The translations under genes were made by a program, and so were the position numbers. From assembly GCF_026210795.1 (NCBI RefSeq), contig NC_089451.1, positions 3,394,001 through 3,458,000 on the forward strand: a stretch of 64,000 bases of DNA. Reading direction: 5' to 3'. The notes under the pieces are model-generated. The model saw only the letters and a list, made by a program, of their open reading frames with translations, did no database searches and had not been told where the DNA came from. The first letter of the stretch is position 1, and every line of letters starts with the position of its first letter. This DNA is from Rhizophagus irregularis. Taxonomy: Eukaryota > Glomeromycota > Glomeromycetes > Glomerales > Glomeraceae. This document shows positions 1 through 64,000 of this stretch, in pieces.

Positions 1-263
1 AAGGAATTACCGAAAATGCCATAGAAATAGCACAAAATCGGTGTTGGAGTTTTTTATTGAAATGAGAGTTACAAAAAATTTATATTGTATTACAAAAAAA
101 AAAATAAAATATTTTTATAATTTTGGTAGGATTCTGTGATCCTATTCTGGCTGGATTTATGAGACGCCCTTAAAAATTTCCGATTCGGATTCCTAAATTT
201 TGTGCCATGTTGATCATAATAAAAATCACGTGACTACACGCTCCCCTTAAATAAATAACTTAC
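1..263. other. left edge, no gene seen
   Basis: AT-rich sequence with no supported coding region. It contains one TCACGTGA palindrome at 226-233. It directly precedes the last visible unit of the first micro-exon array, so it is probably intronic or part of an insertion inside that gene. The kinase part expected by analogy with the second gene would lie further left, outside the window. Confidence 0.4.
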
Positions 264-3200
264 TCCCTATATTATTAAATGATTTTTTAAATAAAGAATT
301 TAGTTAGTTTAAATTATTTGCAAATATTATATAAAGATAGTGGCCAAAATTATCTGAACACTTAAAATTATGCAGATCATGTTAATGTGATATAAAAAAC
401 GTATAATTTTGTATTAATAATAATAATAAACAAATTTCTACTATATTTTAATTACTTATGTCATTTCAGAATTCTTTTGGAAATATGAATCCAATTAATG
501 CATAAATTTTACAATTTATATAACAAAAAATATAAAATAATTAAATTACTATAACTCAGTGTCTCAGTTAATATCAATCAGAATATTATAAATTTACCAC
601 CATTTGGATCATCTTATTGAGATGAATTTAATTTATGAAAATCTAATTACCAGAGCAAAATATATCTAAACAATTTAAAGTGCTAAATATTAATCTCCCA
701 AAAAATTCAGTTATTATCATTTGAATCCTTTCAGTGAGATAGATGCATGAATCTAAAATCATAAAAAACAATCACTAGATCGAAAAATATACAATAAATG
801 TCCAGGTAATTTTGGCTTTTCTCTGTAAATAAGTAATAAATTATTAATAAAATTAAATAAATAATTTATAATTTACCAGCAGAAGTAGCCAATGCTTTTT
901 TAAATGAAAGAATTCAGTTAATAAATAAATATTATGTAAATAAGTAATAATAGAATTAAATAAATAACTTACATACTATATTATTTAATAATTTTTAAAT
1001 AAAGAAATTAATTAGTTTAATTATATATAAGTATTATATAAATAAGTAATAATAGAATTAAATAATAATTTACCTTCTATATTATTTAATTTTTTAAATA
1101 AAAAATTTAGTTTGAATTATAAATAAGTATTATATAAATAAGCAATAATAGAATTTAATAAATAACTTATAACTTACTATCTATTAAATAAAAAATTTAG
1201 TTAGTTTAAATATTATATAAATAAATAATAACAAAATTAAATAAATGACAATAACTTGTAATTTACCAACAAATATAGCTAAAATAAATTAAAAAATAAT
1301 TTTTAAATAGAGAATTTAATCAATTAAATTATATGCAAATATTATATAAATTAGCAACAATAAAATTAATAGTTTGTAACTTACAAACTAAATAAATTAC
1401 AAAATAATTTTTTAAATAAAGAATTATGTTAATATAAATAAGTAATAATTAAATAAATAACTTACTGCCTAAATTATTAAATAATTTTTTTTAATTTAAA
1501 TTGTATATAAATATTATATAAATCAGTAATAATAAAATTAAATTAAATAACTTACCCACTATATTATTAAATAATTGTTAGTTTAAATTATATATAAATA
1601 TTATATAAATAAATAAAAACAAATAACGATAAATTGTAATTTACCAGCAAAAATAACTAAAATAAATTAAAAAATAATTTTTAAATAGAGAATTTAATTA
1701 ATTTAAATTATATGAATAAATTAGTAACAATAAAATTAAAATTACAAGATAATTTTTTAAATAAAGAATTAAGTTAGTTTAAATTATACATAAATACTAT
1801 TATAAATAAATAAAAACAAAATTAAATAAAACTTGTAATTTACCAGCTAAAATAACTAAAATAAATCAGAAATAATTTTTAAATAGAGAATTTAATTAAT
1901 TTAAATTATATGATGTATAAATTACTAGTAACCATAAAATTAAATAAATAGCTTATAACTTACAAACTAAATAGAATTACAAAATAATTTTTTAAATAAA
2001 GAATTTGGTTAGTTTAAATTACATGTAAATATTATGTAAATATGTAATAAATAACTTACTGCCTAAATTATTAAATAATTTTTTAAATAGACTTTTTAAT
2101 TTAAAATGTATATAAATATTATATAAAGTCAAAGCTCGTTATAGTGAACCCTCATTTTCGTTCACTATAACGAATATTCACAAACATGAAAGATTTCTTT
2201 ATAGTAAACCTTAGTATATTAATACAATAAAAAGTTTCTTTTAACAAAAGTATTTAATTTTGATTTTAAAGCCTTAAGAATTTCCAATTCTGTGTTATCT
2301 AATAATAGTTCTATTGGCATTTCATAGTATGATCTTGTAAATTTAATTCCTTATACAAATAATATTAATAATAGAGTGAAATTCTAATCCTAATTTTTGT
2401 GTTTAAAGTGATTTGTGAACAATATACCTAATGATTTCACGTGATATTTACTATAACGAATATAAATTTATAATATACGTTCTATATAAAATTTTTAAAA
2501 AGTTTACTATATCTAATATCGAGACTTTATTAGTAAGTTTACTATAATGAATAAGATTTATTAGTAAGTGAACTGGGGGAATAAAAAAGTTCACTATAAG
2601 CCAAATTTACTATAACGAGCTTCACTATAACGAGCGTTGACTGTAAATCAGTAATAATAAAATTAAATAATAACTTACACACTATATTATTAAATAATTA
2701 GTTAGTTTAAATTATATATAAATATTATATAGATAAATAATAACAAAATTAAATAAATAAAAATAACTTGTAATTTACCAGCAAAAATAACTAAAATAAA
2801 TTAAAAAAATTTTTAAATAGAGAATATAATTAATTTAAATTATATGTATAAATTAGTAACAATAAAATTAAATAAATAGCTTATAACTTACAAACTATTT
2901 TAAATAAAGAATTTAGTCAGTTTTAATAAATTATATGTAAATATTATATAAATAAGTAATAAAAAGAATTAAATAAATAACTTACATACTATATTATTAA
3001 ATAGTTTATTAAATAAAAAATTTAGTTAGTCTAAATTATATATAAATATTATATAAATAAGTTAATAATAGAATTAAATAAATAACTTACATGCTATATT
3101 ATTAAATGGTATATTAAATAAAGAATTTAGTAATTTAGTTAATTTAAATTATATGCAAATATTAAATAAATCAGTAATAATAAAATTAAATAAATGACTT

Positions 3201-6200
3201 ACAAACTATATTATTGAATAATTAATTGATTTAAATTATTTGTAAATATTATATGAATAAATAACAATAGAATTAAATAAATAACTTACATGCTATATTA
3301 TTAAATAGTATATTAAATAAAGAATTTAGTAATTTAGTTAGTTTAAATTATATGTAAATATTATATAAATCAGTAATAATAAAATTAAATAAATAACTTA
3401 CAAACTATATTATTAAATAATTAATTAATTTAAATTATTTGTAAATATTATATGAATAAATAATAATAGAATTAAATAAATAACTTACTCCCTATATTAA
3501 TAAATTAAAGAATTTAGTTATTTTAAATTATATATAAATAAGTAATAATAAAATTAAAAAAACATACGTCCTATATTATTAAATGATTTTTTAAATAAAA
3601 AATTTAGTTAGTTTAAATTATATGCAATTATTACTGATGTAAGTAAGTAATAATAGAATTAAATAAATAACATACCCTCTACATTATAAAATAATTTTTA
3701 AAAGAATTTAGTTATTAGTTTAGATTATATGTAAATATTATATAAATAAGTAATAATAGAATTAAATAAATAACTTATAACTTACGATCTATTAAATAAA
3801 AATTCAGTTAGTTTAGATTATACTATGCAATTATTACTGATGTAAATAAGTAATAATAAAATTAAATAAATAACTTACTAACTATGTTATTAGATAATTT
3901 TTAAAATAAAAAAACTTAATTAGTTTAAATTATATGTAAATATATTGTATTGTATAAATAAGTAACAATAGAAATATAGAATTAAATAAATAATTTACTC
4001 ACTATATTATTTAAATAATTTTTTAATTAAAGAAATAGTTAGTTTAAATTATATGTAAATATTATATAAATAAGCAATAATAGAATTAAATAAATAACAC
4101 ACCATCTATAAAATAATTTTTTTAAAAGAATTTAGTTAGTTTAAATTATATGTAAATATTATATAAACAAGTAATAATAATGAACTTACTTTCTATATTA
4201 TTAAAATAGTTTTTTAAATAAAGAATTTAATTAGTTTAAATTATATATAAATATTAAATATTAAAATAAGTAATAATAGAATTAAATAAATAACTTACTC
4301 CCTATATTATTTAAATAATTTTTTAAATAAAAAATTTAATTAGTTCAAATTATATGTAAATATTAGTATATATATAAGCAATACTAATGAACTTACTAAC
4401 TAAATAAATTATTTTAAATAAAGAATTTAGTTAGTTTAAATTATATATAAATATTAAAAATTAAAATAAGTAATAATAGAATTAAATAAATAACTTACTC
4501 CCTATATTATTTAAATAATTTTTTAAATAAAGAATTTAATTAGTTCAAATTATATGCAAATATTATATAAATAAGTAATAATAGAATTAAATAAATAACT
4601 TACACCCTATATTATTTAAATAATTTTTTAAATAAAGAATTTAATTAGTTTAAATTAAATGTATATAATATATAAATAAATAACTTACTCCCTATATTAT
4701 TAAATAATTTTTTAAATAAAGAATTTAATTAGTTTAAATTATATGTAAATATTATGTAATAAGTAATAATAGTATAAATAAATAACTTATAAACTTACGA
4801 TCTATTAAATAAAGAATTTAATTAGTTTAAATTATTTGTAAATATTATATAATAAGTAAAGTACTAAATAAATAACTTACCCCCTATATTATTAAAGAAT
4901 TATTTAAATAATGATTGGATTAGTTCAAATTATATGTAAATATTATATATAAAATTAAATAAATAATTTATAACTTACGATCTATTAAATAAAAAATTTA
5001 GTTTGTAATTATTATATAAATAAGTAATAATAAAATTGAATAAATTATTTATAACTTACGATCTATTAAATAAAGAATTTAGTTAATTTAAATTATATGT
5101 AAATATTATATAAATAAATAATAATAGAATCAAATAAATAATTTATAACTTACGATCTATTAAATAAAGAATAATTAGTTTAAATTATATGTAAATATTA
5201 TATAATAAGTAATAATAGAATTAAATAAATAACTTACCTCCTATATTATTAAATAATTTTTTAAATAAAGAATTTAGTTAGTTAAATTAATAATAGAATT
5301 AATAAATAACATACCATCTAAAAAATAATTTTTTAAATAAATAATTCAGTTAGTTTATATTATATGTAAATATTATAAAAATAAGTAAGAATCGAATTAA
5401 ATAAATAACTTATAACTTACGATCTATTAATAAAAAATTTAGTTAATTTAAATAAAGTAATAAAATATAGAATTAAATAAATAACTTATGATAACTTACC
5501 AACTAAAATAAATTGTAAAAATTTTTAAATTAAAAATTTAGTTAGTTTAAATTATGTAAATATTATATAAAAAATAAATCTAATTGTAACAACTTATATG
5601 CTCTTATTTGTAATAACTAACATTAGAATTATGAGACCTGCAGTAAAAATTTTCTTTTTGGAATTAAAGTTATATAATTTCATAAATAGTAATTTTCGAA
5701 AGTAGGAAAAAATATTGTGGAACAAGTATTACCAAAAAAAAGGGGATGAAGTAAACAAAGTAATATTATAAAAATATAGTAAAAATATTTGTCATACCTC
5801 CACTTTTCATTTTTATTAAGTGTTTTGAAGACTTGGAATTTTGGTTAGTAAAATCTTATTTATTTGCCATATGTAATACCATAATATTGGTTAAAACTGC
5901 TCCATTTTAAATGACCTCCCAAAAAGAAAATTCTAAGTTATACACAAAGTCTGAATATGGTAATTTTAATATTCTAGCAGAAATTATAAAATAATTAGAA
6001 TATAATGAATAATATGAATAATATGTAATAAATAGAATTTTCAGTATGAAAAAAATTCATCCTTAGGATACATAGTAAAAATAAAAAGAAAGGAGAGTAT
6101 AATATGGGTTACAAATAGGTTGTTACAAATAAGTTGTGTAATAAGTTGTTACAAATACATTTATTCTTATAAATAAGTAATAATAGAATAAATAAATAAC

Positions 6201-7034
6201 TTATAACTTACGATCTATTAAATTAAAATTTAGTTAATTTAAATATTATATAAATAAGTAATGATGGAATTAAATACATAACTTATAACTTACCAACTAA
6301 AATGAATTACAAAATAATTTTTTAAATAAAGAATTTAGTTAGCTTAAAACTAGTTAAATAATAGAAATATAAATATCGTATAACTTACACCCTGTAGTAT
6401 TATTAATTATTAATTAGTTAGATGTAGATAGAATCTAAAGTATTTACTGTAAATTAAATATGTTACTTACAATCTAATTATTTAAATTAAGAATAATATA
6501 TAATTAGTTGAATTATATAAAATATTAGACAAATAAGTATATTGTAGCCTACCATCTATAATATAATTAATTATTAAATAATTAGAATTTAGTTATCTGA
6601 ATTAATTATATAGTAAAGAACTAAAGATTTTAATAACTGGTAACTTACTAACTACAGTATTATTAATTATTAATGAATTATTTATTAGTTATATGGAATA
6701 TAACAAAAATAATAAGTAATATAGTGATTATTTAATTATAAGACAACTTATTAACTTACGAGCTAAATTATTTAATATAATTTTGTATAATATAGTTAGT
6801 TTAAATTATACTTGTATATTATAAGATATAATTATAGTTAGAATTTAAACATTTTTATAAATAAGATTTAATATTTCAGTTTGTTTAATATACCTTCAGA
6901 TTCCTTAGTACTGCTTTCTTCAAATTCCTCAATTTCAAATTCTTCAGAGCTGTCTAGTTTGTTATATTGCACATTTTAAAATTCTAATTATATTAAATGT
7001 TTATATTACATATATGATTATTACCATGAGCCAT
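264..7034 (-). CDS. micro-exon gene 1 (paralog of the kinase gene at 31664-43445), 3' end outside window
   Basis: Minus-strand gene recognised by homology to the gene at 31664-43445. Exon 1a is 7025-7034 (ATG plus 7 nt). A 71-nt intron (6954-7024, GT..AG) follows, then exon 1b at 6894-6953, which reads in frame through an acidic stretch ending EEFEESSTKES, nearly the same as the paralog. The donor at 6887-6893 is GTATATT in phase 1. From there to the left edge there are 50 tiny exons, each preceded by TAG and followed by GTAAGTT-like donors. Joined in phase 1 they contain no stop, whereas phases 0 and 2 do. Residues at the start of the array (N-D-W-F) resemble the paralog (D-D-W-Y). The C-terminal domain is not in the window; a kinase is expected by analogy only. 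Intactness cannot be judged from this part. Confidence 0.6.
332..826. mobile_element. MITE, Tc1/mariner type, inside an intron of array 1
   Basis: Terminal inverted repeats: left GGCCAAAATTATCTGAACA (342-360) pairs with right TGTCCAGGTAATTTTGGC (799-816). The right end extends to CTCTG followed by TA. The interior has no coding capacity. It interrupts the ~100-bp periodicity between the micro-exons at 264 and 877 without touching either. The TA target duplication is likely but the left end is eroded. Confidence 0.6.
2125..2643. mobile_element. MITE with GCTCGTTATAGTGA inverted ends, inside array 1
   Basis: The left end AGTCAAAGCTCGTTATAGTG (2127-2146) is the inverted complement of the right end CACTATAACGAGCGTTGACT. 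The motif TTCACTATAACGA recurs internally. It is flanked by TA, as for pogo/Tigger-type Tc1/mariner MITEs. It lies wholly in the intron between micro-exons 2060 and 2679. Confidence 0.65.
5573..6167. mobile_element. MITE with TTGTAACA inverted ends (same family as 41049-41350)
   Basis: The left end AATCTAATTGTAACAACTTA and the right end, read inverted, ATGTATTTGTAACAACTTA form terminal inverted repeats. Extra copies of GTTACAAATA sit near the right end. The related element in array 2 is inserted in the opposite orientation. It lies between micro-exons 5500 and 6212. Confidence 0.55.
6894..7034 (-). CDS. exons 1a and 1b of micro-exon gene 1
   Basis: The start at 7034 is the ATG GCT that aligns with the ATG GCT at 43445 in the paralog. 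Continuous reading from this ATG hits TAA after 13 codons. Splicing 7024-6954 (GTAATAATC to ACAAACTAG) gives an open acidic frame rich in Glu and Ser. Total coding length of 1a+1b is 70 nt, phase 1 at its end, the same phase as the 118-nt first exon of the paralog. About 110 bp upstream is also shared with the paralog. The short first intron is inferred from frame, not proven. Confidence 0.5.
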
Positions 7035-7150
7035 TACTGTATAGTTATATTAAAATTCTCTTTAACTGGAAAGATAAAGTAAATATCTTTTTTCTTTTTT
7101 TTATTAAACGCTTTTATTAGTATGGATAAATATAGTAATAATATTTATGC
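7035..7150 (-). promoter_or_regulatory. upstream block conserved with the paralogous micro-exon gene
   Basis: The bases immediately upstream of the ATG at 7034 match those upstream of 43445. Shared blocks, read on the plus strand, are TATATTAAAATTCTCT, then ACTGGAAA-GATAA, then TTATTAAA-GCTTTTATT followed by GTATGGA. This conservation outside the coding region suggests promoter/5' UTR was copied with the gene. No initiator or factor site is assigned. Confidence 0.45.
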
Positions 7151-7860
7151 AAAATGCATTGTGTAAAATGTTTCACAAGTACAAGCATTGCATCATTGCA
7201 TGTATGACAACATCCAGAATATCCAGAACGTGTATCAAACATCGAGCCTAAAATTTTTCTTAATGCATAATGCATAATGTATAATATACAAGGTAAAGTT
7301 CATATACGGATATACCCGATAGGCTTATTATTTATTATTGAATGAAATCTGATAGGTTCACATGATTTCTAACTGTTCTTGGCGCAGATCGGTATAATCA
7401 CGTGACTTCAGGTTAAGAAAAACCAGTTTAATTTTGAGCAAGCTAAGGTCGATATTTATATAAAATATTATATATATATATTTTATTTTTATTTATTAAA
7501 TGTATTTATTAATAAGAATTATTAAATAATATTAATTCTACAAGTTATTACTAATTATTAAGTTCATTTCTGCAAAAAAAAGTAAAAGAGATGCTAGAAA
7601 GATCTTTTCTCGTATTAATTCTAGAGTCTCCTGCAACCCATACTTCGTTCTAGTATATATGCATTATATTTACGAATGTCATTTAGATTAAATTGGTTAG
7701 TCAATATATTATTATATATTGTTTAAATTGTATTACTGAGATTATGTGTCGCTTCCGAAAATTTCCCTCTGGAGTAAACATTTTTCAAAAGTGTTGCTCT
7801 TGTGTTATTTCTTTAGTCATCATTTCCGAAGGCTGATTACAAAAAAATAAGAAATGATGT
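7151..7860. other. intergenic, no gene seen
   Basis: Holds a patch of repeated TGCATT/ATGCATAATG words (7150-7290), a TCACGTGA palindrome at 7398-7405 and AT-rich sequence. No ORF or repeat with supported function. Confidence 0.4.
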
Positions 7861-9260
7861 TAGAAATAACTTAAAGTCCAACTTTATTAAAATTCAAATC
7901 AAAATTCTATATTTATACAAAAAGAAAATGAAGCATTAAATATATTTCTTAACAATAAAGAAAAACCCTCTTACCTATTCAAAAAACTTACATTATCATA
8001 AAGTTGAAGTCCAAAGTTAAAGTCTAAGGAAAAAAGAAAAAGAATTATTATTAACGTTTTTTAAAGTTAAAAAAAACTTTATCAAAATATTCACTAAAAG
8101 CCCGAGTTGTCTGAAAAAAAGAGAGAAAGTGAAACATTAAAAGTACACTTTATAATACTTGCCAGAAGTTTTAATTATGTGTTCGGTAAGTATTTTTGAT
8201 AGATTTTTTTTAAAAAAAAATGTTATATAAAATTTCTCTTTCTCTTCTAGGACATTACTTTAAATTTAAAGTCGCGTCCTAAAAAAAAAGAGAAAGAAAC
8301 ATTAACGCTAATAACGTTTCTTAAAAGTTAAAGAAAAACCCGCCAAAAACTTACTACAAAATTAAAGCTGATCAAAACCTAAAACAAAAAGAAAAAGAAA
8401 CGTAAATAACGTTTCTTTAGTTAGAGAACAAACTCCTATCGAAAACTCCAAGTTAAAGTTCTAGAGAGTCCACGTCCTAAAAAAAAGTCAATATAGAACG
8501 TTAGTACATCTTTAGAGAAAACAAACATCCCCATTGTTCCACTTACCAAAATGTTAGTTTATTTCAGTAAGAGATCTAAAAAAAAAAAGAAGAAACCAGA
8601 ACGTGAGTAAGGCTCTTCAAACAAAAAAAAAATAACGCTTCCATTAATTTACATTTTAAATTTCTATTCAAAGTTTTAACTTAAAAAAGAAAGAAATAGA
8701 ACGTTAATGACATTTTTAAAGTAAACCAAGTAACTTTATTTCTCTACCTACCCATTCCGGTTTCAAGAGCTAAGATTTTAAAAAATAAATAAAAATGTTA
8801 GCATGTTTCGTTAACGCAATAACACAATTCAAGCAAGACCCCTTATATACCTTCAAGTCCCAAGTTTGTCCAAGAAGTTCAGCGTCCTAAAAGTAAAAAA
8901 AAAAGTTTTTTTTTCTTTAGTAAAATATTCAAAAATGGAAACACACGAAACTTACCCTTAAGCTTTACATTTCAAGAAGGCGTCTATAAAAAGAAATAAG
9001 AAAGAATGTAATTACATTCTTTAAAAAAAAAACCATTCTTTAAATTCATCGTACAATTTATCACCATTTATTTAGTTAAAAAAAAAAACATTCCCATTAT
9101 ATTTACCATTTGTCTGATTCTAATAGACCTAAAAAAGAAAAGCATAACGTTAGTAATATCCCTTAAAGAAAAGAAACACTACTGTTATTCTACTTAACGA
9201 AATATCCTTTTTCTTTCGTCATTGTTGCAAGTAATATAGTGTAAGTTAGGAGACTTTTTT
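7860..9260 (-). repeat. field of short exon-like blocks separated by AACGTT-hairpin, T-tract intron-like segments
   Basis: On the minus strand, intron-like segments repeatedly end in a long T tract plus TAG (plus-strand CTAAAAAAAAAG at about 8279, 8380, 8485, 8577, 9130) and start with GTAAGT/GTAAAT/GTATAT (plus-strand ACTTAC and relatives). Blocks between them are about 22-36 nt, for example 24 nt at 8355-8378. The intron-like parts share a GAAACGTT..AACGTTTC hairpin (clear near 8300 and 8400). Several block lengths are not multiples of three, no start codon or frame could be followed through, and no product is proposed. It may be a decayed multi-exon gene or a non-coding transcript. Confidence 0.4.
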
Positions 9261-10128
9261 TTGGGGGTTTAGTTAGATAGCCAAAAGCATGAAACCGTTT
9301 TTTTTTTCTAAGTGAAAAAAAAAGTTTATGTAGGAATTGGTGTTACATTGGCCAAAATGAAAGTCTATTCCAGCTGAATATTTATTTTTATAGTTCGTAT
9401 TTTTTAGTATTAAATAATTAAATTGATGATAAGTAAAGTCATTTAATATGAATTCGGTAAAAAATATCCAATGATTTATAGTCATTAATTAATCTAATTT
9501 TTGTCACTTGTCGTGACGTTTTGTAATTAACTTTTTTTTTAATTAAAAAATGTCGAACATGCTGTTTTATAATTAAAAAAATGAAAATCCCATTTTTTTT
9601 ATCAATTTCGAATAAGATTATTGATAAAGGTGCTAGGGCTATTGTTACTATCGATTTGCGTCGGAGTCACGTGATAGCAACAGTAAAATAAAATGATATA
9701 AAATTAAAACTTATATATGTAACTTTAAAGTGTATATTATTCAAATAAACAATAACTTAAAATAAATGAAACAATACAAATAAATAAATACTAATTCATA
9801 AATCATAACAGAAAGATAAAATATTGCTGCCTCCACCGGCGATCTGCAATATTACCGATAAAATTAAAAACTAAACTAAACTAAAATTAATACTTCATAA
9901 AATCCTCCTTAAAATCCCCTCGTTCGCCCATTCTATTTATATTGTTCGTAATTTCGGTATAAATTATACCATGTATAAACTTCGTATAAATTACACTAGG
10001 TGTAAATTAAACTAAGTATAAGTTATAAAAAAGTATAAGTTACACCGTTACACCGCTGATCACTGGAATCTTATGCCACTTTCTTGAATCTTAGATGTGG
10101 CGCAAATCCGCGTAACACTATCAATGCA
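9261..10128. other. intergenic with a degenerate GTATAA-type repeat
   Basis: No supported gene. TCACGTGA at 9667-9674. Around 9955-10060 a degenerate tandem of GTATAAATTACAC-like words is visible (five or so copies). Confidence 0.4.
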
Positions 10129-10309
10129 GATCCTATAAAAAATTTAATCCGTTATTTCTGTAAAAACTCCGTAAAATTTAGCCTTTCACGGATCCATTCA
10201 CGGAAAATGTAAATAATTCGATAAATTCCGTGATACAAGGTTATTAATTCCGGAAATATGAGCCTTTTACGGAAAAAAGGTGTAATATAAAAAACGGATT
10301 TACAGGGAG
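10129..10309. mobile_element. MITE copy 1 (TCCCTRTAAA..ATCCGTT ends)
   Basis: A roughly 180-bp element. Left end TCCTATAAAAAATTTAATCC; right end read inverted TCCCTGTAAATCCGTT. It is strongly similar along its whole length to 59923-60095, including the internal block around ATAATTCGATAAATTCCGTG. Non-coding; superfamily not assigned. Confidence 0.7.
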
Positions 10310-11259
10310 AGGTGTGTAAATTTTTTTTTTTTTAAAAAAAAAAAATTCTCGTACTAAACTTTAACACTTATCAGTTATGGTAGTCAAAGTATCCATTCAA
10401 TGATATACAATTCTTCGGAATAACTATATATGGATCCTTGCAGAAATTTTAATTGGAAAATCTCTTTGTAATTAAATTTAGTATCATTGCGAAAAGAGTC
10501 TACTGTATGCAGATCTTAGTGATTAACAAGTTAAACCTATTTCAACAACGTTGGCTTTTTGCTGTAATTCTGTTAAAACCATCAGTTAAATCGGTGTCAC
10601 ATTATTTAAAGTATATAGAAGTTAAAATTAATTTAATAAATTTTTATTTCTTTCGTAATTATATAAAACAATCGTGTAACATTAAAAAAATCTATAGTGA
10701 GAACTATAGAAATCCCTTACGTATGTATGCAGGAATTTCGGTGTTTATATAGTTCAGTTATATACAATCCTTAAATCTTTTTTTTTTAAAATAATCACAT
10801 GGTTTCAAGCTTTCTCAATAATTATGTACTGTACAGTATATATCCAAATATGTGTATTAACCTTTTAATGAAAAAAAAAATTATTCAAGACTTACGAAAC
10901 GAAAAAAACTAACGTAATAACTTCATACTCTAAGGCAAGGAGCATGATTAAAAATTTCTTCTAAAAAAGACTTACATCATTCAATTGTCTTCTCAATTGT
11001 TAATAATCTGTTTATATGTGACACAATTGCAATATGAATTAATAAAGTTAGTTCAATTATATAACAATTACAGTATTAATCCATTTATACATTAAATTTT
11101 ATTAATATAATCTAATAAAGTTAGTTTTTTTTTGCAAGAAACCAGCTGATCTATAAAAGATAATCAAAAAAGTTAATATTTTTAATAACCTTTTTTAGAC
11201 TTTCTTAGGATCTTTTCAACTTTGATTCCATGATGTAGTTTAGCCAAAAAACGGAGCTG
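10310..11259. other. intergenic, no gene seen
   Basis: AT-rich with homopolymer tracts. One 99-codon ORF at 10453-10752 has no recognisable domain and ordinary intergenic composition, and is not called. Confidence 0.35.
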
Positions 11260-12060
11260 AATTCCTGATTGCCAATCATCTTTAATCGCAGAAAATCCCC
11301 TGGAATTCCATGACGATCTACGCCTTAGCCAGGTCCGGATCACGTTGTGGTGGCTAATTATTTTTCGGCTAACTACACCATTATTTTGATTCCTCTTGGA
11401 TAAAGGTAAATAAATATATAATTTATTTTTTTAAAAAAAAATTTTCATGAATGGCCTTTTATTTGTTTCAGCTTCAGTCTGTAAGTACATAGATAAGCTC
11501 CAGGGCTTTTTTAAAATTAACTTTGTAGAAACGTTTTACTAACGTTTCTTGCATGGACTCTATGGTTCAAAATTTTTTTAAAAAAAATTTGTTTACTTTG
11601 TTTTCTTTTATTTTTTTTTGTAGGTGTCAGTTTTTTATGCTTGGGACTTGAGTCTGGTAAGTTTCAAAACAAAATTTGAAACATTCTTTTATAATTTATT
11701 TTTTTAATCTCTCTTTTTTTTTTGTAAGTATCGGTTCTTTCAGCTTTAGGACTTGGATATGCCAATATGGTAAGTTTCTTACGAAACTTATCTGTAATAT
11801 TGTTTTTTTATTAAAAAATTTTATCTTTTTTTTGTAGGCATCTGGTTCTTTTGGCACGATACCTTACTGTAGATTGGCGTCTTGGAATGAATTGGTAAGT
11901 TTCGAAGCAAATCTTTGCTTTGAACCTTTTTAAAATTTATTTACATATATATTTAATTATTTTGATTTTTTTTTTTGATTTTTTCTTTTTTTGCAGGTAT
12001 CGGTAAATTGAGCTTCCCAGGCCTTGAGACCATAGGAGGATCAGTAAGTTTAAAACGGTT
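11260..12060 (+). repeat. plus-strand series of short exon-like blocks between T-tract introns
   Basis: Blocks bounded by AG on the left and GTAAGT on the right: 9 nt (or 3 nt) ending 11479; 33 nt starting GTGTCAG after TTTTTGTAG; about 41 nt starting TATCGG (acceptor written GTAAG, perhaps a damaged GTAG); 57 nt starting GCATCTGG; and 47 nt starting GTATCGG, then GTAAGTTT. Starts are similar (GTATCGGT-like), suggesting duplicated exon-intron units. The intron near 11526 has the same GAAACGTT..AACGTTTC hairpin as 7860-9260. Lengths 41 and 47 break the frame and some blocks carry stops, so coding is doubtful. Confidence 0.4.
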
Positions 12061-12389
12061 CATTTTGGCCCACTTTATAATATATAGAAGCCTGAAGAAT
12101 CACGGTGGTTTCCAATTACATTTGTTGATCACAATTCACGTGTCACAATTATAAGGATACTTGTAATACCGATGTTATATTTTAAAGATAAATATTAAAA
12201 AATCATATAGTATTTTAAATTTTCAATAAATGACAAATATATTTGCGGCATATGTAAAAGATAAAAAAAAAATTTGTCTGATGTTTGTCAATAATTTGAA
12301 TTGTGTAAATTGAAATCCCATGCCATATAATTAAAACCCGTGACATGCATCCATCTAATCTATTTATGGTTAAAACTATTTGATCCGTG

Positions 12390-13020
12390 TGCATTCCAAT
12401 CATAATATTTTTTTTTTTTAAACCGAAAAAAAATTTTTTCTCCCTTTTCTTCTTTTCTTCTTTCGGTTTAGTTTTTTTTTTCAAACTGAAAAATTCGTTT
12501 TTTCTCACTCTTTTCCCGTTTAGGTTTTATTTTTTTCTCAAACTGAAAAATTTTTTCTTAAATATCCCATTGTTTCGGTCTTTTAAGACCGATTTTTTTT
12601 ATATTATTTTTTTTTTTCGATCTTTTTTTAGACCATATTGTTATTTTTATTAAAAAAAAATTTTTTTTTTCACACATTTTGGACCGAATTATTGTCCTTT
12701 TTTTCAGAATTTTTTTCAGTACTTATTTTTTCTTTCAGATTCCTTTTTTTTCGGAAATTTCCCTTTTTTTAAACCGGTTTCTTTCTTTATCCTTTTTCTT
12801 TCCCCAAATTTTTTTAATTTTTTTTCTTTTTCTTTCAATTTTTTTATCATTAAATAAAGAAATAAAATATTATATTAAATATATTTACAAAATTATTATT
12901 TTTTTAAAAAAAATCAATATAACATGTAGGAAAATTGGCCGACGAGATTTTTTTTTTTCAATTAAATTGAACGCTGGATAAATAGTTTGATTTTCAAATT
13001 CATAAAAATCAAAAAAAAAT
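12390..13020. other. T-rich low-complexity tract with CGGTTT/AAACTGAAA words
   Basis: Long T runs interspersed with short inverted words such as TCGGTTTAG and AAACTGAAAAA. It generates open frames on both strands that are compositional artefacts. A similar tract lies at 23990-24160. Confidence 0.5.
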
Positions 13021-13766
13021 TTGATATTTTTATAATTAATTAATTAAAGAAATTGTTGATTTAATAATAGACTATTATAACCAAATCCATATCCGGAATT
13101 CTCTAAATAATCACCAGATTTTTGAATAAAGAATTTTATACAAATAGTTAAATTAATAATTTATTGAGTAAAATGAGTATCAAAAGAATAATAATAAATG
13201 AAATGAACAAATTTTAATACATTTAATTGTTCAAATATTTTTCCCAAGTTGGTTATAAGTTTAAGATTGACGTAAAATAAAATAATAAGAAATAATTATA
13301 AAATATTAATGTAATTAATTAATAAAAATATTTGTAGTATTTTCATATAGATATTAAAGTTTTTTTGAAAATACTACTAAAAAAATTAATCAATTTTTAT
13401 TGATAATTATTTTTTCACAATTCCTTAATTAATCCGAATTTCATTCTATACTCAAACGTCAAATCATTAATATAAATAGCTACATTATTGTAAATATAAT
13501 TTAATACATATTACAGTATTATTTTATTATTTTTTGTTAACTAATTATTATCATATTAAATTCCTTATAAACAAAAAATTATCTTTAATTTACTTAGTAT
13601 TTTACATTATAATACTAAATTTTTCTTATTTAAACAAACTCATTGGTCTCGGTGCGAAGGTGCGAAGCAACTAGTATTTACTATATTTTATTTATTATAT
13701 TTTCAACATATTTAACATATTTACAAATATAACGTAAATAACTTTATTACATTATTATTTATATTT
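13021..13766. other. intergenic, no gene seen
   Basis: Very AT-rich. Only the short GC patch TCGGTGCGAAGGTGCGAAGC (about 13648-13667), with a direct GTGCGAAG repeat, stands out. Confidence 0.4.
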
Positions 13767-14093
13767 TCAACATATTTTGATATCATATGTTTGATTACAA
13801 TTTTCTTTTAAATGTTTTGCCATTATGTTGGGATTGGGTATAATTTTTCCGCAGTAAGGACATGGTTTAGGTCCATCCAACTTCTTCTCCTCTGCTATCT
13901 TTATATCAGCGATTAAATAATAGAATCATTAGCAACATTCATTAATAAACAATACACATCATATTGGAACTTTCCAAAAAGTGACAGTCAAATTAAAACA
14001 CAAAACCTTATTACTCATATCATTCGAAGATTCCGTAGAAGTAAATGATTCATTTTTAGCGGAAGTGGAAGTAAAATCTACGTTATCTGACAT
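13767..14093 (-). CDS. small C2HC zinc-finger protein, two exons
   Basis: Exon 1 is 14015-14093 (ATG at 14093; Ser/Thr-rich, acidic), donor GTAATA in phase 1. The intron is 13895-14014, acceptor GATAG. Exon 2 is 13767-13894, ending in TGA. The product is 68 aa. The second half holds CPYCGKIIPNPNIMAKHLKE followed by NC, a C-x2-C-x12-H-x4-C zinc knuckle with a basic flank. No other domain. It is likely nucleic-acid or protein binding, but no pathway is assigned. The intron is inferred because both splice sites are acceptable and the phases agree; an alternative donor at the AAG/GTTTTG position would also keep frame with another acceptor. Confidence 0.55.
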
Positions 14094-14501
14094 TTGCGTT
14101 GTATTTTATACGTTCGGAAAATGTTGAAAAAATTGGTGAAAAATTATAGTCGGTGAAAAAAAAAATTGATGAAAAAATTATTTGCGAAAAAAGTGGGCAA
14201 TTGGTAGTATATATGAAAAAGTATACTGTTGTACGAACACAGCCTACCAGCCTAAAATCACCGAGGGGTTAGCCATAAATGATTCAAATAACAATAATAA
14301 TTGAAATAATGGTCAGACTATCTATTATTAGACTATTCAGGATTAACCTTATTTGATCATAAATTTTTTTATCCACTTCCCACACAATTTTTTCACTTTT
14401 CACAATTAATTACAATGAAATTATTTACTAGTGGAAAAAAAAATGAATAAAAATATTTATTAGAAAGTTGGACGGACACTTTTAGTTGTTCAGCAGTATT
14501 A
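14094..14501. other. upstream of zinc-finger gene, no other gene seen
   Basis: Contains the presumptive 5' region of the 13767-14093 gene with A-rich stretches. No promoter element can be assigned. Confidence 0.35.
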
Positions 14502-14735
14502 TTGAACTCTCCGTTTTTTCCCATTATTCTCTCGTATTTTCTTAATTTTAACAATATCACTTAGATACTTTGTATCACCCTTCGGGATTTCTCTATCTTC
14601 CATTTCTTCTTCTTTAATAATAAACCTTTCTTATATTATGACAACTAATACAAGTTTTATAAATACCATTGTCTTTAATTTTCTTTTTACAAGAAGTACA
14701 CTTATAAAATATTCTAAATTTAAATCATTTATTTT
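14502..14735 (-). pseudogene. zinc-ribbon (C2C2) relic
   Basis: The minus strand reads KCTSCKKKIKDNGIYKTCIS followed by CHN (C-x2-C-x12-C-x2-C). A shift of frame at about 14630 leads into a lysine/glutamate-rich tail with EIPKGDTKYLSDIVKIKK, ending in a stop near 14502. An AG acceptor precedes the first part. The spacing of cysteines resembles the C2C2 exon at 55141-55311. The frame break and lack of a start argue for a relic or for an unseen intron. Confidence 0.35.
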
Positions 14736-15746
14736 GCTTTACTAAAAAATATATCGCAATATTTAATTTAAAAATCACTATATTAGAACGTACCATGGTT
14801 CTACTTCTGATTTTCTTTATTACTATTAATAATATTATCATTTAGTTTTAATTTTATAATTTTTCTTAAATTTAAATTATATCAATTCGGATTTTGAAAT
14901 CTTCTCATCAAAACTTCTCTTGATTGTAATTAGGATACTTTCTACCATATTTAGTTGCTTTTATCAAATTCAAATTTGAATTAAACATATTATAAGTAAA
15001 TAATAAAAATCACTGACACAAATCTTCAGAAATAAGATGTAAAAAGGTCTTCTCAATATATATATTTAGGATTAAGTACGTTCATTATGAAATTACAATT
15101 GTATTTTCTCTTTGATCATTTATCAGAATTTTTATTCTTTGTTGAAAATTTTTTATTTAAAAATGCATCTCCAAACCAAAGATTATTAAATGGTTGTTAC
15201 CATTTTTCTATTTCTTATTATTAAATTTCTGCTAATATTAATTTTTCTTCATCATGATTAGGCCACACAAATTCAATTTTTCGGTTCACGTAACATTGAA
15301 ATTTAAAATTGATCCGGGGACCCGGGTTTATTGTTTATTAATAAAAAAAGTTATATATAAAATCGTGACATCTGATTGGTTGACTTTTAAAGGGGAGGGT
15401 TTATTTATTTATTATTTATTTATTTTATGTGAAGAATGGCAGGATTATCAAAAGAGCGATTTAAAGGGGAGGGTAATTAAAGAATTTATTTTCGCTCCAA
15501 AAATTACAAAGTTCTTAGCCCTCTATATCGCACTTCATACTTTTCTCACATTTGTTCGGGAAAAAAATAGACTAGAGGTATCTTTTTGAAAATTAATATG
15601 TCGTGCAGACTAACTGTGTGATACATTTACTTTTATCGCACAATTTGTGGCTCAGCAAATTTTCTGGATTATTGCTCCGGACTGATGATTATTGTTCCGG
15701 ACTAAATTTTCTGCATTAACTCTATTACTTTATTATAGCAATCATA
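14736..15746. other. intergenic; possible promoter for the ORF at 15747
   Basis: 15300-15580 has unusual words for this window: GGGGACCCGGG, an ATTGGTT (CCAAT-like) box at about 15376, and two AAAGGGGAGGG boxes near 15391 and 15463. A 111-codon ORF spans 15254-15589 but overlaps these motifs and has no recognisable domain. I read the tract as regulatory rather than coding. Confidence 0.3.
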
Positions 15747-16039
15747 ATGAATGGCAATACTAATAAATCTCCTACGAAAGAAACACTTACTAATTTATAT
15801 GAGTGGCTATTTTATTTGGAAAAGAATATAATAGTAATTCAGGATAAACGCGGTATTGATGGCAATGCTAATCGAGCAATGGCATGTCAAAGTAAGAGAG
15901 ATTTTACAAAAAAAAAATGCTTGCTGAATCTGAAATATCAATTCACGCCTTTCCAGAGAATGTTTTGGAGGAAAAAGTCCAATCAATTAAAATCCTAAAA
16001 AAAGGAAAGGAAAATTATAAACAAGGATTGATGAAATGA
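15747..16039 (+). pseudogene. short ORF of unknown function with a frameshift in an A10 run
   Basis: ATG at 15747 opens an 83-codon frame (MNGNTNKSPTKETLTNLYEW start). At a run of ten A residues (about 15909) the other frame becomes more protein-like (ESEISIHAFPENVLEEKVQS) and runs to a TGA at about 16039. Either a one-base indel has broken the gene or the run is a sequencing error. No family recognised. Confidence 0.3.
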
Positions 16040-16500
16040 ATAAAATAAAAATATACCTACTACCTCAAAACGCCTAAATAAACCCAAAGAAGAAAATTTA
16101 TTTCAATAACAATAGGCTAATAAAAAAAGAAATAATGATAATATGAAAATTTGATAAAATAAAAACCTTGAAGAGCCAAACTGAAACTAAATAATGAAGA
16201 AAACCTTAAGAGATAGAATTGACGAAATGAATGTAAACAAATGACATTTCCATCTTAAAGCACCTAAATAAACCCTAGAAATAGAAGAAAATTTATTTAA
16301 TAATGATAAACTAATAAAAAAGAAATAATGCGAAATTAATGAATGGGCAAAAATTTTAAAATTAACTACCACTTTGAAGAACCAAATCTAAAGAATGGAG
16401 AAAAGCTCAGACAGTAAACATAAGCCAAAAAAAAACATTTACAACTACCTTGAAGCGTCTAACCAAAACTTGGAGCCAATAAAAAAAAAGATTGATAATA
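16040..16500 (-). repeat. third small exon-like array (about 190-bp repeated unit)
   Basis: The plus strand shows repeated blocks CGCCTAAATAAACCC (near 16069), GCACCTAAATAAACCC (near 16260) and GCGTCTAACC (near 16455), alternating with CTTGAAGAGCCAAACTGAAA (near 16167) and TTTGAAGAACCAAATCTAAA (near 16372). On the minus strand these are short blocks between TTAG/TTTAG and GTAGT donors: 10 nt at 16449-16458 and 18 nt at 16370-16387. The others have damaged donors. It is probably a decayed tandem of exon-intron units. Confidence 0.35.
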
Positions 16501-17181
16501 GTTTGTAAAACTTAAAATTTGAAATTTGAAAATGTGGTTTGACGGTTGAAGTACGATCACCAGTGTAATACTGTATGATGCACATCTGCTTACATGGATC
16601 CATACTATTTTTCTAAATTGAGTATAGCACTGTACCATACATACAATGAAGGTTATATCATACTTATCTATATACTCTTTGTTATAAAGGATTTAAAAAT
16701 ACTGTCAGGACCATTTGACGATTTTTATATTATTTTTCAGTTAATATTAAATTTTAACCAAATTGATAAAGAATTTGTTAAAATAATGGAATTATACAGA
16801 TAATAACAAATGTAATATCATATGTTCAATTTTAACATGACTTAGGCTATAAAAAACCAAATTTTAAATATTTTAAATAATATAAATAAAAATTTTTATT
16901 GTACTTTAAATTATTATTTTTAAAACATAAATAAATAATGTTCATAGTAGTACCTCTTAACTAAAAACCTCCAAATTGAACAATTGAGAGCTAACCTAAC
17001 TTTTTTATTTCCTTTATAACCAAATTTTTCTTTCCTAATAGAATACCAACCATTATTCAAATACATAATTTATCTTTGAATTTTTAAAGTCATAAAAAGT
17101 TATTCTTTAAATATCTCTAATATACATTATTACAATTCAAAGTATTAATTGTAACTATACAATTTAGATTATTTCACATTA
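16501..17181. other. intergenic, no gene seen
   Basis: AT-rich 3' flank of the F-box pseudogene. A 69-codon ORF at 16594-16803 has no recognisable feature. Confidence 0.35.
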
Positions 17182-18767
17182 TTACCATAGAAGCATAGAT
17201 AAATCTCCTTTATATAATATATCAAAAATTTTCATATAACTATATTTTAAAATTTGGATATCATATAATCTAAATTCCTCTATATCTTTCGAAGAAAACC
17301 AACTTACATTGAATTTATCAGAAATAGTCAAATATTTAACTTTTTTCTTTTTCATAATATATTCCTTTATACAAGGATAAATAGTTACATAAAGATCATG
17401 ACTTTCATTTTTAATTGACAATTCTTTAATAAAAGTATTTTGAGAATTTTTTAAGAATATTTCTAAATCACTTTCATTAATTGCAAGACACAAATTCTAA
17501 TATTCTAATTTAAAAGGAAGAATTTGTCCTAAATTTTGTAATATAATTGAATGAAAATCATTTGTCATATTAGCGACATAACAGAGATCAATTGAAAGAT
17601 AATTAAGACTTTGTTTAATATTTTCAATTAAATTGAATACTAAGTTAATATTCCGATAATCCCACAATAGGTGTAAGTATAAAGATTTAATTTTACTACA
17701 ATATTTTGTAACTGATTTAAATAATTGTAATAATTGTGGTTCATTATCTACACGACTTTCAAAATTTTCTAAATAACAACCAAAATGTTGTAATAGCAGA
17801 TCATATGGTTCAAATTGTGATACTTCATGCAAAAATAAAGATTTCAATTTAAATGGTTTATTAATATTAATAATTTGTTGAACAAATTTGGTATCTAGAG
17901 AATAATATGAATTGATTCTAAAACATTTAATTGATTAAATACTTCATTTAAAATAATTATATTTTTAAATTCAATATCATCAAATATGATTGTGTTTAAT
18001 GTATTTGAACAATTAGAATTTTTTAATGATAATAATGATTGGTTCAAAGGAGATCTAAATAATATTTTTCTAAGATTCTTTTGAGATTTAATAATTTGTG
18101 ATAAACCCATCATTTGTTGATGTTCGTAGTTATTATAACATTGATATGATAGAGATGAAATTGAGTTGCAATTAGAACTTAAAAATGTTAACAATTTTAT
18201 TGTAGATACAGACATTTCCAAATGACCTAATTTAAAATTTTTTATATTACCAATGAAATTTGAATTTTGTAAAATCAATTCAAAAATATCATCAAAACTA
18301 CCATATGAAACATGCAAACTATGTAAATTTACTACATTTTCAATGAATAGTTGTATTAATGATCTACAAATTAATTTTGTAAAGTTTGACTTTCGAAAAT
18401 TTTTAGTTGCTAAAGTTCTATCCCAATCTTCAATAGATTTACTAATTTTATATATATTCAAATGTTTAATAAAACTAGAATATTTAAATAATGTATTTGA
18501 AGGAAATAAATTTTTATCCATTCTATATTAAATTAATTTTGTTTTCTCATCATCATTTAAATCATATAAATAAATTTCAATAAAGTGAAGATTTTTAGGA
18601 CGCATAAATGAAAATGGATTTTCCCATAATAATGGAATTGCTGAATTACACCATAATCTATTAACCAATATACATGAATATAGTATTCTATAATCTTGAC
18701 GAAAATATTGTAAAATTTCACCTAATAATTCTGGTAAAATCTTTGAAAATGCCATTACGTTAAGCAA
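17182..18767 (-). pseudogene. F-box/LRR-type protein, disrupted
   Basis: The N-terminus (from 18767) has a canonical F-box: LPELLGEILQYFRQDYRILY, then SCILVNRLWC and IPLLWENPF. It is followed by leucine-rich, irregular repeats over about 500 codons, the size usual for these fungal F-box proteins. F-box proteins recruit substrates to SCF ubiquitin ligases through Skp1. Lesions: in-frame TAA at 18528-18530; frameshift at about 17900; in-frame TAG at 17497-17499. The three segments are colinear, so a single gene has decayed. An intron could explain none of the stops cleanly. Confidence 0.8.
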
Positions 18768-19702
18768 AAAGGAAAGAAGAAAAAAAGGGTTTGGGCGACA
18801 ACTTCGTTTCGTCGCACAAGTATTTATGCAACGTTTAAATTTCTTATTGGTTCCTTATTATACAGATCCTTATCACATGATGATCTTCACTATTTTCCGC
18901 AGCACATCAACATGAATTATTTTTTTCTATTTTAGCGTACCTGCTGATTTATCACCTAGGTTATTTCGGTATCGTTCATGGGTCCCTGACCGATATCAGT
19001 AATAAAAAAGGGAGACAGAAAAATCATATGACTACTTACCAAAATCCGCAGCATCCAGTATTATTTAAAAAAAAACATAAATAGGGTTACAGTACTGTAA
19101 AATCTCCAGGTAGTACTAAGAAAATCGTCAATTCTCGAGACAACTTTTGGGTTCCGTTGCAAGTGTAGTATGTGAAACTCTTCATTCGAATTTTAAATTT
19201 GTATGTTCGCTATTTATATTTAGAAAGACAGACATCATAAAAATTTAGTTTGATTTCAAATTATTATAATTATAACGGTAAAAAACATAAAAGATTAAAC
19301 GTTTAAAGCATAAGCATTATTACGGGTCTGACGCTAAGTCGAAATAAGCTGTAAGTAAGTATAGAAGCATAACAAGTATATCAGTCTTTTTCCGAAACTT
19401 ATTCTACTGTCAAAAAAAGTAACAAGAAAATTGAAACTCATAAAACCCGGTATAAATTGGGTTAGAATTTACTGTATAATTAGGAGTTTTTGAGTTCTGT
19501 CCAGTTTTTTTAAAATTGAATCTAAAATAGCCCTGTTCATTTCCGGTCGGTTGCATTTTTCAGTCAGATTTTGTTGTACAAAAATTATCCAATAAAAATT
19601 TTTTTATTTTCGATCGCAAATTGAACTGCTTTAGATTGAAATTTAGTTCGAACTCCTTATATTTGATATATATATTTTTTTTAAATGTCACGTAAACAGA
19701 AA
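18768..19702. other. intergenic, no gene seen
   Basis: No supported feature. Composition changes abruptly to higher GC at about 19735, the edge of the next island. Confidence 0.4.
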
Positions 19703-20746
19703 TTATCTAATTTTGGTTGGCGAAGTTCTCAGCCACGTGATAAACTTACCGCACTCTGCTTCTATCAGGTCAAGAGGATCATTGGCTGGAATCCCTACAC
19801 TTAATCGTTCGAATAACCAGAGAGCCGTTCTTTTGTAAGACCAGTTATGGTATGATAAGTCGATTCCTAAACCGAACTTCTTTGTCTCCTGTAGAAAGGA
19901 ATTCCACTCCTCGTAGATTCTCTGATATGCTTCTTCAAGAGTTTCATATACTCCAGTCTTACGGTTCTTCTCAACAGAGATAAAGGAACTCTTGGAATTC
20001 TTAGTTTTTTGAAACTGCCCAATTGTACAAGACTTAACCGTTTTGCCATTATATATTGTGACTATATTATTTACTCCATCTTCATGATACACAATGGGTA
20101 GATTACGCTTCCTATCTAATTTACTGGGATGGAGTCTTCCGGGATTTAACGCGAGGGAGTAGTGACCCTCAGACAGAATGAGAGTCGCATGTCTATCGAA
20201 CTTACTCTTAGAGATTCGGGTAATATCCCCCACGATATTAAGTGCGAGACTTCCTGCGAGTTGTTCGATCTTGTCTATGCATGAAACTGGGATGGGAGCA
20301 TCACGATTGAGACCTAATGCCTTTTTGATATACTCGGGTTTTTCGACTGACTTTGGCATTTTAGAGAATATGCCGTAAATATTTTTTAGGCATTCATACA
20401 GGCAATCATTTAGCTCCCCATTGCATCCTCCTGTGGTCAGTGGACTATCTCTCGCATAAATTATAAATTGTTCAAAATAATCGGGGTCTGCGTCATCTGG
20501 TAGTTGTGCTTCATCATAATGGTCTAATAATGAAAAGAGGCTGGCTGGTTGGTTTCCTGATGTCCATCCACTGGGTTTCCAGTTTTCATAGGGAAGTAGA
20601 ATCTGGAACTTTCTATCTGGAAATCGTGCCTGGAGAGTCTGACCGAGTCTGATGATAGCTCCTCTGGAAAAGCAGGCACTGGAATACTGAAGTTCCTTGA
20701 TGTCAGGTCGTGTTGGTAAAGTGCGAGCGATTCTTGAGTATTGCAT
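19703..20746 (-). CDS. 347-aa ORF of unknown function, possible cysteine-protease-like fold
   Basis: Intact ORF from ATG 20746 in a GC-richer island. Around residues 106-120 it reads GGCNGELNDCLYECL and at 184-197 DRHATLILSEGHYS. The Asn-Asp-Cys and later His arrangement recalls OTU-like or related papain-fold proteases found in some mobile-element and viral polyproteins, but this is only motif-level inference. No signal peptide or membrane segment. The last dozen residues follow a GTAAGT and lie at the GC/AT boundary, so the true end may differ. It is co-oriented with and 82 bp downstream of the small ORF that follows the helicase gene, suggesting one element. Confidence 0.5.
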   Translation of the reverse strand: MQYSRIARTLPTRPDIKELQYSSACFSRGAIIRLGQTLQARFPDRKFQILLPYENWKPSGWTSGNQPASLFSLLDHYDEAQLPDDADPDYFEQFIIYARDSPLTTGGCNGELNDCLYECLKNIYGIFSKMPKSVEKPEYIKKALGLNRDAPIPVSCIDKIEQLAGSLALNIVGDITRISKSKFDRHATLILSEGHYSLALNPGRLHPSKLDRKRNLPIVYHEDGVNNIVTIYNGKTVKSCTIGQFQKTKNSKSSFISVEKNRKTGVYETLEEAYQRIYEEWNSFLQETKKFGLGIDLSYHNWSYKRTALWLFERLSVGIPANDPLDLIEAECGKFITWLRTSPTKIR

Positions 20747-20828
20747 TTTTATGTATATGATTTGTTTTCAACTATAAATAATATGTTTCTATATATATAC
20801 GAAAAAAAGAAATAATCTCAAATAGCGC

Positions 20829-20972
20829 TTACAATAAGTTGTTGATAGTGCCCTCAGTATCCTCTTCATCCCAGTCATCGATGATTCCATTGGCGGCCTC
20901 CCATTCACGTTCCATATCGGTTTTTGAACGTTTCTCGGGGATCTCTTGTGCTTTTCCCTTATTTACCCTCAT
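20829..20972 (-). CDS. 47-aa acidic ORF overlapping the helicase stop
   Basis: ATG at 20970-20972 overlaps the TGA of the preceding frame (ATGA overlap). It encodes a charged peptide ending in a run of D/E (DDWDEEDTEGT). The overlap could mean coupled translation, or simply a further frameshift at the 3' end of the helicase reading frame. Confidence 0.35.
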   Translation of the reverse strand: MRVNKGKAQEIPEKRSKTDMEREWEAANGIIDDWDEEDTEGTINNLL

Positions 20973-23345
20973 AGTTTCATACCCAGAGGGGTGGGAATAA
21001 TCTCGGCATTACGATTCTCCTTGTATGCTCTTATTAAATCCACGAGTTCTTTACGGCTAGGTGTTTTAGGTAAGTTCCCATTATATTCAATCCAGTCCTT
21101 GAAGCGGTCTACTACTTCTTTAAGGTAGTACTGGTACTTGTCTTCAATACGCGTTGTGGGACATTCCTCTACTTCAAACGTGAGTATTTCCCAGTCATAG
21201 TCATCTGACGCGTCTTGATACTTGGCCCATAATTCCTTACCTATATTGTAGAGATCATTGAAGACCTGGTCCTTTGAATTCTTGACCCATGGCTTACAAT
21301 CCCATCAGCACCTTTCATGCCAAGCCCAGTGTGCTCGAGTACCTTTCTTTGGTTCAGGGTCCCGGTCAACTTCTAGTTCTATATCAGGTTCTGGGATAAG
21401 TTGTTCAGAAGATGATTCTACTATAGGTTCTGTAGAAGATTTGGAATCTGCGAGGGATTCAGATTTTGTGGAAGATTCTGCAGGTGACTCAGGTTGTTGC
21501 TCAAGAACTGGGTCCACGGTTGTAGAATCTGAGTCTGATAACAATTCGTCTAAGACATCGTAATCATCTGGCTCGGGGGCAGATGGTTTTTCAGAAACTG
21601 GGTCTGCGGTTGTAGAATCCGAATCTGATAACAAGTCGTCTAAGACGTCATAGTTATCTGGCTCGGGGTAGACAGTTTTTCTTCCCTTAACTCTTGTAGA
21701 CGTTCTTTTAAGTGATCAGGCTTAGGTGGAAGCAGTGGAGGAGTCCTTTTGGAAACCGGTTGCTCTTCGATAACAGGTTTGGGTTTTTCCTCAGCGGGTT
21801 TTTCCTCAGCAGGTTTCTCTTGTACATTTTGTGAATTGTTAGCTGGATTATATATATTTGCCAAGAACTTATCCAAGGCATTGGGGTCTGATGCGGGTTT
21901 CTCAGGAGTATCTATATCAATTCCTTCTATATCAATTTCATCTGTTTCATGTATCCAGTTTTTGCCAAGAAACTTCTTGTATAGATCCTCCCTGGATATA
22001 CTGTAAACTTGTGGTGTTGTTTTACCTATACGCATTTTTTTACTTTTTATACTTAGCTCATTTGATAGGATTCTGGATGCATTGATCTTTGATAGGGGTG
22101 AAATGCAATGAGTTTCACAGTATGAAGTATATACCCTATAAAATTCTTGAACAGGTAGGTCGGTTATATGATTTTTCACTACGAGGTATGTATCCTTTAT
22201 AAACTGAAATAGGGGTGGAAAAGTCGAGATGATATGTTCCTATTTGGATGTTGTCATAGGTGGCAGATTTCCATTGAAGTCCAGGTAAGCATCCGCGATG
22301 GCTCTCAAATAAGCATAGAATGCCTCACTGGCGCCTGGGTATTTCATAGCGTCACTGAGTTTTTTGAAGTAGTTGAGGTCTCCCTTGCGGGTTGGTGACA
22401 CATCCAAGAACACTGTGCGCCTATTATCATTCTCCACTCTGAGAGCATTTTCGTTGGTTAAAACGATAGTGGACATAAAGTTTTTATAATGTGTTGGTGT
22501 CTTGTATTTTTCATGGATTTCCATTATATCACTCGTTACCTTATCCTTTAAAGAGTGATACAGATTATTCCACTGGCTTTTTTCCGTGAGCATTTCCTCA
22601 AGAAGAAGAAGAACCTTACCCTGTAATTGCCCATTGAAACTTCCAAGAATCGTCTGAGGATCGCTGGTCTTATAAACGAGTTGAGTGCCTAGGACACTGC
22701 GCTGAATAAATCTGTTATAATACCTTTGCCCCAACCCTGTCCAGATTTCAGGTAAAAGATCGAGTACATCTTCCTTCCAGCAGATACACTGGCCAACCAC
22801 TTGATGATATACTCAGTAAGATTCCAATCACCCGAACACCAGATATCCTGAATATGAGAGAAGATAAATTTAACCGCGAGGTGAATTGTAGACTCAAAGG
22901 TGGATATCGGACATAAAACGTGGAGGAATCCCGGGAAGATATTTAGATAGAGTTGGCCAGTTAAGGATCTGAAGATTCACTGTTTATAGGGATCACAGGT
23001 TGCATTACATACATCGGTATTCTCGACTATAAACCACTTGTAGATTTTGAACTCGGTCTTTTGAGAGGGTCCTTGTTCAGGTTGTGTGTAGAATGCCTTC
23101 GTGATTGGACAGATAAGTTTACCAATATTTTTGTCAATAACGTGTTTCAAACTTTTACTATCTGGGTCCCACCAGAAAACCCCATGATGATCTGCACAGG
23201 GAATGAAATAACTGCAAAGATACCTCTTGGCTTGATTGAGGTCACTCATACTCTTTACAGCGACAATAAGCTGTTTAAGCTCATCGATACTGAAGGCTTT
23301 CTTTTGTTCACCGAACTTGGGGATAACTTGAGCTTGAGTAGCCAT
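20969..23345 (-). pseudogene. SF3 helicase / D5-like replication protein (DUF5906-like), disrupted
   Basis: Colinear protein segments from ATG 23345. A divergent N-terminal ~120 residues is followed by the HIQDIWCSGDWNLTEYIIKW block typical of plasmid/virus-type D5/DUF5906 helicases. The P-loop GQGWGKG is at 22722-22742, a Walker B-like VLLLLEEM at about 22590-22616, and sensor STIVLTNENALR with NN-RR at about 22440-22470. A winged-helix-like tail (VQEFYRVYTSYC, about 22150) and a long Pro/Glu/Asp/Ser-rich linker with repeated DDYDVLDELLSDSDSTT come next, then a 110-codon C-terminal region ending at 20969. Such proteins unwind DNA at the origin of a self-replicating element. Lesions: TGA at 22977-22979; one-base frameshift just after the P-loop (about 22712); TAG at 22240-22242; frameshift in an A run at 21674-21680; TGA at 21305-21307. 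No primase/polymerase domain was recognised. Base composition is much less AT-rich than all neighbours. Confidence 0.75.
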
Positions 23346-23539
23346 TTTTTCGTTCTATCAAATCGAGTACTAATTTATAGTTACCTAATCTTCAATTGCC
23401 AAATATATTTTTTCCAAAGATCTGCATTTCTACCCGGTTATTCTCCTGTGGCTCAACAGTCCTTCTAGGGGCTTACCTGCTAATAACTTACCTGGTTTGC
23501 TATCTCATTGCTTCCAATAGGAAAATGAATGGAATCCTG

Positions 23540-23760
23540 TACATGTGGAAGATGTTCCAGATGTGGAGGATCTGGGGGGGTAAAATCAAAACTTTTTTCT
23601 GGAGGAATCCCTCTCCCGATTTTTTAAAACATCATCCACATCCTCCACATCCTCCACACTCTTCTGATTCCCTCTTATTTTCCTCTCTTTTCCCTTATTT
23701 TATCCTTTTTTGTTATATATTTTTGTGGAGGATCTATGTGGAGGATTGTGGAGGATATAT
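23540..23760. promoter_or_regulatory. TGTGGAGGA iteron cluster upstream of the helicase, candidate replication origin
   Basis: Six perfect copies of the 9-mer: plus strand at 23562, 23724, 23737 and 23747; minus strand (TCCTCCACA) at 23641 and 23650. Near copies lie at 23544 and 23632. The plus copy at 23562 and the minus copies at 23632-23658 can pair as a long stem. They lie 200-400 bp upstream of the helicase start. Iterons beside an initiator/helicase gene are the standard arrangement of replicon origins; function here is inference. Confidence 0.5.
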
Positions 23761-23860
23761 AGGGGATTCCCTACCCCACGGAGGGGGATGTAAGTACTGC
23801 AAGGCCATGAGGCCAAGGTGGAGGAGCGTAGCGAGTACACTACCAGCCTGATGACTAATT

Positions 23861-24452
23861 TTGGCACAAAAAAATCTATCAAATTATTTGATATGAGGGT
23901 TAAATCAGGCTAATTACCTAAAATATTTCATTGTTTACTTTTTGGTGCAATATCTGTCGATTTTATAATTCTCTGTAAAAAATATATAGAAAAAAAGAAT
24001 TTGGCCTAAAAGTTTGAAAAATATTATTTTTTTCGGTCTAAACACAAAGACCAAAAAAAATATTTTTTAAAAAAAAAAATCGGCCCTAAAAAAACTGAAA
24101 AAGAATAATATTATTGTTTAAAAAAATAATTTGGTCTAAAAAAAGACTGAAAACATTTTGTTTGGATAGCTGTGGCCAAAAATGAAAAATCATTAGTAGT
24201 AATACAAACTAAACTTTTTTTAATGAATGACAAAACGTGACAGTTAGTTACAAAATTCAAAATTATCATAACGTCAGATAAATTTTTTTAAGATTATAGC
24301 GTTACAAAAATATTTTTTTCTATAAATTTTATGACATCGTTGCTTTAAAATCAAGTTTGTTTCCTTTAAAAAATTTATTATATGAAATAACACATGGACT
24401 TGCTAATTTCAAGATCTGGAAGTTATAAACACTGTAACGTAAAAGATTTAAG
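23861..24452. other. A/T-tract filler, no gene
   Basis: Includes 23990-24160 with TTTCGGTCTAAA and TTTTTTAGACC-like inverted words between homopolymers, similar to 12390-13020. Confidence 0.4.
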
Positions 24453-25815
24453 TACCCTATGAAAAAAGTCTGTGTGATTTTTGTTGAAAAATCATTCAAT
24501 TAAATTCACTACAATTTCTGTATATTTGACCATACAATAATTGTGCTAAAAATTGCAATAAATCACACAATTATTGCATGGTAATTCATTCAATAATTAT
24601 CCTATTTTTGACCTGAATTTATACAATTATTGTGTGATTTCTGAGCCAAATTTTAGGCCATATTTTAGGTATTATAGGTTAAATTTTACAGTAATAACAG
24701 GCAATTTATAAAGTGAAATTATGAATTTTTATTGACTTAAAAGATAAAAAATATACACAATATTTCATAAATAAAATACATACTAAATTTGATATAATCA
24801 TAAATATAAAAATTTGTAAGAAAATAAAATAAAATAAAGTATGTTAATAACATGAAAGTAAATTAGTAGTATCAAAGAAAAAAGTAAATTATTAGTGTAA
24901 GTAAATTATTAGTATTAAATAAATAAAAAAGTATGAAGTTAGTGAAGAAAGCAAATTAGTGTGTTAAAAAGTAAATTATTAGTGTTAGTAATAAAAAAAA
25001 AGTATGAAGTTAGTGAAGAAAGCAAGTTAGTAACATTAAAATGTAAAAAGTTAGGAAAATAAAAAGATAAAGATAGAATACAAGTTTTTCTTACCTAATA
25101 TTTTAAAAGAAAGTTGAAGAAAAGTTAAAAGGTTAAAAAAAACATAAACAAAAACATTTCGCGTCATCATATTTATTTTGACGATCAGATCACGTGATCA
25201 ACATATATAATTTAAGAGTTAATTTTTACCGCATAATTCTGGCCAAATTATAATTCCAGTCAGAACTAATTGTGTAACCTAATAAAAAGTTTTTGACTTT
25301 TTTTAGTTACAAGATGATACAAAAATTTCACCAATGGGTCCGAAAGATGCCCGTTTATAAGCAAATATGCAGTTGAAATTTGTGTAACCTTACTGCATAA
25401 ATCACTTTACTTAGGAAAATCTATTTGTAATGGTTAAAAGTGGTCTATTTGACCCTAAAAGTGGTCAAATGTAACCATACAGGTAAGATGGAAAGCAGTA
25501 TAGTAGGATTACTCAAAAATTGCTTTCTGTATCCTAAATTTAAGTCTATTTTCAAGTTGTACAATAATCACAATTTTTATTGTACAAAAATTGAATGTTT
25601 TCTGTATCCTAAATTTAAGTTGTATAAAGATCACACAAAAATTGAACATTTTCTATATTCTAAATTTAAGTTGTACAAAAATTGCATACTTTTAATATGC
25701 TTTGAAAAACTTCATAGCTATTTTTATCCAAAAATCTGCAATAATTGTACAATTTCCACACGGACTTGAACAAATATCGTACAAAAATTGGATGATTTTT
25801 TTTCATAGGGAGTAT
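24453..25815. mobile_element. non-autonomous Tc1/mariner-type element, about 1.36 kb
   Basis: The left end TACCCTATGAAAAAAGTC (24453) and the right end, read inverted, TACTCCCTATGAAAAAAAAT form terminal inverted repeats beginning with TA; the terminal CTCCCT word resembles Stowaway/Tc1-mariner ends. The interior has no transposase. It carries a short tandem (25535-25700) of CCTAAATTTAAGTTGTA units, and TCACGTGA at 25190-25197. Confidence 0.55.
25535..25700. repeat. tandem repeat, about 57-65 bp, three units
   Basis: Three units built around CCTAAATTTAAGTTGTA followed by AAAAATTGAA-TTTTCT (near 25539, 25607, 25659). It is inside the 24453-25815 element. The ORF running through it is a by-product. 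Confidence 0.55.
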
Positions 25816-26950
25816 ATTGAAGATACTGTATGTGACCTATATCTGATGTATATTTATGAAAAGATTATGAAAATAAGATGTGAGGAAGTAGTGAGTTTTG
25901 AGAAATCTCAAGGCATTGGAAAGCTGGATAAAAGACAAAGGTATTCTAAAACAGAAAAGGAAGAAAGAGGTGACGAAGAAACAGAAGAGTAAGTTATAAA
26001 TAATAACAATAAACACAAAAAAAATATAGATAATAGTAAACATATTAAATAAATAAATTAAAAAACATTAGAAACGGTGTAATTAACGAACTAGATATGG
26101 AGGGAGGCATTAAGTTTTAATCTAATTACTAAACTATTTTATAAATTTTGTATGTTCTGTATCATATAAATAATAAAGTATTTCGTTATACCAAAAATAT
26201 ATATATATATATATTTCTATATGATCACTAAAATAAGTTAATTTTCTACTTACTACATGTATTAGTATTAGTAAAGCGACCTAAAAAATAATTAAATTGT
26301 ATATGAGGACCGGTCGACTAGTCGTGATTTTGAGAAAATCGTATTTAAAGTCACATGATCATTCTGCCGATTGTCACTTCAAAACTTTATTAGTTACACG
26401 TTAACATGTAACCATCATGTACACGCAAAGAATCACGCCATGTAATCAATAAAGTTTAATAAAGTATCTATCTAAATATAAAACAAACAAAATTTCATAA
26501 ACTAAAAGAAACAAAAAGAAGAAAAAACAAAAAACCAAACTCACTAATTTAATTTGATAATGTAAGCTACATACTTTATGCTACATTCAAAAAATTAGCA
26601 AACCTGCTAATTAATTACTCAAGAAAATTTAGCTGCGAATCCAAAAAAGAGCCTAATTCTAGATGGTGTTATTATGTATACACTACCTGTAATAGCGTGT
26701 TAGATAACAAACATTTCCCAAAACTAAACTCGACCCCTGCTTTCTAATCCCGCAAAAGTCCAAAATAAAAATAAAAACATAAACCTTATTAATCTTTTTT
26801 ACATTTTTGTTGGAAATCTTTTATAGCGTAAAATCACGTGACTTCAATTTGGACTCTATTCTTGTTCCATCTCCATCTTTTCTGATACTTCCTTTCTTTT
26901 GGACTCTTAGTCGCCCTCTTTTCATTTATATTTTTTCATCTATTCCCCTG
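25816..26950. other. intergenic, no gene seen
   Basis: A (TA)n microsatellite sits at about 26200-26214 and TCACGTGA at 26834-26841. A stretch at 25835-25992 reads a charged K/E-rich frame but has no recognisable domain. Confidence 0.35.
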
Positions 26951-27900
26951 TTCTCCTCCTTAACTCTTTGTGAAATCATTATTTAACATCGTAAATTTTT
27001 GTATCACATCATGTGATTCCACCGTTTTAATGATTCTTTCAACTTTGCCCAACCACTCCGAAGTCTCCGAAGACGGTATTGAACTACGATCATCCTCAAA
27101 TTCTTTACATGCTTCCTCTTCTATCGCTTCCATTCCATTTCTTCCCCGCACTCTTTAATATATTCTTCAATTCCTCAATTTTCGGTAACACCTTCTAATT
27201 TTAAGAATCTATCTTAATGATTTTGACGTAGATTCTTTCTTTCTGATAGAATTGCTGAGAGTATGTAACGTTGATAAGTAATTTTCTCTTTTTTCTTCCC
27301 ATCTCTTTGATCGTTAATAATATTCACCACCTCTTCTGTTGTAATGTTATCTTTTTATAATTTCTTGCTCGTTACCTTATTATCTTGATCAACTTCCTTT
27401 ATTGATACTTTTTGTGTTTTGATACTTACTAATGCCATCCAATCCAGAAAAAACTCTTTGAAGTGGCGTTTCCAACAAATGTTCATTCAACTTCTCTTCG
27501 TTGTTCGTTTTTAATTTCTCTTTCATTTTCTCTTTATCTACTTTTGTAAGCCCACTTTCTTCTCTTGTTTCTCCTCTTCTCTATATATTTCCTTCAAATT
27601 TCTAACCTTCCCAATCTTTTCTATATTGTTGTCAATCTTTCCACCGCTTGTTCCATGGGCTTAAGATATGCTATAATTTTCCAATTTTTTGATACTTTAA
27701 GAATCTTAGAAAATTTACTGATTGACAAGTCATAATTCATCTTTTTAACAAACTCGTACTCGTTGTTTTTGCATTCTTCCATCTCCTCAGCGGTTAAATC
27801 TCTAGTTAATCGCCAACGATCACGATCCTTCCTCTCTTTAACCGTATCGCCTCTATACCATCTAATCCAATGTTTGTTAACACAATGCCGAAAGAATAGT
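26951..27900 (-). pseudogene. degenerate charged-protein relic
   Basis: Minus-strand pieces with coding-like composition: 27637-27880 reads TVKERKDRDRWRLTRDLTAE and continues for about 80 codons of Lys/Glu-rich sequence to a TAG. 26960-27151 reads an acidic 63-codon frame containing SSIPSSETSEWLGKVERIIK. Between them, several stops and frame changes. No family recognised. Confidence 0.35.
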
Positions 27901-28379
27901 TTAAATTTTCACTTAATAATATATTTACTCTAACGGATTTGTATTCTTTACAAAAAACCACATATTTAATATAAGGCTAATAAAAGTATTTCATGTGCTA
28001 GTATTAGTAATAAATCAGGCCTATCATCAAGCTCGTTAATAGTGCTAGTAAGAAAATTGTAAATAAATATTTTAGGAACGGAATAGTCTAATTTCAGGCT
28101 TTTTGTAATAATAATATTAGGCTAGTATACAACATTTATAATCACAATAAAAGACATTTTTAATAACAATAAAAGACATATAAAAGTATTTTTTAATAAC
28201 AATATAACTAATTTAACATTAAATTTATTTCCACTAAAATATTAATAAAATATTAATACAAACTACTACTATACTGCTATATTTCATCTGTAATTATTAT
28301 TATATTGCCAAAAATAAAAAATTATTACGGACATATTCAAAATTTGAAGTTTTATGATGATCTACTAGTCTATAGATAT

Positions 28380-29028
28380 ATGATAATTCGATACCAAGAA
28401 TCATTAGTATCTTTTTGTAATTGGTATATTGGACATGAAAGTAATTCATCTCACCTTGAAACATCTTCAAACAGGTAATGTGTAAATTTACAATCTTTCC
28501 AGCATTTCCATGGAGTTTGAGTATTGCTCTAACGCTGCAAAGCTTTCAACTTTTACTAAAGCAATTCCAACCACATCACTAACGTAAATGTAAATTTTTT
28601 GATAATCATCATTTTCTTCTTGAAAAGTGTAAGATGCAGAATTATAAAAGTGGATGTGAGTTGATAATAAAGCTTATTCCATTGAACAATATGAAGAATA
28701 AACTTGCATAACATCACCTAAGAGGTCATTTGCAGCTTTAATACGCCATTTGGATTGTAAGTATATATCAGAACACTTAAATTAAATAATATTATTGTGA
28801 TTTTTTTGCTAAAAATTATTTACCATTTATTTAAAACTCAAAATCATTATGATGTTGATCATGAAAATATGGATCCAAAGGACCGGAGATCATGACCCTA
28901 ATTCTTAAAAATAGTATCAAAAGAAAATATTTGTTAAATCTCTTTGTATAACATGATTGACATTTACGTAGAGATGCGATCTCATTTAATCCAAAGCCAG
29001 ATAGCGGATAATTTTCTGGATACATCAT
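28380..29028 (-). pseudogene. relic of an unrecognised fungal gene
   Basis: Minus-strand segments: 28831-29028 contains NYPLSGFGLNEIASLRKCQS followed by CYTKR. After an intron-like gap, 28500-28770 reads SDIYLQSKWRIKAANDLLGD, then a TAA, then in the same frame FQEENDDYQKIYIYVSDVVG. At about 28500 another frame reads PWKCWKDCKFTHYLFEDVSR. One in-frame stop and at least one frame change. Cysteine pairs hint at metal binding, no function assigned. Confidence 0.35.
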
Positions 29029-29030
29029 CC

Positions 29031-31663
29031 ATCATGGATAAATCTAGATCAATCTGTCAGATAATCCATTATCAATTATTATCAGTTATACATTGATATA
29101 TAGGTATATAGCAAAAAACAATGCTCGTTAAATAATTCAAACGTGGATCACGTGATTTTGGTACTGGCCACCCCTTGCCAAATTCTTCACACATTTATCG
29201 TAAATTCCTGACTCCAAATATCAGTAATAGGATTTTGCAATATTCTTTTAAGATATTCTTAAGTTATTTCTTTGGTAGTAGGAGATTTGTTAATGTTGAC
29301 TGGTATTTTATGACTTCATGTTTCCAATCCATTGATGATGGTAATGTTTCATGGTAGTTCTTGAGTTTTATAAATTAAAACATAATTCATTACTTTTGAA
29401 TAAGATCTTCAAAATCACCATTTTCATCATTTAAATCATTATTTTCTTGCTCAAAAAAATCATTGTTTGCTTGCTCAAAATCATAATCATCTTGATAATT
29501 TTTTCGTCCCAAGTATTATTTTCATTTTTTGATTGTCTTGTTAATTATAATCATTTGATAGTTATCTTTAGATATTTAGATCATAGTGTATATTTTTTTA
29601 AGTGCTCTTATTTAAAATTTGAGGATATTAATAGGATTTTTGATTAAAAAGGATGATGTCTACTAGACATATTAACTTTTAGCATTATAAAAAAAAATTC
29701 AAAGAATAAAAAAAGTTTAATTACAAGTAAGAAATGTTTTGTATTGTTAAGCTGATTTAAACTGATTTAAACTGATTTAGACTAATTTAGACTAATTAAA
29801 TTAAAAGATTTATTTATAAACTATTATTAATTTATTATTATATTATATTTATAAAATTGCCTGCTGCGCCCTTGGGAATTAAAATTGACTTGACTAAATA
29901 ATTACTGTTAAATGTTTATTTAATTTAATATGATGGACAAATTTTGGGGTATTTCATAAATCCACCATGATGTCCCCTCCGGGGGATAAGGTACCATTGG
30001 ACAAGAAAAATTTAAACTGAATATAAGAATTTGAAACAGGTTCTAATAAATGTAAAAATTGGATAATAATCATATTGCTAATTAAGGATCAATAATATCG
30101 ATATGGATCAAACTTCAATTGATTTCAATTTATAACAATGGATGAAAATGTAAACCATTTTCCAACCTTTAATACATATGATAAAGAATTATTTTCACAT
30201 TTATTCAAAATTTCTTATCAACCGTCGGCTAATTCTTATACTGTGTTTTATTAAAAATTAAAAATCTTAATCAAGTTTACCTTTCAATTATTCATTTCAT
30301 CAGCAAGTTAACGTAATTGTGTAAATGAATTAAATATTTATCAAATTGACGTAGATTTAAATATTTTCATGTTAAATTAGCTGATAGTGCAAATAATTAT
30401 AGCAAGTGTTTATAAAATTAAATTTTAAACGAATGCATGTAGTGCGCTTAAATATTGACTTAAAAAAATTGATTTGCAGATTTACTGTACTAAAATGAAA
30501 AGAAATTCTATTTATTAATACACTAAAAAAAATAATAAAAAGAGGCTTTATTAGTCTATTATTAGCATTAATTTTTGCTAAATACGATTTAATTTATTAT
30601 TTTTTCCTGTAATAGCATTGTGATGGCATTATAAAAGCAATATAATTTTTTTAGCGAATAGTACCAATCTGCCCGGATAATCAAAAAACTATCATCAGCC
30701 AATTGTAGTCCTTTGGTACGACCTAGTATAGGCCTATATTTTCAATTTTTTATGAAACATTTATTTACTATACCTTCAATAGCCCATAATATGGCTAATT
30801 TTTGCCAAATTTAGCATATTATAATGCTAACTAAAAAATGCGAGGTTTTTGCAAAGTTTGTATTGGACCTTTACTTTAATACTAAAAACTTTCCCTAGCT
30901 TTTATCTATGTCTTTATTATTGAAAGGGATAAACATAATTGGTATAGTTAAATGTAAAGAATTTTCATTACTTTCTGCTAAGTTTGCAATGTGATTATAT
31001 TAAGCAATAAACTAATATATATTTATTCATTTTAACATGTGTAAATAAACTTGTACTGTACATCATAATATTAGCAGGTTTGGGTTTATTGAGAAAAATA
31101 ACTGAAATTTTATGTAATCCAGCAGATTTTCTTGATGTTGTTCCTTTATGCTATTGAAATAAATATAAAAAATTTTACATTATTTAATTTTAATTTTATG
31201 CAATGGAAACTGGTTTTATATATTATTATTATTTGATAATTTATATTTTAATACTAATTGGAAAAGTTATAAAAAAAGATTTATTTAAATTACAAACTAA
31301 GAAATTTGTAAAATATTTACTACTATAGCCCTAGTGTTTAAATAATTCTAAGAAGAGAATACATATATTTGTATAAAATATAAATAAAGGAATTATTTAA
31401 ATTACAAACTAAGAAACTTTAAAAAAATTTTACTACTCTAGTCTTAGTGTTTAAATAAATCTAAAAGGATAAAATATAAAATAAAGAACAAATTTTTGTT
31501 GAATGCATGATATCAAATATCCACTTAAAAAAGACTATAAATCATTTTAAAATACGAATAATTGGTTAATTTTCATCTGTTTTAATATAATAAAATAAAA
31601 TAAATTTTATATAATTATTAATTAATTTGTAAAATTAAATTTTATATTTACTATATTACATAC
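29031..31663. other. long AT-rich intergenic region
   Basis: No supported gene. TCACGTGA lies at 29148-29155. A short tandem of CTGATTTAAA/CTAATTTAGA words (five units of about 11 bp) is at 29750-29800. 31270-31470 contains two similar copies of ATTTAAATTACAAACTAAGAAA. An isolated 38-codon ORF at about 30138 (MDENVNHFPTF start) is not called. Confidence 0.35.
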
Positions 31664-31794
31664 CTAATGTTTAATTATATAATCATTCAAATCTTCACTT
31701 ACTAGCATTTCATTTACTTTTACACTAGCTTGTGAACCTTCACTTTCAAGAACTTCACTCAAGTTTTCACTAGTATTTTCATCTGCTTTAATAT
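31664..31794 (-). CDS. last exon of the kinase gene
   Basis: Acceptor TTAATTAG at 31795; the frame continues from K2 in phase 1. It encodes a Glu/Ser-rich tail ending DLNDYIIKH before TAG at 31664. This end resembles the end of K2 (DNYMIKDLKSL), so the tail exon may be a duplicate of the previous exon end, another sign of exon-intron unit duplication in this gene. Confidence 0.6.
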
Positions 31795-34700
31795 CTAATT
31801 AATTAATTAAATAAATTATTTCATGTAAATAATTTTCAAGATTAAATTTTATATGTATTATTGCATACCTACCTAATGACTTTAAATCTTTAATCATATA
31901 ATTATCCAAATTTTCAGTTTCAAGAATTTCATTCAATTTTTTACTAGTGAAATCAAGTACGCGACTTGTATAACATGCTTTAGGATGAGATTTAGTAGCT
32001 AGATTATTACGCCCAATTGGTGCATTTATAAATTCCATAATGTTGCTTTTTACTTCTTTACTGACTCGAAAAGGACGGAAAATCCATTTCTTAATAACTT
32101 CTTCCACTTCTGATGTAGATAGCCTTTTTAATGGATCTTCATTCCAACATTTTTTCATTAAATCTACATAGCATTGTGGAGTATTTTCAATAATTTCAGG
32201 ACGTTCACCTTTACAAATACTTAAACTAAGTTGAATATCATGTGCTCTATTATTAAATGGTGGTACTCCGGATGTAAGTTCCCACATAATCATAGAAAAA
32301 CTATATATATCACTAGCTGGAGTATAAGATTTGCCTCTTAAAACTTCAGGTGCCATAAATGGTATAACACCATAAATATCATACTTTTTCAAAAATGATT
32401 TTACAGGTTGGCATAATCCTAAATCACTAATATAAATTTTAATATCACCATACTCATCATTATGATTTAAAATATTACCATCATGAAAATCACAATGAAT
32501 AAGATTTTTTTCATGTATATTACTAAGTCCAGAAATAATTTCGTACAACATATGTAATTTTGTATTCCAATGATTTTTAACTATTGTTGTTAAATTTTCT
32601 CTTAAATTACCTTCATTTGCATAATCCATTACTACCATATATTTTGAAGTATTTGGATCTTTTGTAAATCCATAAAAATCAATAATATTATCTGAACCTA
32701 AACACTCTTTATGATATTCCCACTATAAAAAATAATAATAATTCATTAATATAAATAAGTTATAATTTAAATTAAAATTAAAAATAGAAATAAATATACT
32801 ATCATACTTCTTTTAAAAATTCATTCAAATTTTCACTTAAATTCTTGTGACATTTAAGAATTGCTTTTTCATCTCCATTATTATTTAACCAGATAGCTTT
32901 GTATATAGTACCAAATCCTCCTTCATTAACATATCTAACATTTTCAAATTTATTATAAGGAATCCATTTAAGTCCATTTTTAAGAATAAAATCATCTAAA
33001 TTTGCATTTCCACTTTTTCCGAATCTATAAATTTAAATAATAAAATTATATTATAGTTTACATAGAATTTTACACTAAAAATTAAATTTTTAATTAGCAC
33101 TTACTCTAAAATTCAAATAGAAATTTGATATGATATAAATTTTAGATTGGATAAATATATATAATAATAACCTATAATTCACAACTTACCAACTAAAGGA
33201 ATGGGTATTTATTTAAATAAAAGAATCCAGTTAGTAACAAATAAATAATATATAAAATATAACAATAGAAAACACAAATAACTTAATAACTTACAAGCTA
33301 TATAATGAAATAATTTTTTAAATAAAGAATTTAATTAGTTTAAATTATATGTAAATATTATACAAATAAATAATAATAGAAATAAATAACTTACGAACTA
33401 TATTATTAAATAATATTTTTTAAATAAAAATTTAGTTAGTTTAAATTATATGTAAATATTATAATAATCGAATTAAATAAAAAACTTACTCCCTATAATA
33501 TTAAATAATTTTTTAAATAAAGAATTTAGTTAGTTTAAATTATATGTAAATATTATATAAATAAGTAACAATAGAATTAAATAAATAACTTACGAACTAT
33601 ATTATAAATAATTTTTTAAATAAAAAAATTAGTTAATTTTAATTATATGTAAATATTATATAACTAAGTAACAATAGAATTAAATAAATAACTTACGAAC
33701 TATATTATTAAATAATTTTTAAATTACATGTAAATATTATATAAATAAGTAATAATCAAATTCAATAAATAACTTATAACTTACGTTCTATTTAAATAAA
33801 GAATTTAGTTAGTTTAAATTGTATGAAATATTATATAACTAAGTAATAATACTTACTCTCTATATTATTAAATAATTTTTTAAGTAAAGAATTTAGTTAG
33901 TTTAAATTATATGCAAATATTATATAAATAAGTGATAATATAACTTACCTACTATATTATTAAAATATTTTTTTAAATAAAAAATTTAGTCAGTTTAAAT
34001 TATATGAAAAATATTATATAAATAAGTAATAATAGAATTAAATAAACTTACTCCCTATATTATTAAATAATTTTTTAAATAAAAAAATTTGTCAGTTTAA
34101 ATTATATGTAAATATTATATAAACTAGGTAACGGGATCCGTTGAAGTACTCGTTTAAAATCACACGTCAGGCGCGTCACTGAAAATCTGATCACGCGGAT
34201 CACGTGATAATAATCAATAATAACATCTTATTGGTTAATCACGCGTGCGGACAGACATACCTTGCATTACAATGTGTCTAACCGTTAATGTCCTCCGCTA
34301 CACCTCAGACAATAAGTAATAATAGAATTAAATAAATAACTTACTCTCTATATTATTAAATAATTTTTTAAATAAAGAATTTAATTAGTTTAAATTATAA
34401 GTAAATATATATAAATAAGTAATAATAGAGTTAAATAAATAACTTACTCCCTATATTATTAAATAATTTTTTTAAATAAAGAATTTAGTTAGTTTAAATC
34501 ATATGAAAATATTATATAAATAAGTAATAATAGAATTAAATAAATAACTTACTCCCTATATTATTAAATAATTTTTTAAATAAAGAATTTAGTTAGTTTA
34601 AATTATATGTAAATATTGTATAAATAAGTAATAATAGAATTAAATAAATAACTTATAACTTACGTTCTATAAATAAAGTATTTAGTTAGTTTAAATTATG

Positions 34701-37700
34701 TGTAAATATTAAATAAATAAGTGATAATAGAATTAAATAAATAACTTACTCCCTATATTATTAAATAATTTTTAAATAAAGAATTTAATTAGTTTAAATT
34801 ATATGTAATATTATATATAGAATAACAGAATTAAATAAATAACTTATATCTTACGTTCTATTTAATAAAAAATTTAGTTAGTTTAAATTATATGTAAATA
34901 TTATATAAATAAGTAATAGTAAATTAAATAAATAACTTATAACATACGTTCTATTTAAATAAAATATTTAGTTAGTTTAAATTATATTGTAAATATTATA
35001 TAAATAAGTAATAATAGAATTAAATAAATAACTTACTTCCTATATTATTAAATAATTTTTTAAATAAAGAATTTAGTTAGTTCAAATTATATTGCAAATA
35101 TTATATAAATAAGTAATAAATAACTTACTCCCTACATTATTAAATGATTTTTTAAATAAAGAATTTAATTAGTTAATTAGTTTAAATTATATGTAAATAA
35201 TATATAAATAAGTAATAATAGAATTAAATAAATAATTTATAACTTACCAACTAAAATAATTACAAAATAATTTTTTAAATAAAGAATTTAGTTAGTTTAA
35301 ATCATATGTAAATATTATGTAAACAGTAATAATAGAATTAAATAAGTAACTTACTTCCTATATTATTAAATAATTTTTTAGATAAAGAATTTATTCAATT
35401 TAAATTATATGTAAATATTATATAAATAAGTAATAATAGAATTAAATAAATAACTTATAACTTACGTTCTATTTAAAAAAAGAATTTAGTTAGTTTAAGT
35501 TATATGTAAATATTATACAAATAAGTAATAATAGTATCAAATAAATAACTAATGCCTTACCAACTAAAATAAATTACAAAATAATTTTTTAAATAAAGAA
35601 TTTAGTTAGTTTAAATCATACTATGTAAATATTAGATAAATAAATAATTTATAACTTACGTTCTATTTAAATAAAGAATTTAATTAATTTAAATTATAAT
35701 ATTATATAAATAAGTAAGAATAGAATTAAATAAATAACTTACTCTCTATATTATTAAATAATTTTTTAAATAAAAAATTTAGTTAGTTTAAATTAAATAA
35801 ATTATATGTAAATATTATATAGGTAAATAACTTATAACTTACGTTCTATTTAAATAAAGAATTTAATTAGTTTAAATTATATGTAAATATGATATAAACA
35901 AGTAATAATAATAACATAACTTACTAACTAAAATAAATTTTTTAAATAACAAATTTAGTTAGATTAAATTATATGTAAATATTATATTAATAAATAACTT
36001 ATAACTTACGTTCTATTTAAATAAAGAATTTAATTAATGTAAATTATATGCAAATATTATATAAATAAGTAATGATAGATTTAAATAAATAACTTATAAC
36101 TTGCGTTCTATTTAAATAAAGAATTTAATTAGTGTAAATTATATGTAAATATTATATAAATAAGTAATAATAAAATTAAATAAATGACTTATAGTAACTT
36201 ACGAGCTATAATTTTTAAAAAAAATTTAATTAATTTAAATTATATGTAAATATTATATAAATAAGTAATACAGTCAAACCTTCATATAACGATATGTTGG
36301 GACATATATGAAATTTTTAGGAAATATCGTTATATCAAAGTTATACCGATATTTATATGTCCTCACATATAGTCAGAAAATAAAATTTTATCGGTATATC
36401 AAGTTTTTAATAGTATATCGGTATATCGAATATCGGTATATCAAGGTTAGACTGTAATAGAATTGAATAAATAACTTACAATCTATATTATTAAACGATT
36501 TTTTAAATAAAGAATTTAGTTAGTTTAAATTATAATGTATGTAACTATTATATAAATAACTAAGTAATAATAATAAATAATTAATTATGCCTTACCAACT
36601 AAGATAAATTACAAAATATTTTTTAAATAAAGAATTTAGTTAGTTTAAATTATATGAAATATTATATAAATAAGTAATAATAGAATTAAATAAATAACTT
36701 ACGTTCTATTTAAATAAAGAATTTAATTAATTTAAATTATATGTAAATATTATATAAATAATATCAAATAAATAACTTATCCCTTACCAACTAAAATAAA
36801 TTACAAAATAATTTTTTAAATAAAAAAATTAGTTAATTTATAAATAAGTAATGAATAGAATTGAATAAAAACTTACTCTCTATATTAAATAATTTTTTAA
36901 ATAAAGAATTTAGTTAGTTTAAATTATATAAAAATATTATATAAATAAGTAATAATAGAATTAAATAAATAACTTACGAACTATATTATTAAATAATTTT
37001 TTAAATAAAGAATTTAGTTAGTTTAAATTACAGTATATGAAATATTATATAAATAAGTAATAATAGAATTAAATAAATAACTTAATGACTTACCAGCTAA
37101 AATAAATTATTAAATATTTTTTAAATAAAGAATTTAGTTAGTTTAAATTATATGAAAATATTATATAAATAAGCAATAATAGAATTAAATAAATAACTCT
37201 TAACTTACGTCCTATTCAAGTAAAGAATTTAGTAAATTTAAATTATATGTAAATATTATATAAATAAGTAGTAATTAAATAAATAACTTAATGACTTACC
37301 AGCTAAAATAATTATTAAATAATTTTTTAAATAAAGAATTTAATAAGTTTAAATTATATGAAAATATTATATAAATAAGTAATAATAGAATTAAATAAAT
37401 AAATTATGCCTTACTAACTAAGATAAATTACAAAATATTTTTTAAATAAAAAATTTAGTTAGTTTAAATTATATGAAAATATTATATAAATAAGTAATAA
37501 TAGAATTAAATAAATAATTTATAACTTACATTCTATTTAAATAAAGAATTTAGTTAGTTTAAATTATATGTAAATATTATATAAATAAGTAATGATAGTA
37601 TCAAATAAATAACTTACGAACTATATTATTAAATAATTTTTTAAATAAAGAATTTAGTTAGTGTAAATTATATGAAAATATTATATAAATAAGTAATAAT

Positions 37701-40700
37701 AGAATTAAATAAATAATTTATAACTTACATTCTATTTAAATAAAGAATTTAGTTAGTTTAAATTATATATAAATATTATATAAATGAGTAATAATAGTAT
37801 CAAATAAATAACATACCCCCTATATTATTAAATAATTTTTTAAATAAAAAATTTAATTAGTTTAAATTATATGAAAATATTATATAAATAAGTAATAATA
37901 GAATTAAATAAATAACTCATAACTTACGTCCTATTCAAGTAAAGAATTTAGTAAATTTAAATTATATGTAAATATTATATAAATAAGTAATAATTAAATA
38001 AATAACCTAATGACTTACCAGCTAAAATAAATTATTAAATAATTTTTTAAATAAAGAATTTAATTAGTTTAAACTATATGAAATTATTATATAAATAAGT
38101 AATAATAGAATTAAATAAATAAATTATGCCTTACCAACTAAGATAAATTACAAAATATTTTTTAAATAAAGAATTTAGTTAGTTTAAATTATATGAAAAT
38201 ATTATATAAATAAGTAATAATAGAATTAAATAGATAATCTATAACTTACATTCTATTCAAATAAAGAATTTAGTTAGTTTTAATTATATGTAAATATTAT
38301 ATAAATAAGTAATAATAGTATCAAATAAATAACTTACGAACTATATTATTAAATAATTTTTTAAATAAAGAATTTAGTTAGTGTAAATTATATGAAAATA
38401 TTATATAAATAAGTAATGATAGAATTAAATAAATAATTTATAACTTACATTCTATTTAAATAAAGAATTTAGTTAGTTTAAATTATATGTAAATATTATA
38501 TAAATGAGTAATAATAGTATCAAATAAATAACTTACGAACTATTATTAAATAATTTTTTAATTAAAGAATTTAGTTAGTTTAAATTATATGTAAATATTA
38601 TATAAATAAGTAATAATAGTATCAAATAAATAACTTACAAACTATATTATTAAATAATTTTTTAAATAAAGAATTTAGTTAGTGTAAATTATATGAAAAT
38701 ATTATATAAATAAGTAATGATAGAATTAAATAAATAATTTATAACTTACATTCTATTTAAATAAAGAATTTAGTTAGTTTAAATTATATGTAAATATTAT
38801 ATAAATGAGTAATAATAGTAACAAATAAATAACTTACGAACTATTATTAAATAATTTTTTAAATAAAGAATTTAGTTAGTTTAAATTATATGTAAATATT
38901 ATATAAATAAGTAATAATAGTATCAAATAAATAACTTACAAACTATATTATTAAATAATTTTTTAAATAAAGAATTTAGTTAGTTTAAATTATATGAAAA
39001 TATTATATAAATAAGTATTAATAGAATTAAATAAATAACTCATAACTTACGTTCTATTTAAGTAAAGAATTTAGTTAGTTTAAATTATATGTAAATATTA
39101 TATAAATAAGTAATAATAGAATTAAATAAATAACTTACGAACTATATTATTAAATAATTTTTTAAATAAAGAATTTAGTTAGTTTAAATTATATGTAAAT
39201 ATTATATAAATAAGTAATAATAGTATCAAATAAATAACTCATAACTTACGTTCTATTTAAGTGAATAATTTAGTTAGTTTAAATTATGTAAATATTATAT
39301 AATAAGTAATAGTAGAATTTAATAAATAACTCATAACTTACGTTCTATTCAAGTAAAGAATTTAGTAAATTTAAATTATATGTAAATATTATATAAATAA
39401 GTAATAATTAAATAAATAACTTAATGACTTACCAGCTAAAATAAATTATTAAATAATTTTTTAAATAAAGAATTTAATTAGTTTAAATTATATATAAATA
39501 TTATATAAATAAGTAATAATAGGATTAAATAAATAACTAAATGACTTACCAGCTAAAATAAATTATTAAATAATTTTTTAAATAAAGAATTTAGTTAGTT
39601 TAGATTATATATAAATATTATATAAATAAGTAATAATAGAATAAATAAATAATTTATAACTTACATTCTATTTAAAAAAAGAATTTAACAAGTTTAAATT
39701 ATATGAAAATATTATATAAATAAGTAATAATAGAATTAAATAAATAACTCATAACTTACGTTCTATTTAAGTAAAGAATTTAGTAAATTTAAATTATATG
39801 TAAATATTATAAATAAGTAATAATAGAATTAAATAAATAACTCATAACTTACGTTCTATTTAAGTGAAGAATTTAGTTAGTTTAAATTATATGAAAATAT
39901 TATATAAATAAGTAATAATAGAATTAAATAAATAACTTACGAACTATATTATTAAATAATTTTTTAAATAAAGAATTTAGTTAGTTTAAATTATATGAAA
40001 ATATTATATAAATAAGTAATGATAGAATTAAATAAATAACTTACAAACTATATTATTAAATAATTTTTTAAATAAAGAATTTAGTTAGTTTAAATTATAT
40101 GTAAATATTATATAAATAAGTAATAATAGAATTAAATAAATAACTCATAACTTACATTCTATTCAAGTAAAGAATTTAGTAAATATAAATTATGTAAATA
40201 TTATATAAATAAGTAATAATAGAATTAAATTAACTTCTTACCTTCTATATTATTAAATAATTTTTTAAATAAAGAATTTAGTTAGTTTAAATTATATGAA
40301 AATATTATATAAATAAGTAATAATAGAATTAAATAAATAACTTAATGACTTACCAGCTAAAATAAATTATTAAATAATTTTTTAAATAAAGAATTTAGTT
40401 AGTTTAAATTATATGAAAATATTATATAAATAAGTAATAATAGAATTAAATAAATAACTAATAACTTACGTTCTATTTAAGTAAAGAATTTAGTTAGTTT
40501 AAATTATATGAAAATATTATATAAATAAGTAAGAATAGAATTAAATAAATAACTTACTCCCTATATTATTAAATAATTTTTTAAATAAAGAATTTAGTTA
40601 GTTTAAATTATATGAAAATATTATATAAATAAGTAATAATAGAATTAAATAAATAACTTACTCCCTATATTATTAAATAATTTTTTAAATAAAGAATTTA

Positions 40701-43445
40701 GTTAGTTTAAATTATATATAAATATTAAATAAATAAATAATAATAGAATTAAATAAATAATTTATAACTTACATTCTATTTAAATAAAGAATTTAATAAG
40801 TTTAAATTATATGTAAATATTATATAAATAAGTAATAATAGAATTAAATAAATAACTTAATGACTTACCAGCTAAAATAAATTATAAAATAATTTTTATA
40901 TAAAGAATTTAGTTAGTTTAAATTATATGTAAATATTATATAAATAGAATTAAATAAATAACTTACTTCCTAGATTATTAAACAATTTTTTAAATAAAGA
41001 ATTTAGTTAGTTTAAATTATATATTAATATTATATAAATACTAAGTAATGAATAAATGTATTTGTAACAGCCTGTTACATAATAAATTTAGTATGTGTTT
41101 TACAAATAAAATTTTTATATGCAAAATTTAATTTGGAAAACTTTTACTTAATGTACTTAAGACAGTTTCATAAACAAAATTTTAAGTTATAAGCAGTTTC
41201 TTCAAATTTTTTAAAAAATTCTTTTGTCTTAATTACACAACTGATCTTTTGTTTTTGTTTACATTATGCCTGATCTTAAATTTAATTGGATAAAATTGGG
41301 AGTTGTTACAAATAAGATATGTAACAGGCTTTTACAATTAGATTTATCCTAACTTACGATCTAAAATAAATCAAATAAATTACAAATTACAAAATAATTT
41401 TTTAAATAAGGAATATAATTAGTTTAAATTATATGTAAATATTATATAATAAATAATATAGAATTAAATAAATAACTTACTTCCTAGATTATTAAATAAT
41501 TTTTAAATAAAGAATTTAATTAGTTTAAATTACATGTAAATATTATATAAATAAATAATTTATAACTTACGTTCTATATAAGTAAAAAATTTAGTTAGTT
41601 TAAATTATATGTAAATATTATATAAATATGTAATGATAATTATAAAATTGCTATAAATTGCCATCATCAGAGTCATGTGATTTTAATGATATATAATTTG
41701 TCATCCCATGTCACCCTCCTTGTTTTCGTTTTTTACAGACAATTTTTTTAGTATGAAAAATCCTATTTCCCCTATAATTTCAGCCAAATTTTATAATTCT
41801 GACTAAAATTTCCTTTTGTGAAAACTTAAATAACATTATACAATAAAAAGGTAATTTTATTTCTCATAAAAATGGGAAATGAATTACACAATATTCAAAA
41901 AAGGCAATTTCTATATCAATCATTTAATTCTGGCTAAAATTAAAAAATCACATAACACTAATAATGACGATAATTAAATAAAATAATTTATAACCTACCA
42001 TCTAAAATAAATTACAAATTACAAAATAATTTTTAAATAAAGAATTTAGTTAGTTTAAATTATATGTAAATATTATATACATAAGTAACTTACTCCCTAT
42101 ATTATTAAATAAGTTTTAAATAAAGAATTTAGTTAGTTTAAATTATATGTAAATATTATATAAATAAGTAATAATAGAATTAAATAAATAACTTACGAAC
42201 TATATTATTAAATAATTTTTTAAATAAAAAATTTAGTTAGTTTAAATTATATGTAAATATATATAAATAAGTAATAATAGAATTAAATTAACTTCTTACC
42301 TTCTATATTATTAAATAATTTTTTAAATAAAGAATTTAGTTAGTTTAAATTATATGTAAATATTATATAAATAAGTAATAATAGAATTAAATAAATAACT
42401 TACGAACTATATTATTAAATAATTTTTTAAATAAAGAATTTAGTTAGTTTAAATTATATGTAAATATTATATAAATAAGTAATAATAGAATTAAATAAAT
42501 AACTTACGAACTATATTATTAAATAATTTTTTAAATAAAAATTTAGTTAGTTTAAATTATATGTAAATATATATAAATAAGTAATAATAGAATTAAATAA
42601 ATAACTTACAAACTATAATATTAAATAATTTTTTAAATAAAAAATTCAGTTAATTTAAATTATATGTAAATATTATATAAATAAGTAATTAAATAAATAA
42701 CTTACTCCCTATATTATTAAATAATTTTTTAAATAAAGAATTCAGTTAGGTTAGTTTAAATTATATGTAAATATTGTATATATATATATATAATATGACT
42801 TACCATCTAAAATAAATTACAAATTACAAAATAATTTTTTAAATAAAGAATTTAGTTAGTTTAAATTAAATAAATAATAGAAATATAAATGTAACTTACA
42901 CCCTATATATTATTAATTTTAATTAGTTAGATATGACATAATATAAAATATTTACTGTAAATTAAATATATTACTTACAGTCTAGTTATATTTTAAGAAT
43001 ATAATTAGTTAAGTTATATAAGATATTAAGCAAATAAAATAATATATATTGTAGCTTACCATCTGTAATATAATCAATTATTAAATAGTTGTTTAAGATT
43101 TTAGTTATTCAAATATTATGCAAAATAAATAAAGTAAAAAACTAAAGATTTAAATAACTGATACCTTACCAACTATAGTATTATTAATTATTAAATAAAT
43201 TATTTAATGTGATTTTTGTATTATATAGAAAATTATATTTGTATATTATTACATAAGATATAATTATAGATGGTATTTAAATGCATTTACAAATAAAGAT
43301 TTAATATTTCAACTTTGTTTAATATACCTTTTTTAGATTCCTTAGTACTACTTTCTTCAAATTTCTCTTTGAATTCTTTAATACTACTTTTTATTTTATT
43401 GAGAATTTGTTTAAAAATATTACCTTTATTATTATTATAAGCCAT
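31664..43445 (-). CDS. protein kinase with 91 three-nucleotide exons and a one-nucleotide exon
   Basis: Predicted structure: exon 1 at 43328-43445 (39 codons + 1 nt, ATG GCT start); 91 micro-exons of 3 nt between 43172 and 33190; a 1-nt exon at 33105; kinase exons 32808-33024, 31873-32722 and 31664-31794. Sum 1590 nt, 529 aa. Residues about 40-131 come one codon at a time from the array. They are rich in Gln and Phe in the middle and Arg/Lys in the last third. The kinase domain has a glycine loop GGFGTIYKA (166-174), Lys188 in AILK, catalytic HCDFHDGN (279-286), DLG (303-305, not DFG) and APE (327-329), as in expanded tyrosine-kinase-like families of these fungi. No stop occurs in the joined frame, whereas direct joining of exon 1 to the kinase exon would be out of phase. 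It is likely a cytoplasmic signalling Ser/Thr-Tyr-like kinase. Splicing of the array is prediction from sequence and needs RNA evidence. Confidence 0.7.
31873..32722 (-). CDS. kinase exon K2 (hinge, C-lobe)
   Basis: Starts with WEYHKECLGSDNIIDFYGF, then MVVMDYANEGNL (hinge). Then IHCDFHDGNIL (catalytic loop), ISDLGLC (metal-binding loop), FMAPEVLRGK, SDIYSFSMIMWEL and the RP box. Ends in ENLDNYMIKDLKSL with donor GTAGGT, phase 1. Reading past this donor gives a stop at 31799, the unspliced alternative end. Confidence 0.85.
32808..33024 (-). CDS. kinase exon K1 (N-lobe)
   Basis: Acceptor ATAG at 33025-33028; begins with the third base of a codon, then F-G-K-S-G. Contains the glycine-rich loop NEGGFGTIYKA and the lysine of AILKC. 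Donor GTATGAT at 32801-32807, phase 0. It is joined to K2 through an 85-nt intron (32723-32807). Confidence 0.8.
33105..33105 (-). CDS. predicted one-nucleotide exon (A)
   Basis: The minus strand reads GAATTTTAG, A, GTAAGTGCTAA. The single base lies between a good acceptor and a consensus donor, 84 nt after micro-exon 33190 and 80 nt before the kinase exon. The array arrives in phase 1 and the kinase exon opens in phase 2, so exactly one extra base is required, and no other AG near 33025 gives the right phase. A one-base exon has a precedent in Arabidopsis APC11. Confidence 0.5.
34124..34310. mobile_element. 187-bp GC-richer insertion in array 2
   Basis: Breaks the periodic array between micro-exons 34052 and 34345. 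It contains TCACGTGA (34200-34207) and several CACGCG words. No clear inverted ends. Intronic position, both neighbouring exons intact. Confidence 0.5.
36271..36454. mobile_element. 184-bp MITE, TA target duplication
   Basis: Left end CAGTCAAACCTTCATATAAC and right end, read inverted, CAGTCTAACCTTGATATACC. Flanked on both sides by TA. Interior rich in TATCGGTATATC. Typical Tc1/mariner MITE, sitting within the intron between micro-exons 36203 and 36480. Confidence 0.8.
41049..41350. mobile_element. MITE, same family as 5573-6167
   Basis: Left TTGTAACAGCCTGTTACAT (41062) and right, read inverted, TTGTAAAAGCCTGTTACAT. The extended ends AATAAATGTA/ATAAATCTAA are shared with the array 1 copy in opposite orientation. 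It abuts the donor of micro-exon 41358. Confidence 0.65.
41640..41960. mobile_element. unclassified insertion in array 2
   Basis: About 320 bp of non-array sequence between micro-exons 41571 and 41999. Weak direct similarity of GATAATTA at both edges. No coding capacity and no clear inverted ends. Confidence 0.4.
43328..43445 (-). CDS. first exon of the micro-exon kinase gene
   Basis: ATG at 43445; 39 codons beginning MAYNNNKGNIFKQILNKIKS, then Glu/Lys/Ser-rich to ESSTKESKK plus one G, followed by donor GTATATT. It ends in phase 1. Lysine-rich amphipathic start, no signal peptide. Homologous to exon 1b (6894-6953) at its end. Continuing through the donor meets a stop within about a dozen codons. 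Confidence 0.65.
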
Positions 43446-43560
43446 TATTATATAATTATATTAAAATTCTCTGATTTCTCTCTGACTGGAAAAGATAATG
43501 TAAAATTATTATTAAATGCTTTTATTTGTATGGATATACAGTATATGGTAATATTATTTA
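43446..43560 (-). promoter_or_regulatory. upstream block conserved with the paralog at 7035-7150
   Basis: Same order of conserved words as upstream of 7034 (TATATTAAAATTCTCT, ACTGGAAAAGATAA, GCTTTTATTTGTATGGA). Probable core promoter and 5' UTR of the micro-exon gene family; no site-level assignment. Confidence 0.45.
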
Positions 43561-43562
43561 TC

Positions 43563-43655
43563 ATATGGGCCGATTTGACGCATCATACCAAATAGTAACT
43601 AATTCCCATTTACTATGAAATTATCACATGCAATGCGTCAAATCAGCCCATACGT
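43563..43655. repeat. 93-bp hairpin element (GGGCCGATTTGACGCAT arms)
   Basis: The left arm ATATGGGCCGATTTGACGCA and the right arm ATGCGTCAAATCAGCCCATA are near-perfect inverted repeats of about 21 bp around a 50-bp loop. A single arm, GGTATGCGTCAAATCGGCCC, recurs at about 50650, next to a GGTTACTAT word that also follows the hairpin near 43858. Confidence 0.6.
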
Positions 43656-45024
43656 GCAAAATACATGCAAAAATGTTGATCACAATTACATCATGTACAG
43701 TATATACAGTACAACAAACAAATTTGCACATCAAATGTATGTCGATCATCAAGCCTTATAGGACCCAGAAATATATATATAGGGGTCAAGTGGTGAAAAA
43801 ATTTTTTACTATGGGCTGTACACATTTTTTCAGGCCGGAATTATGATAATGTCGGTCGGTTACTATAATAGGAAATAAAATTCTGACTGGCATTATCAAA
43901 ATTTATAACAAAATAAAAAGAAAAGAAAATTGATTTCATATTCTTTCATATCAATTTTTTATATATAAAAAAATACTGAAATTATTGTATAAAGATGAGA
44001 TCCCATAACAAATATTATCAATATTGCTAATGATCGTATTTATTGTATTTTAATGTTCTTACTGCGCTTTATACAATATTTTGTAACAAAAATACTGTAA
44101 TATCAGGAAACGGAAACCAAAGGTTATCGTTATGACATTACGTACCGGACGAACATCCACAGAACTAACATTTCGGACTAAATTAACATGTTCAAATTTA
44201 TTTCTTTGGCAGGTTAAGTTTGTGGTAAGTTTTTACCTTCTTCTCATAAGATGATAAAATTTACAATAAAATTTCTCTATTCAATATTCTCTTTCATTTA
44301 ATGGCAAAAAATATTTTTTTTAAAAATTTTTTTTTTCCAAACAGTTGATCAGGTTGATCAGCTAACTTGGTGCAACTCTAATAATTTGCTTTCATTTTAG
44401 TCGGATAACTAGTTTTCGATTCTAGTAGATATACTTAAGCAAATGTTAAAAAGCAGGATAGTTATTTATAATGTATAAACTTTTTTTCGCAAGTCTTCCA
44501 ATATAGTTAAATTTATAAATTATTTGATCGTGATATCGAAAAAATTCAATAACTGAAAAACATATAAATTAAACTTATATATATATATAAACCAAATAGT
44601 TTATTTTAACTGAAACTTTTTATATACGTACAGTACTATCACAAAAATAAAGCTCTAACAGAATTTTATATAATTTAATATAATTGGGTTTGCTTTATTA
44701 TTGACTTAGTAATTCTAATTCCTTTTTCATTAACAATGCTATAATATCTAATTTCAAATGTTTACACAAATATTAGATTTAAACTATTGGGTAAATTTAT
44801 TTCCATTTTCTATGACTGAATATTAAATTTCGTTTCTATAAACATATTAAAAATGCGAATATTCAAAGTCACGTGAATAACACGACCCAAAAAAAAAGTC
44901 AAAAAAAAATAAAATAAAATAAAATAAAATAACTAATGACCTAAACAATTCCGAATAATAAATAATTAATAAATAATTATATTAAAAAAATGGTAAAAAT
45001 TTTAAAATAATATACAAATCAAAT
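43656..45024. other. intergenic, no gene seen
   Basis: AT-rich. Contains TCACGTGA at 44869-44876, in a segment whose surroundings also resemble 53000-53060. Confidence 0.35.
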
Positions 45025-48000
45025 TTACAAAAATTGTTTCTTCAATTTTTCTAATTTACGATCAAAATCAATTTTCACATCATTAATTTCTTCAATCGAA
45101 TTTTTATCTATAACTCTTTTAATCAACTCCTCAGTATTATCATTCACTGATTTAATAAAATCTTCAATTATCATTTTAACATTATTATCATATGTTAAAA
45201 ATGAATATTTGTCATAATCAAGTTCTTTAAAAATACCGCTTGTCGTAAATTCTTCAAAAGCTTTATAAATAGCACCTTGTTCATCTTTTCTTGTATTACA
45301 CCATTCTTCAAAATTTTTAGCTAGACTAAAGTAATATATATGTTTTGGTTCAGGTTCAGGCTCCGAAAAATGATGTAATGCTTCATAATCTGCTATACAA
45401 TTTGCTTGAAATCTTAATAATTTTTGTTTGCCTCTAGTTCCCGCTGTCACATATACGCCACTAAATAAAGCAAACGAATAAATAAAAAAAAATTTTAAAT
45501 AAGCTAGAATGTTATTAAGTTCGTTAAAAATACTTACTTCATAAAAGCAATCAAGATATTTTGTAAAATGATTACAAGGAATATACTAGCAATCAAGGTA
45601 AATAAGTCAACAGCCCAATAATCAAAATTATCTCTTTGAACCCAATCACCACTAATCCAAAAATATGCGGCTTCCATTGCTGTATAAAAAGTTGAAAATG
45701 GATTATCATCACTAGATTTAGGATCAAAATCAGATTTAAGCGTAATATTAAGTGTCTCATTTGTTAATGAATTTGTAGCACTTCCACTATATGTAGAATT
45801 TTTAATTGTTATGTTTTTATTAGGATCTCTAAGTAGAATAAACCTATATATATATATATAAATAAGAAAAAATTAATCATAAGAAATCTAAATAAATTAG
45901 AAAATAATAAAAAAATATTTAAATACATTGTGTGTGCAAATGCAAGTATCACAAAAAACATAAACCAAAGAAATGGAATTATGGCTTGGAAAATAATTAC
46001 AACGTAATAAATATAAATTCCAATATCTGATGTATAATGGAAAATAATATAATAATTAATAATTCGTTGTGTATATATTTATTTACAAATAAAAAGTATT
46101 CTTTTTACCTGATTTTATACGGAGAAATAAAATCTAAAAAATTAATAAATTGTTTAATTAACTTTACATGGAAAAAAAGTATTCTTTTATAAATAAAAAC
46201 TTACAAATTGAATCCAAATTAAGAAAATTGAGAATGATATCTCTACAACTAATTTAGAATCAGGTTCTTCAATAATTCCAAAACCATTAGAAAGTTGAAA
46301 ATCATTAAGCATCATCGACATTACCGTTACAGGAAGTATAATAGAAATCATATCAACAGTGTTAAGTAAGTCAAGAATATATTTTTTAGGTCCACGATAA
46401 CTAAACTGTTTCACTTCAATAATAAACAGATAAATTGCCAAATAATAGAATACAATAATCAAAACTAATAAAAAATATCCATTTACAATAAAACCACGAT
46501 CCAAATATGCCAAACTAACTCACATAAAACAAATGCCAAAAATCAGAAAACGAAGGCAGAGAAAATACAAGTAATATTTTGTCTTTTGCCAACGAAAATT
46601 GATAACTGCTTCAATTGCTGGATTGTCATAAACATCACCATTATTCTCATAAAGTATCATCCTAGAAAAAGGACTCAACTTATTCATTTCACTTTGTTTG
46701 ATTTGACGCGGTTTTGGTATAAGTATAGACGAAAGGGGACTTAAAAATTTTTCAAATAAGTTAAGCTTTTTTTCGTTCTTTTTAATGCTATTTATAGTAA
46801 AACCAGGAAATGGAACAATTCGTAAAGCTAATGGTGATTTTTCAAAGTTTCTATATCCTTTGAGTTTATTTATTAAATACCACTTAAGTTTAGCAGATTC
46901 ATCAGACTTCAACTTAACTAAAGGTATCAGAGCTCTAAATTTGATGTCACTGTTGTAATTTTCTAGGTAACCTTTTGGAATAATTTCGTCAGGATCTTGA
47001 CCCGAGAGATGATCCTCTGCAAAACATCTGATTAATAACTTTCTGGCAAAATCGTCTAAGTTTCATGTAAAAAAAAATAAATTTCACAAATTTTGGATGA
47101 AAATAAAATTAAAATTAAAAAAATTAAAAAAGAAAAACGAACCATAATTATATTTAAATAATAAAGGAATTGCCTTAGAAACGGTACACATCCAACCCAC
47201 ACAATTCGTAGGATTTCTAGAGTAATATTCCAAAAGATAAGCAACTTTAATCGCATCTTTAAGCTCACGACCTAAAAATAAAATAATGTTATTTTGATTA
47301 TAATCAATAATATTGCATCCTGAAGTTAGATTTACCTCTACAATAATAAATTGCTAGTTCCATATTATTTTCTGGGATTTTTAGCTTATGATCTCTTTTG
47401 CCGCCAAAGTTAAAATCATCATCCTTTAAAAACTTTTTTCCTGGCCATGATTTATTACTTGGTACATGTCTGTAATCAATTTTATCTTTGGCGGTTTCTT
47501 CATATCCAAATAATATAAATTTTATTAAACGATCACAATCAGCCAGTATTAAACTTTTCATAAGATTATATCGAATATCTAATAATCTGAAATTTTCTGG
47601 TTCATATTTAGCAAATCTCCAGATTATATGTTCGATATAGTTAGATACTTATTAATAAGAAGCGTTAATGAGTGTTAATAATATTATTTCCAAAAAAAAA
47701 AATAAATAAAGAAACTTTAATTAAATTCTTTCATGTTTAACTTACTTTATAATTATCCGCATCGCTTTTACTTTTATAACGTTTTCTTGTATGTTCTAAT
47801 GCTTTGCAAGCGTGTCTTGCTACATGAGATTTTTTAATAACATCTTTTCCTTGAATCACTTTTTCTCGTATTTTTACATTTACACAATTATTTATTATTT
47901 CTTGTCTTTTTTTCTCTTTTTCCGCTTCGTCTATGTTTTTGTTTTCATTAATATTTTTTATCTTATCTTCTATTTCTTTTATTTCTTTTATTTCATTTAT

Positions 48001-50456
48001 TTCATCGTTTTCTTTCTTTATTATTTCGTGCTCTGTCATTTTTGTATGTTCATCCGGTTTTGAACTATCATTTCTTTCAAACCAATAAACCTTTAAATAA
48101 AAATCATATTCTTTACTTTTTGATCCATAATTTGGTCCATATTCAAACTTTTCAATTCTTAATCTCGTTATATTTCCTTCTTGTTTTACCGGAATACGAT
48201 TTGACCATATATATTCAAGAAATGCTTCCCCTTTGTTAGGAAGCTCATCTTTGTTTTCACTATCATCATTTATTTGATGCCAAATTTGAACAGTTGATCT
48301 ACCAACAATAAGCTGTAAAGTTTCTGTTTTTGTTCCTTCTTCATTATAATAAAGACAATAAGAAGTCCTTTCACTACCACCCGGTAACCATGGTTCTCTG
48401 TCATTAACTATTTGCTTGAAATTTACTTTTTCATCGTAATGTATAGTATGATTTTTATCTTCTTTTTCATTTAACTTCCAAAAATTTTTTTTAAATTTGG
48501 AACTTTTAGAACTGCAGTTTTATCTAATTTTTTCTTATTGATTTCTTTTTCAACTTTTTTAAGGACTGATGAAACTTTCCCATCATCATTGATTTGTAAA
48601 ATATTTCCTGAAGTTATGGCTAAACGAGAGTAAATATCTTCTATATTAGTTTTAGTAATTGGAAAGTCGTCTAATTCCACTAATTCATGTTTGCCGGTAT
48701 TGTACAGATCCCAAATTATAAACTTCAGCACTTGATCTTTGCCTTCTTCCAGATCTTCTCCTACTATTAGACCCTCGCCTTTTTGATCTTTGCCTTTTTT
48801 TAGACCTTTGTCTTTTCGGCCTACACCTATTATAAGTAATTTTTCATCGCTATCAATAAATTCCAACAAGTAAATTCTTTCTAGTTCTTCAAATTTTTTT
48901 GATGCGATTTGCAAGCCATTTTCTATATGAAATAATCTAATAAATTTAAAATTAATGATGTGAAATTACGCACGAATCAAAAATTATTATTAATAACTTT
49001 TAACATAACAACTTACTTAACAATATTAACTTGAGTAAAGCAAAGTTGCAACCTACTAACTGAAAAAAAATAATCATTATATTCATTTACGATATTTTCA
49101 ACAAGTCTTGCACCAATTTCATGTTCCATTTTTGCCAGATCATAAACTAAAAAATATTATATCATATTATAAATATATTCAACATTATTATGACGAGATA
49201 AATAAGCAATTACAATTACCTTCAAGCGATTGCACGCTATCTTTATATCGTGTAACCAAAAATATTTATCGTAAATACACGAAAGAAGTCTATTCGTACA
49301 ATCAGCAAATTCAGCAAATGTGAGCCAATTATCTAATACAAATCTAATATTTTATGGATTCAAACTTTTCATTCAAGTTCAAAAAATCAAAATCATCATT
49401 AAATTTAATATTATATATTCCACGGAAATTCAATATTATAAATCTTCTTAGTTCAGAATTATGTGAATTGTATTCACTTGAATTATCTTTACTTGAATCA
49501 TCATCATTTGAAGCTTCAATGAATTTACATATTCCTGAACTTTTGTTATAAGAATAACATGTCACAGCGCTAAGAACATAATTTTCTTTTTCATTTTCCT
49601 CATTTTCCTTCTCTTCATTTACATCCTCTCCATTTTCATTCTTTTCTTTTTGACATTTATTTAATTCAATACGATAAATAGCGATTCCTTTTTTACTTTC
49701 ATCTGTTGTGTTACCAATTTCGGTAATATATTCGTTAGGTGGTGGTATATCCACTATATTTCATGTTCATCAGATGGTGGTATATTTACGTTAGGTGGTG
49801 GAGGACATTTAAATATCTTTTTGCTAAATTGTTCTCTTTCATAATCGGATTTTCCATTATCATCCTTTTTCTGCTCATCGTTTCCTTTCATATCCTCATC
49901 AATGTTTATGCGGGATACGGCGACAAAAATAAAATATTTGTCATTATTCTTGTGCATATTTGATATATCAAAAGACCATCTAAAATTAGGTTTTTTTGTT
50001 CCATTTTCATCATTGTCTGAAAAGCCAACGTTGTTGCCATCAAAATGGAGGAGAGTCATGGTCGTAGAGCTTGTCAATACTAAAATCATCTTTTATTTTA
50101 AAATAAGCGATTGTTTTATCAATTTTTTACGGATTCTTCAAATTCATTTTCATTTCTGAAATTCTTTTTCTTATTGAACATGAATGGAAGATAATCAGTA
50201 TTCTGCAATATTTTGATCCGAAGGTTTACTATTTAATTTTTTTTTAAAGAAAAAAAAAGATAAAAAAACTTATCGATATATGTTTAAGTCGAATAATTGT
50301 TTACTACTAATAAAATTCATGTGTTTTTTTTACCTGTATCGAATGTAGCAGCAAATCTTCCATCTAGACAAAGTTCAATTTGATAAACTTCCTTATTCGT
50401 AGTAATATCGTCTTTTTCATAATTTATGTTTATTTCGTCTTTATGCTTAAAAAATA
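45025..50456 (-). pseudogene. TRP-like/ion-transport membrane protein, multi-exon, disrupted
   Basis: Exons inferred by homology and splice signals: 50334-50456, 49220-50228, 49017-49146, 47746-48922, about 47336-47651, 47143-47271, 46205-47055, 46109-46133 (25 nt), 45927-46026, 45538-45843, 45025-45460. The N-terminal half is a large cytosolic region with acidic linkers. The C-terminal third has membrane segments (FLLVLIIVFYYLAIYLFI; IYIYYVVIIFQAIIPFLWFM) and a pore-type block FSTFYTAMEAAYFWISGDW, then LFTLIASIFLVIILQN and a coiled C-terminus, the layout of a family of large ion-transport proteins of these fungi. Lesions: TGA in the 50160-50228 part, frameshifts near 50060, 49752, 49300 and 48485 (A run), and TGA at 46520-46522. 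The first exon lacks a visible ATG. It would be a plasma- or organelle-membrane cation channel if intact. Confidence 0.7.
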
Positions 50457-52756
50457 TAACTGTATTTTAACTCAAGAAGAGGTGAAGAAAGTAAAATTCG
50501 TGAAAGTGCTCAATTTATTTAAAAAAAAATCTACTGCAAACACGGAAGGACTCCGAGCAATATAAATATAATAAATAGGTAACAAGAGAATCGCCTACGC
50601 ATCTCTTCAAGGCCAGAATTATGTAATGCTGCCTGGCGGTTACTATTGGTATGCGTCAAATCGGCCCATATGTAAACTGTGCACGTTGATGATTAACATC
50701 AGAACGAAATTATAATTTATTATTTTTCTTTTGAAAAATCAAAATTGGTTTAACATGACAAATCATTATTGTTATAAATAGAATTTGGTATGTGCCCTTT
50801 GATTTTCATATGAACGACGCGGAAAAAAAATTCCTCTTGTACTAAGAAGCAGAAAAATATTTTATTGTTCTTTTTTTACAAATCAATTATCGTTATTGTA
50901 ACAATGATGATATTTGATGAACAAAAAAAAAATCATGAAATAAAAGAAATAAAACAGAATAATTAAAAGATTTGTTTCTAAAATACATAACCTTCAAATT
51001 TATTACTTACATAATGTTCCGATGATAGGACGAATTTTTTGAGCGAATGCTTGTTCCTTGTACTGTTTTCATAAATTTTTTCTTTTTTCTTTTTCTTTTT
51101 TTTTTAAAAAAAAATTCTTCGCATCCATTTAGAAGAATTTGTGCAGAAGTTTTTTTTTAGTTTTTATTATTTTCGCCAAAATTGTTTAGGCAATTTTTAT
51201 AAACTCAGCTAATCACTTGCAATTTTTAAAAATTAGTATAAAGGTAATCATGAGTGACACCAGTGGATTACATTATTAATTACTAAAATTTTTTTTTATT
51301 GTGACTTCTGATTTGGGATTTTGTATTACTGTAGATATCAAAGATTCCGATTAATTATAAATTGTGATGATCGAATCACAACAAAATAATCGACAATCAT
51401 GTGATACATTGCCGATCGAAATGCATAATTATAAATAGATTATAATAACAACAAAATAAATAAATTTATGAATTTTCTTAATTACCAACATAATTTCTTC
51501 GATTTTTCAATAGAACCAAATAAATATTTAATAATTTATATCATATAATATCTAACACTATTGGTCAGTCTACTGATTTTGACGGACTGATAAATAATTG
51601 ATATTTTTTTGTGACTGACGCAATAACTATTATATGTATTTATTCTGATCTTTTAACTACTGATTATCATTTCATCGAAGATTTACAAAAAAAAAAAGAC
51701 ATTAATAAAATTTCCTGCTTCTTCGTGAAAAAAAATTAATTTCATTCGGATGAATATTTTTGTTGCATATGCATGCTTGTAATCTGATTTATAATATCCC
51801 ACTTTTACAGTTTTACTAATTAGATTTTTAAATAAAAAAATTAATAGTCAAAAACTTTCGTGCAGTAAATCGCATAATCCTTTTTATTATGACCCCTGAT
51901 TCGAAATTTTATGTCATCGCAGCTATTAAAGATTAGACTGGTTTTTTTATATGAAATGTAGTACAAAAATATGAATAAGATTAACTGCTTCGTTCTATTT
52001 ATTTTTCTTTTTTTTTACTATGTAAAAATTTCGATACATTGTGTAACAGTATGATTAATGTTATCAGTCATTTACACTTTTATACTGTATTGGCTGTATT
52101 TAAAAACAAATTTTAGTATTTGAATAAAAATATTTTCGTAAAAGTTTTTATTTTTAACCCAATAGAATTCGGTTAAAAAAATTCGAATATTTCCGAATTA
52201 CGGTTAATTTTGGCAGAAACGATCAACATTAGGAATTTATGAATAACAGCTAACACTCTAACACTGGTAAACACTGGTATAATGTCAGCCTAATTTCCGT
52301 GATCCGCCTGCCGAAACTATTGTATTAAATATCTCTATTGGCGGATTTCATAATTTCTGTTGCCACCTGATAAACTATCACTTGACTAAATAATAAGTTG
52401 TAAAATCTACATTTGCATTATTCAACGTAAAAATAGACAGAAAAAATCATTTCGCTAAATCTGTATAGCGTGTTATTAGAAAGTAAGTGTGCTTTGATAA
52501 AACAAAAAGTTAAATAAAATTTATATGGTCACAATAGCTATGAATATTCATAAAGTGTTTTAGGTCTCAATGAATATTATTTAAATTTTTTTTAGAAGGG
52601 AGCAGTTTTTTCTTTTTCTTTCAGCGTCCTTGGGGTTTTTTTTTAGCTTCCGCTTTTTTTTATTCCCCCTTTTATTTGGTCATATTCCTAGTCCCAGTTT
52701 TTTCCTTTTTTTTCGTTTTCTTGGTGCGCTGCCTTTTCCTTACTTTGTAATGCTTT
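50457..52756. other. intergenic, no gene seen
   Basis: AT-rich with T/A tracts. Around 50605-50672 there is a fragment shared with 43560-43885. 52590-52740 has T-tract/AG words similar to intron ends. Confidence 0.35.
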
Positions 52757-52757
52757 A

Positions 52758-52862
52758 TTAATCTGAGGAAAAAGGGCGTATGTCCATGACTCGCGTCCGC
52801 GCTTCTTTGACAAACTTTTCTAACGAGGTGGCATCGCCTCGGTTCCGCAAGGTCTGATCGCG
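52758..52862 (-). other. isolated GC-rich coding-like fragment
   Basis: 35-codon open stretch on the minus strand, TSLEKFVKEARTRVMDIRPF near its end, then SSD and TAA at 52758. Composition is much richer in GC than its surroundings. It resembles a terminal exon; the upstream exons and the family were not recognised. It could also be an exon relic. Confidence 0.3.
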
Positions 52863-53099
52863 ATTTGGTTTACAGTTGCGGGAATTGCTGTAACTTTGTT
52901 CACTTTAAGTAATAAAAATAAAAAATAAAATTTAAAATTTAAAATTTTTTTTTATGATAATTTTTATAAAATTGTCATAGTTAATTCACTAATTATGCAC
53001 AATAAAGTACAAATTTTCAAAGTCACGTGAATATCACGGTTTTTAACGACTCCAAAAAATAAATAAATAAATAAATAAAATCTGGATAGAAGCCAGCAT

Positions 53100-53345
53100 G
53101 AAACTACTATTAAGTATAATCAATCTATTTTAATAATTAAATATTAAAAAATTAAACAAGTCAAATTTTATCTAATATACGATTCAATCAATTTTCATAT
53201 CTTCAATTTCTTCAATTAAATCTTTAACTCTTTTAATCAGTATTATCGCTCACACTACATTAATAAAATCTTTAATTATCATTTTAATATTATCATTATA
53301 TGTTAAAAATGAAGATTTGTCATAATATATTTCTTTAAAATTAAT
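53100..53345 (-). pseudogene. fragment duplicating the 3' end of the ion-transport gene
   Basis: Similar in order and spacing to 45040-45240. Shared words include CTTCAATTTCTTCAAT versus TTAATTTCTTCAATCG, and TATGTTAAAAATGAA followed by ATTTGTCATAAT. The flanking TCAAAGTCACGTGAATA block (53020) also matches 44865. Frame is lost. Relic of a segmental duplication about 8 kb away. Confidence 0.6.
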
Positions 53346-53945
53346 TTTTAGAAAAGGAAATTTACTCTTTTCGTAATAAAAATTTTTTCAGGAAATCGTT
53401 CCCTATTTTGATTTATCATTTAAAAAATTATCTTGAAAAATTAATAACTTCATCATAGCTATAAATTTTAATTAATTAAAATGAAATAACTTCATACCTT
53501 TCACGTAAATTACTAATATCGTTTTTTGGTAAATCAGAACTTCGATATATTACATAAAGTTTTTCGATGACATTGTATGTGAAAATTACCATTATCAGAA
53601 TTTGACGTATTCCAATTACTATTTATAACCTATTGTTCGAGTGATATTATATTTTTAGGATTAGAATGAGACGTGGATGATGACTTCAAAGATGCGAAAA
53701 TTTATAGTGAATTTTTGCATATTTCTAATAATTTCAGTGAAATGATTGGTTTAGAGGGAAAATTTTCTATTTTTCTTCTTTCATTCAATGACAAGTAAAT
53801 TTTTTAGTTTTTTCAACGAAATACAAAGTAATGAGATGCCCTATATAAAAGATTTATACTGTATCATATTTACGGAATTTATAGCCTTAAAACATGGAAA
53901 TTATCCAATTTGTTTAGATTTTTAGATAAATGTATAAATGTATAT
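53346..53945. other. intergenic, no gene seen
   Basis: AT-rich; may contain further decayed sequence of the duplicated ion-transport gene, but no similarity could be followed. Confidence 0.3.
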
Positions 53946-54553
53946 CTCAATTTTTTCTTGGCCTTTGTCAGATAAGCCATAAATTTTACAAAGACTTATC
54001 ACCTTTCCATTTTCAAGAAGCATACTGTAGAGTAATTCCCAGTTTGCATGGAATCTTTCAAACGGGTTTTCATCCATTACTTCATCATAAGTAGGTACTA
54101 TCAGTTGCAGTTAGCGTGTCACCATCATCTTTATTATTATAAACAAAAACATTGTAGGCTAACTGCCGATAAGGTGGGAATGACATATTCAGCTTCACTT
54201 TTTTTAGTAAGCGAATTAATGTAAACTTTGGAAGAAATGAGGGTAGAAACACTTTTTTTTTCACCATTAGTATTTATAGTATGGCTCAATTTTATTGATT
54301 TTCCTAGTAAAGCTATATACCATTCTCGAATATGATTTGCCAAGATTGTAATAAGAGAACTGTAATTGTGAATTTTCCTGGCTTCTTTGTTGCTAATAAA
54401 ATCTTGATAAAATTTCTCTAGGATCCTTGGATGTCCATTGCAATCGGCAAACGGCAATACGTTTTTTAATGACAAACAACCTATTAAACTTCTTATAACT
54501 TCATTAAATAATTCTGCTGATTTCACTGAAATCTCGAGTCTTCTTAATGGCAT
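53946..54553 (-). pseudogene. Crinkler-like fragment A
   Basis: From 54553 the frame reads MPLRRLEISVKSAELFNEVI, then ADCNGHPRILEKFYQDF, a block typical of CRN-type proteins of these fungi (conserved D-x2-G-x-P-R-x-L-E). After a frame change near 54130 the sequence continues as VPTYDEVMDENPFERFHANW and SLCKIYGLSDKG to about 53946. CRN proteins are secreted or nuclear effectors with ATPase-type domains. Here the N-terminus and P-loop part are missing and the frame is broken. Its duplicate is at 57870-58421. Confidence 0.5.
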
Positions 54554-54940
54554 CCAGTTGCTGAAGCAGTCATATTAACTTGTCAAATATACAAAACTGA
54601 ACCTCTAACAAATAGATTAAAATTATGAACCTTGTGAAACAAAACACGCTTTAATTGTTTAACATTTTATACAATGATCACAGCAATATTTATTTTTTAT
54701 TAATCATAAAACGAAAATTAAAAGAAAATTACAATGTAAATTCGTATAATTTGCATGATAAAGATAATGATAAATAATTTTATTATATGATTGTGTAATT
54801 ATAGTTATATTGACATACATTTTATAATAAGGATAAAACTGGATTAATACATATATAACGAAATAAATTGTATATTTAAAAAGAAATTTAAAATAATTCA
54901 AGAATATGCTCACCTCTGATGGAATTATATAAATTATAAA

Positions 54941-56018
54941 TTAAAATAACGTTTCATATCTACTTTCTGAAAGAAAATTAAAATTTTGTTAGAATAATAA
55001 CCTAAGTACATCGTTCACAACATTAGAGGAGAGTACAAGATACAAGATCAACATGATACAAAGTGAAATGAAAATCATGGACCTTCAATAAAATGATAAA
55101 GCTATCATCGTAAAATCAACAGATGATTTGCTATACATACCCATATTTTTTTTATAAGCTTCTTTTTTACATTTTTCACATCTTCTTACTATCCTCCCCG
55201 AATATGAAGCACAAAACATACATCTTTTAGAACGAGATGTTGAACTTGGTTCTTCTTTGTTAGGTTGAGTTGATTGATTTGATTGATTTGGCTCATTTGA
55301 TTGCATTTGATCTTTATAAACAATTGAAAGTTAACAAAGAAAGAAATAATAATAAAAATAAAATAAAAAACGAGTAAAGGACTTGAACGAGTGAATAACA
55401 ACTCGTCAAACAAGTCCAAGAAAGTAAAAAATAAAGGACTTGAACGAGTGAATAACAACTCGTCAAACAAGTCCAAGAAAGTAAAAAATAAAGGACTTGA
55501 ACGAGTGAATAACAACTCGTCAAACAAGTCCAAGAAAGTAAAAAACAAAGGACTTGAACGAGTGAATAACAACTCGTCAAACAAGTCCAAGAAAGTAAAA
55601 AACAAAGGACTTGAACGAGTGAATAACAACTCGTCAAACAAGTCCAAGAAAGTAAAAAATAAAGGACTTGAACGAGTGAATAACAACTCGTCAAACAAGT
55701 CCAAGAAAGTAAAAAATAAAGGACTTGAACGAGTGAATAACAACTCGTCAAACAAGTCCAAGAAAGTAAAAAATAAAGGACTTGAACGAGTGAATAACAA
55801 CTCGTCAAACAAGTCCAAGAAAGTAAAAAACAAAGGACTTGAACGAGTGAATAACAACTCATCAAACAAGTCCAAAAGTTAAATAGGTTATCTCCAAAGG
55901 AAATAAACCTACCTTTGTTTCTTCTCCATTGCTCCTGTCTAATTGCATACTTCATTCTTCTATTGAAACTGTATCTCTTATTTTTATTTTGGTTATTTTT
56001 GTTACGTTCACAAGGCAT
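54941..56018 (-). CDS. 100-aa basic C2C2 protein, three exons, 57-bp hairpin repeats in intron 1 (copy A)
   Basis: Exon 1 is 55913-56018 (35 codons + G; Arg/Lys/Asn-rich, MPCERNKNNQNKNKRYSFNR start), donor GTAGGTTT. Exon 2 is 55141-55311 (57 codons; Gln/Asn/Ser-rich linker, then RCMFCASYSGRIVRRCEKCK, a C-x2-C-x10-C-x2-C zinc ribbon), donor GTATGT. Exon 3 is 54941-54966 (ESRYETLF, stop). All introns are phase 1 and the joined frame is open. The 601-bp first intron consists mainly of nine 57-bp repeats. Probably nucleic-acid binding or a transposon-associated accessory protein; family not recognised. Copies B and C are broken. Confidence 0.55.
55373..55875. repeat. 57-bp tandem repeat, nine copies, each a hairpin (copy A intron)
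   Basis: Monomer begins GGACTTGAACGAGTGAATAA. GGACTTG pairs with CAAGTCC and ACGAG with CTCGT inside each unit, so every monomer can fold. Units are nearly identical (T/C changes at one site, last unit with CTCATC). The period of 57 is 19 codons and keeps several frames open on both strands; those ORFs are not genes because the array is intronic between conserved exons. Confidence 0.9.
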
Positions 56019-57869
56019 TTTTAATTTTAAAGAAGAAGAGAATTTACGAATTTTCAGTTACTTTTTATTCAAAAAAAAAATACCGTGAGAAAATCTAATT
56101 AGATCTTATCATGAGGTGGGAATTTGGCGCAGTATACGTAATGACTAATGATGATAATCAAGGGGTGTAACAGTAACAACAGAAACTATTAAGTCCGAAG
56201 TTAAATAATCTTCTAAAATTGATTGACATCAGATATAATAATATGACTCATAATATTTATATCTATTTTCACATTTGGTACATTTTGTACATTGAATACA
56301 CGATACGTCATACGCGTATAATCTTACTAAAAAATAATAGATCACTATTTGTTATAATAAATTTTAAAAAAAATATTATGTAAATACGCATCTTTTTTGT
56401 ACTGTTCACATGCACTTGTTTTGCGTTAAAAAACTTGGCGTTTATTGTATTATAATTATAATACGAATTTAAAATTATTAATAATAATAAAAGTTAAGTA
56501 GTTTCAAAATACCTGACAGTATAGTATTATATACTATCGTTTATACATGTTTCAACCAGTCAGTACCTGAAAGTATGACCCATAGGAATGGGAGGATATG
56601 GAGTAAAAGGAATGTAAATCGCAATAACAAGCAATGTGCTCCTTAAGATCAACAATTTAATATTTCTAATTACACATTTTTTTTAAGTTTTAGGGTGGCG
56701 CTCGGTGTTTTTATACTTTTATCATCGGAAAATGCAATGAGTTGAAAGAGCTCGATGTCAAAACTTTCATTGAAAGCGATATAGGTATTCAGTATTCGCT
56801 GGTTATCATAATATCTTGATCTTTGAATTATACTAGGAAAACGGAAACCGTTAAAGTCCACCGCGTTTATTTATTCATTATCATTTTTATCAAAAAAATG
56901 ATTACGAAATACAAAAAAAGGAGTTATATAATAACTAAAGGAAAAAGCAAGGGCTAATGTGTGAGGTGACGTCAGTGGATGGAAGGAATGAAAATTGCAT
57001 GGGTTAACACAAAATCGTTTAATGCAGTACAGTAGAAAGTCCTTCGCTAACGCTCCGGACAATCAATTTCTTGCTACGATCAAATTGTTAAAGTGTTACA
57101 GAATAGTGAGATGAGTTTCCCTTTTCTATATTAAATAATGTTGCTCATTATTTCTGTAAGTAAAGTTAATTAAAAGAAGGTAAACTAAATCCTAATCGGA
57201 AATATCAGAATAATTGAATACTATATTGGTTATTATATACTTTTTCCCAACCACTCATTCATACATTCGTATAATTAAAGGTCAACACTTAATAATAAAC
57301 AATTTATATATAATACGTAAGTAATTTATTATTAAAGAAAGATAAACGAAAGATTAATCAATTTATTTATAAATTAATAATATAATACTATATGTATTTT
57401 TAATTAACAATAAATTATATTAAATAATGCAATATAAAATAAATTAAATGAAGCTCAATTATTCATTTATACGTATATTATGAGTATCAAATTAAATAGT
57501 TTCTTCTTCTACTATCTTCTTCTAATATTAGAAAGTTATATTATCATTTTTCGGAGTTATATATAAATTATTTTTTGATCTAATTTATAATAAAATTTAA
57601 AACTAAATTTATTGATCTTCAGGAACTAAAATTCCAAACTAATCGAATTATTTTTACTTCTAATTCTTTACGTAATTTAGTAATACCTAAATCTATTTTA
57701 TACTTGAATATATATATATATATACATATATTTCTCATTTATCATTCTCTTGTAATCAATCACACCAATTTTTAACTTCTTCAAATTGATAATTATAGAA
57801 TCTTTTGCACGATATTTTTTGATATTTTTTTCTTAGAGGCGGAGAGGCTCCAGGGAAAAGAAGAATCAG
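56019..57869. other. intergenic, no gene called
   Basis: 56019-56140 is conserved upstream of the copy C gene too (GGTGGGAATTTGGCGCAGTA here, the inverted complement of TACTGCGCCAAATTCCTACC at 60322). Two 63-codon minus-strand ORFs (56670-56861, 56871-57062) have somewhat coding-like composition but no domain. (TA)n at about 57712-57724. Confidence 0.35.
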
Positions 57870-58421
57870 TTGCAGTTAGCGCGTCACCATCATCTTTATT
57901 GTTTTAAACAAAAACATTGGAGGCTAACTGCCGATAAGGTGGGAAGTGGGAATGACATAATCAGCTTCACTTTTTTTAGTAAGCGAATTAATGTAAACTC
58001 CAGAAGAAATGAGGGTAGAAACACTTTTTTTTCCATCATTAGTAATTATAATATGGCTCAATTTTATTGATTTTCCTAGTAAAGCTAATTTAATTATGTG
58101 AAAGGATATATCCTTATACCATTCTCGAATATGATTTGCCAAGATTGTGATAAGATAACTGTAATTGTGAATTTTCCTAGCTTCTTTGTTGCTAATAAAA
58201 ACTTGATAAAATTTCTCTAGGGTCCTTGGATATCCATTGCAATCGGCAATACATTTTTTAATGACAAACAACCTACGCTCTTCTAATTTTAAACTTCTTA
58301 TAACTTCATTAAATAATTCTGCCGATTTCACTGAAATCTCAAGTCTTCTTAATGGCATCCAGTTGATTGTTCTACGGGGGCTTCTACCCAAAGCAGTCGT
58401 ATTAACTTGCACACAATACAA
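57870..58421 (-). pseudogene. Crinkler-like fragment B
   Basis: 165-codon frame from 58421, MPLRRLEISVKSAELFNEVI then IADCNGYPRTLEKFYQVF, nearly identical to fragment A but with two extra short segments (LEERRLFVIKK and DISFHIIKLA), so A carries small deletions. Truncated: the ENPFERFHANW part is absent. Belongs to the 54-56 kb/57.8-59.5 kb duplication. Confidence 0.5.
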
Positions 58422-58628
58422 ACATACAAAACTGAACCTCTAACGAATATTTTAAAATTATGAACCTTGTGAAACAAAACATGCTTTAAACGTTTAACAT
58501 TTTATGCAATGATCACGACGATATTTAATTTTTATTAACCATTAACCAAATTAAAAAGAAAATTAAAATGTAAATTCGTATAATTTGCATGATAAAAATA
58601 ATGAAGAGTATATTTTAAATAAATTTTT

Positions 58629-59434
58629 TTATATGATTATGTAACTATAGTTACAAAGCATACATCCTCTAGAGTCTAGAAAAATTTGTAAAAGATGTTG
58701 AATTTTCTTATTTTTTCTTTTCGTTAGGTTGGTGGGCATTTGACTGACTTGATTGATTTGGTTGATTTGATTGCATTTGATCTTTATAAACAATTGAAAA
58801 TTAACAAAGAAAGAAATAATAATAAAAATAAAATAAAAAATGAGTAAAAGACTTGAACGAGTGAATAACAACTCGTCAAACAAGTCCAAGAAAGTAAAAA
58901 ATAAAGGACTTGAACGAGTGAATAACAACTCGTCAAACAAGTCCAAGAAAGTAAAAAATAAAGGACTTGAACGAGTGAATAACAACTCGTCAAACAAGTC
59001 CAAGAAAGTAAAAAATAAAGGACTTGAACGAGTGAATAACAACTCGTCAAACAAGTCCAAGAAAGTAAAAAATAAAGGACTTGAACGAGTGAATAACAAC
59101 TCGTCAAACAAGTCCAAGAAAGTAAAAAACAAAGGACTTGAACGAGTGAATAACAACTCGTCAAACAAGTCCAAGAAAGTAAAAAACAAAGGACTTGAAC
59201 GAGTGAATAACAACTCGTCAAACAAGTCCAAGAAAGTAAAAAATAAAGGACTTGAACGAGTGAATAACAACTCGTCAAACAAGTCCAAGAAAAGTTAAAT
59301 AGGTTATCTCCGAAGGAAATAAACCTACCTTGGTTTCTTCTCCATTGTTCTTGCCTAATTTTATACTTTATTCTTCTATTGAAACTGTATCTTTTATTTT
59401 TATTTCGGTTGTTTTTGTTACGTTCGCAAGGCAT
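58629..59434 (-). pseudogene. copy B of the C2C2 gene, disrupted
   Basis: Exon 1 is 59329-59434, intact and nearly identical to copy A. Exon 2 starts at 58781 but meets TAA after about 24 codons, and the zinc-ribbon cysteines are lost. Exon 3 is absent. The intron holds eight 57-bp repeats. Confidence 0.65.
58847..59295. repeat. 57-bp tandem hairpin repeat, eight copies (copy B intron)
   Basis: Same monomer and orientation as 55373-55875 with one unit fewer. The outer unit starts AGACTTGAACG. Low divergence between the two arrays suggests recent duplication or homogenisation. Confidence 0.9.
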
Positions 59435-59922
59435 TTTTAATTTACAGTTACGACAAAAGACTTTTTATTCAAAAAAAAAAATATCCGTGAGAAAATCTAT
59501 ATACGATATAATAATTTATTAAGATTCAGGATATTTTTATTGATCATGGAATCAAGGAGTACATTTGTATGACGTCATGGTACACGTATCTAAAAAACTA
59601 TGAAACTAATTGAAACTAATATAAAAGTTAAGTTTCAATAACATTTTTTTTTATCATATTTTGAAACGATAAATGTTTTAAAATTCTATATAATTTCTCC
59701 GTTCAGATTTCATCATCAACATGAAGTCATTCGCACTTTTATTATTCTTACAAATAAGACGTCATCAACTCTTTTTTCGAAACTTTTTGCGTAATGATAC
59801 CAGCTTAAAATGCATTTTGATACATACGGGCCATTCATTTTCAGTGTTAACAAGCATACTATGCTCTTTATTTCTGCTAATAACTTCGATTAATTATTCT
59901 TTAAGTCAAACTGAGTCTTGAT
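59435..59922. other. intergenic, no gene seen
   Basis: Upstream flank of copy B up to about 59500, then AT-rich sequence. A 66-codon plus-strand ORF at 59721 has no recognisable domain. Confidence 0.35.
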
Positions 59923-60095
59923 TCCCTATAAAAAATTTTATCCGTTATTTCTGTAAAAACTCCGTAAAAATGAGCCTTTTCCGGATCCGTTCACGAAAAG
60001 CGTAAATAATTCGATAAATTCCGTGATATAAGGTTATTAATTCCGGAAATATGAGCCTTTTACGGAAGAAAAAACGGATCGACTTTTTACAGGGA
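59923..60095. mobile_element. MITE copy 2 (family of 10129-10309)
   Basis: Begins TCCCTATAAAAAATTTTATC and ends TTTTTACAGGGA. Same internal order as the copy at 10129 with small indels. Non-coding. Confidence 0.7.
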
Positions 60096-60447
60096 TTTCA
60101 AAGCTTTTCCTCACTCCTCCTTCGTCTAACCTTACCACCAACCCTTTTCTTACGCACAAGAAAGCATCCTTTCCCGTCCATAACAGGTATATTAACAGCT
60201 GATACCAATTGCTTTGTAATCACCTGTATCGATTCTTTGGATAATGAAGTATCAATTTCCTTTGTTGGTAACTTCTCGTGATGCAGATCTGCAGTTCTGC
60301 ACCCCTGATTATCATCGTTGTACTGCGCCAAATTCCTACCTCATGATCAGTATCAATAAATTTTCTCACGATATTTTTTTTTTTGAATAAAAAGTCTTCT
60401 TGTTGTAACTGTAAATTCGTAAATTCTGTTCTTCTTTAAAATTAAAA
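60096..60447. other. upstream region of copy C
   Basis: 60300-60447 matches the upstream region of copies A and B (ACTGCGCCAAATTCCTACCT, AATAAAAAGTCTTCTTG), the presumed promoter. A 77-codon minus-strand ORF at 60098-60331 (basic, RRRRSEEKL end) is of moderate coding appearance and unrecognised. Confidence 0.35.
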
Positions 60448-60990
60448 ATGCCTTGTGAACGTAACAAAAACAACCGAAATAAAAATAAGAGATATAGTTT
60501 TAATAGAAGAATGAAGCATACAATCAGACAGGAGCAATGGAGAAGAAACCAAGGTAGGTTTATTTCCTTTAGAGATAACCTATTTAACTTTTATTTTACT
60601 TTCTTGGACTTGCATGACGAGTTGTTATACACTCGTTCAAGTTTATTATTATTTCTTCCTTTGTTAACTTTCAATTGTTTATAAAGATCAAATGTAATCA
60701 AATCAATCAAGTCAATCAAATGTCCAACCTAACGAAAAGAAAAAAGAAGAAAACGACAATATAGCGATAGAATCAAGTTCAACATCTTTTACAAGTCATT
60801 CTAGAGGATGTATGTTTGTGCTTCATATTCGGGGAGGATGGTAAGGAAATGTGAAAAATAAAAAAATTATGGGTATGTATATCATCTGTTGATTTTACGA
60901 TGAATTCAACTTAGGTTATTCTAACAAAATTTAAATTTCTTTTAGAAAGTAGATATGAAACGTAATTTTATTTATTTATATAAATCCGTG
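60448..60990 (+). pseudogene. copy C of the C2C2 gene, inverted, disrupted
   Basis: Exon 1 is 60448-60553, intact with donor GTAGGTTT. Exon 2 starts at 60687 but the fourth codon is TAA where copies A and B have CAA. The zinc-ribbon part is frameshifted. The exon 3 equivalent (AAAGTAGATATGAAACG) is at about 60947. The first intron has a single diverged hairpin unit (60605-60640) instead of an array, so it likely shows the pre-expansion state. Confidence 0.65.
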
Positions 60991-61401
60991 AGTTGGGTGC
61001 GTATTCTTGAATTAATTGTACAATTTATTTTTTTACAAGCTGGGGTGTTCACTCTTTCTTATCAATACTCTGACCAAATTTTTTAGCAGAAGGAAAATAT
61101 ATTTTAACGATAACAAAAGTTGAAAACAATGACTTCAAACGCTAAAACAGACAGGCAAGAGTTAAATGAAGCCTTTAAGAATTTTTTTTATACAAGTTTT
61201 ATTGGTTTCAGAACAAAAACACCGGTTTTTTTGGAGTTCGTCAAGAAATGTTTTTGAGAAGGAAATGATAGTTAGAATACTGGGCTGTGTAGAAACCTTC
61301 CACGAGGAATAAAGCTTGTTGTCGCAAATTTAACAGATAGAATAATGGAATATTAGTAGTAAAATAGCTTTAATAAACTTCTCGACAAATGGCAACATAA
61401 A

Positions 61402-62560
61402 ATGGAATCACGTGAGTTAGATCATTTACGAGAAAAGGGAATTGAAGTAACAGCTAAAGAACAAATAATCAAGGAGAAAGATGAAGAAAAATTAGTCGAG
61501 GAGAAAGATGAAGAAAATAAGTCGTTATTTGGTAGGTTAAAAAGAAGGAAAAAGAACAAATAATCGAGGAGAAAGATGAAGAAAATAAGTCGTTATTTGG
61601 TAGATTAAAAAGAAGGAATACTATGGAAGAAGACACGAGTAAGTTAGACAATAATGGAAAAAAGTCTCCGGTTACAAAAGCAAGAAGACGTAAAAAAAAA
61701 ATACATAAAAATCATAAAAAAGAAGTAAAATTATTGATTTCCCGGAATACGTACAACGTCAGACGCAGAATATCTGGAAAAACATTTTTACAAAAAATCA
61801 CGTATGGTATTGGACGGATGATGTCCTCAACAAGTTGGTTATATAGAGAGTTTTAAAATTTAAATACAGAACCGTGAAAACAAAATTACGTCTCACAAAT
61901 AACAGGATGATTTATACATAAACGGTGGGGCAAATATAGTAGTAACACGGAATTCATGTAAATTTTCTTTAAGGATCTTTGATAGTTTAATTAAGAAAAG
62001 ACATGTATGGCAAGCGGTTAAGAAGCTGGAAGAAAATGTAATAAAGATAATGAGTTTATGCTGAATAGAGAGTATGTTAATAGGTGGTCATTTTGCAAAA
62101 ATTATTAGTGTTCAAAATAAATTATATTTTGATATACTTTAATAATGAAATGATCTCATAAAAGCAATATACGAATCAACTACCAATGATAAGTTAGAAG
62201 CAGGTTTACAGCTTAAAAATCAAGACGAGTTACTATATCCTACATCGAAAAAACTATAGTCGCACGTGATGATGAGGTAGAGCGATTAAAAGCGGAATGC
62301 AGGAGCTTGAGGGAACCACCTGAAGTTAAAGCAGGAGGCGTTAGTCGCTCAAGATCATCCAGTACTTGAGAGAGATGGTAAATTCTATCATTTGAAGCGG
62401 AAAACAAATTTACAAAAGCAAGTCACTAGTACGCCTTCGAAAGAAGAATAACAATTTTTTGACGTGGCGGAAGACTTACCAGGAATAGAGAATGATAGTA
62501 ATTCTTCGTCTAGTTTTTCAAGTAATAGGGTTGAGACTTTTAACAAATTAAATTTAAAAT
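61402..62560 (+). pseudogene. lysine/glutamate-rich relic with internal tandem duplication
   Basis: ATG 61402 opens 53 codons (MESRELDHLREKGIEVTAKE). A duplicated ~66-bp block carrying DEENKSLFGRLKRR follows in a shifted frame and leads into an open 77-codon frame (61623-61856) with KARRRKKKIHKNHKKE. Further downstream (62220-62580), pieces such as DEVERLKAECRSLREPPEVK remain in broken frames. It could derive from one charged coiled-coil protein. No family recognised. Confidence 0.4.
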
Positions 62561-62580
62561 TTAGTGAACGATAGAAGATA

Positions 62581-64000
62581 CTTTATTTGTTTCGCAATTT
62601 AGATTAGCCCTTTCAATTAATTACGTAGCAAATGAAAACCGCTACAGCTTGGTAAAGTAAATTGTTATAATTTGTACTTTAATTTTAATGTTCTTTATTA
62701 TTAAACTAATAAAGTATTTCGTTTACCACTAAAAAAACAAACTGTTTAAATTTCTTGGATATACGTACTCTAACGAGGAGATACATCTACATTACATGTT
62801 TTAATGTACAGTATGTACGTAAATAAATGATTTATATTATGACCACTGTAAGCGGTTATATAATGTTAAATCTGGGATCGAGTATAAACCATTCTTTTTG
62901 GGAGTTAGGACTATTAAAAGTTGTTAGTCAATAATTGGCTAACAATTTTATTTTTTTATTAGAAAATAGAAGATAAGATATTCGAAGATAGATTCTCTCC
63001 CTGTTTAATATACTTTTAATGATGGTCAATGTTTTTCATAATTTTAATGATACCACCCTTCCAGTACAATAACGTTTTCCGGTACTGATAAAGCTTTATT
63101 GCTTTGTCACCCATTTAGATCACCTTTTTATGTAAAAAAATTTGTATAAAATAAATATTTAATAATAAAAGATGAAGAAAATATTTAAACTGTTGTTCTC
63201 GAAAGGAGGCGGATCGTCGGGACTCGGGAGAGATAAACGTTAATAAACGTATAGTGGATTGATTGGGTTCTATAATTTATTAATTCTGTTAAAAAAAATA
63301 TATATATTATTTATATTAACTGTCAGTTTATATATTGTTTTCCAGATTATTATAATATTCGGTAAGCATATATTCTAATTTTTTATAGCTTTATATAAAG
63401 TTTCTTCATCACAAGTTTCCAATAGTAAATATCGTATAAAACGATGATATTTCAAGTGGAATACTTACATTATATGCACGTAATTCCAGATTGCCAATAT
63501 TTACGATTTTTTAAGAATTTCTTCTTCGTTTGTAACTGAAGTTTTCCAACCTTGTCTATTTTTTAAATGAGGTTGAAATAAAGGAATTACTAATATTATA
63601 ATATTTTATAAAAAAACCATCAGTATCTGAATTAAAATTTTAATTTTACATTTTTTAAACTCAAATTCCAACGATTCGAAATCAAGTATTATTTGTTCGT
63701 TTTTGCATTTACCGAATTGTTGATTTATACATCTACTATAAGGAATTTTTATTTGCAATTTTTTTCGCGCGAGTAACTTTTTATTCATATGACCGATATG
63801 ACGTAATTAAGTCAAAGTGTTATTGTACATCGTCACGAGATGGTGAGACCTTTACATAGAAGTATATAGTTTTTCGGACTTAATGGGTTATATTATTTAT
63901 GAATAAATAATTTTTATAAGAAATATTTAAAGGTCTCATTTTTTTTAGAATCAATTCAACGGATACCCCCCTGGATCACTTTTTTATTATTAATACATGG
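62581..64000. other. right edge, no gene seen
   Basis: AT-rich. A short GC patch is at 63198-63235 (AAAGGAGGCGGATCGTCGGG). The 60-codon ORF at 63606-63788 has no support. Confidence 0.35.

Follow-up and report, generated by a model that had tools for sequence, protein, structure and literature searches.

Tandem three-nucleotide exons predicted to encode the linker of a protein kinase gene family in Rhizophagus irregularis

Rhizophagus irregularis very probably carries a family of protein kinase genes in which the linker that connects a conserved Glu/Ser-rich head to the kinase domain, as read from the DNA, is encoded by tandem three-nucleotide (nt) exons (micro-exons) in phase 1, with a one-nt exon that sets the frame of the kinase. 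Each array unit would consist of a U2-type intron of ~96 nt (GTAAGT ... branch point ... TAG) and one 3-nt exon. Each codon would combine the final base of a micro-exon with the two opening bases of the following one, and the terminal one-nt exon would restore the frame for the kinase. Stop codons are avoided between nearest neighbours and in one direction, thus the micro-exons appear to be joined in order and translated. The analysis demonstrates this architecture and its conservation, and also that selection acts on the joined product.

One gene will be used to show the arrangement. It lies in the window (the whole stretch of 64,000 nt that was analysed, positions 3,394,001 to 3,458,000 of contig NC_089451.1), and its features are listed in Table 1. 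The DP parse recovered the 91 consecutive 3-nt exons that a sequence-only reading had proposed on the minus strand; as a sequence structure the array is confirmed and is far above chance. The proposed frame also holds: exon 1 ends in phase 1, and 91 x 3 nt together with the one-nt exon lead to phase 2, in which the kinase exon opens. The joined product (exon 1, micro-exons, one-nt exon and kinase exons) is an open frame of 529 residues. It displays the Pfam domain PK_Tyr_Ser-Thr (PF07714) at residues 161–411 (E = 1e-40, 140.2 bits against a cut-off of 23.1) and scores 133.7 bits with PF00069 (cut-off 31.7). The parse gives the same distribution of stops as had been reported: none in phase 1, one in phase 0 (a TAG micro-exon at 33951-33949) and many in phase 2. 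Predicted tryptic peptides of the linker include EFQFTGPVQIELDSQQLK and KPEEFFQQQSAEQLQLFQFFQFQFAGR. A paralogue of exon 1 is found at C24:2843147-2843257 (65% identity, E = 2e-8), and it also ends in phase 1 (NK/G gtatat). The heads MAYNNNKGN... and MGQCIGK... show no signal peptide by eye.

Table 1. Positions of predicted features of the two array genes in the window
Feature	Position	Strand	Description
Exon 1	43328..43445	-	118 nt, MAYNNNKGN...TKESKK; phase 1 at end, then GTATAT
Array, 91 three-nt exons	33190..43172	-	DP parse; phase 1 without stops
One-nt exon A	33105..33105	-	TTTTAG/A/GTAAGT; shifts phase 1 to phase 2
Kinase exon 1	32808..33024	-	opens in phase 2; FGKSGNANLDDFILKNGLKWIPYNKFENVRYVNEGGFGTIYKA...; domain by Pfam
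Kinase exon 2	31873..32722	-	HCDFHDGN, DLGLC, APEV
Final coding exon, C-terminal tail	31664..31794	-	ends with TAG at 31664
Second array gene, end of exon 1	6894..6957	-	..SSEEFEIEEFEESSTKESE/G gtatat
Second array	264..6762	-	45 three-nt exons within the window, continues to its left end

The period of ~100 bp described earlier fits 86 of the 90 introns in the first array (69–120 nt) but not the other four, which are 274, 290, 388 and 425 nt long. The donors are GTAAGT (77), GTAAGG (6), GTAAGA (3), GTATGT (2), and GTAAGC, GTAGGT and GCAAGT (1 each). A CTAAC box had been ascribed to each intron, which is too strong; a perfect CTAAC is present in 59/90 and CTRAY in 75/90. The consensus of U2-type GT-AG introns comprises a GTAAGT-like donor, a YAG acceptor and, ahead of the acceptor, a CTRAY-like branch point. 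The array introns of the family conform to it in donor, acceptor and branch point (1,177 of 1,256 junctions, introns of 53–136 nt): the donor is GTAAGT in 1,053, the acceptor is TAG or CAG in 1,167, and a branch-point motif is present in 935 (CTAAC in 608, CTGAC or CTAAT in 327). Base-shuffled control introns display CTAAC in only 33 cases. Where CTAAC is present, the median distance from the branch A to the acceptor is 38 nt. Introns longer than 140 nt occur at 79 of the 1,256 junctions and may conceal unparsed units; two such gaps were inspected.

A genome search with TAGNNNGTAAGTT yielded 4,842 matches, against 541 for a reversed-pattern control, and the places listed are clustered. Thirty-five arrays were parsed, all from this one genome, with 1,291 micro-exons and 1,256 junctions. 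Extrapolated to the whole genome, there may be an estimated ~165 arrays and ~6,100 three-nt exons. The spacing k between AG and GTAAGT inside the 35 arrays (0–30 counted) is 3 in 1,148 cases, 1 in 30, 6 in 8 and 12 in 2, with 0–3 cases for each other value. Array size varies from 8 to 91 units among related genes whose heads and tails are similar. A terminal one-nt exon, A every time, is present in 33/35; the two arrays lacking it (the second array of the window and L024) both reach the end of the sequence analysed. Exon 1 was found in 23/35 arrays (not in 12) and ends in phase 1 in all 23. The script itself assigned phase 1 in 21 of these; in the window gene and L009 it chose a later false donor, and both are in phase 1 at GTATAT. 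The script located the start of the kinase exon downstream of the one-nt exon in 31/35 arrays. For the second array of the window, a candidate kinase exon is a match at C23:3382656-3382811, on the same strand and ~18 kb from the array start. A common head, [DN]-W-[FWY], is present among the first eight phase-1 residues in 29/35 arrays. The gene family, the shared head and the family-wide terminal one-nt exon were outside the view of the sequence-only reading.

Each phase-1 codon straddles an intron, so a micro-exon that ends in T followed by one that starts with AA, AG or GA makes a stop codon created only by splicing. In the first array of the window 16 micro-exons end in T and none is followed by such a start, although 37/91 micro-exons start that way; this recount agrees with the earlier one, which had been graded as only indicative. 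Across the 35 arrays the count becomes decisive, with 1/318 stops against 57.5 expected (Fisher p = 1.9e-31), and it supports the proposal of a kinase gene in which ~92 residues would be assembled singly in phase 1. Leaving out the first array of the window gives 1/303 against 49.4 expected (p = 1e-26). The arrays are a related, non-random sample, thus p-values overstate independence, and the most conservative test is that on distinct pair types (1/98 stops against 22.6 expected, p = 4e-12). All 1,256 junctions together have 3 stops, against 50.4 +/- 5.5 when the exon order is shuffled (lowest value 33 in 2,000 shuffles). Among 33 testable codon cells the three stops are the most depleted, i.e. 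T/AA 0 against 18.9 expected, T/GA 0 against 7.0 and T/AG 1 against 31.6, and the next-lowest cell is at 0.50.

As parsed, 32/35 arrays are free of stops in phase 1. Two of the three stops span gaps that contain weaker units, and including those units removes the stop; by this post hoc step 34/35 would be stop-free. The third, ATT/AGA in L053, remains and counts against the phase-1 reading. Phase 2 is rejected as a reading, with 192 stops, above the shuffled mean of 151.

No significant stop avoidance is found in the 35 arrays at lags 2–8 or in reversed exon order. This bears on a reading in which the array is a combinatorial device, where varied skipping of micro-exons would yield very many linker variants per gene. 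The frame survives any skip, the published models P0063 and P0011 take 18/43 and 29/36 of their units, and six of seven lags between 2 and 8 are slightly under expectation. Common functional skips should, however, give strong avoidance at lag 2 like that at lag 1, and this is absent (41 stops against 50.1 expected, p = 0.06). Frequent functional skipping is rejected on that count, and the combinatorial reading as a whole is considered unlikely. Because lag-2 stops lack strong avoidance, in-order inclusion looks like the norm, perhaps with skipping at a low level.

The exon bases appear to evolve faster than the introns. Mutual-nearest pairs of units with no more than 10 differences in 120 flanking bases (127/237 pairs) differ at 61 exon bases, where the flank rate predicts 9.4. 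An exon/flank ratio near 20, obtained when nearest neighbours were chosen on the same flanks, was discarded as the product of a biased choice of pairs. When pairs are picked by their distal flanks alone, the differences per site are 0.008–0.021 in proximal flanks and 0.088–0.167 in exon bases, a ratio of 7.7–10.8. Pairs picked by a single side yield a ratio of 1.0–1.4, perhaps as a result of indels that break the ungapped comparison. The exon bases are likely hypervariable, and either diversifying selection or homogenisation of introns would fit. Neighbouring units are identical in 137 cases, which is no excess over shuffled arrays (125.9 +/- 10.5), thus duplication of single units in tandem is as such unsupported.

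The same data were considered for a very unlikely origin, in which an introner-like mobile element would have placed a copy of itself at every codon of an older coding exon and so given rise to the introns. Pairs alike on both sides have like introns and more different exon bases, and identical neighbours show no excess, as such an origin would allow. It requires, however, an insertion at each third base with almost no exception, and the range of 8 to 91 units among these related genes, similar in head and tail, agrees with entire units having been gained and lost.

The published gene models examined mostly leave out the array or read pieces of it. P0011, on its own locus, has 29 three-nt exons, and 29/29 coincide with independently parsed units (36 units); it reads them in phase 0, by way of a 23-nt and a 5-nt exon. 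In P0063 (locus L047) 18/18 three-nt exons fall on parsed units (43 units), in phase 1. P0005 goes from exon 1 straight to the kinase exon, with KESK joined to DDFILEKEL. By eye, P0005 and P0030 have no string of micro-exons, while P0011 has one, and P0121 and P0122 read into the first intron and end there. A W-[IF]-P-Y-like motif stands in the first 30 residues of 72 out of 120 published kinases listed, thus 72/120 listed models start at or inside the kinase exon. A search for published proteins with the exon 1 head, with P0005 as the query, retrieved P0005 itself and four others among 203 candidates (E <= 1). A joined query of phase-1 linkers from 13 arrays (L047 is outside these) against 5.8 billion proteins gave none at E <= 10 among 2,205 candidates, in a search restricted to proteins that share 5-residue words with the query and have 0.55–1.75 times its length.

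Two further readings are highly improbable. In one, the array is a non-coding satellite in one long intron, its repeat unit produces the splice-like motifs as a side effect, and the kinase either begins downstream or joins exon 1 directly; the units are indeed tandem repeats, and the 72/120 kinase starts and the P0005 junction agree with it. A satellite, however, predicts no constraint on the order of units, and it is rejected because stop avoidance depends on exon order, being confined to immediate neighbours, one direction and one phase; the 3-nt spacing throughout, the terminal one-nt exon in 33/35 arrays and the concentration of differences at the three exon bases when both flanks of a pair are alike also argue against it. 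In the other, splicing of the micro-exons does occur but the reading phase is 0, every micro-exon being a codon of its own, and after the last unit the donor used would lie 4 nt downstream (AGTAA/GTAATA in L034). P0011 maps in this way, as do P0006, P0020 and P0090 by eye, and the head variation CT[CT] and TT[AG] is synonymous in that phase. Against this, all 23 arrays with an identified exon 1 have it ending in phase 1, P0011 must use its 23-nt exon to switch phase, the P0063 model is in phase 1, and a gene finder unable to place a one-nt exon would probably be forced into phase 0. The phase 0 reading is rejected since TGA micro-exons are not avoided (5, no rarer than TGT, 4, or TGC, 3), while phase-1 stops are.

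The preferred reading is thus the phase-1 linker of tandem 3-nt exons. Splicing would proceed by intron definition. An acceptor and a donor three bases apart could hardly serve two adjacent introns simultaneously, thus removal is probably stepwise, a ratchet resembling recursive splicing that would leave one codon per step. The arrays may grow as blocks of intron-exon units are duplicated, with one residue gained per unit, and the outcome would be a fast-changing linker of about 8–91 residues. A wider reading is offered tentatively, and it may well prove wrong: ~165 kinase genes would have a hypervariable segment spliced codon by codon, with units gained and triplets evolving several times faster than the flanking introns, as a recognition or self/non-self surface on which diversifying selection acts and to which somatic skipping adds variants.

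The published models examined mostly omit or fragment the array, thus the annotation would largely lack a linker, of as many as ~91 residues, in possibly ~165 kinases. The literature covered treats exons of 1–3 nt as rarities, and here the spliceosome would join 91 of them consecutively, at intervals of ~96 nt, in a kinase. This raises questions on the minimum size of an exon, the handling of splice sites three bases apart and the splicing accuracy needed, and it suggests a route for protein evolution in which one intron-exon unit is one added residue.

The earlier statement that no described gene of this kind was known to the reader agrees with the literature covered (no preprints, few subscription papers), in which no micro-exon genes of Rhizophagus or arbuscular mycorrhizal fungi were found either. 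The micro-exons of schistosomes have lengths that are multiples of three. The R. irregularis arrays share this property (k = 3, 6 and 12), with the one-nt exon as the exception. The schistosome micro-exon genes (MEG) are described as having exons of 3–81 bp, introns of up to 5 kbp and secreted products (PMC10526429). The likeness lies in many tiny exons per gene, highly variable proteins and a gene family; unlike the MEG, the R. irregularis genes have 3-nt exons, introns of ~96 nt and a kinase product. Exons no longer than 3 nt are present elsewhere, e.g. a single, alternatively spliced 3-bp micro-exon in Drosophila homothorax (hth) (PMC7392893) and the exons of 1–15 nt in a plant micro-exon database (PMC12409088), and a tandem single-codon array is not mentioned in the passages covered. 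The kinase repertoire of R. irregularis is described as expanded, with 2,533 members (PMC10234402); the kinase domain and the host genome are the same, and micro-exons are not mentioned in the passages covered.

Arabidopsis APC11 has one 1-nt exon (PMC4674806), and the 1-nt exon of Fusarium CYP621A is presented by its authors as the second case overall and the first from a fungal gene (PMC12940212). The exon is required for the frame, as in R. irregularis; there, however, a single 1-nt exon lies in an otherwise ordinary gene, whereas here it is found in 33 related genes, each time after an array of 3-nt exons. Ratchet points of recursive splicing (PMC8605326, PMC5126111) are similar in that an acceptor adjoins a donor and stepwise removal of an intron is possible. 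At ratchet points, however, the acceptor is joined directly to the donor, an arrangement present in 2 cases (k = 0) against 1,148 for k = 3 in the R. irregularis arrays, where one codon would remain at each step.

The window, 64 kb at C23:3394001–3458000, is AT-rich (GC 0.239). A dynamic-programming parse with splice-site matrices places 91 three-nucleotide exons (micro-exons) on the minus strand, between exon 1 and the kinase exons. When joined with these and with a 1-nt exon, they form a single open frame of 529 codons, with a protein kinase domain at residues 161–411 (Pfam PF07714, E = 1e-40). The counts of the sequence-only reading, which had predicted this gene, hold where they were repeated, except that a CTAAC box in each intron was claimed: a perfect box is found in 59 of the 90 introns of the window array.

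Features of the window, in window coordinates
Feature	Position	Strand	Remarks
Exon 1	43445–43328	minus	118 nt
Micro-exon array	43172–33190	minus	91 three-nt exons = 273 nt
1-nt exon	33105	minus	between array and kinase exons
Kinase exons	33024–32808, 32722–31873, 31794–31664	minus	
Second micro-exon array gene	264–6957	minus	45 units within window, reaching left end
ORF	22240–22812	minus	match to DUF5906 (E 8e-14), family of unknown function
ORFs adjoining the DUF5906 ORF	19703–20767, 21640–22239		no Pfam match at E 0.01
57-bp repeat, two arrays	55375–55875, 58845–59292		99% matches; encodes 19-residue repeat; long open frames also in two minus-strand frames

The genome (146,748,485 bases, 32 contigs) was searched for TAGNNNGTAAGTT, which occurs 4,842 times, versus 541 for the reversed pattern; the sites are clustered among the first 100 places listed. 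Loci were chosen, non-randomly, around such clusters and where 2–11 kb separate an exon-1-like match from a kinase-exon match of the same strand (147 matches). Parsing gave 35 arrays, including both in the window, and a total of 1,291 micro-exons. Left unparsed were L010, L017, L018, L019 and L020 (<5 sites on either strand), L055 (901 bases) and the search-derived loci L001–L008, L026–L033 and L056–L057. Scaling by the 910 of 1,291 parsed units that match the pattern gives a rough genome-wide estimate of ~6,100 three-nt exons in ~165 arrays, of which the 35, related arrays from one genome, are a sample.

Reading in phase 1 splits every codon over an intron: its first base closes one micro-exon, and its other two open the following micro-exon, ~96 bases on. 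The decisive test is whether neighbouring micro-exons are coupled, since bases this distant should be linked only if the product is spliced and translated. At the 1,177 junctions with introns of ≤140 nt, a micro-exon ending in T is followed by AA, AG or GA in 1 of 318 cases (57.5 expected; Fisher p = 1.9e-31); after A, C or G the figure is 212/859. With repeats of a pair type removed across the arrays, the figure is 1/98 (22.6 expected, p = 4e-12), and omitting the window's first array gives 1/303 (49.4 expected, p = 1e-26). Shuffles of the order within arrays yield 50.4 ± 5.5 stops (minimum 33 in 2,000). Reversed order shows 49/302 (p = 0.16), and lags 2 to 8 show no significant avoidance (p = 0.06–0.85), six of the seven being slightly under expectation. 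Among the 33 codon cells with an expectation ≥4 the lowest three are TAA (0 vs 18.9 expected), TGA (0 vs 7.0) and TAG (1 vs 31.6); the next-lowest is at 0.50. Across all 1,256 junctions, 79 of them with introns >140 nt, there are three stops, spread over 3 of 35 arrays. Two bridge gaps with weaker unparsed units, whose inclusion removes the stops (a post hoc look, with gap filling confined to these two gaps). The remaining stop is in L053 (ATT followed by AGA).

The arrays have 8 to 91 units (median 33). The spacing from [CT]AG to GTAAGT is 3 in 1,148 cases, 1 in 30, 6 in 8 and 12 in 2, other spacings between 0 and 30 having 0–3 cases apiece. The 1-nt exon is present in 33/35 arrays, always as A; the two arrays without it (the window's second and L024) both extend to the end of the sequence examined. 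A [DN]-W-[FWY] motif is found among the first eight phase-1 residues in 29/35 arrays (exceptions: L014, L015, L021, L023, L024, L025), and the final two micro-exons are CTT-TTG in 19/35. In L034, L040 and L053 the upstream exons begin MGQCI[CG]K, versus MAYNNNKGN in the window gene; the former start resembles an N-myristoylation/palmitoylation signal. Within single array introns, stretches of ~5.1 kb (L009, oriented positions 1430–6480) and ~2.5 kb (L038, 1200–3650) contain no forward units; the parsed units of both loci remain open in phase 1. L013 displays no normal kinase exon continuation after its 1-nt exon (past oriented position 7403), perhaps a disruption; its parsed array is stop-free. 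The window's second array, known as far as the left end of the window, may exceed the 91-unit array in length, as the kinase exon has a match (C23:3382656–3382811) at a distance of ~18 kb from where this second array starts.

Published DAOM 197198 proteins P0002, P0005, P0011, P0037, P0050 and P0051 match genome loci with 100% identity over 42–300 residues. With the whole window protein as query, 1,078 of the 8,000 scored candidates reach E ≤ 0.001; the 120 listed carry the species names R. irregularis, R. diaphanus and R. clarus (top five, 80%–83% identity). A W-[IF]-P-Y-like motif is within the first 30 residues in 72 of these 120, and these models therefore start at or inside the kinase exon; it is further in in 30 and was not found in 18. 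Two of the 120 were mapped by exact spliced alignment, with an aligner whose preference for consensus donors is a bias in favour of units. P0011 on L034 shows exon 1, a 23-nt exon, 29 three-nt exons, a 5-nt exon (AGTAA) and the kinase exon; all 29 are independently parsed units (36 in the array), read in phase 0. P0063 on L047 shows exon 1, 18 three-nt exons, all parsed units (43 in the array) in phase 1, then an acceptor within the kinase exon. Similar by eye only are P0006, P0020 and P0090 (phase 0) and P0069 and P0111 (phase 1). Gene predictors presumably shun the 1-nt exon, which would explain the odd joints in the models. Thirteen phase-1 linkers joined as one query gave no protein match.

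The most similar unit sits one to four positions away for 491 of the 1,291 units, and tandem-repeat periods of ~100, 200 and 300 bases extend across much of the window array. These properties fit growth of arrays by duplication of unit blocks; identical neighbouring units are not in excess (137 vs 125.9 ± 10.5). In 127 mutual-nearest pairs the exon bases show 61 differences versus 9.4 expected. The exon/surroundings ratio is 7.7–10.8 when distal flanks serve to choose the pairs and proximal flanks serve as the comparison, and falls to 1.0–1.4 with pairs chosen on one flank only. The three exon bases likely change faster than their surroundings, which could reflect either selection for diversity or homogenisation of the introns.

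The 1,177 introns are 53–136 nt long (median 96; GC 0.11), with donor GTAAGT in 1,053, acceptor TAG in 1,117, CTAAC in 608 and CTGAC or CTAAT in 327; by sequence they look like ordinary U2-type introns. Stops at lag 2 number 41 versus 50.1 expected (p = 0.06), a weak signal that speaks for full inclusion of micro-exons as the functional norm. Because the exons have only three bases, splice sites would be recognized across the intron. Factor footprints at an acceptor and at the donor three bases downstream would overlap, and for this reason the introns are probably removed stepwise. Such stepwise removal would be like recursive splicing, but the proposed array splicing differs in leaving one codon per step.
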